DNA from: Siphonodentalium dalli
Taxonomy: Eukaryota; Mollusca; Scaphopoda; Gadilida; Siphonodentaliidae
DNA: 64,000 nucleotides
Direction: 5' to 3'
NCBI GenBank assembly: GCA_032622095.1
Contig: CP136069.1
Location: forward strand, 127,367,450-127,431,449
A model generated the notes under the pieces. That model was given only the letters and a program-made list of their open reading frames with translations, did not search any database and was not told where the DNA came from. The stretch's first letter is position 1. Each line of letters begins with the position of its first letter. Shown piece after piece: positions 1 through 64,000 of this stretch. A program made the translations under genes and the position numbers.

Positions 1-1914
1 TGTTTTTACGCCGTTTTGCGCTAATATATTTCAGTTCGGTGCTCACAAATCGATTCGATATAGCGCAAATAATAAATTGCCAGTCATATAATTTGCACGG
101 TTAGAATCTGTGGCGCTTCATCTTTCCAATGATGCATCACACGCCTGTGTACGTTTAACGTGTCTACCTTAATTATCGGGAAGAACGCAGGACCATGCTT
201 CGCTCATCGAAAATCATTGCGTAAATATATTACGCCATCAACATATCGTGACGTGATCGCGTTAACTCTTATCCGGCCGATGTCGCGTTAACTCATCAAA
301 GGTCGAGGTATCCGCAAATGACATTGGGCTATATATCTCGGTAACGGGTGGAGCTATCGACTTGAAATTTGGTATGTGAATGTATCTTGCCCCGGATACG
401 AATTTTATCGGGTCGCCGAGCCCGTGTGACGCCAGCTTCGCGCATGCGCAGACGAGATATCGGAAACGGGTGGAGCTATCGAATTGAAATTTGGTATGTG
501 AATGTATCTTGTCCCGGATACGAATTTTATCGGGTCGCCGAGCCCGTGTGACGCCAGCTTCGCGCATGCGCAGACCAGATCTCGGAAACGGGTGCAGCAA
601 TCGACTTGAAATTTGGTTTTTGAATAGCCCGGACGAAGTCGGGTCACCTTCTAGTATATATATATATCAAATAATCATTGTTCGATTATTGACTCAAAAC
701 CGCTCTGTATATATGCCTCGATCCATATGCGACTTGTAATCCAGCGCGTGATTTTCCATGCAATATTAGTCGATATGAGTATATCTTAGTTTAGTGATAC
801 TACCACGGTTTAAAAATTTGCAAACGGACACAAACATAATATATGAGGAACTCACACAAAACATTTTGTCTGTTACGAGCATATGCTAGTTTATTTTTAA
901 AACAAGTTCATACCTTATTTGTTCAGAAATACTCAGTAGTTTTCTGTAACATTCTAACCAAAGTTGCCAGTCGGAGGTTCGTGGAATACACAAGTTCATA
1001 CATATCGGAGAATCCTTTGAGTGACAACTTTGGTCAGAATGTTAGAGCAAACAACTGTGAGTTTGGACACAAATGAGGTATCCGATTGTTTAAAAAAAAT
1101 AGTATAGCATATGCTCGTTGCTGCCAACACTATATAATATATCAGTATCATAGTTTATTACCATCTTTGTCGTTTCTACGCGACCACCTCGGCCATTTTG
1201 AGTGAGTGATGCTCATCGACTCGAAACCAAGTGATTCCCAGGCTGTATTGGCTAATACGCCTGTTTTTTACGGTTATATTTTGTGAATACACGCGTGTAT
1301 ATATCATAAATGTGCTGCCGGCACCTGTTCGTTGTAGTTATCACGACCGTTAAAGATACGAGTGGCGTTGGAAGTGGGTATGCTGTTAAAATATTCACCT
1401 CCGTCAAAACCGCCACAAACAGAAAGAGTTGTAAAATATAGACAGACTTTGTTCTTATACCAATCAGAAATATGGCATAAACAGTATGTTATTGTCAAAT
1501 GTTTTTCCCTTGTTATGTAAACAACAGCAAAAAACGTTAGAGAACCTGGCTTTTGTTTAGATCCGGATATGGTAAACATAAAGAGCGTTATTTGTTACTG
1601 CTTTCCTGATATGAAAATAATAAAGACCGTTTATATCATATGTGTGTGATTAACCAATAGAATTGCGCTGTGTTATGTAAACAGAAACAAAACTTCTGTA
1701 ACACGACCATGCTCTTGTTTACGTACACCATCGCAAGTCTTGTCGGCAATATCCTATTTGCGCGCTGATTACGTTTGGCATATGAACAAAACTATATATA
1801 TTTTAATATTCCTTCTGTTGATGGCGATTTGAACAAATATGAATATTTCTACAACGAACGCCGCCCTTGCCTTAAATGAATCCTGTAACATCACTGATCT
1901 GTGTGGGTTTTCAG
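1..1914. other. Host intron sequence, no gene seen
   Basis: This AT-rich stretch lies upstream of the first recognisable exon and holds no convincing coding sequence. The open frames in it are either repeat-derived (320-654) or short with no family resemblance. It contains one ATAAAGAGCGTT motif at 1578-1589 and a TA-rich run near 655-670. The exons for the metalloprotease catalytic domain expected upstream of 1915 were not found here. Confidence 0.6.
320..654 (+). mobile_element. Helitron 3' remnant
   Basis: Two to three copies of a unit of about 123 bp (GAAACGGGTGGAGCTATCGA ... GCGCATGCGCAGA) are followed by a GC-rich hairpin, CCCGGAC-GAA-GTCGGG. The sequence ends in CTAG at 651-654 with a T after it. 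A short hairpin just before CTRR, with a T following, is the classic Helitron 3' end. The 5' TCTC end seen in the other copies is missing, so this is a truncated, non-autonomous copy. Confidence 0.6.
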
Positions 1915-2050
1915 GACGAACTGCATGTTAAACAGCGCGGCATATGGGAATGAGGCAGAGTGGAACTCCCGCGTCGATATTGTGCCGGGACAAGTAAAGA
2001 GTTTGGACCAACAGTGCGTTGAGCTTGAAGGGGCGGCCTCAAATCATTGT
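1915..2050 (+). CDS. Host ADAM/ADAMTS-like gene: exon with end of protease domain and disintegrin-like start
   Basis: The exon is bounded by a GGGTTTTCAG acceptor and a TGT|GTATGT donor and is 136 bp long, entering after two bases of a codon and leaving at phase 0. It encodes CMLN followed by VPGQVKSLDQQC and a final C. In ADAMTS proteins the CLLN end of the M12B protease domain is followed by LPG..y..d.QC...fG..s..C of the disintegrin-like region, which this matches in order and spacing. The product would be an extracellular modular metalloprotease or a relative of one. The HExxH catalytic exon is not in the window, so activity cannot be judged. The next exon in phase is at 21602, which makes the intervening 19.5-kb intron the home of the Helitrons and the Polinton. 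Confidence 0.75.
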
Positions 2051-2091
2051 GTATGTATATATCTTTTGTATATAACTATGCTGTGTGACTA

Positions 2092-2647
2092 TCTCATATA
2101 TGTTTTGAAGACCTCTGTTTGTCTGTCTGTCTGTCTGTCTGTATGTCTGTCTGTATGTCATTTATACAAATCTACGATTCTCGACCGATCGGGACGAAAC
2201 TTGGTACGTGTGTGTAGTTTGACCAGGCGGTCGACGTTGTCGTATTGGCAAGCCCGTGCGGCGCCCGCTTCGCGCATGCGCAGACGAGATCTCGGAAACG
2301 GGTGGAGCTATCGACTTGAAATTTGGTATGTGAATGTATCTTGCCCCGGATACGAATTTTATCGGGTCGCCGAGCCCGTGCGACACCAGCTTCGCGCATG
2401 CGCAGACGAGATCTCGGAAACGGGTGGAGCTATCGACTTGAAATTTGGTATGTGAATGTATCTTGCCCCGGATACGAATTTTATCGGGTCGCCGAGCCCG
2501 TGCGACGCCAGCTTCGCGCATGCGCAGACCAGATCTCGGAAACGGTGGAGCTATCGACTTGAAATTTGGTATGTGAATGTATCTTGCTCCGGATACGAAT
2601 TTTATTGGGTCGCCGAGCCCGTGCGACGCCAGCTTCGCGCATGCGCA
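2092..2647 (+). mobile_element. Helitron A, 5' part (split by the Polinton)
   Basis: It begins TCTCATATATGTTTTGAAG after an A, followed by a (CTGT)n tract, a CGACCGATCGGGACGAAAC segment and four copies of the 123-bp unit. The last unit is interrupted at its GCGCATGCGCA tail, where the Polinton inserted. The remainder resumes at 18838 and ends in CTAG at 19042. No Rep/helicase gene is seen, so it is non-autonomous. Confidence 0.7.
2642..2647. repeat. Polinton target-site duplication, left (TGCGCA)
   Basis: TGCGCA immediately precedes the left Polinton end and recurs at 18832-18837 after the right end. Removing the element and one copy restores the normal GCATGCGCAGACGAG of the Helitron repeat unit. 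Six-base duplications are the rule for Polintons. Confidence 0.9.
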
Positions 2648-3772
2648 AGAAGAATAGGGGGCTCGTTGGTGTCACATCTAAAAATAGAATTTGTGGGTCT
2701 AAAATTGGTTGTACTAAAATATTCCCAAAATATCAAAAACCCAAAAATTATTTTTCCAAAAAAAAAAATTCAAAACTTCCAAAATTTATTTTTTCCAAAA
2801 AATCCCAAAACTTCCAAAAAATTTCAAAACCCCAAAATTTCAAAAGAAAAAATTTCAAAACCCTCAAAATTATTTCTCTAAAAAAAAAAGTTTAAATAAA
2901 AAATTTATAACGAGTTTTCGGTTTCTGATAATCTCGATATTAAAAAATGTCGAACGTTAAATTATTTGCGTGTAATATCTTTCGTTATTTTTTTTTGTTC
3001 AAATATTTTTCATGAATTTATTAATCGATGTTTAGAAAATAGCTTTATTGGACATTGTGACCATCGATATGAATGCATACATTCCAGTGTTTATCGGACG
3101 CAGTTCATATAATTGTCATACCTGAAAATAGACACCATTACTTTTACATAAATAATAAAGAGCGTTTATTCTTTACACTCTCTCTACCCCAGATGAAGTT
3201 ATTGAGTATATGACAGGTGTGTATTATCGTGAATTATTGGAAGTATTGAGATGTACTATGTTGAATCACTAACGGTCGAAAATTGTAATGTGAAATTACA
3301 ACCCTCCAGAATGAATTGTCATATTCGCTGGAACATATTTTCAAGTAATCACACGCGACATTGGTGGTAACAATGTGTCTTTCACACCTTTGCTTTACCA
3401 AATGAATTATATTATTTCCCCGGTCACAGTTATATGCTATTCAGAAAACATATCGATTTAATGTCTGAACAAACGGGTTAGTATCAATTAAGGTTGATAA
3501 ACTGTGTCATTGTTAGCATTAACACGATAATTAGTTATCCAAAACATGCATACATATTACGTCAGGTCGTGAGACACTCAATTATAGACATTGCTTTGAT
3601 GACATTGTTATAACAACATTACGTAATAACCACTTATCACTCCATTCACACTTACGATCATATACCGAAACTCCAGGTAGCACCGATGATGTAACATTAT
3701 ATCACTGCTATTGTACCAATGATAGGTTCAGACATGTTCGATGTTTAGAAAATACATAATGTGCAGGTGTTC
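2648..3772 (+). repeat. Polinton left terminal inverted repeat
   Basis: It is inverted relative to 17711-18831, with only small indels and substitutions by eye, for example an 8-bp difference near 3190 and 18295. The outer 300 bp is extremely A-rich on this strand, with runs of AAAATTTC/CCAAAA-like short repeats. It contains one AATAAAGAGCGTT motif (3154-3166). A short frame (about 3072 on) resembles coding sequence but is shifted between the two repeat copies. Confidence 0.95.
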
Positions 3773-4033
3773 ACTTGAAAAGAGATTTTGTACACTCAAT
3801 CACAGACCAACGTGATAATACCAGCCCACACCCAACCCCCAACATCCATCAAACACCTTCACATCACTTACCAAAACCAATGATGTTATAAGAACTGTAG
3901 GTTTTTATAATATTATAGCTTACAGTGTCATCCTGGTAATTCATTTACAACAGCCATAACAAATGTTTACTTATGATGTATATAAGAACTGTATAGCTAC
4001 TAATAAATAGGACACAGTGAACACAAAAAAAAA
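3773..4033 (+). promoter_or_regulatory. Upstream region of the morphogenesis block; TATA motifs
   Basis: The 13-base sequence TATAAGAACTGTA occurs twice, at 3887-3899 and 3981-3993. The second copy is 40-55 bases before the ATPase ATG at 4034. The ATG is preceded by a run of ten A. TATAAGAA also occurs at 11246-11253, 39 bases before the cargo gene, and at 17591-17600. The duplicated TATA-like motif is a plausible core promoter for the + strand block, but this is inference from position and sequence only. Confidence 0.45.
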
Positions 4034-4699
4034 ATGGGTCCAATTAACCATAGCTCCATACCATTTGAACCTTGTTCTAGTATTTGCATCACCGGACCAA
4101 CTGGTTCTGGTAAGACGAGATGGGTCTACAGATTCCTGCAAAATCTTAATGGAATGTATTCTAGAGATCCACCTAAGAAAATAATGTACTGTTACGGTAT
4201 TTATCAAAATTTCTATGATGAAATTGAATCATCAATCGAAAATTTGGTCATGCATCAAGGATTACCTACCCAAACAGAAATCGAAGAATTTGCTGACGGT
4301 AAACATAATATGTTAATATTAGACGACTTGATGCATCGCATTATTGACCAAAAAGAGATTGAAACACTATTTACGCAGCAAACTCATCATCGCTGTCTTT
4401 CGGTGCTGTTTATTTCACAAAATGTATACGCACAAGGCAAGGCTGCGAGAACTATAGCCTTAAACACAGGATATCTAAATTTATTCAAAAATTTGAGGGA
4501 TGGATCACAAATTTCCACATTGGGTAGACAATTGTATCCCGGTAAATCTAAAGTACTCATTGATGCATACAAGGATTGTATGAAGAAACCATTTGCGTAT
4601 CTTATAATAGATATGTCCCCTCACACTGAGGATAAATACAGGCTACGAACAGACGTGTTTCCTAACCAAGACCCTATAATTTACGTACCTACTAGGTAA
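4034..4699 (+). CDS. Polinton DNA-packaging ATPase (FtsK/HerA, A32-like)
   Basis: The 221-residue P-loop ATPase is expected to pump element DNA into a capsid. Walker A is GPTGSGKT at residues 21-28, Walker B is NMLILDDLM at 92-100, and a conserved LFISQN motif is at 125-130, as in the A32/HerA-FtsK packaging ATPases of Polintons and NCLDV. Length and single-domain form are normal for Polintons. It is the first gene of the + strand block, with TATA-like motifs just upstream. It is intact, with no frameshifts. Confidence 0.95.
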   Translation: MGPINHSSIPFEPCSSICITGPTGSGKTRWVYRFLQNLNGMYSRDPPKKIMYCYGIYQNFYDEIESSIENLVMHQGLPTQTEIEEFADGKHNMLILDDLMHRIIDQKEIETLFTQQTHHRCLSVLFISQNVYAQGKAARTIALNTGYLNLFKNLRDGSQISTLGRQLYPGKSKVLIDAYKDCMKKPFAYLIIDMSPHTEDKYRLRTDVFPNQDPIIYVPTR

Positions 4700-4739
4700 T
4701 AAGAAGGGGACAGTATCGGAGCTGAGTCGCGACGATAAA

Positions 4740-5063
4740 ATGAGTCGATTATTACGTAATGAGTTGAATTTTGTCAGACTATTGACATCAACCCAATCAA
4801 GATCTCAACGAAACGCATTATTGACATCGATAACTAATAATCAGTTGAAAGTTCTGGTTGAAATTACGATCAATTTACTACATGATAGTTTAACAGTTAC
4901 AGTTCAACAAAAAGCTAAATTACGACGATATAAATCATTTTATATATTCTTGGGTGATAAATCTGTGAGTTTGTTGAGGAAAAGAAAAAGTGTGAATAAT
5001 CACTCAACCGCCATTGCTTTGATGTTGAACATCGTTGAACCTAAATTGAAACAGTTTTTGTGA
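4740..5063 (+). CDS. Small conserved-type Polinton protein, unknown function
   Basis: The 107-residue protein is largely helical by composition and basic at its C-terminal half (RKRKS near residue 80). It begins MSRLLRNELNFVRLL and contains a QLKVLVEITINLL segment. It lies between ATPase and integrase, where Polintons usually carry small genes of unknown role. Its TGA stop overlaps the ATG of the next gene by one base, so the block is tightly packed. I do not recognise a domain and assign no function. Confidence 0.75.
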   Translation: MSRLLRNELNFVRLLTSTQSRSQRNALLTSITNNQLKVLVEITINLLHDSLTVTVQQKAKLRRYKSFYIFLGDKSVSLLRKRKSVNNHSTAIALMLNIVEPKLKQFL

Positions 5064-5431
5064 TGGAGTCTGTGAAGAAAACTGTTTTGATCCCGTATGA
5101 AAGATATATGAGGTACACTGAAAAAAGTGAACACAAAAAAGTTTCATCGGAGTCTAACATTGAACACAGCAACATCTCGGCAAACAATAGTAGCCATTCC
5201 GATGAAATGGATAAAGAAAGGGACCCGATGAATAATCAGATTGTTAATACAGTTCAAACGACTGAACCTCAGGATGCAATCCAAAAATCAGAAGTTAACA
5301 CATCGAAAAAGACACATACCAAGCAAAGAAAAAAGAAAATAAGAGGGGTTAAGCGTGAAATATCTAGACCTCCGGGTATAATCGCCGGTAAACTGACCAA
5401 GATAAAGAACAAACGCTGGATATCACTGTGA
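5063..5431 (+). CDS. Lys/Ser-rich small Polinton protein, unknown function
   Basis: The 122-residue protein starts at the ATG at 5063, overlapping the previous stop by one base. It has a short ordered start (VLIPYERYMRYTEK), a polar Ser/Asn/Lys-rich middle that is likely disordered, and a basic end with RPPG and a terminal RWISL. The basic, disordered character would suit a DNA-binding or minor virion component, but that is inference. Its stop lies six bases before the integrase ATG. Confidence 0.7.
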   Translation: MESVKKTVLIPYERYMRYTEKSEHKKVSSESNIEHSNISANNSSHSDEMDKERDPMNNQIVNTVQTTEPQDAIQKSEVNTSKKTHTKQRKKKIRGVKREISRPPGIIAGKLTKIKNKRWISL

Positions 5432-5436
5432 ACAAT

Positions 5437-6546
5437 ATGGCCGATTGGAAAGATTATTTGAGTTCAATTTATTTTAATCCGGGTCACCCCGCATCGTACT
5501 CAGGAGCTACAAAGTTGCATCAGACTGTAAAATCTGAAAATAAGCACAACATTTCCAAGCGCGAGATTGTGGCGTGGCTACAAAATCATGAAAGTTATTC
5601 CCTGACAAAAAGTGTTAGACGAAAATTCCCGAGGTCTCGTGTTATTGTAAACGCTTCTGACAGTCAATGGGATGGAGACCTCATGGATATGAATGATGTT
5701 TCCAAAGACAACGACAATTACACCTACGTGTTAGTAATGATTGACATTTTTTCTAGGAAGTTATGGTGTGAAGCTATAAAGAGGAAAACTGCAATTAATG
5801 TGATCAATGCTATGAAACATATATTTGAAGGTGGAAGAACCCCGCGCATCCTCCGAACGGATCGCGGTTCGGAGTTCACAAACAAACGGGTCAAAAGTTA
5901 CCTTAAGGGTCTTCATATATCTCAAATTTTTACGCAAAACGAAATGAAAGCCAATTATTCGGAACGGGTCATAAAAACTATAAAGCAGAAGATTTCACGT
6001 TATATGATAAAGCATAATAATGCTAGATATATCGACATTCTACAAGATATTGTGAAAAGTTATAACCATACAATACATCGTTCGTTAGGCACCACCCCTG
6101 ACTCCATAACTGTTGAGAATGAAGATGAGTCTCGTCTCGATCAGTGGTTAATAAGACAGAAGGGAGGTGTTAAAAGTAAATTGAAGAAAAAGTTCAAATA
6201 CAATGTAAATGATATCGTTAGAATATCACACACCAAAGCAGTTTTTGACCGAGAATATTCTCAGAAATGGACTGGAGAGTTGTTCAAAGTGACTAAGAGG
6301 TTTTACAGGCAGAACATACCCTTGTATATATTGACAGATTTCTTGGATGAAAACATTGAGGGTGCTTTCTACGAGTCAGAACTTCAAGGGGTGCGCGTTG
6401 ATGACGAATCAGTTTACAGAATAGATAAAATTGTCAAAAAGAGGACACGAAAGGGTCAAACTGAAGTCCTGGTGCACTGGCATTCATGGCCTGACAAATT
6501 TAATTCATGGATTTTAGAGTCTGATGTCGACAGATATCAAAATTAA
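5437..6546 (+). CDS. Polinton integrase (retroviral-type DDE) with C-terminal chromodomain
   Basis: It is expected to join element ends to chromosomal DNA, making the 6-bp duplication. Counting from the ATG at 5437 (369 residues), the DDE residues are D81 (in WDGDLMDM), D142 (in RTDRGSEF) and E176 (in NYSERVIK). An SH3-like C-terminal region follows, then a chromodomain at about 320-365 (VYRIDKIVKK ... LVHWHSWPDKFNSWILE). A chromodomain may guide insertion to particular chromatin, as known for Polinton and Gypsy integrases. The frame is open 9 bases upstream from a GTG at 5428, but the first ATG is taken as the start. All catalytic residues are intact. Confidence 0.95.
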   Translation: MADWKDYLSSIYFNPGHPASYSGATKLHQTVKSENKHNISKREIVAWLQNHESYSLTKSVRRKFPRSRVIVNASDSQWDGDLMDMNDVSKDNDNYTYVLVMIDIFSRKLWCEAIKRKTAINVINAMKHIFEGGRTPRILRTDRGSEFTNKRVKSYLKGLHISQIFTQNEMKANYSERVIKTIKQKISRYMIKHNNARYIDILQDIVKSYNHTIHRSLGTTPDSITVENEDESRLDQWLIRQKGGVKSKLKKKFKYNVNDIVRISHTKAVFDREYSQKWTGELFKVTKRFYRQNIPLYILTDFLDENIEGAFYESELQGVRVDDESVYRIDKIVKKRTRKGQTEVLVHWHSWPDKFNSWILESDVDRYQN

Positions 6547-7024
6547 TAAGAGCAAGCTATCCGAGGGGGAAACCATTACAATCATGAATAATAGAACAGA
6601 TACCTTGACGAATATGTTTCAAACAGAACGAGGTCGTCTACATATGAATCTCCTTAAATGGATAGGAATTACTATTATGGTAATAACTCTGTCACTACCG
6701 GTTATATTAGTTCCAAAGAAGATACCACGTCAGACGGGGGACTATGAATTACGTCATACGAATGAGTCACGCCCCCATGATTACGAACAACACCCCTGTG
6801 GGTTCGTGAAAAAGTGGACAATACGATCAAACATTACTGTTACATTATGTAATAATCAAGGGCGCATTTATACACGCATTAGGCGAGTTGTGAATAACAC
6901 TCCCGCGATTATAAGTATTCCGTATAACCAGTGGTCTGCCTTCAAGTATATATTCAGTGATGTTGATAAAACTATAAGAGAAGAGATGAACATTGATTCT
7001 CATTTGAAACAAAATAGAAACTAG
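6524..7024 (+). CDS. Membrane protein with a PC4-like C-terminal segment (tentative)
   Basis: The 166-residue frame overlaps the integrase end by 23 bases. A second ATG at 6584 lies after the integrase stop and is an equally good start (146 residues). Residues 43-64 form one hydrophobic helix (LLKWIGITIMVITLSLPVIL), so the product is probably a single-pass membrane protein. Residues about 98-150 (IYTRIRRVVNN ... SIPYNQWSAFKYI) resemble the ssDNA-binding PC4/p15 pattern of a beta sheet followed by a Q-W helix. This is weaker than in the 10333-10944 protein. It lies between integrase and penton genes, a usual place for membrane or minor virion proteins in Polintons. Confidence 0.65.
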   Translation: MSTDIKINKSKLSEGETITIMNNRTDTLTNMFQTERGRLHMNLLKWIGITIMVITLSLPVILVPKKIPRQTGDYELRHTNESRPHDYEQHPCGFVKKWTIRSNITVTLCNNQGRIYTRIRRVVNNTPAIISIPYNQWSAFKYIFSDVDKTIREEMNIDSHLKQNRN

Positions 7025-7028
7025 TCAT

Positions 7029-7466
7029 ATGGATAATTATTATCTGTACCTGACTAGCGACGATTCCATAGATAAATATCCAGATAATCGTCCTCTCGAC
7101 TTCACAATAGAGTTACCTGGTGTATTAATATTGGAAGGAGCGTGGTTATGTTGTTTGAAAGACATAAACATAACTGACCATATAGACACGGATTTATTAT
7201 ATATTTGTTCGGACATATGTGGAGAATCAATAGCCTGCGACACATCATCCCCCATCCTCCGGGTTATAAAGAGAGACACACGGGATACGGGTCATTGGCG
7301 GAGTTTTGAGGACTCATTCTACATAAACGTAAGACAGGATAAACTTCAGCGTCTCAGGATTTTTATAAGAGGCGATAAACTTTCTAAAATAAATGCAGAA
7401 AAAAGAGTGACCTGTACACTACATCTGAAGAAACATGTCGATCACGTATATTCCAACCGATATTGA
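7029..7466 (+). CDS. Polinton minor capsid (penton-like) protein
   Basis: The 145-residue protein opens with YYLYLTSDDSIDKYPDNRP and continues with an IELPGVLILEGAWLCCLKDI segment. This is the recognisable start of the single jelly-roll penton proteins of Polintons. It would form the five-fold vertices of the predicted virion. Its end overlaps the next gene by 32 bases in another frame. It lies just upstream of the major capsid gene, the standard order. Confidence 0.85.
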   Translation: MDNYYLYLTSDDSIDKYPDNRPLDFTIELPGVLILEGAWLCCLKDINITDHIDTDLLYICSDICGESIACDTSSPILRVIKRDTRDTGHWRSFEDSFYINVRQDKLQRLRIFIRGDKLSKINAEKRVTCTLHLKKHVDHVYSNRY

Positions 7467-7764
7467 AAAGTGGAGAAAACATTTCAGGGACATGATTAAT
7501 GGGAAGTTAACGCCAGATAATGAGGGTCGCTACTTTATTGACAAAACTCAAAATAGCGATAGTGAAGAAGAAGACGTTCTAAAACCGCATATTAACGTAG
7601 TGACACCCATAGCGCAAGCGATTGAAATGGCCAAAGCCGAAGTTGCAGAAAATAAGTTGACACAAGCACGTAAGGCGTCCAAAAAACACAATAAGAGGGT
7701 GTTACCTAACGATTTGGCTCATAACCCTAAGAAAGTGAAAACCCCCTTTTTCGATAAACCATGA
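7435..7764 (+). CDS. Small Polinton protein before the major capsid gene
   Basis: The 109-residue protein overlaps both neighbours, by 32 bases with the penton gene and 4 bases with the capsid gene (ATGA). The start resembles a recurrent Polinton small protein (WRKHFRDMINGKL ... GRYFI). An acidic DSEEED patch is followed by a basic tail, KKHNKRVLPNDL...KKVKTPFF. The basic C-terminus with proline could act inside a particle, but no function is established and I assign none. Confidence 0.75.
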   Translation: MSITYIPTDIEKWRKHFRDMINGKLTPDNEGRYFIDKTQNSDSEEEDVLKPHINVVTPIAQAIEMAKAEVAENKLTQARKASKKHNKRVLPNDLAHNPKKVKTPFFDKP

Positions 7765-9023
7765 ATGAATACAGAGAGTACCATACCTCTAAATTGGCAT
7801 TATTTGAATCGCCCGCGGTTGACAGCGGAATACAAGCGACAGAATGGATAAACTACAGACCCGTGAATCAGCTGACAGACACTGCAGCTTTAGAGTTCAA
7901 TATTCCCGCCATGGCCACAACCTACATGGACCTCAAACGGACATTGCTACTTCTCAAACTCAAAATAACCAAGCAAGATGGTTCGGCTCTAACCGTTAAT
8001 GACGATGTGGGTCTGATAAATGCACCCCTACATTCAATATTTTCGCAGGTCGATTTGAATATACAGCAAGTTCCCGTGAGTCAAGTCGGGCCGAATTATC
8101 CATACAAAGCATATTTCGATGTACTCTTAGAAACTGAACGTAAGGAACAGCTACATGGACAAGCGTTCGAAAAGGACACGGCAGGTGGTATGGACCTGGC
8201 AGATTCGAAAAGCGGGAACTCTGGCCTGTATTACAGGTCCAAAACAACCCGTACTAGTCAAATAATGGATATTATGGGATCAATTCAGCTTGACTTCTTC
8301 CAACAGGACAAATTACTACTAAATGGTCTCCCGCTCACGTTAAAATTCTGGCAGACGAGAGATGTTTTTAGACTGATGTATGCGGGAACCACTGAGACAT
8401 ACAAGTTGAAAATACAGGAAGCTAATTTGAGACTAGCCACTGTGAAAGTTACCCCCGGTGTATTACTCAGTCATACTGAGTCACTCAAGAAAAAGAACGC
8501 GTGTTATCCTTTTTCAAAATCTATCATAAAGACGTATACAGTGTCAAAAGGTGCATTCAGTTTGGGAGAAGATAATCTATTTCAAGGAAACGTACCCAGT
8601 AGCTGTATTATTGGCTTAGTATCATCAAAGGCTGAAAGCGGTTCACGCGATAAGAACCCGTTCAACTTTGCGACTTTTGGATGCAACTTCGTCGGATTTT
8701 ACGTCAACGGGCAGTCTATGCCCGCCCAAGCACTCCAACCGAACTTTACCAGTAAGGAATATGTAGAAGCTTACAATACGATAATAAAAGATGCGAAACG
8801 AAAAGCCGTTCATATTACTTATGAGGATTATGCGAAAGGTTATTGCATATATCGGATAAACCCGCAAGGAATTAATCACGACAGGGTCATACCGCACAAA
8901 GGTCACACACGCCTCGAGATTAAATTCTCATCGGCTTTGAAAGACAATTGTACTGTAATCGTTTACGCAAAATTTCCTGCCTTTCTCAAAGTTGACGAGA
9001 GTCGTAAAGTTTGCATTGAATAA
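7761..9023 (+). CDS. Polinton major capsid protein (double jelly-roll)
   Basis: The 420-residue protein matches the Polinton major capsid family throughout: ALEFNIPAMATTYMDLKRTL near the start, LHSIFSQVDLNIQQVPVSQ, YPYKAYFDVLL, then NPFNFATFGCNFVGFYVNG and YAKGYCIYRINPQGI towards the end. The family forms a double jelly-roll trimer that builds the virion shell, by structural prediction for Polintons in general. It is intact. The ATGA junction with the preceding gene and a stop/start overlap (TAATG) with the protease at 9023 indicate a compact late block. Confidence 0.93.
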   Translation: MNEYREYHTSKLALFESPAVDSGIQATEWINYRPVNQLTDTAALEFNIPAMATTYMDLKRTLLLLKLKITKQDGSALTVNDDVGLINAPLHSIFSQVDLNIQQVPVSQVGPNYPYKAYFDVLLETERKEQLHGQAFEKDTAGGMDLADSKSGNSGLYYRSKTTRTSQIMDIMGSIQLDFFQQDKLLLNGLPLTLKFWQTRDVFRLMYAGTTETYKLKIQEANLRLATVKVTPGVLLSHTESLKKKNACYPFSKSIIKTYTVSKGAFSLGEDNLFQGNVPSSCIIGLVSSKAESGSRDKNPFNFATFGCNFVGFYVNGQSMPAQALQPNFTSKEYVEAYNTIIKDAKRKAVHITYEDYAKGYCIYRINPQGINHDRVIPHKGHTRLEIKFSSALKDNCTVIVYAKFPAFLKVDESRKVCIE

Positions 9024-9469
9024 TGAATACACGCGGACTCATGAGGGCGATAAATAGTTTCACAAACCATAATGAGATAGATGTTTGTCCCATAGACAAA
9101 TTACCTCTTTATATCCAATATCCCCGGATGTATATAGTTAACACAGACGAGAGTAGCCAACCTGGACGCCACTGGATATTGATGACATTCCAGGAACATA
9201 ACGCATCAGAGTTCTTCGACCCTATGGGATTAAAACCCGAGTGTTACAACGGACGATTTAAACACGTGTTGTTATTGAATGGACCCCGTTACGAGTGCAA
9301 TGCTTACAGATTACAGGGTTCTAATATATGCGGTCCCTATTGCATATACTTTGCATTCTATAAACTGTGCGGATACAGTCTAGAAAATATAATGAGACGT
9401 TTCAGTGCCAATAATTATATGTATAATGATTTAATTATTAAGGATTTTATGTTGAAATATATTCTGTAA
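9023..9469 (+). CDS. Adenovirus-type cysteine protease (maturation protease)
   Basis: The 148-residue C5/Ulp1-like protease is expected to process capsid proteins during maturation. The catalytic set is visible: H50 in GRHWIL, D66 in FFDPMG, Q98 in LQGSN and C103 in NICGPYC. It directly follows the capsid gene with a one-base stop/start overlap. It is shorter than the adenoviral enzyme but normal for Polintons. It is the last gene of the + strand block, with a likely poly(A) signal AATAAA downstream near 9527. Confidence 0.92.
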   Translation: MNTRGLMRAINSFTNHNEIDVCPIDKLPLYIQYPRMYIVNTDESSQPGRHWILMTFQEHNASEFFDPMGLKPECYNGRFKHVLLLNGPRYECNAYRLQGSNICGPYCIYFAFYKLCGYSLENIMRRFSANNYMYNDLIIKDFMLKYIL

Positions 9470-9796
9470 ACGATCTTCATTAGCGACAACGAGAGAAACA
9501 CTCTTTAAATTATATTATGTATATAAATAAAATATTGTAAATACAATCATTTATCGTTCTTATATTATCATATGTATGACTGGGAAAATATATATATATA
9601 TATATATGTATATGACTGGGTTGAGAGGGTGGGGTGGGGGGTCTGTGGAGAGAGTCCGGTGAGGTGGTATTAGGTCTGTTGTCAAAACAAACAAAAAAAT
9701 CTATTGTTTTTGTTTGTTTCGTCAAAAGCCAAAAAACAAAGGTATGTGAGCCATCCCCCCAAATGAAAAAAATAGATAATCGATACATATATATAT
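9470..9796. terminator. Convergent intergenic region with poly(A) signals
   Basis: The + strand protease gene and - strand TBP gene converge here. AATAAAATATTG near 9527 is a probable + strand poly(A) signal. On the - strand the AATAAA overlaps the TBP stop codon (9796-9801). Between them lie a TA repeat (9588-9608), a G-rich stretch and an imperfect hairpin, AACAAACAAAAA...TTGTTTTTGTTTGTT, at about 9685-9720. No gene is seen. Confidence 0.5.
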
Positions 9797-10321
9797 TTAT
9801 TCTGAAAGTAATTCAAGTTCACATATGGTAGGATATACAATATTTAACATCTGCTTTTCACTTTTAATGCCCGTAATCACAATTTTTCCATTATGAAAGC
9901 ATGTAAAATGTATTTTCTCACGTCTGAACATTGCCGCAGGGAACAGCTCTAATTCGTAAGAACATTCCATAAGTTTCACTAAAACGTTTAAGTCAAGTTT
10001 TCCATTTAACTGACAAAATGCAGACATTGTCAAAATTTTTATGGAATTTAATCTCACTCGCCAACCACATTTTTGAATATGTCGAGCGTACCGACGCAAT
10101 CGAACTCGTGTCTGTTTGACACTATCAGAACGCCCGTTAACAACGATTTTACCCGTGTTAAACACGAGGCAACATCCACCGAATTTAGAATGTTTCCATA
10201 CAACTCCGCTAAACTTTTTGGAATTGTATTCAATGTTCGAACAGCCGAGTGTCAAATCCCTTAGATTAATAGAACAGTTCAAATCTGCAGAACATACGAC
10301 ATTAGTTATTCGTAGCATCAT
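9797..10321 (-). CDS. TATA-binding protein (TBP) homologue encoded by the Polinton
   Basis: The 174-residue protein is almost exactly the size of the TBP saddle core and shows its two-fold repeat. Repeat 1 (about 3-90) has ITNVVCSADLNC, EYNSKKF, LVFNTGKIVVNG and a RRYARHIQKCGW helix. Repeat 2 (about 93-172) has KILTMSAFCQ, SYELELFP, CFHNGKIVITG and IVYPTICELELL. The four phenylalanines that kink TATA DNA in TBP are all present (F37, F54, F127, F142). It should bind a TATA-type promoter and recruit Pol II, but it is divergent and may have changed specificity. It starts 11 bases after the stop of the PC4-like gene, so the two are probably co-expressed. There is no N-terminal tail. It could be a captured host gene or a viral-lineage TBP. 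Confidence 0.9.
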   Translation of the reverse strand: MMLRITNVVCSADLNCSINLRDLTLGCSNIEYNSKKFSGVVWKHSKFGGCCLVFNTGKIVVNGRSDSVKQTRVRLRRYARHIQKCGWRVRLNSIKILTMSAFCQLNGKLDLNVLVKLMECSYELELFPAAMFRREKIHFTCFHNGKIVITGIKSEKQMLNIVYPTICELELLSE

Positions 10322-10332
10322 AGGAGTAATGT

Positions 10333-10944
10333 TTAGATCAATGTCTGCATCCGGTTAATCAAACATGTTCTATCGCCGTTGGGGCAGCATTCCATACATC
10401 TTAAAGATCCTTCCTGGTTTTGGTGATCGTCGGTCAAATAGCACTGCACAGTCTGATCAATTTCAGGAATATTAGCACACAGGACGAATATAGCTCCAAC
10501 TAGTTCTTCAAATTGGTCGAATGTCAGAGATATTCCGTATTTGGTTGCACACAAATCATCTGAATGTTCAGGCAGCCAATACCTGCGAATGTCAACACGC
10601 GGGATGCCGCTCTTTATCGTAATGAAGAAATTCCCTCCGATATGACGTCTCATGAATACATCGTCTTCACCGGTACGATAACTGACCACTTCTTGATGTA
10701 TATCTGCTAAGTAAGATTTCAACTCTTTGAATCTCCTTAGATTTAATGTTATTCCAGATTTTGTCGGAAATTTTTGGCCCGCAGAACTTTCACCGCACTC
10801 TCGTATGTGTATATACAGATTTCCCTGGAATCGGCCGTCAAATAGGAAAATGTCATTTCCTAACGGGGCTAAGCATTGTGGATGGAACGCCCTCTCGTTG
10901 GTTTCAGTCCGTTGGTTTCCTTCAACATCGGGTTGATCAGTCAT
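10333..10944 (-). CDS. Tandem PC4/p15-like ssDNA-binding coactivator protein
   Basis: The 203-residue protein has two PC4-type units. Unit 1 is about residues 29-90 (YIHIRECG ... FPTKSGITLNLRRFKELKSY) and unit 2 about 96-160 (FFITIKSGIPRVDIRRYW ... ATKYGISLTFDQFEELV). PC4 binds ssDNA and stimulates Pol II transcription. The TK.GI.L...F..L signature repeats in both units. A Cys-rich tail (CMECC...C) follows. Immediately downstream comes the TBP gene, which supports a transcription or DNA-melting role. Single-strand binding during protein-primed replication is an alternative. An acceptor-like TTATTTTCCAG lies just upstream of the ATG (10962-10972), so the mRNA may have a spliced leader. Confidence 0.75.
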   Translation of the reverse strand: MTDQPDVEGNQRTETNERAFHPQCLAPLGNDIFLFDGRFQGNLYIHIRECGESSAGQKFPTKSGITLNLRRFKELKSYLADIHQEVVSYRTGEDDVFMRRHIGGNFFITIKSGIPRVDIRRYWLPEHSDDLCATKYGISLTFDQFEELVGAIFVLCANIPEIDQTVQCYLTDDHQNQEGSLRCMECCPNGDRTCLINRMQTLI

Positions 10945-11050
10945 TGTTTTTTATTTTGAACCTGGAAAATAAGAAAACAAAACATTACTTATCAGTTACA
11001 CATCGAGAATACAAAAGTCCGAAAGGAGTCCGCTCATGTGTTTGGTGGAT

Positions 11051-11240
11051 GTTGGGTGTGGGGGGAGGCCCGCCCGCCCGCCCCGTCCGCCCTGGGGAGG
11101 GGAGGCCCGCCCGCCCGCCCGCCCGCCCCGTCCGCCCTGGGGAGGGGAGGCCCGCCCGCCCCGCCCGCCCCCGCCCGCCCCCGTCCGCCCTGGGGAGGGG
11201 AGGCCCGCCCGCCCGCCCGCCGCCGCCCGCCCCGCCCGCA
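11051..11240. repeat. GC-rich minisatellite upstream of the cargo gene
   Basis: Three to four tandem copies of a unit of about 35-45 bases (CCCGTCCGCCCTGGGGAGG) with variable CCCGC expansions make a block of extreme GC content inside an AT-rich element. All six frames are open through it, which creates spurious Pro/Arg/Gly-rich ORFs. It lies directly before the TATA-like sequence of the cargo gene and could act as a G-quadruplex or GC-box promoter element. Confidence 0.85.
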
Positions 11241-11245
11241 TACTC

Positions 11246-11284
11246 TATAAGAATAAGAAAATTGAGTCATTGAGTCAGTTCATT
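11246..11284 (+). promoter_or_regulatory. TATA-like box and paired TGAGTCA sites before the cargo gene
   Basis: TATAAGAA at 11246-11253 lies 39 bases before the ATG at 11285. Two overlapping-spaced TGAGTCA elements (AP-1 type) occur between them, in ATTGAGTCATTGAGTCAG. Such paired sites are typical of stress-responsive animal promoters. They are downstream of the TATA-like box, so their role is uncertain. Confidence 0.45.
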
Positions 11285-11917
11285 ATGGAGAGAATACTAC
11301 CCGCAGAAATACTGGAGAAAATATACAATCAGCTAATTGAAATGTCAACTATAAATCCAGAAATAAAAAAACAACTACTACACAATTGGTTTATAAGAGA
11401 AATTAAAATAATACTGAAGAATATAGATGAAGGATATTTTCCTGTACAACGATTGAAATCTTTGATTGCTAGGTCTGAATTTGAAACTGATTTCTTACAA
11501 GATATATTGAATCAAATGTTTTCAAATCGCTGGGTATTTAGAGGCGTTCCTAAAAACAAAATACATGACATTCGTGAACTTGTTGGAGATAACTTTGTGA
11601 GATTTGCAGAATACCGAGACTGGGTTTTCAATCAGAGAAGTTTTGAAGAAGTGACAATAATTCACGGATATATCATTCTCCGTGAACCGTGTACACTGTT
11701 CACGATTGAACAAATACTTAACAGCGGCGTGATTTTGGATTACATTTCTACAAGTAAATCGAAATATATTTCAGAATTAGAGAATGAATTAATCTGGTCA
11801 TTCGGAATAATCTGGAATTATGGTGACTCTTCGTTGAGAAAAAAAACAAAAAAAAACATAGTTGTTTTTGGTTTAAGTATAAACCAAAATGAGATTGTAC
11901 AGGAGGTAAAAATGTAA
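11285..11917 (+). CDS. Cargo gene of unknown function, paralogue of the gene in element 2
   Basis: The 210-residue protein starts at the ATG after the TATA-like box. The frame is open further upstream through the GC-rich repeat, but that extension is low-complexity and rejected. The N-terminus ILPAEILEKIYNQL is faintly F-box-like. The core EFETDFLQDI, RELVGDNFVR, GYIIL.EPC..FTIE and ISELENELIW is conserved with the 178-residue product at 35684-36220, by eye about 45% identical. It is the only + strand gene between the PC4 and PolB genes. The C-terminal 35 residues are absent from the paralogue. I recognise no domain; conservation between two different elements shows it is real and selected. 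Confidence 0.85.
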   Translation: MERILPAEILEKIYNQLIEMSTINPEIKKQLLHNWFIREIKIILKNIDEGYFPVQRLKSLIARSEFETDFLQDILNQMFSNRWVFRGVPKNKIHDIRELVGDNFVRFAEYRDWVFNQRSFEEVTIIHGYIILREPCTLFTIEQILNSGVILDYISTSKSKYISELENELIWSFGIIWNYGDSSLRKKTKKNIVVFGLSINQNEIVQEVKM

Positions 11918-12226
11918 TGATAGAAAAAAAACAACTAATTCATAACTAACCTGTATAGAATATTTCACACGCACAGTATAGGACTACCGAATTTGTAATT
12001 GTGAACTGGATCGGGTAGCATTTTATAGATCGAAAAAATGGACACCTTGGATAAATTGACCAATGACGGCCATACGTTTATAGTAATACGTGTTCATACA
12101 CGCTCGATGTTATCTAACATCGAACGTGTTTGAACAAGTCTTAGTATAATCCGATAACTACCATCGATCGAATGTTTACACTCTCATTACAACCTTGATC
12201 AAATATAGATGATTAAATTATATATA
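11918..12226. other. Intergenic region between cargo gene and PolB
   Basis: No gene is seen. It holds a - strand TATAAA (12022-12027) and a short near-palindrome around an AACATCGA repeat (about 12105-12130). PolB ends within GAG|GTACGT (about 12228-12235 on the - strand), which is a strong splice-donor sequence overlapping the last codons. The polymerase transcript may therefore continue into a further exon or leader. Confidence 0.4.
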
Positions 12227-15067
12227 TTACGTACCTCGTTCAATATCCATATGGCAGTGTATCCATGTTATCCAATCGTCTGCGTTTGGTATAAACAACT
12301 CGGTACTGTTTGTCCTCAGATCTGTTATATATTTTCTTTTTCCTTTCGATCTGCATGTTTTCCTTGGATTGGTTGTGGTGATGGGCACTGTGCTTCCAGA
12401 TTCTAACAGCTCTTTAATCGTCTGGAAATTGATGAACTGTGAATTTTCAAAGTTCAAAGAGAACCCCCGAACTTTACACGTCTCTTTAGCTTTATTTGTT
12501 CGATAAGCGTAATTCTTGGGGCCTCCAGAAACAAATTCTTCGATGTATTCATCAGGATCTAGCTCGCTGGTCAGTTGTCCCAAATAGTCGCCCAGTGGGG
12601 GATTAATTTGATCCTCAGTGCTGCTAAATACACAACTATCCGTGTCGTAATATAATACTCTTCTGTCCAAGGAATGAATAACTTCATATAGCATTAATCG
12701 AGCGTGACACGTCGTGAATGTGGCCAAATATATGTTATTCGCTGCTCCACAAGGCACACAGTCTTTTCGATAGGTCCACTCCATTTGAAGAATGTCATCA
12801 GTTATGACATGAAAATTTTCCATTTGTTTCATTGGATTTGAAATGAGCTGGAATAGATTGTCTTGTTCCGATTCATGGAAATACTCGGTCTGTTTGAAAT
12901 TCTGGTTTTGGCCTAGCTTCCCCCAAAATGAGTTGAGCATGAGCTTACTGATTTGCCTCAGTCCTGGATTCTTTTCGATGCTTTCTCTGTCCAGTAATAT
13001 ACCTTCGTTGTCTTTATACGCTGTGATGTATTTATCCATGTCTTCGTTAGATTTTATCCAATCCGGAGGACCGCTAGCCTGCTGCTTGAACTTTAAGAAT
13101 GTGTTTATATATTCCGTGAATAATCCATTTTGTTGGCTATAGTCTGACGTTTCGGTCCAATGGTATATTTCATATATTTTGAGAATCTTGTATCCCACTT
13201 TGACAGCTGTCTCCAGTTCAGGAATACACCAAACACCGGTAATAGCTCTCTGTTGGCACGTACACGTGCAAGGTCGTTGATTTTCATTATCAGCACAAGT
13301 CCTGCACAGTGGAAACTTCAGTTTACCTTCGGATCGATACGGTAATACGGGGTGATAGAGTCCATTAGGTGGTAAAATCTTGACTTGCGCTATTCCGAAG
13401 TAATCCTTAAGCTCGGTAATGTCATCGCCCAAAATGATTTTCGGGTGTCCAATCGGGTAGCGAGAGTATTTGAGCACACTTGGATACAGCGACGTGAAGT
13501 CAAAATAGTGTATTTTCTCACCAACGGCAGTTTTGTAGTGTAATTTAGTTGCATTCGTTCTGCCGCCGAAGAAACTGTCTCTAGGCTCTAGCCGGTCAAC
13601 AATGTCTAAGCTAGCAATGAAGTCACGAAGCTCCGGATTAGTCTTTCGAGCAGCGACGAACTCGTGTTCCCAAATGCACACATATTTCATACCTCGACTT
13701 TCTATAAACTTCTTCTTTTTCTGTGTGAGTCCGTATAATTCATTAGGTGTCTGGTTGGTTATCGGATTCTTGACTACGTCTCTATCGTGACTCAGACAAA
13801 GTTCACATCCATGGAATTGGCATCCGTGAAATTCGAATGCCGTGTTTAATTCTTCGCAATAGCCATCCAATCTGTACTTTGCATCATCGAGTTTCTTTTC
13901 ACGGCCGTTCAATGCGTGAGTTATGTGAACTTTGTCTTTGAACATCATCCATTCCAGCCATTGAATCGAACTTTTGCTGTATTGATCTTTATATGATGTC
14001 TTGGGGATTCGAGCTATCTGGGATTTGAGAAATTCTTTCTCACGAATTTGGACGCCGCGTTCATCTTCAAGTTTTGTGTCTTGAACCCATTCACCTTTGT
14101 ATAAAATAGACAAAGTTCCATCTTTACATTTAGCAGGAAGCCACGTTTTCCCTTCGGTACTTAGACGCACTCTCCATTCCTCGTCGACGAATTTCGTTCT
14201 GAATATACCCATACATACCGATGCGATTGTAACGTATTGGAATGGATCAACAGCACCAACCAGTTTGAACTTCATATCGCCAGAAAACTCGTCAATTACG
14301 GGTTGTATATTTCCAGTCGCATTCATGATGTGGGTTCTGAATTTTATGCAAGCTTGTCTCAAAATATTGACATCACTACGACAATAATCCGATAATTCTT
14401 TCTTGAAGATGAAAACTGCATTTGTTTGAGCAGCGTGCCATTTCGTGAAGTCTTTTCGTTCAGCCACACTCATATAATCAGCGCCGTAATATTTGGCATC
14501 CGGATAGGGTCCTTCATAATTCTGGTTGGCTGATTTATTGAAAAAGTGCGGGAACCATCCTTTTTTCTCGCCATCCAGACCGAAAGTTTTCGGTAACAGT
14601 GCCAACTTCATTGGTAGAAAGCTGAGACTGTCCAGTACTTTGATATGAAGATCTTTTTCCACGTATAGGTACATCAATTTGGATCCATTATATATAACTT
14701 TGGGTCTCAATGATTGATCAATGAGATATTCCATGAGAAAATATCCATCGTAACCCTTGAAGTTGTGAGCCAGTGCTATGAATCCCTTGTGTTGTTCCGA
14801 GAATAACCATTTTCCAAACTTTTCACCGGTATCAGGACCGCTAAATATAACCTCTCGGAGTCCGCATGTATCCGAACATAAATTTCGGTCACTCTTCTTC
14901 TTCTTCTTCTTCGCATCGCTGTCGATACACGCATCACATAGAGGTCCGCAATTTCTACAGTTCGGTTTCACTTCCAACGATTCATGCATGCATTCGTAGC
15001 AAGCTGTTTGGGCGACGAGGAAGTTCGGTGTATGCTGGACTTTTCCGCACCATGTTTTAAAACAGTT
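12227..15067 (-). CDS. Protein-primed family-B DNA polymerase (PolB), exon 2
   Basis: Exon 2 adds 946 codons, in phase 0, to the exon at 15724-17466, for a predicted protein of about 1,527 residues. It replicates element DNA. In whole-protein numbering, Exo II is AHNFKGYDGYF (about 681), Exo III YCRSDV (about 809), Pol A YFDFTSLYPS (about 1102), Pol B KLMLNSFWG (about 1289) and Pol C YYDTDS (about 1387). A DGY ... EFHGCQFHGC insert at about 980-1005 is the nuclease-like segment often seen in Polinton PolB. A CC/CxxC Zn-binding cluster straddles the splice site. All polymerase aspartates are present. The C-terminus ends at a splice-donor-like sequence and lacks the usual ending, so a last small exon may be missing from this model. 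Confidence 0.92.
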   Translation of the reverse strand, partial: NCFKTWCGKVQHTPNFLVAQTACYECMHESLEVKPNCRNCGPLCDACIDSDAKKKKKKSDRNLCSDTCGLREVIFSGPDTGEKFGKWLFSEQHKGFIALAHNFKGYDGYFLMEYLIDQSLRPKVIYNGSKLMYLYVEKDLHIKVLDSLSFLPMKLALLPKTFGLDGEKKGWFPHFFNKSANQNYEGPYPDAKYYGADYMSVAERKDFTKWHAAQTNAVFIFKKELSDYCRSDVNILRQACIKFRTHIMNATGNIQPVIDEFSGDMKFKLVGAVDPFQYVTIASVCMGIFRTKFVDEEWRVRLSTEGKTWLPAKCKDGTLSILYKGEWVQDTKLEDERGVQIREKEFLKSQIARIPKTSYKDQYSKSSIQWLEWMMFKDKVHITHALNGREKKLDDAKYRLDGYCEELNTAFEFHGCQFHGCELCLSHDRDVVKNPITNQTPNELYGLTQKKKKFIESRGMKYVCIWEHEFVAARKTNPELRDFIASLDIVDRLEPRDSFFGGRTNATKLHYKTAVGEKIHYFDFTSLYPSVLKYSRYPIGHPKIILGDDITELKDYFGIAQVKILPPNGLYHPVLPYRSEGKLKFPLCRTCADNENQRPCTCTCQQRAITGVWCIPELETAVKVGYKILKIYEIYHWTETSDYSQQNGLFTEYINTFLKFKQQASGPPDWIKSNEDMDKYITAYKDNEGILLDRESIEKNPGLRQISKLMLNSFWGKLGQNQNFKQTEYFHESEQDNLFQLISNPMKQMENFHVITDDILQMEWTYRKDCVPCGAANNIYLATFTTCHARLMLYEVIHSLDRRVLYYDTDSCVFSSTEDQINPPLGDYLGQLTSELDPDEYIEEFVSGGPKNYAYRTNKAKETCKVRGFSLNFENSQFINFQTIKELLESGSTVPITTTNPRKTCRSKGKRKYITDLRTNSTELFIPNADDWITWIHCHMDIERGT

Positions 15068-15723
15068 CTGAAAAGTAATAATTGAACGTTTTAACCTCTA
15101 GCTTTATCGATAATAAAAAAACCAAAATAAAACGTCTACACTTTGTTCAGATAATTATTTATAAAAAAAAAATGTTTTGGTATAGGTTCAACGTTAATAA
15201 AGAGCGTTGACGTATTACTATTGTTCGTTGGTTGATCCTAAAAATTACTCGTTCCAATCTACGTGTCAATATTAAAAATGTATATCATGATCCGACCATC
15301 GACATATAGCCTGTATAATTGTCGATTCAAGCACGCAGCTATCAAGTTCAATAAAGTTAAAACAATTATATATTACGTTAGTTTACTATATAACAATTAC
15401 AAATCTCTTTTCACAAAAAAATATGTTACACATTTTCAATGTGTCAAGAATTAAAAAAGTTAATTACTCGATTTAACATCTGTGACTCAGTTGAATTTTA
15501 ATATTGGGACCCCTTAACTTTGGTCGAATTCAAGTATGTTATTGTTATATGGTAACCGCACACGCGAGGTAACAGCTAAAGAGCGTTCAGCGATAATCTA
15601 ATATAATTTAAAAAAATGCAAGAGCGTCTCTACTTATGCGCGCCTTTAATAAAGAGCGTTACGTTATCGTGATTTCGACTGTAATGTGTTACATATATAT
15701 ACTACAATTAGGTTAAGACTCAC
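15068..15723 (-). other. PolB intron (656 bp)
   Basis: On the - strand the donor is CAG|GTGAGT and the acceptor TTACTTTTCAG, phase 0 on both sides, uniting the two halves of the polymerase within a Cys-rich cluster. In-frame stops occur within the intron. It contains AATAAAGAGCGTT at 15196-15208 and 15648-15660 and a variant AAAGAGCGTT at about 15578, all on the strand opposite to PolB. Confidence 0.85.
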
Positions 15724-17466
15724 CTGACACTTAGCACATTTCTTGCATATATGATCCTCTTTACAGTCCTGGCAATCCTTTGTATGTAAGGGTGAATATC
15801 CTTCGGAACATTCCAATATATCGTGTTGAATGGTTTCGAAGTCGAAGAAACAGAATTTAGCTTTTTCATCATCAGTAACGGGAGGTATGGCCCTTACATA
15901 GCATTCGTGTGCTCCCATTGTGTATTTGTCACACGATCTACAAAATGTTTCTCCGCACACATGTTGATTCGGACGTCTTTTCCCTCTCTCCATGACTTTT
16001 GTACAGTCCAAGCATTTCCACCATTTTTGACAAGGAGCTGTCGTTTCTCCCGAAGCTTGATTAATAGGTTTTGCTTTATGACGCACGAAACATTGATGAG
16101 ACATACACGTCATATTACAATCTGAACAATGTTCTTTGTTTTCACTTTGTTCACATTTATCACTTTTACACACGAAACAGGTGTGTTCACAATAATGCTT
16201 TCCTTTGGTTGAATAATGTTTTAAACAATGCACACAGAAATATGCTGCGCTAAAGAATCCCGTTATGGATTGTATAGCGTGGAAATGTTCATTAGCAGTG
16301 AGATATAAATATATCACGGGTCTTTCTATACCGTCTGTAGGCGCACTGGTAATGAATTTATTACCCAGTCTAGCACTGACGACTAGTATTGTCAAATTCA
16401 GAGTTTCCTCGAATGCTTTTAGATCTGCTAAACTGGATGGTCTGTCTGTTGATACACCTGCGATGACACTAATTGCTTTGGCTAATTTTCCTTGTTCAGT
16501 ACGTTTTTTGTGCTGCACATTTTTGTAATAATTGATCGGTACTTTTCTGTATTCCATGATGAGTTGTAAATTATTTCTGGTTCCTCTATTCTGTGTTATT
16601 TCTAGCCATTCATCAGGACTGCAAATATTTAATTTACACCAACATGTGGCGATAGCCCGAGCCATACACATATTGTCGGTATTTTCAATCGTAACGATCG
16701 ATGTTTTATTTCTTAGATTGTCACTTTCATCATGTAAAGCCGTTATCTTCCTCCGTGCTCCGCCTTTAGGTAACTCGATGGTGCCTATATCTATGCGGAA
16801 ACTTTGATTAACAGTCAGTGTTTGGTTGCTGTTCAAAACGAGTTCGATTCTGTCAATCACAGTGTTAGCATTTAACGTTTGCAACGTTTGTAACGGAACT
16901 ACTATAGGGTTGTCCAAACTCTCATTGTGAATGATAACTCTGCCAAGATCATTGTCAGCCAAATTTCCACGAGCTCTTTGAATAGTGTCCTCGAACATTG
17001 AATGTAGATTCCTGTATATGTCGATTAACTTTTTCTCTTTGTAAATTTCATCTAATTTGATCTCATATGTTCTCTGTGTTGCCAAATTGTTTCCGAAGGT
17101 TCGTTCACTCCTTTTGCGAATGCTATATCCGGTTATTTGAATATCAGAACTGTCGGCTGTTTGATTGTCTGATTTTACGGCTTCATCTTGATGAGGTGTC
17201 TGTTCGTCTTCTCGGTTTTGTAATCCTGATGGTCCAGCTGTACCGGGTTGTGAGTTGTTAACATCATTTTTAGGCGCATCATGTTCTCCGTATCCGATTT
17301 GGTTCGGCCATGGGTCATCTCCTGAACAAAGCGTAGATGCTTCAATAATATCTTCATCCAGTTGATAAGCTACGATAGCCTTGTCGTATTCTTCGATGTC
17401 TTGCAGAATACATTCTATTTCATAAATTTCATCCACTGTCAGAGGTGTCATTATTTCTTCAGCCAT
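15724..17466 (-). CDS. Protein-primed DNA polymerase (PolB), exon 1
   Basis: The 581 codons carry the N-terminal region of the Polinton polymerase. An acidic and polar start (about 1-115) is likely disordered. A conserved DNMCMARAIA ... LAKAI region follows, then a long Cys/His-rich section (about 400-535) with many CxxC pairs. The Exo I motif FDFE lies at about 541-544, with a further Cys cluster running into exon 2. The ATG at 17466 is preceded by TATAAAAATATATATG on the - strand (17531-17546), a good TATA box about 65-80 bases upstream. Confidence 0.92.
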
Positions 17467-17710
17467 TTTTCGAGAAGTCCTGAGTAGTGATTACAACGGC
17501 GTCTATTCACTATATGGAATACAGCTTAGTCATATATATTTTTATACCATAAAATCCCGAACATATGCAAGCACGGATGACGTAACATTATATAAGAATA
17601 TATATATGAACGTAATGTATGAATAGGCCGATAATTGGTTTTGTACGGACGAGGCAACATTAGTTGTTTAACTGGTTATTATTACGTAACCCTGTGTTCC
17701 CCCCCGCTGA
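17467..17710 (-). promoter_or_regulatory. PolB promoter region
   Basis: The strand complementary to 17531-17546 reads TATAAAAATATATATG, a strong TATA box for PolB. On the + strand TATAAGAATA occurs at 17591-17600, facing the TIR. The rest is AT-rich without a gene. A short C-run adjoins the TIR boundary at 17700-17706. Confidence 0.55.
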
Positions 17711-18831
17711 GAACACCTGCAGATTATCTATTTTTCTAAACATCGAACTTGTCTGAACCTATCATTGGTACAATAGCAGTGATATAATGTTACATCATCG
17801 GTGCTACCTGGAGTTTTCGGCATACAAAATGGTCGTAAGTGTGAATGGAGTGATAAGTGGTTATTACGTAATGTTGTTATAACAATGTCATCAAAGCAAT
17901 GTCTATAATTGAGTGTATCACGACCTGACGTAATATGTATGCATGTTTTGGATAACTAATTATCGTGTTAATGCTAACAATGACACAGTTTATCAACCTT
18001 AATTGATACTAACCCGTTTGTTCAGACATTAAATCGATATGTTTTCTGAATAGCATATAACTGTGACCGGGGAAATAATATAATTCATTTGGTAAAGCAA
18101 AGGTGTGAAAGACACATTGTTACCACCAATGTCGCGTGTGATTACTTGAAAATATGTTCCAGCGAATATGACAATTCATTCTGGAGGGTTGTAATTTCAC
18201 ATTACAATTTTCGACCGTTAGTGATTCAACATAGTACATCTCAATACTTCCAATAATTCACGATAATACACACCTGTCATATACTCAATCTGGGGTAGAG
18301 AGAGTGTAAAGAATAAACGCTCTTTATTATTTATGTAAAAGTAATGGTGTCTATTTTCAGGTATGACAATTATATGAACTGCGTCCGATAAACACTGGAA
18401 TGTATGCATTCATACCGATGGTCACAATGTCCAATAAAGCTATTTCTAAACATCGATTAATAATTTCATGAAAAATATTTGAACAAAAAAAAATAACGAA
18501 AGATATTACACGCAAATAATTTAACATTCGACATTTTTTAATATCGAGATTATCAGAAACCGAAAACTCGTTATAAATTTTTTATTTAAACTTTTTTTTT
18601 TAGAGAAATAATTTTGAGGGTTTTGAAATTTTTTCTTTTGAAATTTTGTGGTTTTAAAATTTTTGGAAGTTTTGAAATTTTTTGTAAAAAATAAATTTTG
18701 GAAGTTTTGAATTTTTTTTTTGGAAAAATAATTTTTGGGTTTTTGATATTTTGGGAATATTTTAGTACAACCAATTTTAGACCCACAAATTCTATTTTTA
18801 GATGTGACACCAACGAGCCCCCTATTCTTCT
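17711..18831 (-). repeat. Polinton right terminal inverted repeat
   Basis: This is the inverse of 2648-3772. It ends CCCCTATTCTTCT at 18831 and is followed by TGCGCA. It carries the inverse AATAAAGAGCGTT motif at 18316-18328. On the - strand a 63-codon frame (18409-18218) is open here but shifted in the left copy because of an 8-bp difference, so it is probably a relic rather than a gene. Confidence 0.95.
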
Positions 18832-18837
18832 TGCGCA
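18832..18837. repeat. Polinton target-site duplication, right (TGCGCA)
   Basis: This TGCGCA matches 2642-2647. The Helitron repeat unit resumes immediately afterwards with GACGAGAT. Confidence 0.9.
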
Positions 18838-19042
18838 GACGAGATATCGGAAACGGGTGGAGCTATCGACTTGAAATTTGGTATGTGAATGTATCTTGCC
18901 CCGGATACGAATTTTATCGGGTCGCCGAGTCCGTGCGACACCAGCTTCGCGCATGCGCAAACCAGATCTAGGAAACGGGTGGAGCTATCGACTTGAAATT
19001 TGGTTTTTGAATAGCCCGGACAACGTCGGGCTCATCGGCTAG
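18838..19042 (+). mobile_element. Helitron A, 3' part
   Basis: It resumes the 123-bp unit interrupted at 2647 and ends with the hairpin GCCCGGAC-AAC-GTCGGGC and CATCGGCTAG at 19042. It is followed directly by TCTCATATATATTTTGAAG, the head of the next Helitron. Confidence 0.75.
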
Positions 19043-19879
19043 TCTCATATATATTTTGAAGACCTCTGTCTGTCTGTCTGTATGTCCTTTATAGAATCGA
19101 AAACGGGTTGACCGATCGAGACCAAACTTCCTATCCAAAGGTAAAATCCACGGGAATCGTCGACGTCGCATTTTGGAGAAGCCCAGAGCACCCATTCTCC
19201 ACTCTCAGTCACAAAAAACGGCACTGCGGTGGTTAATCAAGTGATAATTTAATGAGCGTTTGTTTTTGACGCATCGCTATAAAGAGCGTTTGTTTACTAT
19301 TCAACGTTATTAGCATCTGCAGAGAGATATGCGGGAACAATACTTTTGAGTGGTTTCCTATGCGGGGAGATTTATTGGATGCCATAGTACTCTTACAACA
19401 TCATTGTTATAGTATGTATGACACTTAGGTCAGGGCTTAAGGGGGTAGTTAGTGTGGATATAGCAATAATGCTTCTCAGAAATCCCGGTTACAAACCAAC
19501 ACTCACAATTTCGTCTTTTGCATCAGATACCAACACCTCGACCGATCGGGACGAAACTTGGTACGTGTGTGTAGTTTGACCAGGTGGTCGTTGTTGTCGT
19601 ATTGGCGAGCCCGTGCGACGCCCATGCAGCGCATGCGCAGACGAGATCTCGGAAACGGGTGGAGCTATCGACTTGAAATTTGGTATGTGAATGTATCTTG
19701 CCCCGGATACGAATTTTATCGGGTCTCCGAGCCCGTGCGACGCCAGCTTCGCGCATGCGCAGACCATATATGACGGGTACAAAATCACGTTAAACACGGG
19801 AGCGGTGATCACCTAAGCGCAAAATCGCATGGAGCGTATTGGACCCAGTGCTCACCGCATAAAGTGAAATACAAGATTA
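19043..19879 (+). mobile_element. Helitron B (head intact, 3' end unclear) with repeat fragments
   Basis: It begins TCTCATATATATTTTGAAG right after the CTAG of copy A. It has a CTGT repeat, a CCTTTATAGAATCGAAAACGG segment and a block with ATAAAGAGCGTT (19279-19290). A fragment of the 123-bp unit lies at about 19525-19766. No CTAG end with hairpin is seen before copy C, so the boundary is not defined. Confidence 0.55.
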
Positions 19880-20263
19880 TCTCATATATATTTTGAAGAC
19901 CTCTGTTTGTATGTTTGTTTGTATGTTTGTATGTCATTAATACAAATCTACGATACTCGACCGATCGGGACGAAACTTGGTACGTGTGTGTAGTTTGACC
20001 AGGCGGTGGACGTTGTCGTATTGGCGAGCCCGTGCGGCGCCCGCTTCGCGCATGCGCAGACGAGATCTCGGAAACGGGTGGAGCTATCGACTTGAAATTT
20101 GCTATGTGAATGTATCTTGCCCCGGATACGTATTTTATCGGGTCGCCGAGCCCGTGCGACGCCAGATTCGCGCATGCGCAGACCAGATCTCGGAAACGGG
20201 TGGAGCTATCGACTTGAAATTTGGTTTTTGAATAGCCCGGACAACGTCGGGCTCATCGGCTAG
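19880..20263 (+). mobile_element. Helitron C (short, complete)
   Basis: It starts TCTCATATATATTTTGAAG after A at 19879. It has a TGTTTGTA tract, two 123-bp units, the hairpin GCCCGGAC-AAC-GTCGGGC and CTAG at 20260-20263. At 384 bp it is a minimal non-autonomous copy. It is joined without spacer to the head of copy D. Confidence 0.75.
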
Positions 20264-20990
20264 TCTCTTATATATTTTGAAGACCTCTGTCTGTCTGTCT
20301 GTCTGTATGTCCTTTATAGAATTGAAAACGGCTGGCTCGATTGAGTTCAAACTTCATATCTAAGGGTAAAATCCCACGGACACCGTCGGCGTCGCGTTTT
20401 GGAGAAGCTCAGACCACCCGTTCTCCACTCTCAGTCACAAAAACGTTAATCAAGTGATAATTTAATGAGCGTTTGTTTTTGACGCATCGCTATAAAGAGC
20501 GTTTGTTTACCATTCAATCTCAGTCACAAAAAACGGCACTGCGGTGGTTAATCAAGTGATAATTTAATGAGCGTTTGTTTTTAACGCATCGCTATAAAGA
20601 GCGTTTGTTTACCATTCAACGTTATTAGCATCTGCAGAGAGATATACGGGAGCATCTAATATATAGAAACGGGTGGAGCTATCGACTTAAAATTTGGTTT
20701 GTGAATGTATCTTGCCCCGGATACGAATTTTATCGGGTCGCCGAGCCCGTGCGACGCCAGGTTCGCGCATGCGCAGACGAGATCTCGGAAACGGTCGGAA
20801 ACGGGTGGAGCTATCGACTTGAAATTTGGTATGTGAATGTATCTTGCCCCGGATACGAATTTTATCGGGTCGCCGAGCCCGTGCGACGCCAGCTTCGCGC
20901 ATGCGCAGACCAGATCTCGGAAACGGGTGGAGCTATCGACTTGAAATTTGGTTTTTGAATAGCCCGGACAACATCGGGCTCATCGGCTAG
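20264..20990 (+). mobile_element. Helitron D
   Basis: It starts TCTCTTATATATTTTGAAG immediately after the CTAG of copy C and ends with GCCCGGAC-AAC-ATCGGGC and CTAG at 20987-20990, followed by T. It contains an internal direct duplication of about 115 bp carrying ATAAAGAGCGTT twice (20492-20503, 20594-20605), then two 123-bp units with a small internal duplication near 20790. Confidence 0.75.
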
Positions 20991-21601
20991 TTGTATATAA
21001 TTGTGTTTCCCAATATCCGTTATGTGTTGATTGATTTATTTCATTTAAACATATTTTATTGTATATGAATTATATTCATAGGAATTGGAGAAACAAGTTT
21101 TTTCAACTTAGTGACATCCCTCTCCCGCACTAAATGTGTAACATATCATTTTTTTAAACAAGATGAAAAGATGTGTTCAGTTGGATAGAGTATAAAGAAT
21201 ACGTGAGAGTGAGTTCACTATAGCTGAATAGCTTATTGTGTACTGTAAATATTCATATACCTACATATTATTACATGATTCAGGGACGTACATATATATG
21301 AATATTCATATCAGTAAGATTATTGAACACGTGACCAACCATATGACACGCCCGTGACTAATCTGTCTTCAAATTATATCATTTATCTAGATAGGAAAAG
21401 GTAAATGTTTCTATATATGATTTCAGCTATTTTCTATTACTCTATGGGCACCTTCCAAATGGTGATAAATTGTAGTATTTTAATCATATTTTAGGTCATA
21501 GATTGCTATTAAAACCGTATATCAAGGCACTATAAAAAATAATCGTGCACTTGAAAATTAAATGGGCATTTAAACACTGACAATCATTCAATTTTTTTCA
21601 G
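20991..21601. other. Host intron
   Basis: No gene is seen. A segment at about 21040-21150 (ATTTAAACATATTTTATT ... AACAAGTTTTTTCAACTTAG) resembles 27100-27220 and, inverted, 47165-47240, so it is a dispersed repeat. The end is a good acceptor tract, ATTTTTTTCAG. Confidence 0.5.
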
Positions 21602-21715
21602 AGCATTACGATTGCTGAGGCAGACATTTGCTATAAAATGTATTGCCAGAAGGCTAATAGTCAATCATGTTCACAGAACTACGCCGCTCCCGGAACACCT
21701 TGTGGTACAAATCGC
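21602..21715 (+). CDS. Host ADAM/ADAMTS-like gene: Cys-rich domain exon
   Basis: The 114-bp exon (38 codons, phase 0 to 0) has acceptor ATTTTTTTCAG and donor CGC|GTACGT. It encodes ICYKMYCQKAN ... SCSQNYAAPGTPCGTNR, the C..xYC...C......aa.GT.CG pattern of ADAM/ADAMTS Cys-rich domains. Phase 0 matches the donor of the exon ending at 2050, and the next exon (22760) supplies the missing C..G.C of the motif. That continuity is strong evidence for one gene across the Polinton. Confidence 0.8.
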
Positions 21716-22759
21716 GTACGTACATATATACAATTTAACCATGTAGTATATTCTCCCACTCAGTTATAAAGTATACATTGTAATGGTCAACTATTCATTT
21801 GGAGGGATGTTCCGTAACAAAAGCAGACGACAGACAGACGAATAGCTAACACAAGTGCAAAATGATTCAAATTTGGTGGGAAATGTGTTCAGATAATAAG
21901 TTCAACAATCGATTTATGGACATTTTATCTGAAATTTCCTAAGAGAACTACTCATAGATTAATATATATTTAGTAAAGAAAGGGTCCAATAGACAAATGT
22001 GTACACCAACTTGCATAAAGTTTGTCATGGAAAAACCACATTCGACAGATAAACAATGCTAATCCCTAAAATAACTCTTGTTTACACTGACATATTGTTT
22101 GTATATTAAGCAATTCCATGTCATTCGGATTAGCGGAGGGAATATTCTATTGCACTAAATTCAAATAAGCCACCAAAATGAGCGCCGAAAAAATGAAAAA
22201 TTGTCGTTTTGGCCATAGCAACCATTAAACGTTTCTATTCGCAAAGTATTGGCGCAGTGTGATGACACGCACCCGGAGCATAAACTAGATTCTTGATGAT
22301 TTGAGTGTCATATTGAGTGTAGATATTTTATCGAACCATGGAAATTAATTGGTACCGGAGATATGGGGCTAACAATACAGCGACGAAGTCACAGTTGGGC
22401 TTGCTGACCTCTTGGATAAACAAGATATAATTATGTTGATAGACAAATCAGTTGCACTGTTACTGTCGTGTTCCCCTAATAATTTTCTTGTTTAAATAAA
22501 AGGGTGGAAAATATTCACCGTTGTCATGATAACCATTTTGGTGAAAAAACTTTTCTCTCAAGCCTATCCATACTGCACTAGACGATTGACAAAACATCGG
22601 ATTATATCAGAAAAAAAGGTGCTCAGACTTCGTGATGGAGTAATGGTGATGATGCCATTCATACATATAAATTATCTGTTATTTGATCGGCAAAATTTCA
22701 ATAAAACATTGACATTCTGACGCATTGTGGGCATTTATTGTGATCTTATATTCTTTCAG
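21716..22759. other. Host intron
   Basis: No gene is seen. Short open frames show no family likeness. Confidence 0.5.
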
Positions 22760-22781
22760 ATGTGTCATGTTGGTGATTGTG
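22760..22781 (+). CDS. Host ADAM/ADAMTS-like gene: 22-bp micro-exon
   Basis: It lies between ATATTCTTTCAG and G|GTGAGT. It enters in phase 0 and encodes MCHVGDC plus one base. It follows GTPCGTNR of the previous exon to complete the GT.CG...C..G.C motif of ADAM Cys-rich domains. The extra base joined to the next exon gives valine, the usual residue after that cysteine. Its size would make it easy for gene finders to miss. Confidence 0.75.
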
Positions 22782-24954
22782 GTGAGTTTTCAGTAATTTA
22801 TGCCACAATTGTCTATGATATTGTGTGTAAAACACTTATTTTGACAATGTTAGCTTTACATCCTACTTTGAGTATATCCATTTATAACGTGGACGTAAAT
22901 GTTTCAATGACAATTTATGGGTTACATGTAAATGTGTATATCCATAGTTGAACTACATCGTGGTTAACATCTGTTGACTTCGCTGTAGTTTCTATCTTAA
23001 ATTCACCTATAGTTGAAAGCTGTTGCATGTAATCAATTGAATATAAGAAAACATACTGGTCACTGAGTGGCCAAAATTATTGATCACCACACGTGTCCAA
23101 AATTCACCAGGGCTTCGAATAGTTGAGTCGCTCGGTGATGGTTACACATTGAAGGTAAGTAGTAGACTACCAATAATTTACGCAACAAATAAAATATAAT
23201 TATGGTTTAGATATAGTACACCTAGATTAACACAGAGTAACAATTTTCGCCACTCGTGGTATTGCGGTTTTAACCACTCACAACGATGGGTGTAAATCAT
23301 GCTGTAATAATTTATATATATTTTCTCCCAAGAAGGAGGTAATAAAGAATATAAATCATATTCAGGTATAAATTGCCACAGTGGAACACCGAACAAGCAG
23401 CGTAAGATGTTTGGAGAGCATATTCGACGAACATTGATGTCAATGAGTCTAGGAGAAACATGTGACTATTTATTAGAGAGTACTCAGTTACTAATAAACG
23501 GAGTATGGCGACAATTAGCTAATATGCGAATTACAAGTTCCCCCGATCAAACGGCTAACGCCAAGTGGTAAATTGTGTGCACACGTCAATACATTCATGG
23601 TTCAGTGACTTGCTGTTCGCGTTGCAACGAAGTTACGGGTAATTGTGTTACATGGAACGACATGTGTGATATAAATGTAAATGGCCGGCATGTCATGTCC
23701 GATCGATTGGTCTTCGTATTTGTAAATTTGTTTGACGAAGAGAGTACTTCTTTACATGCTTAGAGACGAAGATATGCTGTGTCTCTTTTGGTGTATACAA
23801 AAACTGCTATTATATGTTTGCAATGAAAGAACAAATCTAAACAATTCGATCTTCGATATATTTTCATGCGCGACGATCGCAATAGAATCGCATCCACAAT
23901 CATGATTGTACGTGTCAATAAACACCACATGGGCGGGCTAATTAGACACATTTCGCATAATGAACGACGACAGATAATTATTACGAATAGGGTACTACGC
24001 CACTAGACTGTGTGTGCGATTGTTTCACAAACGGACTCGTTGTCATCTACTGCAAATACGTATTCGTCATAATTATCTGTTGTCGTTCATTGCTGTGCGA
24101 AAGTTGTGTAATGTTACGTTGACCAAATGCTCTTGGATCCTGTTGCTGTCTCGAGACATGTAGTTGTAAATGTAAAAAGAATGGAGATGTATTGGACTAT
24201 ATCGATGATAAAACGTGTAAGATAGTCATGGCCATATAACACGTCGTTACGACCAGATCTGATCACAAAACCTGAACAAAACCCGTTCTGGAATGAAGTA
24301 ATGTCGCGTCTGCCTATACTTAACAGTTGTGGATGCACGAAAAACGGTTTTGCATCAATACTTACAACATTTGTATTACTTTCATTCTGTTCCAATGTTG
24401 TTTCGTCGTTCAAAAGTATTACACGTATACATGTAACATGTTATCAACGTCTAGTTCCATTCATATTGTATACGCAGGGATAGATGTACACATTACACAT
24501 TTACATACATACGTAGAAACCCTATACTCCGTACAACCGATAGAAGTGGAATCTCTCTTGTAACTAACTGGAAGGTTCCAGTGGTCGACCAAAGAACGCG
24601 TCAGTGTCAACCGTGCATAATTCACAATGTTCCCACACGAGCAACATCAGTCAGACACATTGTTGTATACATTTAGTAGATTCACTCTCTTTGTGAAATG
24701 AAAAGAAAAAAACTCACGGGCGCATGCATGGCATATAACTTGCATCTTCAACCTCGCACTGCAAGTTAGTCAGTAACGATAAACATGGCTTTGAACAACC
24801 ATCGTAGTCCAGCTATCAGCACTGCATGATCAGAGCGTCAGGATATGGCTTTTGGTCTGCCCAGTACAGAATATACACAGTTAGCGCAAATAGTGTGAGG
24901 TAACAGTTCCCCAAATGCGGTGTTACTTCAAAATTCATACATATCACTTTTCAG
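22782..24954. other. Host intron
   Basis: No gene is supported. A 99-codon - strand frame at 24413-24114 has ordinary protein composition but matches no family I know and lacks start context, so I do not annotate it. Confidence 0.5.
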
Positions 24955-24973
24955 TGGAAATAACGACGACAAC

Positions 24974-25021
<48 letters not shown>

Positions 25022-25255
25022 AACAACAACAACAACAACAACGACGACAACAACAACAACTACCACGACAACAACACCGACAACTACCACAACAACACCG
25101 ACGACGACAACAACAACACCGACGACGACGACTACAACAACAACAACAACATCTACGACTACAATGACGACGACAACACCGACAACAACAACAACAACAA
25201 CAACGACGACAACATCTACGACTACAATGACGACGACAACACCGACGACGACAAG

Positions 25256-25300
<45 letters not shown>

Positions 25301-25449
25301 GACTACGACAACAACGACCACAACAACGACCACCACGCCCATTATCCCGGATGAGTATTGCGTTGATACGGGAATATGGTGTTCGACGTATTATGGCCTG
25401 ATTGACATGGCTTCCTTATGTCCATTCTGCTGCTGGACGTGTAGGTATG
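24955..25449 (+). CDS. Host gene: long Thr-rich mucin-like exon with a six-Cys module
   Basis: The 495-bp exon enters and leaves at phase 1, with acceptor ATCACTTTTCAG and donor TATG|GTAAGT. It begins VEI, then about 120 residues of almost pure Thr/Pro coded by ACG/ACA/ACT repeats, then a six-Cys module, C-x6-C-x12-C-x2-CC-x2-C (YCVDTGIWC ... LCPFCCWTC). The Thr tract would be heavily O-glycosylated and extended. The Cys module resembles a ShKT-like fold at its C..CC..C end, but the assignment is tentative. The reverse-strand poly-Val and + strand poly-Asp/Asn frames over the repeat are shadows. Confidence 0.75.
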
Positions 25450-26090
25450 GTAAGTGATTGTCTAACCATTCTGATGCTGGACGTGTAGGTATGGTAAGTG
25501 ATAGTCTAACCATTCTGCTGCTGGACGTGTAGGTATGGTAAGTGATAGTCTAACCATTCTGCTGCTGGACGTGTAGGCATGGTAAGTGATAGTTTAACCA
25601 TTCTGCTGCTGGACGTGTATGTATGGTAAGTGATTGTCTAACCATTCTGTTGCTGGACGTGTAGGTATGGTAAGTGATAGTTTAACCATTCTGCTGCTGG
25701 ACGTGTAGGTATGGTAAGTGATAGTCGAACCATTCTGCTGCTGGACGTGTAGGTATGGTAAGTGATTGTCTAACCATTCTATTGCTGGACGTGTAGGTAT
25801 GGTAAGTGATAGTCTTACCATTGGTATGCTGCTGGACGTGTAGGTATGGTAAGTGATAGTTTAACCATTGGTATGCTACTGGACGTGTAGGTATGGTAAG
25901 TGATAGTTTAACCATTGGTATGCTGCTGGACGTGTTGGTATGGTAAGTGATAGTTTAACGATTGGTATGCTGCTGGACGTGTTGGTATGGTAAGTGATAG
26001 TTTAACCATTCTGCTGCTGGACGTGTAGGTATGGTAAGTGATTGTCTAACCATTCTGCTGCTGGACGTGTAGGTATGGCAAGTGATAGTC
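25427..26090 (+). repeat. Minisatellite of about 44 bp x 15 that carries the splice donor
   Basis: The unit (GCTGCTGGACGTGTAGGTATG then GTAAGTGATAGTCTAACCATT) contains the last codons and the donor of the preceding exon. Fourteen of fifteen copies keep GGTAAGTG and the last has GGCAAGTG. Copies 10-13 carry a short TTGGTATGC insertion. The first copy is the donor used in the exon model; the others are intronic or alternative donors. Confidence 0.9.
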
Positions 26091-27607
26091 TAACAATTTC
26101 TATTCTGAATGGATTCTCCCATTCACTTATAAAAGTGAACATTGGAATTGTCTTTATTCATTTGGAGGAATGTTCAGATAATAACATCAGACGACAGACA
26201 CACAAAAAGATAACACAAGTAATGATGAGTTTCTATTGGGGGGGGGGTATGGTTTTTTTTTATCATCTGAACATTTCCGGATGGAACAGATTGTATACTG
26301 CATTCGAACAGATATATTCATTCGGCCATCTGTATAATAATAATTACTGTCCCCCGACATTCTATAGTAATGACCCTCGTCCGTGTATGCGTCCGGAACA
26401 TTTTCCGAGCCTGTATTCTGTCATTTTCTGGTAATTTGTTTTGAACATGACACATAAATATATGTCAACCATCATTGGGAACCTGCGCACCTGCGATTTT
26501 GAGATCAGTCTGGCCTCGCGATAGCATGTGACGTCAGCGGGAATATAGCCCGGGAAATAGTTCTATTATCGGGCATTGGTCAAAATTACTCCATGCACGT
26601 GATGGCGCTTCATCTAATCAAAAGGCAGAATGGCCCTCTGTGAATTCAATATTGACGTTTTCTACATCATGTAACAATGAAACGTGTATGTTGAATATGT
26701 ATATAATAATAAATGAAAAGCGTTTGTACAGATAGCTGAAAACTGATAAAGAGTTTCTATCACTTCGGCACGTCTTCTAAGAGTACATATAGTTTTTATA
26801 TAACCTAACACCTCATACGGTTGGAACTGATGACCATTTCAGTGTAAACATAAAAATACCGAAAGTACAATAATATCCGAATTTTGGTCTAAAACAACAA
26901 AATTAACACTAAATGTAAACACAGGTTGGAAAGTCTAACTATCAGAATAATTTCAACCTATTTATTTTTGGTCTGGAATTTCTAACTAATTATGGCAGGT
27001 ATGACCTTTCCAACAGTTGATCCTTTTGGTCAAATTAAATTTGTGAGTGGCGCTGTCACCATTTGGCCGCATTGTAGTAATATTCAAAAACAATTCCAGG
27101 CGTTTAGTTTGGTTTAAACATATTTTAATAGTATATTCATATACAGATACTAGGGGATTGGAGGACAAGTTCTTACAACTTAGATGGACCTCCGCTCCCC
27201 ACAATACAGAATAAGTATGACAACAAATATAAATGGTATATTTAAACAGAATAGGTTTGGCATGGCGGGTGTAAGTATACAATAACAATTGAATTTGAAT
27301 AACTATACTATTAAGTATTACTGGTGAGTGATAGTGTGGTGGTGGTGGCGGGGGGGGGGGGGGGGGTATGGGGTGCGAGTTAAATATAAAAATAATGTGG
27401 TTCGTTAATGGATGTTAATGGAGGTACATTTGTTAGGGGTGGCTAACTATATAGCCGACAGGGGAGTTTATACATGAACGTTATACTTAATGGTTTTTAT
27501 GCTGACTGAATTCAATCAGTATATGCACGTATATATACGCTTATGTATACATAGATATACAGGTATACACAAGGATACATAGATAATAAATTTAGTTTAT
27601 TAATTAA
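26091..27607. other. Host intron with repeats
   Basis: No gene is seen. An intronic segment at 26091-26220 (CTGAATGG ... CCCATTCACTTATAAA) is shared with 29300 (inverted), 41700 and 42915, marking duplicated exon-plus-intron modules. A poly-G run lies at 27350-27366. A dispersed repeat occurs at 27100-27220. Confidence 0.5.
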
Positions 27608-28502
27608 TCACGAGGATCTGCCGGACGATTTAATAAATTTTAAGGTTGCATCAAGGAGAATGAAATTATCGCTGTCTTTGAGCGTGATGTCGCCAATCAA
27701 AAGAGCTTTGTGGGAAAATACTTGAAGTGAATTCATTGTATCAATCAGATCAGTTCTTTGGGTTGAGTACAAAGGCCAGTTTATCAGAAAGTGTTCAGTA
27801 TCTTCCTTCGGGAATCCACAGGCACAGGATCTGTCATCGACAATGAAGTTGCTCACTTTGTCGTGATTTAAATCGCTACATCCATTTCTCAACCGGCAAT
27901 GCAAAATGTTTGTTGAACGATCACCTATGAGAAGGATAGGATAGGATAATTTTATTTACAATACACATACATGGAAGGTACAATTACAAATAAATATAAT
28001 ATTAATAGACTATACATGTATATTGCTAGGGGTGATATAGTCATGGCTGACTGTCTTCCTATCACCCCTATCAAATGTAAGCGGGGATCTTTTTTAGGGA
28101 GAACAGATGACTTAAAAGAATCGTATGATTTATTTTGAATATCCTTTGCCAAAGAATTCCAAACTTTTATAGTACTAGGAATCAATGATTGTTTGAATGT
28201 CTCGAGTATAGGCAAAAGTAGTTTACGAAATCACTCGAGTTTCGCAGAAAGTATCGGCTGGTGTCACCAACCTTAGGTAACGGCAGGTCTGTTAAGAATG
28301 GCGGGGCTTTTCCGTTAAATATTTTGTGCATTAAACTTAACTTTTGTGCATCGCGTCGACGTTGAAAAGGTTGCCAACCTAACTCTGATAGTAAGGTGGA
28401 GTTCGAGGCAGATCTATTAAGTCCGGAAACGACTCGAGCTCCATCGTGATATACCTTGTCTAGAATGAATTTTTCGATATTAGGCGCATGATCCCAAACG
28501 CA
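27608..28502 (-). pseudogene. Non-LTR retrotransposon, C-terminal part (broken)
   Basis: Read on the - strand it starts CVWDHAPNIEKFILDKVY, continues with a LGWQPFQRRRD.QKLSLMHKI type segment, and ends with HCRLRNGCSDLNHDK ... CACGFPKEDTEHFLI. This is the usual C-terminal region of a CR1/Jockey-group LINE ORF2. It has at least one frame break near 27905-27950. Element 2 is inserted exactly between its YGSC and VWD codons; the upstream part is at 41240-41465. Confidence 0.8.
28497..28502. repeat. Element 2 target-site duplication, left (AACGCA)
   Basis: AACGCA precedes AGTAGTATACGGG at 28503 and recurs at 41234-41239 after the other end. Removing the element restores the LINE reading frame across the site. 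Confidence 0.85.
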
Positions 28503-28680
28503 AGTAGTATACGGGACGCTATCTGGTCAATTCTATCGATTTTTGCCCCCCCTTTGTTTCACCATTTTGAGGGGCCAATGGTAGGGGTTTATTAGGGGTC
28601 CTTATTGTATGAAAGCCCCTCCTTTTCCTTCTCACTTATATGATAAGTAGAATTAATTAATGAAGCCACTCCTTTTCCTC
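28503..28680 (+). repeat. Outer fragment of element 2 left tip
   Basis: These 178 bp match the first part of the left arm at 29794-29970 with a few differences. The match stops at CCACTCCTTTTCC, where the sequence switches to an inverted copy of the right flank with 4-5 bp of shared sequence at the junction. Confidence 0.85.
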
Positions 28681-29793
28681 TCAAACACTCACATGTTACC
28701 ATAATTCTTTCCCGGACACTTGCTATCACCAATATTTGTATTAAAGGTGCTCGATCACTTTCCGGCCACCAATTAGTTTTCAACCAATACTCAAATCGAT
28801 GATTCTGATATAGCAAATTTATATAATATACAATCGAGTAGTTGGCGAATAATAGCAACTTACCAGTTGATGTGTCAATTTGAATTGAATGGAGCAAAGA
28901 AACCTCAAAACCACGAGTGGACTAAATAATTAACCAAGAAATGCCACCATGGTGTGCATGACTGTTGTGTAACGTTCCATGATAGCTGTAAGACAGGTTT
29001 TCACTTTCAATCTGGAAGCTGTAATTCTTCCAATTATTGACATATAATATGGGGGGTATATTGGATTTGTTATAGCCATCATTCCGTTTGTCCGCCTTAT
29101 CGGATTCCATTTAATTGTTTTTATATGAAATACTCATTGATGAGTAGTACCCTTCTAAATGTTAGATAAAGATAATAAGTCCAACAAACGACCAACAACA
29201 CATTTCCCATCAATATGAATACTTCTGTACTTGTATCTTATTTTCGTCTGTCTGTTTCGATTATCTGCACAAGCCTCCAGTGGAACACTAGACCAATCCA
29301 ATGTATACATTTATAACTGAATGGGATAACCCATTCAGTATAGAAAGGGTTAAGTTTGGTATGTACTGCACCCGGAATGAAAGTCCAATTCGAATTTTAC
29401 ATTTAACTGTAGTTGAAGATGGTGCGACTGTTGAAGTTGTGATAGTCGACGACTCTGTAACTTGTGATACTGTAGTTGAGGATGGCGTGGCAGTTGAAGT
29501 GGTGATAGTCGAAGACGTTGTGAGAACGCCTGGAACGCACACAATCATCAGGCAACCGCACCGCGGACCTCACATTTGGCCCTGATAAACTCGAAATTGT
29601 TGAATCTCATCGGCATCTGGGAGTCATTCTCCAACCAAACCTTGACTGGGGTCTCTCTATTGACCACAATTACAAGAACGCATGTGCAAAACTATCTCAA
29701 ATTCGTAGATTAAAATATATATTACCAAGAAAATCCCTTGACACAATGTTTAAAGCTCATGTCTTACCAATTGTAGAGTATGGAAGCTGCGTT
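28681..29793 (-). repeat. Inverted copy of the right flank of element 2 inside its left end
   Basis: It mirrors 41234-42360. It includes the LINE fragment (here + strand, 29558-29793), the Thr-rich degenerate host module (here - strand, about 29540-29395) and the host intron sequence up to GTTTGAGAGG. It ends with TGCGTT (29788-29793), the inverse of the target duplication, directly before the left arm. The right-hand original continues normally beyond 42360, so the copy on this side is the derived one. Confidence 0.85.
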
Positions 29794-32700
29794 AGTAGTA
29801 TACGGGACGCTATCGGGTCAATTCTATCGATTTTTGCCCCCCCTTTGTTTCACCCTATGGAGGGGCCAATGGTAGGGGTTTATTAGGGTCCTTATTGTAT
29901 GAAAGCCCTCCTTTTCCTTCTCACTTATATGATAGGTAGACTGAATTAATGAAGCCACTCCTTTTCCTTCTTAATTATTTGATAGGTTTTAATTAATTAA
30001 AGTCGCTCATTCTTAATTATATGATAGGGTGACGAAACTCCTCCTTATTCGAGCCAACAATGGCCACCGTAATTATTTAGCGTCACCAAGCCTCGTACAC
30101 CAGGCAGGACCGTTTGAAAACAATGGAAGTGTGCAGCTGTTTGGACCACGTGCCGACGCCTGGTTAATGTTAATCATCCCGCCACAATTATTTAGCGTCA
30201 CCAAGCCTCGTGCACCTGGTTGGAACTTTTGAAACAATGGAATCGTACATCCTCCTTATTCGATCCAACAATGGCCACCAGCATTATATAGCGTCACCAT
30301 GCTTCTCGTGCACCTGTTTTAGACCACGTGTACACGCCATTCTATGGTTCTATAGTTCGACTGTTGTTCTTTTGTATACATATGGCCTTTTGTTCTAATT
30401 GGGAAACCTCGGAATATTTCTAGGGCTATATAGTTTGATTTTGGGGTTATTTTGTATACATATTTCTAAGAACCTAGTCTGATGATTTTTTGTCCAGGCC
30501 TCATGGATTGTGAGTCAGGGTCAACACCACTGTATAACTTATCCAAAAAAAAAACCAAGACATCAGTGGATAACTTTATTTGGAATGTTCTGGAAGCCAG
30601 TAACAAGGTCCCCACAAAATGAGCTGTATATACTATTACATTGGATTTTTCCCCCATTCAAAATATAACTTTGTCTAGTCCTATAGTCTTATGATGGCCC
30701 CATTGTATGGTCTTAGTCGGGGGTCTTCTGTATACCTATTTTCCCAGGCCCTGAAAAAGCGGATGTTTTGATGGCCCACAAGGGCCATTTTTATATATCA
30801 GTAAACTGAAATCACTGGGTTCAATGTTAACTACATTTACTCGTTGACTATTAGCTTTATTTGATGGTTGAATATTAACTGCTATGTCTGGTTGAATATA
30901 TGAAGAAGGGCCGTTTTGATGGTCATTTTGGAGCTTATTAATTATATTTCAGTAAACGTTCGTACCCGTAATCGCTGTTAAATGTTAGCTGTGTTTGCTG
31001 GTTGAATGTTCTCCGCTGCATGCTTGGAATGTTCTGGAAGTCAGTATACAAGGTCCTCACAACACGAGCGATGTAAAATACTATTAAATTGGATCTTTCC
31101 CCATTCAAAATATAACTTTGTCTAGCCCTATAGTCTTACGATGGGCCCATTTTATGGTCTTATTCGGGGGTCTTATGTATACCTATTTCTCAGGCCCTGA
31201 AAAAGAGGATGTTTTGATGGCCCAAGTGCCGTTTTTATGGAGTTTATTAATCATATTTCAGTAAACTTTCGTACCCGTAATCGCTGGTTGAATGCTAGCT
31301 ACATTTGCTGGTTGACCATTAGCTGCGTTCGATGGTTGAATATTAGCAGTTTTGTCTGGTTGAATGTTAGCTATATAATGTAACTGCTATAAATATTGAA
31401 ATTCTCTTAAATCTCGTTTGCTTTCCAAAATGTCAATTAACAAACATAATCATACATGGGTTGTGTGTATATATGACCATTTCACTCCCGTCTAACAGTA
31501 TGTTTAAACATCATATAAAATTCGAGCCTTCCAGAGGTTAAATGAATCACAAATCGCGCGTTCTTAGAATATGAAAACCGAGCATTCTGGAAATAATTAT
31601 ATTCAAAAGTTTATCTGTTTTATCAGACAACATGTCCTTTGGCAAACATCTAGCGTATATTCAATAGATGCTATTATATACAGTTGCATTTACTATATAA
31701 AGTTTATCACAAAGAAACAGCGTGAACAGTTGGAAAATCTTGCTTGCATCTAATTCATCTGAAATTTTTACTCAATGCGCGTTAATCAATTGGACAATCG
31801 ATAATATATTTGACATATGCATTCTGTGTAAACAAATTGAAGTTATCTCCACCTGCCCCGTCTGACATTGTACATTCGATGCAACAATGTATGAATGAAG
31901 GTATTTATTTGTTATTTACTTCATAAATGGTTCATATAGCGTACTATTATACTTGTGGACACGTACCTTAAAGGTACACGCCACTTTAACCTAATTCAGC
32001 GTATCCATCGATATAAACGCTCTTTATTTTCAAAATGTGTCTGAATCTCTATCGTTTACTAAAGTTATGTTTAAAATTAAGCATTTAAACCTAATGTAAC
32101 TATAAATAATAAATAAACAACGCTCTTTATTTTCCAAATTGTCTTAATTTTGATATTGATTTTAGCAATATGCATGCTTTCATTCATATGAAATTGCCAT
32201 AATGGACGTTAAATGACAACATCTCTTAACATATTAGCCTTAATGTTATACGTCACGCGAACATTCGATGTACAAGTTAACACATTACATATATGGTTGA
32301 ACATATCAACCATAGTAAGCTCATTTAATCAAACTCGTATTCAATTTAAACGCAGGTTCATTCGATATAGCAATGTATGAATGTAGGGTTTTGCTTTGTC
32401 ATTACTCCAGAAATGGTTCAGACGATACACTACATTTGGTTCACATACCTTAAAGGTACCCGCCATTTAAACCTAATTATTCATTAATAAAACGCTCTTT
32501 ATTTTCAAAATTATCTGAAGGTCCCATCGTTTTGTAAGTTATACGTAGCGTGTTCATTCGAGGTAATCCTGTACGAAATGAAGGTAATCGTTGTGTTATT
32601 CACTTCATAAATGCGTCATACGATGGACCACATTTGGGTCACGTGCCTTAAAGGTACACGTCACTTTCGGAAATTATATAATCAGATAATACATTACATA

Positions 32701-34524
32701 TCCGGTTGGACGTATCAACCATATAAAGTTCATTTAATTCATTGGGTCTTTCAAATTACACGTCACGCCTTCATTCGAGGTACTCATGTAGGAAATGAAG
32801 GTATTGATTGTTATTCACTTCATAAATGGCTCCCATTTCCTATAATAGCGGACTATTATACCTTAAAGGTACACCTCATTTAAATCTAATGCAGCGTGTC
32901 CATCAAAACAGACGCTCGTAGTATTGTAACCCGCGGTCGATTGTTTCGTTTCTGTTAATGATACGGTGTTATTTACTTTAGAAAATGCGCCCTCACTCTT
33001 CACTTTGACTAATATGCAAGCATTTGTATCATTTAGAATGTCAAAAGCTGGTCTAAAGCAGTCGTATTTGTTATATATAAGGCAAATTTCCTTTCAAATT
33101 ATAACATTAAAACTATGCATAAATGTTATGTACTTGGAATATGATAGGTCTCCATGGCCTTATTTGGACATATAATCTAACCGAGCGATGTTCATTCTCT
33201 AATCGATTACGTGTCTATAGGATATTGAGGGTAGATAAAGCCAACTAAGCATACTAAGATCCAGGTAGACAGTCTATATTGCGGCCTCATTTTATGGGGC
33301 CTTTGTCTCTATGAACATATAGTCTTAATTTTGGGGCCCTTTGTCGTATTTCTATGGATCTATTGTCTGTGTAATTCTATGGACCTATTGTCTGAAATAC
33401 GGGGCCTTTGTCTGTGTAATTCTATGGACCTATTGTCTGAAAAACGAGGCCTTTGTCTGTAATTCTATGGACCTATTGTCTGAAATACGGGCCTTTGTCT
33501 GTGTAATTCTATGGACCTATTGTCTGAAATACGGGGCCTTTGTCTGTAATTCTATGGATCTATTGTCTGAAATACGGGGCCTTTGTCTGTCTAATTCTAT
33601 GGATCTATTGTCTTAATTATGGGACCCTTTGTCAGTGTAATTATATGGACCTGTTGTCTTAAATACGGGACCTTTCGTCTGTATATTTCTATGGATCTAT
33701 TGTCTGAAATATGGAGCCTTTGTGTATTTCTATGGACCTATTGTCTGAAATACGGGGCCTCTGTCTGTGTAATTCTATGGATCTATTGTCTTAATTCTGG
33801 GACCCTTTGTCATTGTAATTCTATGGATCTGTTGTCTTAAATACAGGGTCTTTGTCTGTGTAATTATATGAACCTATAGTCTTACAAAACCTTTTGTTCT
33901 GTTCATAAACCACACGGTAAGCTATTTATAGATATGGGATAACAAGCGATTTTATGCCTAAAGAAGTAGGAACTGAGGTTCTGTATTCTTGTCACCAAGT
34001 ATATGTAGTTTAAATCCTCTAAATATCGTCTGTTATACAGAAGAACCATTGACCATGTGACAGTCTCGTGTCACAAAAGACCTATTATGGGGACACATTT
34101 CATTCCCCCAAAACGGTATATATAGGTGGGTATCAAACATTGGTCTGGAAAAGACATGGTATATGGACGTGTGTATTTACTAGATGTATTTTTTAAACAT
34201 TCATTTCATATACATGAACTCTTTATTGTTGTTCAACTTTTTAATTGGTAACCAATTATCGTATATACTTTTGTTTGGAGTGTTCATATACATCACTATA
34301 CGAAACACAGCTTCTAATAAATTAGTCGATGGTTAAATCACCACAGCCAATATCCCCAATGGTAAGCTATTTTTTAGCACATGGGGTACATTCATGACTA
34401 GAGAAGAAGGAAATGAGGTAAATTATACTTTATTATTTGATCACTTAACACACAGAACAGGTTTTGCTGACTCGCCCTGTGTAACCTATTTCTAGTATGT
34501 AGCAGTATGTTCAGCAAACACAGG
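29794..34524 (+). repeat. Element 2 left arm (about 4.7-kb inverted repeat)
   Basis: It is the inverse of 36268-41233 with scattered substitutions and indels, by eye a few per cent in ordinary stretches. No conserved gene is seen in it. It holds AATAAAGAGCGTT (inverse) at 32016-32028, 32119-32131 and 32491-32503. A repeated CCTTAAAGGTAC(A)CGCCA-type block occurs near 31965, 32450, 32645 and 32860, and a minisatellite lies at 33290-33890. Confidence 0.9.
33290..33890 (+). repeat. Minisatellite of about 40-45 bp in the left arm
   Basis: About 13 degenerate copies of CTATGGACCTATTGTCTGAA followed by ATACGGGGCCTTTGTCTGTGTAATT are present. The open frames over it (ILWTYCLKYGAFVCV) reflect the repeat and are not a gene. 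The mirror copy is at 36910-37690. Confidence 0.85.
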
Positions 34525-35683
34525 CTATATTTCTACCAATATTACTACTAAAATGAACGAAAATAATAGAGAAATGACTTATTAAAGAATACATCGAATA
34601 AATGTGTATATACCTTTTGCGAGACCGTCACGTGGTACACGGTTCATCTGTATAACAGACTATTTATAGGAGTTAAAATACATATAATTTATGAAAAGAA
34701 TACATCGTATAAGCTCTTTATTTCGCTCCATGTAATGGAGATTTTAGAGTAATACTATGAATGAACCAGTATACATCAAGCAAATACACGCGTCCACATA
34801 GTAGGTCTTTTCCACACCAATGTTTTGACGCCTCTGTATTAACAGAGAGATTGGATTATATACGAATGAATTGCAAAAAAATATGTGATATACACATGCT
34901 TTCACGTAGTAGGCCTATCGTGAGACTGTCACGTTGTACATGGTTAATCTGTATAACAGACTATATTTATGGGAGTTACAATACATATAATTGATGGAAA
35001 GAAATCACTAAGTATTTATACACTAGTCTACGTCATACACGCTCTTTATTTTGCTCCATGTAATGGAAATTTTAGTGTAATAATATGAATGAACTAGTAT
35101 ACATCAAGTAAATACACGCATTCACATAGTAGGTCTTTTTCCACACCAATGTTTTGATGCCTGTGTATTAACAGAGAGGCTGGATTACATACGAATGAAC
35201 GGTAAAAAGAATATGTTATGCACATGTTTTCACATAGTAGGCCTATCTTGAGACTGTCACGTGGTACATGGTTACTCTGTATAACAGACTATATTTATAG
35301 GAGTTACAATACATATAATTTTTGAAAAGAAATAACTAAGTATTATACACCAGTCTACATCATATACGCTCTTTATTTCGCTTCATGTAATGGAGATTTT
35401 AGAGTAATAATATGAAATATGATTAGTATACATCAAGTTGTTGTACGGTTGTTATCATACCGCTTGTCCGTGTATAGTTAAATTGAACGACGGGTTTTGA
35501 TTGGTTGTTATAAATAGTATAATAAGAAATAAATACTTTTCCGAGCGTCTTTAGAGTGTGAACGCTATGTATAGTATGAGCACCGATTGTATAACACTGG
35601 TGCTAATTTGGTGAGAAACTCACGATCAATACCCCGTGTTGTAGTGGATTACCTCGAATAAACAGAGTGTTTCGTAAGGACTT
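34525..35683. repeat. Element 2 centre: tandem repeats of about 320 bp upstream of the cargo gene
   Basis: From about 34600 to 35440 there are roughly 2.6 copies of a unit containing GAGACTGTCACGTGGTACA, ATAACAGACTATATTTATAGG, the inverse AAAGAGCG motif (35038-35050, 35366-35377, and a variant near 34707) and TCACATAGTAGG. TATAAATA at 35509-35516 is a likely TATA box for the gene at 35684. No other gene is seen. Confidence 0.75.
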
Positions 35684-36220
35684 ATGGAGGTAATTGATAT
35701 GCTACCAGCAGAAATGCGTCAGAAAGTGTACAAAGCTTTAGTTAACTCATCAACACTATGTGAAGAAATCAAGAATGAATTACAGCAAACTTGGTTTCGA
35801 AGAGAAGAGAAGCTAATAATAAAGTTAATTTTGGAAGGACATTTTGTTGATGGTAGAGAGAGATTGGAATCTTTGTTGGAGAGAACAGAATTTGAAACAG
35901 ATTTCTTACTAGATATTGTGGATCAACTGTTCTCTGACTGTTGGCTAATTAGAGGTATTGCTAAAAATAACGATATACGTGGGATTCGTGAACTCGTTGG
36001 AGATAACTTTGTTCGAATTTCTGTTTACAAGGACGTGTTTTTCAATGAAAGAAGTCGGATATTCGAAGAAGAAACATCAATATGCGGTTACATCATTCTC
36101 CCAGAACCTTGTGAAATTTTCACGATTGAAAAGATGTTTAATGAACAACTAGTATTGGATTACATTGTAAACACAACTAAAACTATTTCAGAACTAGATA
36201 GTGAACTCATTTGGACCTAA
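35684..36220 (+). CDS. Element 2 cargo gene, paralogue of the Polinton 11285-11917 gene
   Basis: The 178-residue protein starts at the first ATG after TATAAATA (35509). Conserved with the Polinton protein: MLPAEMRQKVY at the start, EFETDFLLDIVDQLFS in the middle, IRELVGDNFVR, GYIIL.EPCEIFTIE and ISELDSELIW at the end. It stops where the Polinton protein continues for 35 more residues. It is the only gene with outside support in the element and lies in its unique centre, between the arms. No domain is recognised; a weak F-box-like start is shared by both. Conservation at the protein but not DNA level indicates long-term selection. Confidence 0.85.
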   Translation: MEVIDMLPAEMRQKVYKALVNSSTLCEEIKNELQQTWFRREEKLIIKLILEGHFVDGRERLESLLERTEFETDFLLDIVDQLFSDCWLIRGIAKNNDIRGIRELVGDNFVRISVYKDVFFNERSRIFEEETSICGYIILPEPCEIFTIEKMFNEQLVLDYIVNTTKTISELDSELIWT

Positions 36221-36267
36221 CTCAGTGATCACTGACGAGTACCACTTACAACCGTAGGCATCGCTTA

Positions 36268-39200
36268 CCTGTGTTTGCTGAACATACTGCTACATACTAG
36301 AAATAGGTTACACAGAGCGAGTCAGCAAAACCTGTTCTGTGTGTTAAGTGATCAAATAATAAAGTATAATTTACCTCATTTCCTTCTTCTTTAGTCATGA
36401 ATGTACCCCATGTGCTAAAAAATAGCTTACCATTGGAGATATTGGCTGTGGTGATTTAACCATCGACTAGTTTATTAGAAGCTGTGTTTCGTATAGTGAT
36501 GTATATGAACACTCCAAACAAAAGTATATACGATAATTGGTTACCAATTAAAAAGTTGAACAACAATAAAGAGTTCATGTATATGAAATGAACGTTTAAA
36601 AATACATCTAGTAAATACACACGTCCATATACCATGTCTTTTCCAGACCAATGTTTGATACCCACATATATATACCGTTTTTGGAGAATGAAATGTGTCC
36701 CCATAATATGTCTTTTGTGACATGAGACTGTCACATGGTCAATGGTTATTCTGTATAACAGACGATATTTAGAGGATTTAAATTACATATACTTGGTGAC
36801 AAGAATACAGAACCTCAGTTCCTACTTCTTTAGGCATAAAATCGCTTGTTATCCCATATCTATAAATAGCTTACCGTGTGGTTTATGAACAGAACAAAAG
36901 GTTTTGTAAGACTATGGGTTCATAGAATTACAGACAAAGACCCTGTATTTCAGACAATAGATCCATAGAAATATACAGACACATGGTCCCGTATTTAAGA
37001 CAACAGATCCATAGAATTACACTGACAAAAGGTCCCATAATTAAGACAATAGATCCATAGAAATACACAGGCAGAGGCTCCGTATTTCAGACAATAGGTC
37101 CATAGAAATACACAAAGGCTCCGTATTTAAGACAATAGATCCATAGAAATATACAGACGAAAGGTCCCGTATTTAAGACAACAGATCCATAGAATTACAC
37201 TGACAAAAGGTTCCAGAATTAAGACAGTAGATCCATAGAATTACACAGACAGAGGCCCCGTATTTCAGACAATAGGTCCATAGAAATACACAAAGGCTCC
37301 GTATTTCAGACAATATATCCATAGAAATATACAGACGAAAAGTCCCGTATTTAAGACAACAGATCCATAGAATTACACTGACAAAGGGTCCCATAATTAA
37401 GACAATAGATCCATAGAATTACACAGACAAAGGCCCCGTATTTCAGACAATATGTCCATATAATTACAGACAAAGGCCCCGTATTTCAAACAATAGGTCC
37501 ATAGAATTACAGACAAAGGCTCCGTATTTCAGACAATAGGTCCATATAATTACACAGACAAAGGGCCCGTATTTCAGACAATAGGTCCATAGAATTACAC
37601 AGACAATAGATCCATAAAAATACGACAAAGGGCCCCAAAATTAAGACTATATGTTCATAGAGACAAAGGCCCCATAAAATGAGGCCGCAATATAGACTGT
37701 CTACCTGGATCTTAGTATGCTTAGTTGGCTTTATCTACTCTCAATATCCTATAGACACGTAATCGATTAGAGAATGAACATCGCTCGGTTAGATTATATG
37801 TCCAAATAAGGCCATGGAGACCTATCATATTCCAAGTACATAACATTTATGCATAGTTTTAATATGTTATAATTTGAAAGGAAATTTGCCTTATATATAA
37901 CAAATACGACTGCTTTAGACCAGATTTTGACATTCTAAATGATACAAATGCTTGCATATTAGTCAAAGTGAAGAGTGAGGGCGCATTTTCTAAAGTAAAT
38001 AACACCGTATCATTAACAGAAACGAAACAATCTACCGCGGGTTACAATACTACGAGCGTCTGTTTTGATGGACACGCTGCATTATATTTAAATGAGGTGT
38101 ACCTTTAAGGTATAATAGTCCGCTATTATAGGAAATGGGAGCCATTTATGAAGTGAATAACAATCAATACCTTCATTTCCTACATGAGTACCTCGAATGA
38201 ATACGTGACGTATAATTTGAAAGACCCAATGAATTAAATGAACTTTATATGGTTGATACGTCCAACCAGATATGTAATGTATTATCTGATTATATAATTT
38301 CCGAAAGTGACGTGTACCTTTAAGGCACGTGACCCAAATGTGGTCCATCGTATGACGCATTTATGAAGTGAATAACACAACGATTACCTCCATTACGTAC
38401 AGGATTACCTCGAATGAACACACTACGTATAACTTACAAAACGATGGGACCTTCAGATAATTTTGAAAATAAAGAGCGTTTTATTAAGGAATAATTAGGT
38501 TTAAATGACGGGTACCTTTAAGGTATGTGAACCAAATGTAGTGTATCGTCTGAACCATTTCTGGAGTAATGACAAAGCAAAACCCTACACTCATACATTG
38601 CTGCATCGAATGAACCTGCGTTTAAATTGAATACCAGTTTGATTAAATTAGCTTACTATGGTTGATATGTTCAACCATATATGTAATGTGTTAACTTGTA
38701 CATCGAATGTTCGCGTGACGTATAACATTAAGGCTAATATGTTAAGAGATGTTGTCATTTAACGTCCATTATGGCAATTTCATATGAATGAAAGCATGCA
38801 TATTGCTAAAATCAATATCAATATTAAGACAATTTTGAAAATAAAGAGCGTTGTTTATTTATTATTTATAGTTACATTAGGTTTAATGCTTAATTTTAAA
38901 CATAACTTTAGTAAACGATAGAGATTCAGACACATTTTGAAAATAAAGAGCGTTTATATCGATGGATACGCTGAATTAGGTTAAAGTGGCGTGTACATTT
39001 AAGGTACGTGTCCACAAGTATAATAGTACGCTATATGAACCATTTATGAAGTGAATAACAAATAAATACCTTCATTCATACATTGTTGCATCGAATGTAC
39101 AATGTCAGACGGGGCAGGTGGAGATAACTTCAATTTGTTTACACAGAGTGCATATGTCAAATATATTATCGATTGTCCAATTGATTAACGCGCATTGAGT

Positions 39201-41233
39201 AAAAATTTCAAACGAATTAGATGCAAGCAGATTTTCCAACTGTTCACGCTGTTTCTTTGTGATAAACTTTATATAGTAAATGCAACTGTATATAATAGCA
39301 GCTATTGAATATACGCTAGATGTTTGCCAAAGGACATGTTGTCTGATAAAACAGATAAACTTTTGAATATAATTATTTCCAGAATGCTCGGTTTTCATAT
39401 TATAAGAACGCGCGATTTGTAATTCATTTAACCTCTGGAAGGCTCGAATTTTATATGATTTTTAAGCATACTGTTGGACGGGAGTGAAATGGTCATATAT
39501 ACACACAACCCATGTATGATTATGTTTGTTAATTGACATTTTGGAAAGCAAACGAGATTTAAGAGAATTTCAATAATTATAGCAGTTGCACATTCATCAT
39601 ATACATGTGTTGCTCATGTGTGAGGGTGTGTGAGGGGAACATTCAACCAGAAAACGCAGCTAACATTCAACCAGACAAAACTGCTAATATTCAACCATCG
39701 AACGTAGCTAATGGTCAACCAGCAAATGTAGCTAGCATTCAACCAGCGACTACGGGTACGAAAGTTTACTGAAATATGATTACTAAACTCCATAAAAACG
39801 GCACTTGGGCCATCAAAACATCCTCTTTTTCAGGGCCTGAGAAATAGGTATACATAAGACCCCCGAAAAAGACCATAAAATGGGCCCATCGTAAGACTAT
39901 AGGGCTAGACAAAGTTATATTTTGAATGGGGAAAAATCCAATTTAATAGTATTTTACATCGCTCGTGTTGTGAGGACCTTGTATACTGACTTCCAGAACA
40001 TTCCAAGCATGCAGCGGAGAACATTCAACCAGCAAACACAGCTAACATTCAACAGCGATTTCGGGTACGAACGTTTACTGAAATATAATTAATAATCTCC
40101 AAAATGACCATCAAAACGGCCCTTCTTCACATATTCAACCAGACATAGCAGTTAATATTCAACCATCAAATGCAGATAATAGTCAACGAGCAAATGTAGT
40201 TAACATTGAACCCAGTGATTTCAGTTTACTGATATATAAAAATGGCCCTTGTGGGCCATCAAAACATCCGCTTTTTCAGGGCCTGGGAAAATAGGTATAC
40301 AGAAGACCCCTGACTAAGACCATACAATGGGGCCATCATAAGACTATAGGACTAGACAAAGTTATATTTTGAATGGGGGAAAAATCCAATTTAATAGTAT
40401 TGTATACAGCTCATTTTGTGGGGACCTTGTTACTGGCTTCCAGAACATTCCAAATAAAGTTATCCACTGATGTCTTGGTTTTTTGTGTTGATACAGTGGT
40501 GTGGACCCTGACTCACAATCCATGAGGCCTGGTCAAAAAAATCATCAGACTAGGTTCTTAGAAATATGTATACAAAATAACCCCAAAATCAAACTATATA
40601 GCCCTAGAAATATTCCGAGGTTTCCCAATTAGAACATAAGGCCATATTTATACAAAAGAACCACAGTCGAACTATAGAACCATAGAATGGCGTGTACACG
40701 TGGTCTAAAACAGGTGCACGAGAATCATGGTGACGCTATATAATGCTGGTGGCCATTGTTGGATCGAATAAGGAGGATGTACGATTCCATTGTTTCAAAA
40801 GGTCCAACGAGGTGCACGAGGCTTGGTGACGCTAAATAGTTGTGGCGGGATGATTAACATTAACCAGGCGCCGGCACGTGGTCCAAACAGCTGCACACTT
40901 CCATTGTTTTCAAAAGGTCCTGCCTGGTGTACGAGGCTTGGTGACGCTAAATAATTACGGTGGCCATTGTTGGCTCGAATAAGGAGGAGTTTCGTCACCC
41001 TATCATATAATTAAGAATGAGCGACTTTAATTAATTAAAACCTATCAAATAATTAAGAAGGAAAAGGAGTGGCTTCATTAATTCATTCTACCTATCATAT
41101 AAGTGAGAAGGAAAAGGATGGGCTTTCATACAATAAGGACCCCTAATAAACCCCTACCATTACCCCCTCAATAGGGTGAAACAAAGGGGGCAAAAATCGA
41201 TAGAATTGACCCGATAGCGTCCCGTATACTACT
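36268..41233 (-). repeat. Element 2 right arm (about 5.0-kb inverted repeat)
   Basis: It mirrors 29794-34524 and ends GCGTCCCGTATACTACT at 41233. AATAAAGAGCGTT occurs at 38468-38480, 38840-38852 and 38942-38954, mirroring the left arm, and the minisatellite is at 36910-37690. The arm is about 235 bp longer than the left arm, partly because the minisatellite has more copies. Confidence 0.9.
36910..37690 (-). repeat. Minisatellite in the right arm
   Basis: This is the mirror of 33290-33890, with units of about 40-45 bp (TTCAGACAATAGGTCCATAG AATTACACAGACAAAGGCCCCGT). Copy number is larger than on the left, showing independent turnover of the two arms. Confidence 0.85.
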
Positions 41234-41239
41234 AACGCA
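41234..41239. repeat. Element 2 target-site duplication, right (AACGCA)
   Basis: AACGCA directly follows the right tip and matches 28497-28502. The LINE sequence continues with GCTTCCATACTC. Confidence 0.85.
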
Positions 41240-41465
41240 GCTTCCATACTCTAAAATTGGTAAGGCATGAGCTTTAAACATTGTGTCAAGGGATTTACTT
41301 GGTAATATATATTTTAATCTACGAATTTGAGATAGTTTTGCACATGCGATCTTGTAATTGTGGTCAATAGAGAGACCCCAGTCAAGGTTTGGTTGGAGAA
41401 TGACTCCCAGATGCCGATGAGATTCAACAATTTCGAGTTTATCAGGGCCAAATGTGAGGTCCGTG
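41240..41465 (-). pseudogene. Non-LTR retrotransposon fragment (upstream part)
   Basis: On the - strand it encodes DLTFGPDKLEIVESHRHLGV ... AKLSQIRRLKYIL ... ALPILEYGSC, the post-fingers region of a LINE reverse transcriptase. It is 5'-truncated near 41465 and continues, after element 2, at 28502. An inverted copy lies at 29558-29793. Confidence 0.75.
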
Positions 41466-41497
41466 GTGCGGTTGCCTGATGATTGTGTGCGTTCCAG

Positions 41498-41656
41498 GCG
41501 TTCCAATAACAGATCTCACAACGTCTTCGACTATCACCACTTCAACTGCCACGCCATCCTCAACTACAACGCCATCCTCAACTACAGTATCACAAGTTAT
41601 AGAGTCGTCGACTATCACAACTTCAACAGTCGCACCATCTTCAACTACAGTTAAAT
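41498..41656 (+). CDS. Host gene: possible Thr-rich linker exon (degenerate)
   Basis: A frame from GCGTTCCAG|GC to AAAT|GTAAAA is 159 bp, phase 1 at both ends like the neighbouring exons, and encodes Thr/Ser-rich sequence (TTSSTITTSTATPSSTT). The core is homologous to the start of exon 42471-42737, but the Cys module is missing and both splice signals are weak. It could be a decayed duplicate. Confidence 0.35.
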
Positions 41657-42470
41657 GTAAAATTCGAATTGGACTTTCATTCCGGGTGCAGTACATACCA
41701 AACTTAACCCTTTCTATACTGAATGGGTTATCCCATTCAGTTATAAATGTATACATTGGATTGGTCTAGTGTTCCACTGGAGGCTTGTGCAGATAATCGA
41801 AACAGACAGACGAAAATAAGATACAAGTACAGAAGTGTGTTGTTGGTCGTTTGTTGAACTTATTATCTTTATTTAACATTTAGAAGGATACTACTCGTCA
41901 ATGAGTATTTCATATAGAAACAATTAAATGGAATCCGATAAGGCGGACAAACGGAATTATGGCTAGAACAAATACAATATACCCCCATATTATATGTCAA
42001 TAATTGGAAGAATTACAGCTTCCAGATTGAAAGTGAAAACCTGTCTTACAGCTATCATGGAACGTTACACAACAGTCATGCACACCATGGTGGCATTTCT
42101 TGGTTAATGATTTAGTCCACTCGTGGTTTTGTGGTTACTTTGCTCCATTCAATTCAAATTGACACATCAACTGGTAAGTTGCTATTATTCGCCAACTACT
42201 CGATTGTATATTATATAAATTTGCTATATCAGAATCATCGATTTGAGTATTGGTTGAAAACTAATTGGAGGCCGGAAAGTGATCGAGCACCTTTAATACA
42301 AATATTGGTGATAGCAAGTGTCCGGGAAAGAATTATGGTAACATGTCAGTGTTTGAGAGGGAAATCTTTAATCTGTAATTTTCATATGAGATACAATAAC
42401 CAAATTGCCAAGAAATTCTCTCAATGCATTTCATCTGAGATGTGGTGTTAAAATCTGGTCTCCCTTTCAG

Positions 42471-42737
42471 TCGGATTAGTGAGCACAACTAGCTCCTCTG
42501 CTACCACGACCACGTCCACAACCACAGCAATGGCTACAACAACAACAACAACAACAACACAGAAGACGACAACAACATCAACAGCCGCACCATCCTCAAC
42601 TACAGTACCACCCACATCAACGTCAACAACATCTACGACACCACCATGTGACGATTATACAACACAATGTCCAACTTACAACTATGAAAAATTTCCATGG
42701 TTATGTGATCAGTACTGTTGCTCCTACTGTGTCAAAG
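42471..42737 (+). CDS. Host gene: Thr-rich linker with six-Cys module
   Basis: The 267-bp exon is phase 1 at both ends. The acceptor is TCTCCCTTTCAG and the donor is AAAG|GCAAGT, a GC donor of the strong AG|GCAAGT type. It encodes GLVSTTSSS, a Thr/Ser tract, and a Cys module PPCDDYTTQC ... LCDQYCCSYC (C-x6-C-x11-C-x3-CC-x2-C). It is paralogous to the exon at 43612, with the preceding intron sequences also similar. Symmetric phase allows duplication or skipping without frameshift. Confidence 0.75.
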
Positions 42738-43058
42738 GCAAGTTGCTAATATGACAGCACGTGGAATGCACATAATGGGCAACCGCACCATTATCTGATG
42801 GTTATTATAACATTTTCCAAGATATAACCTTGTTGTCCAATTAAATTATGTTGAATTCGCATTGGACTTTCATATTAAAGGATGCTGGTTGTTTTACAAC
42901 CGAGCTTAATCCTTTCTATACTGAATGGACTATCACATTCAGTTATAAAGGTAAACATCTACTATTCAATTGGAGGGGTGTTCAGATAATACAAGCAGAC
43001 GACAGACTGTCACAGACGAACATATAATACAAGTACAGAAGGATTCATATTCAAGCCT

Positions 43059-43298
43059 TGAAATGGTGTGCCTGTAATTTGCAGAATGAGGTCACCAGAG
43101 GGTGAATTTAGTGATGCTACCCCGCATAGTGGGCTAGCATCACCAAATTCACCCTCTGGGAACCTCATTCTGCTGAGTTGTAAGCAGAATGAGGTTCCCA
43201 GAGGGTGAATTTGGTGATGCTAGCCCGATATGCGGGGTAGCATCACTAAATTCACCCTCTGGGGACGTCATTCTGCAAATGACAGGCACACTATTTCA
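43059..43298. mobile_element. Foldback element (240 bp)
   Basis: It is a near-perfect inverted repeat centred near 43180. Arms run from TGAAATGGTGTGCCTG to its inverse at CAGGCACACTATTTCA and contain GAGGGTGAATTT ... TGATGCTA blocks that are themselves palindromic around GCGGGG. It has no coding capacity. Confidence 0.85.
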
Positions 43299-43611
43299 CG
43301 GCTCGTTCATATTCATTGATGGAAATGTTCAGATTGTCGTTTGTTGAACTTGTTACCTGAACATTTTCTAGGGGAGCTACTCGTCAATGAGTATTTCGTA
43401 TAGAAACAATTAATTGGAATCCGATAAAGCGGACAGACGGAATAAAATATGGTAAAATGTCAGTGTTTGAGAGGGAATCCTTTACACTGTCATTTTCAAA
43501 TGAGATACAATAACCAATGAATTATCTCAAGACATATCATCTGAGATGTAAGTCTTTAGTCAATGAGTGAAGCACTTCTCATGTGGTGTTAATATCTGGT
43601 CTCCCTTTCAG

Positions 43612-43701
43612 TTGGTTTAGTGAGCACAACATCTCGTACAACTTCAATTACCACTCAGCCAACAAGCAACAGCCCCTCTGATACCACGACCACAACAGTA
43701 G

Positions 43702-43733
<32 letters not shown>

Positions 43734-43923
43734 AAGACAACAACAACAACAACAACAACAACAACGACGACGACATCCACCACAACGACGCCGACGACAT
43801 CAACTGAGACCACGTCAGGGCAGACGGACCAATGTCAGGACGTGTGGTACGACTGCTCATGGATTAACCTTGAGACGAACTGGAATTTTTGCACAGATTT
43901 CTGCTGTGCCTACTGTCGATCGC
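43612..43923 (+). CDS. Host gene: Thr-rich linker with six-Cys module
   Basis: The 312-bp exon is phase 1 at both ends, with acceptor GTCTCCCTTTCAG and donor TCGC|GTGAGT. It encodes GLVSTTSRT, a Thr-rich tract, and QCQDVWYDC ... FCTDFCCAYC with the same C-x6-C-x11-C-x3-CC-x2-C spacing as the previous exon. The 150 bases before the exon match those before 42471 (GTTTGAGAGGGAA ... CATCTGAGATG), so this is a tandem duplication of intron plus exon. Confidence 0.75.
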
Positions 43924-44404
43924 GTGAGTCTATAAAAAAAACAACCTTCTGCTTTAAATTTTGTTGTTATTTATGCTTGGAGATAAGGAGCTCCATGTCA
44001 TGTTGGTTGCTGTGATCTAAACACATACAGGGTACAGAAATTCATAACAAAGACCAAACGGTTCAAATCAATCAATTCAAACAATAAATAATTCTATTTT
44101 AACAATGTATTACAAATGACAATAATATCCCGAAAGGTACATTAGTTTTCAAACACTGATAAATATACATTTTTCGAAGAACATGCCCATCGATAGAGGT
44201 ATACATAGGGAGGGGTGTCTCATGCTACAACGCACCACAGTCCAAATTTATACATTCACTGTCGGTTGATTGTTGTCAACCATCACACTACTATGGATAT
44301 TTCAGTTGAAGGGGGGTGGCCACAATAAGCCATTGGCTTACTGCCAAATCCCTTTCCAATTGTATCTTTCTTATACTCAATGTTGTCTATTTTTAATGTA
44401 TATA

Positions 44405-44760
44405 ATATATTGTGAATGTAGATGTTTAGATAGTTTATAAATAATATAGATAATATATGACATGTAGTATTGATCTTATCTGTTCTATATGCTCTAATAT
44501 AGATAATATATGACATGTAGTATTTATCTTATCTGTTCTATATGCTCTAATATAGATAATATATGACATGTAGTATTTATCTTATCTGTTCTATATGCTC
44601 TGCTAATAGCGTCCAGTAAGTGCAACGTTGTTTGCAGATGTTTAGATAGTTTAAATATATCTCAAACAACGTTGCACTTACTGGACGCTATTAGCAGAGC
44701 ATATAGAACAGATAAGATAAATACTACATGTCATATATTATCCACCAAGAACAACGCGAT
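44405..44760. repeat. Tandem 64-bp repeats and foldback
   Basis: Three copies of TATAGATAATATATGACATG TAGTATTTATCTTATCTGTTCTATATGCTC are followed by CTGCTAATAGCGTCCAGTAAG. After a 30-base spacer the last copy is repeated in inverse orientation (44665-44745). The structure resembles a foldback MITE whose one arm has been amplified. Confidence 0.8.
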
Positions 44761-45712
44761 TTAAAAAAACACACAATACATAATCTGTAATTTCATAAGA
44801 TCGTCCCAGTAAATCGGAATCCAAATATTATCAAATTAATTACATAAAGATTCTTTTCACGCAGTGAATACTTGATTGATATATCGCTTCACCCATAAAT
44901 TAACCCTTCTGTAAAATGAGTTCATTCCGCGTTTCTGATTGGAAATGATCCAGGTGAGAAATATCGGTTCAGTTATATTTTGTTTCCACGCTTGGAACTG
45001 TAAATGGTGGCTCGAAATTCGGCGTACACGTCGTCTGTGTAAATCTTATTTTGAGTCACGTTTCATGTACAAATAACACGTCACGATTGTTGACATTTTG
45101 CGTGAACTTTCTAATTAATGAACATCTATTATGCAACGTAAATACATTTCAAAAGGATCCAAATCGAGAAAAAATAACAGATTTCTTTTAGAGAAAGATG
45201 GACAAAACAAAAAGAAGAAATTGTTCCAACTCCTTAGAGTAGTTATACACGCACAAGAAATTTACAATACACTTTAGGGCAACATAAGGTACAGACAGCA
45301 CATATACATATGTATATAGCCAAATAGATGAATAGAGCCAAACATCTATTTTACAGTTAACTTCACCTGTCAAACATAAATGATTTTGTAAACTTAAATG
45401 TCGTGTATCGTTTAATTTATAATTTATTTGTATATTGTTCTGATATGAACTGTGACCTGAATAAAACATATTAGTAATAAACAAATCATATATCGAGCTA
45501 TTAATATGTATGTTAATAATCACTTCATCGGAATTAAAATTTAAATCAAATACTCTCACATTATTTGAAAGAAAAAAAATTCGTTATGTTACCAGATCAG
45601 TATACATATCACTGACGACCATTTTGACTTAACTTAACGAAAAATACATTGCATACAATGTTACGGAACACCGTTGATTTGTGTTATAGTTTAATGTCAT
45701 GTGTATCTTCAG

Positions 45713-45838
45713 AAGGTATAGAGGTGACTACGACTTCACCAACAACGACTTCACCGACGACCACGACGACGACAACGACGACTACAACCACAACAACCAC
45801 AACCACAACAACAACAACAACAACCACGATACATTTAG
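45713..45838 (+). CDS. Host gene: Thr-rich linker exon without Cys module
   Basis: The 126-bp exon is phase 1 at both ends, with acceptor GTATCTTCAG and donor TTAG|GTGCGT. It encodes GIEVTTTSPTTTSPTT and a Thr run ending TTIHL. It lacks the six-Cys module of its relatives and gives a plain O-glycosylated spacer before the TSP1 exon. Phase and composition support it; the low complexity limits certainty. Confidence 0.6.
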
Positions 45839-46289
45839 GTGCGTGAATAGATCCTAGCTGGACTCCTTAGTCACTCCGACAATGAAAAACGTTCCCTTCA
45901 TACACATTGGTTCAATCGATACCGAAATATTCTTTTCCACCAACTTAATATCGGTATCATTGATATAGCTATTGGATATTACGGAATTCTAATAGACAAC
46001 TTTGTCTCGTTTGGGCCCAATAAATATGATACTCGTCACACATTAAGATACACTGCCCCCGACAGTGGGAAATCAACATTTGACAATCGTTACAATACGA
46101 TGCAACGAGATCTTCGTCAAACGCGATAGTGTTAAAGGAACTTGGATGACAGCCCCTGCATCGACGTAGGGATGCGCATACATTATGTCTAATGCATATC
46201 ATTTTTAACAACAAAGCTCCCCCATGTTTTGACTGGACTCCTATAGTTATATATACACACCCCGTGTCATAGATATCAACCGTTATTTT

Positions 46290-46790
46290 CAACGCAATTC
46301 AGATGCTTCAGAAAACAGTTTTGTTATCTCGAAGCTTTCAAGAAAACATTCTTCCCGATCACGATTGATGTCTGGAATGTGTTGTCAAATGAAATAAAAA
46401 GTAAAGCATATGACGCTTTTAAATCTATATATACAGTTGTTCCAAAGACCAAGATTCCGTTACGCGTTCATCTCGGCCACCGTAGGATATCACATATTGT
46501 CAGAAGCATTTGTAGCGACCTGAACTGTGACAAACTTAATAACGACATGTTTGCCTGTGAAAGCCCTGTTGAAGATGCTGAACACTTGTTTATGCATGCC
46601 CATTTATATATCAGCGCATGGAATTGATACAAACCATGACATCGTTTTGGGTATTATCGTCATATTAAGCTTTTATCAAAGGAGATATTACCCTATAACG
46701 CATAACGAGAACAGTATTATTAGAGAAGCAGCTCTAATGTTCATCAAATTTTCTGGTAGGTTTGGGACTTGTTGCGAATGACCTCCTGTG
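46290..46790 (+). pseudogene. Non-LTR retrotransposon C-terminal fragment
   Basis: In shifting frames it encodes SRSFQENILP-like sequence, WNVLSNEIKSKAYDAFKS, then HRRISHIVRSICSDLNCDK ... CESPVEDAEHLF and finally ALMFIKFSGRF. These correspond to the same C-terminal LINE region as 27608-28215. Frame breaks at about 46350 and 46620 show it is dead. Confidence 0.7.
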
Positions 46791-47569
46791 AATCCACCAA
46801 AATGTTTGACCCCCCCCTTGTCGTGACCCCATACACCGCCTATTATCGCCAACCCATCGTAACCCGATCGACCCCTCCCATATATAGTTGTCCACCTAAC
46901 GTAAAAACACTCCCATAATTTCGTCCGAATACTAACTTATCAGTTTCACGAACCCGAATAAGCACATAATATGTATTTAATAACCCCCAGCCCCTCCTAT
47001 AGTTATGTCCGATCCGATTTCCTAATATGTATAAACATGCACCGCTTTTTAAAAATCTTGTACCACATCACATTCAACCAAGTTCGAATTATTATACATA
47101 TTTGACAGCTCATGCCCATCGTACCAAAAACCTGTTATGTTACTTTGTACATGTGCGTTTGAATATATATTTGTTGTAGGGAGCGGAGGTCCGCCTAAGT
47201 TTCTCAGAACTTGTCATCCTAGCCCTTATATTTATGTATTAATACACACATAATACATGACAATATATATGATTGAATCAATTAAGATACACGTGTACTT
47301 AGCGTCATGCATGTATAGCTATATTATCATATCTTAGGTCGAGTGACCTTTTTTTTTAGCATTGGCATATTTAGATTCAAGATGGTAGCTGCTGATTATA
47401 GGTGACGCTTTACATTCTGCATGAGTTAAACTTTAAGAAGAAATCAGAAGAGCATTATCAATGCCAGATAGGGAAGTTAAACTTAATTGTTACCCAATAG
47501 TAGAGTTTTACTTCGTAAATCATTGGTATTTAGAATTAACTGGTTAACCCCAAATTTGCGTTCGTAACG

Positions 47570-47735
47570 CCACAACGAACTGTTGCCCGCCCTGAATGAA
47601 CTGTTGCCCGGTTTGCAATCACGGTCAGCTTTCGTGACGTCACGAGTGAACTGTTGCCCGACCCGAGCGAACTGTTGACTGGCTCCGAGCGAACTGTTGA
47701 CTGGCCCGAACGAACTGTTACATGGTTTGCAATTT
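47570..47735. repeat. Short tandem repeats with GAACTGTTG
   Basis: Six degenerate copies of (C)GAACTGTTGCCCG or GAACTGTTGACTGG are interspersed with TTTGCAATC(A)CGGTCA and CGTGACGT segments. The same GAACTGTTGCCC occurs in the hairpin at 47930-48102, so both probably derive from one repeat family. Confidence 0.7.
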
Positions 47736-47929
47736 CCGTGACGTTTCGGCTATTTCCGGAAATTTCCGATTTCGTTTTTTAATTATACCGGATTTCCGCA
47801 TTGTCACTGTCACGCGGTATATACCAATACCAGTTAGTTCTAAAAAAATAATCTAAATAACACTATTAAAGAGTGTAATTAATTAGCAATGACCTGATTA
47901 TATACAAGTAAATGTATTGGGTAACAAAG

Positions 47930-48102
47930 AAATTATTGCATGTGTCTTTTGGGAACAGGCAAAATTGTTGTCCCTCGGTATCAGGAATGACTATCGAACT
48001 GTTGCCCTCGGCCTTCGGCCTTGGGCAACAGTTCGATAGTCATTCCTGATACCTCGGGACAACAATTTTGTCTGTTCCCAAAAGACACATGAAATAATTG
48101 CT
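47930..48102. mobile_element. Near-perfect long hairpin (foldback)
   Basis: Arms of about 80 bases, ATTGCATGTGTCTTTTGGGA ... CTGTTGCCCTCGGCC and the inverse, meet at CGGCCTTCGGCC. Only a few mismatches are seen. There is no coding capacity. A transcript through it would form a long stem. Confidence 0.85.
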
Positions 48103-48357
48103 TAATATAGCAAGCTAAGTATACCCATGCAGTTCAGGTATACTATTCCCTTTTTATCCCGAAAAACAATGTCGCTGTTATAGTAGCCAATCACACTATA
48201 TAATTACAAATTGACAAATGCAACCAATAAATATCTGGGCTTTACCCCCTCCCATGGCACCTGACGCACGAAGAATACTATAGACGAGCATCATTACTAA
48301 TACGCAATAAATCAACTCAACTATTGAAAACTACCCCCTCTCCCAGCATCTCATCCC

Positions 48358-48360
48358 TTT

Positions 48361-48391
<31 letters not shown>

Positions 48392-48432
48392 TTCTCTCTA
48401 TCTCTCTCGTCCTCTCTATCTCTTTCTCGTTC
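48358..48432. repeat. TATCTCTC/TCTC microsatellite
   Basis: It is a pyrimidine-only run of TCTC and TATC units. No gene is seen around it. Confidence 0.85.
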
Positions 48433-48948
48433 ACAATCTCTCTCCCTGCTTCTAACGACATCATCATTACTATAATTATGATATGTTCATTCCTTCCGTC
48501 CGACCTCCTCTCTACACTTAATGAAGACACTTAATGAAGAGCGGGCGCGAAACAAAAGGGGAGCACTTAATAAAAGCCCTTGGGCTTGTTGTTTAATCCC
48601 CTTTCCAATCAATCGAATTTATATTATTCTATACTCCTGTAAAATGTCTGTTAAATGTTTATATATGTTATTATTTTGATTGGAATAAAATATGTTTACA
48701 CTAATTCAGATTCAAATAACGCCTATGGGCGTATTTGGGTTTTAGAAATACGTTCAATATGAACCTATTTGCCTGAGGATATGTTGAACATTTAACACAA
48801 CAGTGCATGTAGTATTGGTACTGAGAACGATTACAAATAGCTGACTGCTGGTGCAGATTATAGTAACATTTTGTTGTGTAATTTCTAATAATGACACCGG
48901 ATGCATGTTAGTACAATTGCTGCGTAAATGTCGTTCTAGTTACACAAG

Positions 48949-49104
48949 CCGGTGTTTGGACGCCATGGGGACAATGGAGTATGTGTGACGCCAGTTGTGG
49001 TGGTGGGCAGAAACAACGACAGAGGGTGTGTCCGGGGGATGAGCCTCTTGCATGTGGATCTTATCACACATGGTATCAACACTGCAATACAGAGTCGTGC
49101 CCAG
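48949..49104 (+). CDS. Host gene: thrombospondin type 1 (TSP1) exon
   Basis: The 156-bp exon is phase 1 at both ends, with donor CCAG|GTAAGA and an acceptor ending TTACACAAG. It encodes GVWTPWGQWSMCDASCGGG QK, RQRVC, then LACGSY, QHC and ESCP: the W..W..W, C..SCG.G and six-cysteine pattern of a complete TSP1 repeat. With the upstream protease/Cys-rich exons this gives an ADAMTS-like domain order. It is the last exon I can find in the window. Confidence 0.85.
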
Positions 49105-49127
49105 GTAAGAAATAGAGAATACATACC

Positions 49128-49290
49128 ACTGGTCAAGTGGTCCTGCTAATATGCTATGATGCTGGTAGGGAAAACTGATGCCGTTACGAATTTTATTTTT
49201 TCTAATGTTGTCATTTTTGCGGTGTTTGGCTAATCCGAGCGATTTGAGAAAAACAGTTTGTGTATGAAACATTCAAGAACATATATATTT
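49128..49290. repeat. Dispersed inverted repeat (partner at 62865-63070)
   Basis: GTGTTTGGCTAATCCGAGC, TGAAACATTCAAGAACATAT and GTGGTCCTGCTAAT are found inverted at 62865-63070 in the same order. The copies are diverged. It carries no gene. Confidence 0.6.
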
Positions 49291-49834
49291 TTGAAAAATA
49301 TAATAATTCCTGCGCTGGTGTTTTAAAACGACGTAAGTAACATCTTGATTATATAGACCGGCCCCCAGATGAGGGTAGTGTCACACGAAAGGGTAAAAAT
49401 TTTGACGCTGTCTCCAATTATCCTTGCCCCATGAAAAACACTGAGGTATCCAGGGCGGAGCAGGTGGAAAAAATATATTTTTTGACCTTTTTGGTGTTTT
49501 TGACCTGCAAATTTCAGTATAATCAGGAAAACCAATAAAATAAGACAAATGTTGAATACAATATACTTGAATATCAGTTATATTATCCAACAATTATTGT
49601 GAAAAATTCACGAAAATGCCAAAAAAATGCATAAATTGCAGTGCTTTTTCAAAAATGTTTTCCAGAAGATTTTATATAAAATTTTAATTTTTTGGTATAA
49701 AGCTCTCAGTGGTGCAACAATTTTTTTTAGCATTATATACCTGATTTATTAATATCAACATCACAAGCAATGATATCCAACAAGCCGAGATATTTCCAAA
49801 AACTTAACCCCCCCCCCCTAAATTGATTTTCTAT

Positions 49835-51262
49835 CTGAAAATACCTGTGAAGTCAGAATAGCCCGTTTTCGTTCCGTTTTGTTAACCAATTCAGAGTCTT
49901 CTCATATATCATGGAATTAGGATGTATCTGAGGAGGTTTATATTATGGTAGAGTCTATTTTTGTTTAAATATTTTTTTGGGTGAATTAGCTAAAATTTTG
50001 ATTATTTTTAAGTGAAAAATTTCTGAAAAATTCCCATGACTTTGTCAGTTTTATGGATACAGCTGCACAACATGCACCACAGTAAGCATATATTGATCCC
50101 CAATACCAGACATGAAATGCTATAATCATGTACCAGACCAGAATTAAGAATAAAGTAAAACTTAACCCTACCCCAAGATAGTGTCCTCAATGCTTTCTAT
50201 TGTATGCTATACAAAACTCGAAAGGTCGTTCGTACTAGTTAATAAAATTCATATAATAAATTGCAATAGTTCTGCCACGGATTATGCAATCTCATCTGTG
50301 GTCGAGTTGGCAACTGTTGCAAGTCTCCACTGTTTTGCTATCATGTTGGCTCGTTTTGAGTGTAGAATTCAAGATTCCGCACATTGTGGAAGTGCAGAAA
50401 GATCAAGTACCTTCTGCTGATTCTCGAACATCTGCTGGAACATTATCCGCCTAGCTTTATTCACTTTTCTCGAACGTTGAACATATAAGGCACATGCTAA
50501 CTCCTCGAGTGTAGTAATGTTGTCACTGTCCAAAACCAAATTCGTTCCTAAATATGCCATGACTTCCATATATTTTGATCGTCTTCCCAGCAACTTCAAG
50601 ACTAGTTTTGTTTTCCTTTTTGGAAGGTAATCATTACCCCCAGTCAATAGAATTTCTGTGCAACATCTTACGGGAAGAATGGTTCAAACAACTCAGACTG
50701 CCTATCGGCCGTCCATCCACGAAGTGCTACACCGGGAGTGGTTGATTTGGCAACGGTTGCAAGTCTCCACTGTTTTGCTATCATGTTGGCTCGTTTTGAG
50801 TGTAGAATTAAAGATTCATCACATGGTGGAAGTGCAGAAAGGAATCTTTAATTCTACACTTAAAACGAGCCAACATGATAGCAAAACAGTGGAGACTTGC
50901 AACCGTTGCCAAATCAACCACTGTCGGTGTAGCACTTCATGGATGGACGGCCGATAGGCAGCCTGAGTTGTTTGAACCATTATAGCATTTCATGTCTGAT
51001 ATTGCACTGGATATTGGGGAAGAATTTATGCTTATTGTGGTCCATGTTGTGCAGCTGTATCCATAAAACTGACAAATTTTAGACAATTTATCCCAAAATA
51101 AAATCAAATATTTAAACAAAATAGACTCTACCATAACATAAACCTCATCAGATACATGCTAATTCCATGATATATGATAAGACTCTGAATAGGTTAACAA
51201 AACGGAATGAAAACGGGCTATTCTGACTTGACAGGTATTTTCAGATAGAAAATCAGTTTTTT
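49835..51262. repeat. Complex palindrome in element 3
   Basis: 49835-50130 mirrors 50985-51262 (CTATCTGAAAATACCTGT ... CATGAAATGCTATAAT). 50290-50400 occurs again directly at 50745-50840 and inversely at 50845-50935. 50675-50835 mirrors 50843-50985. At least two nested inversions or duplications are needed to explain it. Confidence 0.8.
50369..50660 (-). pseudogene. TE-borne protein fragment, unclassified family
   Basis: On the - strand, LLTGGNDYLPKRKTKLVLKL, LEELACALYVQRSRKVNKAR and LPQCAES followed by SKRANMIAKQWRLATVAN resemble a protein family scattered widely in invertebrate genomes. Its pattern is TG.D, LE.F.C.LY, VN..R..LF and RA...Q.W, and it is associated with transposons. Only the C-terminal part is here, inside a palindrome. 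Function is unknown. Confidence 0.5.
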
Positions 51263-51366
51263 GGTAAGATCAAGAGCCAAATGGATTGAACAAGGTGAAA
51301 AACCAACAAAATATTTCCTCAATCTAGAAAAACGCAATTCTATATCGAAAACTCTATGCAACCTCA

Positions 51367-52952
51367 GACCCGTTCCAAACGACGGATTTTTGTCGACTCG
51401 AATCTAATTGTATTAAATCCGTCGGTGGTGCGTCTGCGGTCAATTTTGTTTCAGACGGACGCATCTTTGTCGCGTCGAATCTAATACATCGGTCGATTTA
51501 TTTAAAGGTGCACCCCATGTTACCTTCACAAAATGGTCACGCGTAGATATAGAGGCCTATATATACCGGTATAGTATACATATATATACTAAAATACAGT
51601 ATAAATTATGTATAAATATATGCGCGATTGCAGCGCGAATATATGTGCATATGTATATGAGGATGTATATAGTACATATAGTTATATAATATAATATAAT
51701 AGGCGCTACAAATAAATGTTAGATCGTGCAACCAATTGCCATATATGTGTATACCATGCATGTAAATACAGGTATACAAGAATTATTATAAATCAGAGAA
51801 TACCACCCCTACCCTTATAATAATGAAACCCGGAATATATTAATTATTATAAATAAGAGGTTACCACCCCTATACCCCTCATAATAAGTAATGCCGGTAT
51901 ATATGAATTAGTATAAATAAGATCAGTGGTACCACCCTACCCCTTATAATGAGGAATACCGGAATATATTAATTATATATTATAAATCATAGGCTACCAC
52001 CTATATATCCTTTATAATAAGGAATACCGGTATCTATGAATTATTATAAATCATAGGCTACCATCCCTACCCCTCATAATAAGTAATACCGGTTTATATG
52101 AATTATTATAAATCTGAGGCTACCACCCCTACCCCTTATAATAAGGAATACCGGTATATGTAAATTATTATAAATCATAGGCTACCACTCTGCCCCTTAT
52201 AACAAGTAATACCTGAATATATGAATTATTATAAATAAGAGGTTACCACCCCTTTACCCCTCATAATAAGTAATATCGGTATATATGCATGATTATAAAT
52301 CAGTAGTACCACCTCTGCCCCTTATAATAAGTAATACCGGTAAATATTAATTATTATACATCAGAGACTACCACCCCTATTCCTTACAATAAGGAATATC
52401 GGTCTATATGAATTATTATAAATCGGTTGCTACAACCCCTACCCCTTATACCGGTATATATGGATTATTCTAAAACATTGATACTATATCCATTATAAGA
52501 TGTGAGTCAGTGACATGCCATGTTCGTTGAGGAATCAAACTACCAAAACAATTACAATTTGCACATTGTTACCTAAGCAATGCTTATAGATATATATTTC
52601 TTTATGACAAAGAGAGCGTGCGACAAATGACGTCGTGTGGGTATTTCCTCAGATAAGGGGAGCCCCCTCATTATTATACCATTATCATATCATTTGCATT
52701 TGTTCTTCGGCAACTTTCGGCTCTTCTCGTCACATGTATTAGATTCGAGTCGTCAAAAATCCGTCGTTTGAAACCAAGACGGATTTCAGACGCATCACCG
52801 ACGAAGATTCGTCTGAATTGGACGGAGATTCGTCTGTGATGCGTCTGACACGGATCTAATTGTTTCAAACGTCGCATTTTTGACGCATTTAATACAATTG
52901 TGGGTCTGGTATTAGATTCGAGTCGACAAAAATCCGTCGTTTGGAACGGGCC
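51367..52952. mobile_element. Harbinger-like non-autonomous element in the LINE
   Basis: The ends GACCCGTTCCAAACGACGG and its inverse are flanked by TCA (51364-51366) and TTA (52953-52955). Removing the element with one triplet restores the LINE reading frame. The 3-bp TNA duplication and GGCCCGTT-type ends fit PIF/Harbinger. Subterminal parts have further inverted repeats (CGACTCGAATCTAAT). No transposase is seen. Confidence 0.65.
51780..52470. repeat. Minisatellite of about 60 bp inside the Harbinger-like element
   Basis: About eleven degenerate copies of ACCCCTTATAATAAGGAATA CCGGTATATATGAATTATTATAAATCATAGGCTACC are present. It is AT-rich and has no coding potential. Confidence 0.85.
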
Positions 52953-55510
52953 TTACCGACTCCACTGGTAAAAACATTGACAATCAATCAGACATAATGC
53001 AAGAAGCTAGACATTTTTACGAAAATTTATATGCATCGAAAAACATAAACAATCTTGATATTCATACTATTCTTGAAAAAGACCATACAATATTGTCCCA
53101 CGACACTGCCAACAGTATAGAAGGACCAATAACTCTAATTGAACTAACTTGTGCGTTGAAGCGATCGCAAAATGATAAATGCAGCGGACTAGATGGATAC
53201 CCATATGAGTTTTGGAAAATTTTCTGGCTTGACTTAGGCCCAATTCTATATGAATCACTCAATGAAGCTTATGATAAAGGGGAACTCTCAATCACCCAGA
53301 AACAAGGATTAATTACTCTGATCCCCAAAAAGGATAAAGAAAGACATCATTTGAAAAATTGGCGACCAATTTCACTGTTGAATATATCTTACAAATTAGC
53401 TTCTTCATGCATAGCTGAAAGATTAAAACGTGTTCTACCATATATAATAAGTGATGATCAAACGGGATTCTTAAAAAATCGCTACATCGGGGATAATACT
53501 AGACTTATCTATGACCTTATTCACGAGACGAAATTGGCCGGTAAACCTGGGTTACTGCTCCTCCTAGACTTCGAAAAGGCTTTTGATTCAGTATCATGGA
53601 AATTTATACATAAATGCCTTAACTTTTTTAATTTTGGAGATGCCATGAAGAGGTGGATTTCCATATTTTATACGAATATCAACTCATCTATTTTAATAAA
53701 TGGGCATATATCTCAGAGTTTCAAACTATATCGTGGCTGTCGACAGGGTGACCCAGTCTCGCCGTATATTTTTTTGATATGCGCGGAAATCTTAGCTATT
53801 ATGATTAAGTCCAATGGCCGCATTAAAGGTATCAACCTCGGCAATTTAGAATACAAAATTACACAGTATGCAGACGACACGACTCTCATCTTGGACGGTA
53901 ACGAAGAAAGCCTCAGGGAAGTATATACTGTTTTAAACTCATTTGCAGATTATTCAGGCCTGAAAATTAACAATAGCAAATGTCAGGCGTCGTGGATTGG
54001 CTCTTATACGGAGCGTACGGATATTATATGCCCAGATCTTGGACTAAAATTTGATAGTACTTTCAATCTCCTTGTAATATACTTTGACACCAACCTTGAC
54101 AAAATGGATATCAATTATGATAGAAAACTTACTGAAGTCAAACGTTTGATAGCAACATGGAAACACCGGTTACTTACACCCATTGGTCGAATAACGGTGA
54201 TAAAATCACTAATACTCCCAAAATTAACGCACCTTTTTGTAGCTCTACCAAATCCCAGTAATATTTTTTATGAAAAATCTTGACACAACGCTCTTTAATT
54301 TTCTCTGGAACTCGAATCGATCACACGCAAAGTGATTTGTCAAGATTATAAGAACGGCGGATTAAAAATGGTTGATGTAAACAAATTTATGCTGTCCATG
54401 AAAATAACATGGGTGAGGCGCCTCGTAACCAAAAGTGCCAAATGGATCCCCTTAACAGATATACCTTTACGCGATGACCCTATGTTCCTTACTTATGACT
54501 ATTCCTACATAGAAAAACAGGCACAAAAATTAACCAATCCTTTTTGGCATGATGTCCTGATGGCATTCACAAAATTTCTAGAGAAAGACAGAAACAATCG
54601 CAAAATATCAGGATGTACGTTATGGAATAACCCAAACATAAAGCAGTACGGAAAAGTAATAAATTTCACCTCCTGGCGAGAAAAAGGGATTATATTTTTA
54701 AATAATATGCTGGACGATAATGACCGCTTTCTTACACGAGACGATTTACTAAAGATTTATAACATACGCACAAACTTCATCACTCTTAATAACATTCAAC
54801 ATCAAATAAAACTACTCACAAAAAAACTTGACCAGCCTATAACTCGAACTTGCAGCCCCTTTTTACCAAATAATTTCATTAAACTGCTTAAAAACAGTCG
54901 AGGAGGACAGGACTTTTATAACATCTTAGTCGATATTCCAACTTCTACAGTAGCACACAGAAAATGGCAAGCGTTTTTTCCTGACAACACAATTCAATGG
55001 TGTAAACTAGATAAACTACCCTTTCTCACGACGCCTGACACAAAGCTACAATTCCGAATAAACTCACGAATATTATCAACTAACAAGTTTCTTAAAATGT
55101 CCAATCTACGAGAAGATGATAAATGCGATAGATGTAAAAGCGAGACAGAAGACATCTCCCACATATTTTGGAACTGTGTTCACGTTCAGAAATTCATTAA
55201 GGAACTCAGCGATTGGGGTAAAATTAACAGCATTGATCTCTGTCCCCAGCAGATGACAATGATTCTCGGTTCATCACCAACGAATCCGAACTTTCTAACG
55301 AACATGCTGTGGCTTCTAATTAAACAATACATTTATAGGACCAAATTCAAGCCAATTAACTTATCGCTAAATGTTTTCCTCAAAGAATTGAATTATAGAT
55401 ACCAATGTGAGAAGTATACCGCACGATGCCAATCGAAACAACAAGAATTTTCGAAAAACTGGTCCCTTTTAGAAAAGGCCATAAATATACGCACGAGTCA
55501 ACACAAATAA

Positions 55511-56934
55511 ACTTGTCCTGAAAATTTTCTCTTCACCAGTTCAAAAACTCACTTAATTACTATACCCAAGAAATACTATTATCGCCCCAATACCACAACG
55601 CCGTCTATAGTTAGATGTCGTACCCGGGGATGTGGCGTGTGGGGGGGGGGTTGTCTCCCCCCCAGCAGAGAGCTATATTTTCAATAGTTGGAAATTTCAT
55701 ACCTGCCACAACGAAATTTCACACCAACAATAGGTTGAACATGTTCTTGTAGTTTGATTATAAAACAATTTATTGGGGGAATTTATTGTTTTTCGACCAA
55801 TATTTGCATATGTTCCTATTTTTGGTCAAATTTTTTGACAGAAATGGTCATCAGTTGGAAATTTTCCAACCTTAGGGGGGTGACAGGTTGGAATTTCCAA
55901 CACTTGGAAAGCTTGTGTCCTGGTCTCTCCCCCGTGGCCAGTCAAAAACTTCTAGTTAATTTAAGAAAACAATATTGTCATACAATTGGTCAACATTGTC
56001 ATTGGAATTGTCATCAGTTGGAAAAATTTCCAACCTAAGTGGGGGTGTAGGGTTTGAAATTTCGAACAGTAGGAAGGCTTGAGGCTAGTCTAGATGTTAG
56101 GATTTTGCGATTTTCTTGTTCAGATTTCAAAATTTTCGCACACCGGGCCGAACCATGGTCGGCCCGGTGTGTCATTGCCCCATTCACATGGCCAATACAA
56201 AACTGCTAATTAGTTTAGCAAAACAATATTTTTCTACATTTGGTCAAACTTGTAGACATAAATGGTCATCAGTTGAAGAATTTTCCAACCTGAGGGGGAG
56301 TATGAGGTTTGAAATTTCCAACACTAGGAAAGCTTCAGTTGAGGCCAGTCTTGATGCTAGGATTTGCGATTTTCTTGTATAGTTTTCCAAATTTTCTCAC
56401 ACCGGGCCGAACAACCATGGTCGGCCCGGTGTTTCCTGGTCTGTTGTCGGTAGCTGTGTGCATTTGTCTGGAATTAGATCACTAGTTGTTTTTTTTGGGG
56501 GGCAATTTTCAGGTTAAAAATCTTAATGTTCTCATACTGGGAAAATAGAAGCATGGCTTATGAATATATAGGAAATTAGGCCTGAGCATGAGGTACAAGG
56601 GGGGGGGTGCAAATGGAAATATGCAAAAAGTTGTGTTGGTACGATTCCGACTCAAGGGGGGGGGGGGGGTGCAAATGGAATTATGCAAAAGTATTGTCGG
56701 TGTGATTCCGACTCAAGGGGGGGGGGTGCAAATGGAATTATGCAAAAAGTTGTGTTGGTGTGATTGCGACTCAAGGGGGTGGGGTGCAGTTGGAAATTCC
56801 CAAGGTGGACACCCCCCAGCGGAGACCCTCTAGCTACATCCCTGGTCGTACCGATGCGCCGTACACAGGAACAAAGTTCAAAAGATTTAAAATCTGGATT
56901 ACTATATCAAATGAACACATTATTCGATTTAGGA
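55511..56934. repeat. Short repeats in element 3, no gene
   Basis: CATCAGTTGGAAATTTTCCA ACCT(T/G)AGGGGG recurs near 55850, 56010 and 56265. A 14-base-arm palindrome, CACCGGGCCGA...TCGGCCCGGTG, occurs at 56138-56172 and 56400-56433. GACTCAAGGGGGGGG-TGCAAATGGA recurs four times between 56595 and 56790. G-runs at 55641 and 56650 may be assembly-sensitive. Confidence 0.7.
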
Positions 56935-57426
56935 GGGTGGGTTAATTTTTTGGAAATATCTCGGCTTGTTGGATATCATTGCTTGTGATGTTGATATTAT
57001 AAATCAGGTATATAATGCTGAAAATTTTGATGCACCACTGAGAGCTTTATACCAAAAAATGAAAACATTTATAGGAAATCTTTTGGAAAACCTTTTTGAA
57101 AAAGCACTGCAATTTATGCATTTTATTGAATTTTTCACAAAAATTGTTGGATAATATAACGTTTTGCACATCATAAATGTTAAGCAACCCAGATAGAATA
57201 AATATCTGATATTCAAGTATATTTTATTCAACATCTGTCTTATTTTATTGGTTATACTGAAATTTGCAGGTCAAAAACACCAAAAAGGTCAAACAAATAT
57301 ATTTTCCACCTGCTCCGCCCTGGATACCTCAGTGTTTTGGAACCCCCATGAGGCAAGGATAATTGGAGATAGCGTCAAAATTTATACCCTTTCGTGTAAC
57401 ACTACATTCATCTGGGGGCCGGTCTA

Positions 57427-59252
57427 ATAGTCAATTTTCAATAATTAATACAACCCGTATAAAAAATATTTCGCAATAAATATGTTTTTGAATTGTTCAT
57501 ATGCATAATGGCTTTAACTGGATATATTTAGATTATCGGAACACCGCGAAAAAGACCCTAACATCAGTACAGCAATTAAATTAACATGGCGGTTTGCGGT
57601 CCAAAATACACATATTATTCGCTTTTGAATTTTTCTCAGTATCGAAATAGGTCGATAAATATCTGAACTACCTCTCTACGAGCATTGTGTAACTCAAAAA
57701 GAAGCATTGAAGTAATGACAAATACAACTGTATATATGGTGGTTGGGTCCCAAACAAGTGGTTATTATTGTTAATAGTAACCACTTGATTTTCGAGTTAT
57801 CCATCGTACACCCGCAATTTGTCTGTTTGAGCACGAGGACGTGGCCCACATCTCCAAAAATTGACAAACTTAAAAAATCGATATCTGATCACTCTGAGCT
57901 TTGATGGGTGGGTTCCTCGACTCGAATCAAATATTTTTACCACCAAAGCCAAAGAAATGGTAATTTAGGAGCGTCTAATCGGATTGAATACCTTTAAGTT
58001 TACCATGCAAAAGAAGAACGACAGATGCTTTAAATCAACATCAGTCGTATTGCAGAGAAATCAACACAATCATCAATAATTAAAAATGATAAACATGAGA
58101 ACGCTCTTTATTAACTACCGTTTTGGGCGATGGAAGAATTGATGCTCTTTATAGTGGACGATAATTGTAAATTGTGCAAGGCTGAAAATTTCCTCTTCAT
58201 GAACTCGATATCAGGACATCGAAATCTCCTATTAAAGGGCCCATATGCACGATCTAATTATAATCTTGTATTTATAACGTATAAATAGTGATACAATAGC
58301 TGAATTGGTCACTTTCACCGGGTTTTTGTGCTACAGTTTTTACCCAGTTTCCCGAAATTGTGATAAAGTTACCCAGCGCAATACATTCCATTAAAGCAAC
58401 CAACGATGCATTCTTCGCGATCAAAATGACCATCTCCACTAATATTTCTTAATTTATAATCAGTTGAGGAAACTGAACAGTATTTCCTGAGAGGTTATGC
58501 TAAATACAATGTAAATGGATAACTAATTATGAGGCTCCGAACTTAGATAAAGTCCAAATTTTGAGGCACATAACTCGAACAATTGGAAACGAATCTGGCA
58601 AAGGTTTTCCGTTCTGTAATCTACAAAATTGGTATAACAAGGAAGGAACATTTGAAATGGAATTTCCTTGAAATTCCATAAATTGAGTATTTACCAACTT
58701 TTCACAAAATTCACCAATATCCTGTTTCTTGATTCTTTTTTATTTCTAGTATGTTATAAATAATGGGTTAGTGTACTTATTCCTGCTAATTACTGCTAAG
58801 AGAAATTGACACAATGTGTAAGTTGTGTTGCGATAAGATATGAGGTTTGGCACTTTTTTCTCACAAATGCCACCAAATGCACTGGATAAAAAATACTCTC
58901 GGGGATGTAACTCTAAAATATTTTCTTATCAATGGCTGGTCATTAAAAGTTACATATATTTCTCATAGATTTACAGGGAGAAGAAAGAAATGGATATGCT
59001 GATATTAATTAAGTTATACTTATATGTAGATTCAGCGTCTCCAGTAAATTTATATAGAGCCTAAACTTTCTTTATTCAATCAACATAGATATTTGTTATT
59101 AATAACACCTTCATTGTTCCTTTTAATAAATATACAACATAGTTGGACGCAAGCGTGGTTTTGTTTGAAAAGAGATCACATGACGTGATCGCTATTTTTT
59201 ATTCCTGCTGGTCGGGATAATTTTATAAAAACAGTTAGTTCCCGTGCACCGC
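57427..59252. other. No gene seen
   Basis: The stretch is AT-rich. It has one inverse AATAAAGAGCGTT at 58100-58112 and a variant at about 58143. No exon with family resemblance was found on either strand. Confidence 0.5.
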
Positions 59253-59269
59253 ATTAATAAAGGAAAAGG

Positions 59270-59598
59270 ATCGCTTTTCGGCCTTTTGGCTAAGATCAAA
59301 GTGTAGGGTCTGTTCCCAGCTGGCGGTGAACAGGGTCGCTATGCTTTGATCGAGCCCATACGGTGAGATACGTCCCCGATGGTGGTTTCCCCACACGAAG
59401 GGACTTCCACTGAATGGGTTCGCAGCTGAGGAGGACGAGTGGTCCCGACTTACTGACTGACTGTCCGCTTCTTGCGGGGACTGACGCCCGACGGGCACTT
59501 TGACCATCTCGTAAGGGTGGGCCACCTCTGTCAGGGGGTGCTCAGCCGATAAGAGTGGTCCGCAATGGTTTAAAAAAATAAATAAATAAAGGAAAAGG
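59270..59598 (+). repeat. U2-snRNA-headed SINE-like repeat, copy 1
   Basis: It starts ATCGCTTTTCGGCCTTTTGG CTAAGATCAA, the 5' end of U2 snRNA including stem I, and keeps a GTGTAG-GTCTGTT branch-recognition-like stretch. After about 45 bases it departs into an unrelated body (CGAGCCCATACGGTGAGATA) and an A-rich tail (AAAAAAATAAATAAATAAAGG). It lacks U2 stem-loops II-IV and the Sm site, so it is not a working U2 gene but a repeat with a U2 head. Confidence 0.75.
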
Positions 59599-59910
59599 AT
59601 CGCTTCTCGGCCTTTTGGCTGATATCAAAGTGTTGTATCTGTTTCCTGTTGGCGGTGAACAGGGTCGCTATGCTTTGATCGAGCCCATACGGTGAGATAC
59701 GTCCCCGACGCTGGTCCCTCCAGACGAGACTTCCGCTGTATGGGTTCGCAGACTGACTGACTGACTAACTGTCCGCTTCTCGCGGGGACTGACGTCCGAC
59801 GGGCACTTTGACCATCTCGTAAGGCTGGGTCATCTCTGACGGGATACTCAGCCGACAAGAGTGGTCCACAATTACCCCGGGCTGTTAAAAACTAAATTAA
59901 TAAATAAAGG
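59599..59910 (+). repeat. U2-snRNA-headed SINE-like repeat, copy 2 (tandem)
   Basis: It starts ATCGCTTCTCGGCCTTTTGG CTGATATCAA with a GTGTTGTATCTGTTT stretch closer to U2 than copy 1. The body matches copy 1 with small indels (a GACTGACTGACTGACTAACT run) and the tail is AAATTAATAAATAAAGG. Both copies are preceded by AATAAAGGAAAAGG, so they form a head-to-tail array. Confidence 0.75.
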
Positions 59911-62900
59911 AAAGTTTACCTTTCCATGACTGGAGCTTCCTGACATTTTGCGAAAACCCTGTGCGAATGCATTCTCTTATATATGCGAGTCTCCCATATG
60001 GAGCCTCATATTTTTATGAGAATACATTGGCCTAAAACTATTTATATTGTCAGCCAGTGCATTCTCGTAGATATATGCGAGGCTCCTTATGGGAGACTCA
60101 TGCATAACATAATGCATTGGCACAGGATCTTTAATGCTGCACCAGCGCAGATCCCGTCATGAAATATTACCCTTGTTTTGAACAGATTCCAAAACCATTA
60201 AATCGCTGCATTATACCAAGAGATAACCAAACTGTTAGTCATCTACTTTCTTGATATATTCGATATATAGAGGATGCCGCATTATTTTAACATGTATGGG
60301 CAATGTACTAGAGTAGCTCATGGTGGTTTTGTATGCACTTGTATGTCCAGAGCAAAACTCTTCATGAATCCACTAATTGAAGGTACACGAACAATATTTG
60401 GTTGGTAACACATTTCCCATTGACGGCGAAATGGGTCAAATGGCCACGCCCCTTTTTGCGCGAAGTACTACCACCCGTCGTGACTATATCTGCAGAACCG
60501 TTGGACATAGGGGGTCGTGTGACCACTCAAAATGTGCGGAATGGCCACATTATGGGGGGTCAGTAATACATTTTCATATCCAAAAGTCAATGCTATTTAA
60601 GATAATTGCCAAAAACCAAAAGAAAATCCATTTTTGAGGGCCTGAACCCCAATTTTGGGATTCAGCACTTTTATCTCAAAGTTGAGCCCCCAATTATAAT
60701 TTTATTGACCTATATCCATCGGTGCCACATACAGGTATCATTTCTGATATTTTCTGTACCATTATCGGATGGGATTGACCTTCAGGGAGCTCTTGACCCT
60801 GCAAATAAGGTTTTTGGATGGAATATATTGGTCGTAGAATGAAAAACATATATTTTCCCAATAACAAAGATGTTGAGGAAATCATCAATTGCAGGGTATT
60901 TGATCAGTAACCTAAAACTCCTACAAAAAGGTTACCTGGTGATATAATTTGAATGTAGTTCATCTTTTGTTATCTAGATTTCATGGCCTTTGATGTGAGA
61001 TGGTTGCCAATATGGTTATACATGGAATGACATATACATGTATCACATTAGCAATATACATGTAAATGAGTTCAATGTGTTATTTTCTTTAAACTTATGG
61101 GAGAACAGGGTGTTTTTATGGTATTCTAATGTTGAATTGAATTATACTCAGCCCACAAGCAGGTTTAGTGATGTTGAGTTACTACAATTTTATCAATCAG
61201 TATGATTCGGTAGTCGAGCAGGTTGTGTCTTTATCAGTCCCACATCAATTTTGATTGGCTGCATCACCATTTTGTATAAAGGTTCTACAATTTCCCTAAC
61301 ACGTACATTATTTTAGAACAAATAATGGCTAGCCTGACATGATCGCCTATATTTATATCCTGATATATGTATATGTATATGTACACGTAGATGTATATTT
61401 GCCCTAAATTATTTCTGGTTCAAATTTGGGAGTTTGTAAGAAAATAAGTCATAAGAAAGATGCAGTTGCAGTAATATTAAAATATATTGTCCTGTTCAAA
61501 ACTAACAAATACATGTCTATTGATTATTGGTGTGCTATCCAGTAATAAAGACTAAAATAATCTTCAGATTATTTTATCAGTCCAGTTATAATAAATCCAC
61601 ACATTAAAAATATAGGGCTTCCATACATACAGAATATTTTCCAACTTGACAATCGTTCCTTGTGTTCAACTGAGTGAGGTTCATGGAAATTTATTTGGCA
61701 AGCTTGATTCTAAAGTGTCTAGCTTTATGGGCTTGAAATTCCGAATGCAATCCTGTTGCGTTGTGATCTCAGAGTGAGTTGGAAGAAAAATACAAGCATC
61801 AGTTGATATGCAGATATAAATACATACAAATCTACATTCTGCAGATAGCCATGCATGCTATGCAATCCTCCCTCATATTTCAACTTATCAAGGAAAAATG
61901 ATCACATTACCAATGACTATGATAGTCAGATGTTTTTGTAGATTTTGTAGATTTGTGGATGTTGTGGATGTTGTAGATTTTGTAGATTTGTGGATGTTGT
62001 AATGCAATATAGATCTCCATTATAGTTGCACAAATTAGTTTTCATTTCGTCCCTTTAAATTGACTTTTATTTTTTATGTATGTATGCCACTCTAAAAATA
62101 TCAGAAAAAGTACTGTAAACCGTTTGGTTTGATGTTATAGGCACAGGAGATATATATATATATATTTTACATGTCAAATATTGTGAACCCTGCAGATACG
62201 TGTATGTGTGTGAGTCGCCTTATGTGTGTGATGTACATGCAATAACTACATGTATATTCTAGTGAAATTTATGGTCTGCACTCTGCAGTATTTCAAAAAC
62301 ACGCTATGGCCATGCCTACATATACATATGTACACTGATTCTAACACAATGATTGTCAGGTTATAATCTATGTTTGAGGAAAGTTACTATGTATTTTTCA
62401 TCTGTGTTGCATTTGTCAATATTAATGGGTCCCAGGAGCCCAGATATTACCAGTGCAGAGCCCATTTAATTTTCATGAGACTGGTGGACTTTATGTCTAT
62501 ACTCCTAAATAAACATGACTCTGAGTCTTATCAGACCAAGACGGTATTGTGTAGGTTTTACTATAATTATATTTTGAAAAGACTCAACCATTATTTTTCC
62601 ACTACCCTATATATTACAATATATTCATTTGGCAGTATTCATCCCAAGTTTAGTGGTGATGCTAATAAATTTGGTATGATAGTCAGGTAGAGCAAAGCGA
62701 TCTGAACAAATCGAGGATAAGCCACTATGTGTAGTGTACATTAAAAAACATGTATATTGTGAAATATTTTAATAATGGGTGCTGGTTTTTACAAACTGGC
62801 CATAATTGAGATGACTATTCCTGTTGTTTACCAAACATCAGCGTACGCATTAAATATTTTGAAGTATATGTGTTCTTGAATGTTTCATACAGACACTGAC

Positions 62901-64000
62901 TTTTGCCCAAATTGCTCGGATTAGCCAAACAATGGAAAAAGAACCAACTTTAGGTAAAATGATTGTACTATTTCTTAACAGAATCGCCTTGACCTACAAA
63001 CATCGATCATAGCAATCCAGCAGTACCCATCAGCAAAATATAAAATTAGCAGGACCACTTAACCTGCAGTGGTATTGAAAATGAAAATAAATAAGTTATG
63101 AGGGCTATTAGCTATTATGAAGAATTATGTTAGTGAAATTATAGACCCTCATCTTCTCCAACCTGCAACTATCATGGCCAACCAAAACTAATGTGGGACT
63201 GACAAAGGCTCATTCTACTATTGATTGAATAGTGATTATTCCATCATTTCCTAAAACTTTTTGTAAGATGAGGTGTCCTTTTGGAAGAATTGATTACTTC
63301 TGAAATATATACTGGTAGATATGGTCATCTCTCATCTGATTACAACATGTTTTTACTATGCCCAGATGCAATACCCATTTTAAGATCGCAACATGTGGCT
63401 GCTGCATGAGGCAAACAGCTGGTCATTCCATTTAGTAAAAGTGTTTAGCATGTTTCATAGCTTAGTCACTTAAATCAGATCAGCTGTTAAATGTTGATAA
63501 AAAATTTTGAAAACCTGTTTTGTTCAATCTGTACATTTCTGTTGATTAGAGCACAATTGTTACCTGATTTTTGATAAAGCATACCAGTTTCCAAGGCATG
63601 TTCAGTCGGGAAGAGCTCATGTTGTGTGTCGGGGCCAACACATCCTCAGCAGTAATTTGCAATTTGCAATTTGCTATTTGCTTCACCCGTGGTAGTACAG
63701 TCTCACGCCATATACATGGCGTGAGACTGTACGACCACGGGTGAGGCAAATAGGTATACAAGAAGTGATGTATGATCATGGATGTAACGAACATGATTAC
63801 CAGGAGTGACTGTATGGTCATCGGTGTGGTGTATATGTATATCTTTAGTGGTTATATAGCTATGCATGTGGCAAATAAATATACATGGAGTGACTGTATG
63901 GCCTATGGTGAGGCGAATAGGTATACAAGAGGTTACTTTGTGTTCATGTATGTAGAATATGTATACAGGTCGTGTGAGGTGTAGGAGTATACCTGATGTG
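59911..64000. other. No gene seen; short repeats
   Basis: CATTCTCxTATATATGCGAG-type blocks occur at about 59969 and 60060. A GTAGATTTTGTAGATTTGTG GATGTTGTG repeat lies at 61936-61998 and a TA run at 62151-62166. The inverted partner of 49128-49290 lies at 62865-63070. Degenerate GGTATACAAG repeats run from 63750 to the end. Open frames at 60377-60637 and 62370-62690 show no family resemblance. Confidence 0.5.
63673..63753. repeat. Perfect-type hairpin
   Basis: The arms CTATTTGCTTCACCCGTGG ... TCTCACGCCAT and the inverse meet at ATATACAT, with one or two mismatches in about 36 bases. It is followed by degenerate repeats of the arm sequence (GTGAGGCAAATAGGTATAC). Confidence 0.8.

Follow-up and report, generated by a model that had tools for sequence, protein, structure and literature searches.

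Can a Polinton own a TATA-binding protein (TBP), and to what use would the element put it? The question is raised by a minus-strand gene in the 64,000-nucleotide stretch of Siphonodentalium dalli DNA that was analysed here as a whole (the window). The first-pass annotation had described a 174-residue product with both halves of the TBP saddle and four DNA-kinking phenylalanines, lying well inside a Polinton. Its frame, length, coordinates and quoted motifs were reproduced from the sequence. The feature is larger than the annotation had noticed, since a tandem PC4 gene adjoins:

9797 to 10321, minus strand: TBP gene, 174 aa, two lobes in a single uninterrupted frame
10333 to 10944, minus strand: tandem PC4 gene, 203 aa with two PC4 domains (PF02229, E = 4.5e-15 for the whole)

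Both TBP halves are present: PF00352 matches two separate parts of the protein with 110.8 bits (cut-off 22.9; E = 2.9e-32). F37, F54, F127 and F142 align with the four phenylalanines of human TBP that kink DNA. A phmmer search of the PDB returned 35 distinct sequences, all of them TBP chains or TBP-containing fusions (best E 1.1e-24). The predicted structure has the saddle fold; its best cellular structure matches are 29-32% identical, and identity to human TBP is 34%. The profile match, whose failure had been named as fatal to the idea, is overwhelming, and together with the phmmer and structure matches it rules out chance resemblance; the element protein is almost certainly a genuine TBP. 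TBP-like structures were also matched in a viral fold library, the best at 22% identity, which leaves close kinship with a known viral TBP unsupported.

The ends of the Polinton, which the annotation had called intact, were refined to 2648-18831. The element is made up as follows:

2648 to 18831, no strand assigned: Polinton element, 16,184 bp, with inverted repeats, 6-bp duplication, integrase and family B polymerase
2642 to 2647, no strand assigned: left target-site duplication TGCGCA, read from the flanks; the insertion is in a 122-bp tandem repeat
18832 to 18837, no strand assigned: right target-site duplication TGCGCA, read from the flanks
2648 to 3772, plus strand: left terminal inverted repeat; aligned with the right repeat (1,138 columns), it shows 97.2% identity
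17711 to 18831, minus strand: right terminal inverted repeat, from the same alignment
4034 to 4699, plus strand: P-loop ATPase, probably an A32-type packaging ATPase (AAA_22 E = 2.5e-4, Pox_A32 E = 0.0039, all below Pfam cut-offs; P-loop GPTGSGKT visible)
5428 to 6546, plus strand: integrase with chromodomain (rve E = 5.5e-15, Chromo E = 7.5e-8)
7029 to 7466, plus strand: 145-aa ORF, possible minor capsid protein as guessed from position and size; no family match
7761 to 9023, plus strand: 420-aa ORF whose position and size make it a candidate major capsid protein; no match in Pfam, PHROGs or PDB
9023 to 9469, plus strand: adenovirus-type cysteine protease (Peptidase_C5 E = 4.4e-4, 20.4 bits against a cut-off of 21.3)
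12227 to 14989, minus strand: family B DNA polymerase, C-terminal part (DNA_pol_B_2 E = 1.9e-51)
15664 to 17466, minus strand: 600-aa ORF, by position probably the N-terminal polymerase part; no family match with its pieces searched apart

The terminal inverted repeats are about 1.1 kb each. The protease start overlaps the stop of the 420-aa ORF (TAATG), and a PDB search with that capsid candidate was empty as far as E 10. Pfam gave nothing over cut-off for nine further ORFs or frames. The polymerase, of the predicted protein-primed family B type (DNA_pol_B_2), seems to be split between the ORFs at 12227-14989 and 15664-17466 with 674 nt between them, by an intron or by decay. The integrase with chromodomain, the family B polymerase, the inverted repeats and the 6-bp duplication are those of a Polinton/Maverick, to which the putative packaging ATPase and adenovirus-type protease would add; a double jelly-roll major capsid protein, if present, would be the 420-aa candidate. 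The TBP and tandem PC4 genes are what sets this element apart. Elsewhere in the window, tandem repeats that are related to one another (unit lengths 122 and 132 bp) lie at 338-625, 2251-2647 and 20666-20926, one array hosting the Polinton. Two ORFs at 52997-55510 match reverse transcriptase (RVT_1 E = 1.1e-38) and zf-RVT and are probably those of a non-LTR retrotransposon.

The PC4 and TBP genes are on the same strand, the PC4 stop lying 11 nt before the TBP start. Searched separately, the two PC4 halves score 33.0 and 25.2 bits, each at or above the cut-off of 25. The PC4 domain is shared with cellular PC4/SUB1, from which the element protein differs in having two domains per chain and a cysteine-containing tail; its similarity to human PC4 is weak (E 0.0021). 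A protein search with it gave 87 candidates, none of them significant, and its predicted fold (pLDDT 34.3) is too poor to rely on. Cellular PC4 binds single-stranded DNA and acts as a homodimer, and for the latter reason the tandem protein could be a one-chain dimer.

The TBP belongs to a wider family. A public protein search found 30 relatives at 38-58% identity, one of them named as from a Sedimenticola genome bin, and we infer that they also sit in Polintons. Scans of IMG/VR (with the TBP family, human TBP, the polymerase and the ATPase) and of GTDB genomes found no related locus. The family alignment consists of 28 relatives and the window TBP (29 sequences; the short P0028 and P0031 were left out), which are 22-37% identical to human TBP. 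A FastTree analysis split these 29 from the human, host, 4wzs and haloviral TBPs on a branch of 0.92 with local support 0.999, in a tree with a thin outgroup and a long haloviral branch. In the host genome (2.23 Gb, nine contigs), 150 of 600 candidates from a TBP search were scored and listed; among these best 150, one is a host TBP exon and 149 are element-type copies, found on all nine contigs. An open frame of at least 184 codons with no stop inside the match was found for 139 of the 149 element-type matches listed, which lean to intact copies because only the best candidates were listed. We fetched 27 of the 149 listed copies, several picked for low scores, the window copy being one more. 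In every one of the 27, matches to the capsid candidate, protease, TBP and PC4 lie within 3.2-4.2 kb, and 22 have a full open TBP frame.

Comparison with diverged copies points to constraint on the TBP gene. Against copy L030 there are 11 synonymous and 8 nonsynonymous differences (pN/pS 0.20; Fisher p 4e-4), and against L031 4 synonymous and 1 nonsynonymous (pN/pS 0.07). For L030 and L031 in that order, pN/pS comes to 0.21 and 0.30 in the capsid candidate, 0.26 and 0.20 in the protease and 0.22 and 0.21 in PC4; the polymerase part gives 0.13 (L031), an integrase piece 0.48 and a 166-aa ORF 0.63 (L031). Against constraint speaks the pooled pN/pS over 28 mostly young copies, 0.53 for TBP vs 0.21 for PC4, the TBP value being raised because the sample was partly picked for low TBP scores. 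On balance, TBP appears to be kept about as well as the capsid candidate and the protease. The PC4 gene of L030 is split by about 1.1 kb of other DNA, and L030 is therefore itself a decayed copy. At the DNA level L031 (G000:C9:29899371-29907370) is 99.0% identical to the window in TBP and 94.0% in the polymerase part (pS 0.036 vs 0.191), a contrast that is a sign of recombination between element lineages.

On the DNA-facing side of the TBP, the kinking positions are Phe in 25, 28, 26 and 26 of the 29 aligned sequences. The central polar contacts are Asn7/Asn62 in the first lobe and Thr98/Thr150 in the second, where cellular TBPs have one Asn and one Thr per lobe (human and 4wzs by alignment, archaeal chains by eye); the Asn + Thr arrangement is absent from both lobes of the element TBP. 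In yeast numbering, N159 is changed to T in 29/29, T124 to N in 22/29 (Q in 4), V161 to S in 28/29 and L205 to T or S in 25/29, while N69 and V71 are kept in 29/29 and T215 in 28/29. These positions touch bases in TBP-DNA structures. Among the 27 fetched copies residue 62 is Ser in one (L002). Such near-fixed changes suggest that the DNA target has changed and is constrained. The central contacts set the element TBP apart from the cellular TBPs compared, not from the TBP fold family. With the TBPs of eukaryotes and archaea it shares the two-lobe fold, four kinking Phe, TFIIB-facing glutamates and a basic N-lobe helix; it differs in having no N-terminal extension, gaps in the second lobe, and the Asn/Asn and Thr/Thr central contacts.

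The partner-facing side is well kept across the family. The TFIIB-facing glutamates E123 and E125 are each present in 27/29 aligned sequences, and Arg76 and Arg80 of the basic N-lobe helix in 25/29 each. According to PMC7221094, the two C-lobe glutamates are TFIIB contacts that are poorly kept in viral TBPs, the basic N-lobe helix residues are lost there, and almost all TBP-bearing viruses also have TFIIB, poxviruses excepted. No TFIIB was found among the element ORFs scanned, a set that takes in 8 of 41 extra reading frames (60 codons or longer). The giant-virus type of TBP system has its own TFIIB and diverged TFIIB contacts, whereas the element has kept the contacts and has no TFIIB among its scanned ORFs. 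Because the glutamates and basic residues are kept and the scanned ORFs hold no TFIIB, the element TBP looks built for host TFIIB. The first-pass annotation had proposed that an element-borne TBP could redirect Pol II to the element's promoters or free the element from host control. This is plausible, and the residue pattern argues for use of host TFIIB over full independence from the host.

We propose that the element TBP acts at the element's own promoters, where it helps host RNA polymerase II to form preinitiation complexes, a reading to which we give a probability of roughly 0.6. PC4 and TBP would be made together, and the TBP would bind and bend minor-groove DNA, though its base preference would be altered at the centre of the site and in the half that the C-lobe touches. 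The TBP would then recruit host TFIIB, given that none is seen among the element ORFs scanned, and after it polymerase II, to the element promoters. PC4 may help to activate these promoters, or may coat single strands made in replication. The outcome would be a promoter class poorly served by host TBP, for instance that of the capsid genes, like the late system of beta- and gammaherpesviruses (PMC7498053), with early expression possibly going through host TBP and late expression through the element TBP. It is tempting to speculate further, at what we consider somewhat less than even odds, that an old, widespread lineage of Polintons in animals possesses an initiation kit of two genes, the tandem PC4 and a TBP whose minor-groove recognition has been rewritten, and that this kit defines promoters that host RNA polymerase II and TFIIB read only with the element TBP. 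It would be the transposon counterpart of the herpesvirus late-gene switch.

The promoter sequences themselves speak in part against the proposal. Both outward promoter regions have common TATA-like boxes, usable by host TBP in principle. The TATAAGAA sites pointed out in the earlier annotation do occur, five times in the element. Allowing 2 mismatches at most, the extended 13-mer TATAAGAACTGTA was found 5 times vs a mean of 3.06 in shuffles, which does not exceed chance. A 19-bp sequence, recognisable in part of the copies, is a candidate cis element:

3838 to 3856, plus strand: 19-bp sequence, candidate cis element before the plus-strand genes, common to 11038-11056
11038 to 11056, minus strand: 19-bp sequence, 93 nt before the PC4 start, found within 2 edits in 18 of the 27 fetched copies

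Two occurrences in the window compare with 0.07 expected (at most 3 mismatches), for a pattern that was itself drawn from those two sites. A GC-rich tandem repeat occupies 11034-11239, between PC4 and the plus-strand ORF at 11283; L031 lacks this repeat in its matching portion, the alignment being interrupted at 11033/11209.

Alternatively, TBP and PC4 could serve replication, packaging or integration, the TBP as an architectural DNA bender and PC4 as the single-strand-binding protein of a protein-primed replication. The DNA_pol_B_2 polymerase, the single-strand binding of PC4, the fact that no separate single-strand-binding protein was recognised, and central base contacts unlike those of transcription TBPs are all in line with such a role. 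It is unlikely, however, in view of the surfaces needed for transcription only, the TFIIB-facing glutamates and the basic N-lobe residues, being kept in most of the family. The combination of kept partner surfaces and altered DNA face would fit a decoy, which would sequester TFIIB, TFIIA or promoters of the host and dampen its transcription or defence while doing nothing for the promoters of the element. The altered residues are nearly fixed across the 29 sequences, however, and the kinking Phe mostly kept, so DNA binding appears to be selected; we regard a decoy as a doubtful explanation, with perhaps one chance in eight or so left to it. That the TBP works with BRF-type factors on units transcribed by RNA polymerase III or I, whether in the element or in the host, is very improbable: TFIIB and BRF proteins do bind the same TBP surface (PMC7221094), but the element ORFs are protein genes, and no small-RNA gene turned up when the window was scanned with Rfam at gathering scores (0 matches). 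Finally, a recent retrocopy of host TBP, private to a single insertion and useless to the element, would account for the TBP ORF being intronless whereas the host TBP exons lie apart, and it is rejected with hardly any doubt on copy number (149 element-type matches listed, with the shared gene context in 27/27 fetched), on divergence from the host exons (33% identity over 83 positions, vs 86% between host and human over the same stretch), on the 30 relatives and on the constraint between diverged copies.

In the best host TBP exon, at L001/L032 (G000:C6:155354090), identity to human reaches 92% over 61 residues. It drops to 68% in the following exon, and a stretch of 8 kb showed no exon beyond that. 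This host locus may be a paralogue or a broken copy.

A TBP borne by a selfish element has partial precedents. TBPs are known from several families of large DNA viruses (PMC11410667; PMC7221094) and are found in 59% of mirusvirus genomes (PMC10132985). Those are likewise selfish elements with a TBP of their own, but among viral TBPs the TFIIB contacts tend to be lost, and a TFIIB encoded by the virus tends to be present (PMC7221094). In phage records, 3 records were matched, all TBPs of haloarchaeal viruses. The haloarchaeal tailed viruses HJTV-2 and HRTV-9 also carry the gene on a mobile or viral genome, but their TBPs are of archaeal type with a diverged first lobe (HJTV-2, 21% identity). 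The herpesvirus vTBPs (KSHV ORF24 and homologues) are similar in being TBP-type factors that come without an RNA polymerase of their own and use host Pol II. ORF24 is a much larger protein, whereas the window element has only a TBP core and a PC4 gene. The N-terminal domain of ORF24 binds the Pol II CTD, and the protein acts with at least 5 other viral proteins on TATT promoters, according to PMC7498053.

The suggestion that no Polinton with a TBP was known has stood so far, in that no report of one was found. In the examined literature that pairs Polintons with a TATA-binding protein, the TBP is placed in mirusvirus-type elements; none was found that pairs Polintons with PC4, and the main text of those Polinton-type papers that were searched mentions neither TATA, TBP nor PC4. 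The novelty is provisional, coverage of the literature being partial, because subscription papers, supplements and Repbase notes were outside the search. Provisionally, a TBP that belongs to the element, is constrained, contacts DNA in an altered way and has PC4 next to it is a variant of known Polintons and of known viral TBPs. TBP is among the most conserved eukaryote proteins, the human and 4wzs cores being 77% identical, and a lineage in which the fold and the TFIIB contacts are preserved but the central base contacts have been rewritten offers a natural experiment in TBP's choice of DNA. It is relevant, too, to the question of how a Polinton, having no RNA polymerase to bring along, controls the timing and the limits of its own gene expression. 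The key prediction can be addressed with one small protein.

The TBP-PC4 segment appears to be repeated in some copies. In one element (L033, G000:C2:85769500-85778999) a unit of about 2.77 kb stands three times head to tail; every unit matches window 9703-12402 with TBP, PC4 and the ORF at 11283. This is a tandem amplification of the segment unless it is an assembly artefact. A second pair of TBP matches lies 2.87 kb apart at C2:195210661 and 195213530, and at G000:C9:9107971-9114987 the TBP-PC4 copies L009 and L018 face opposite ways with about 2.8 kb between them.
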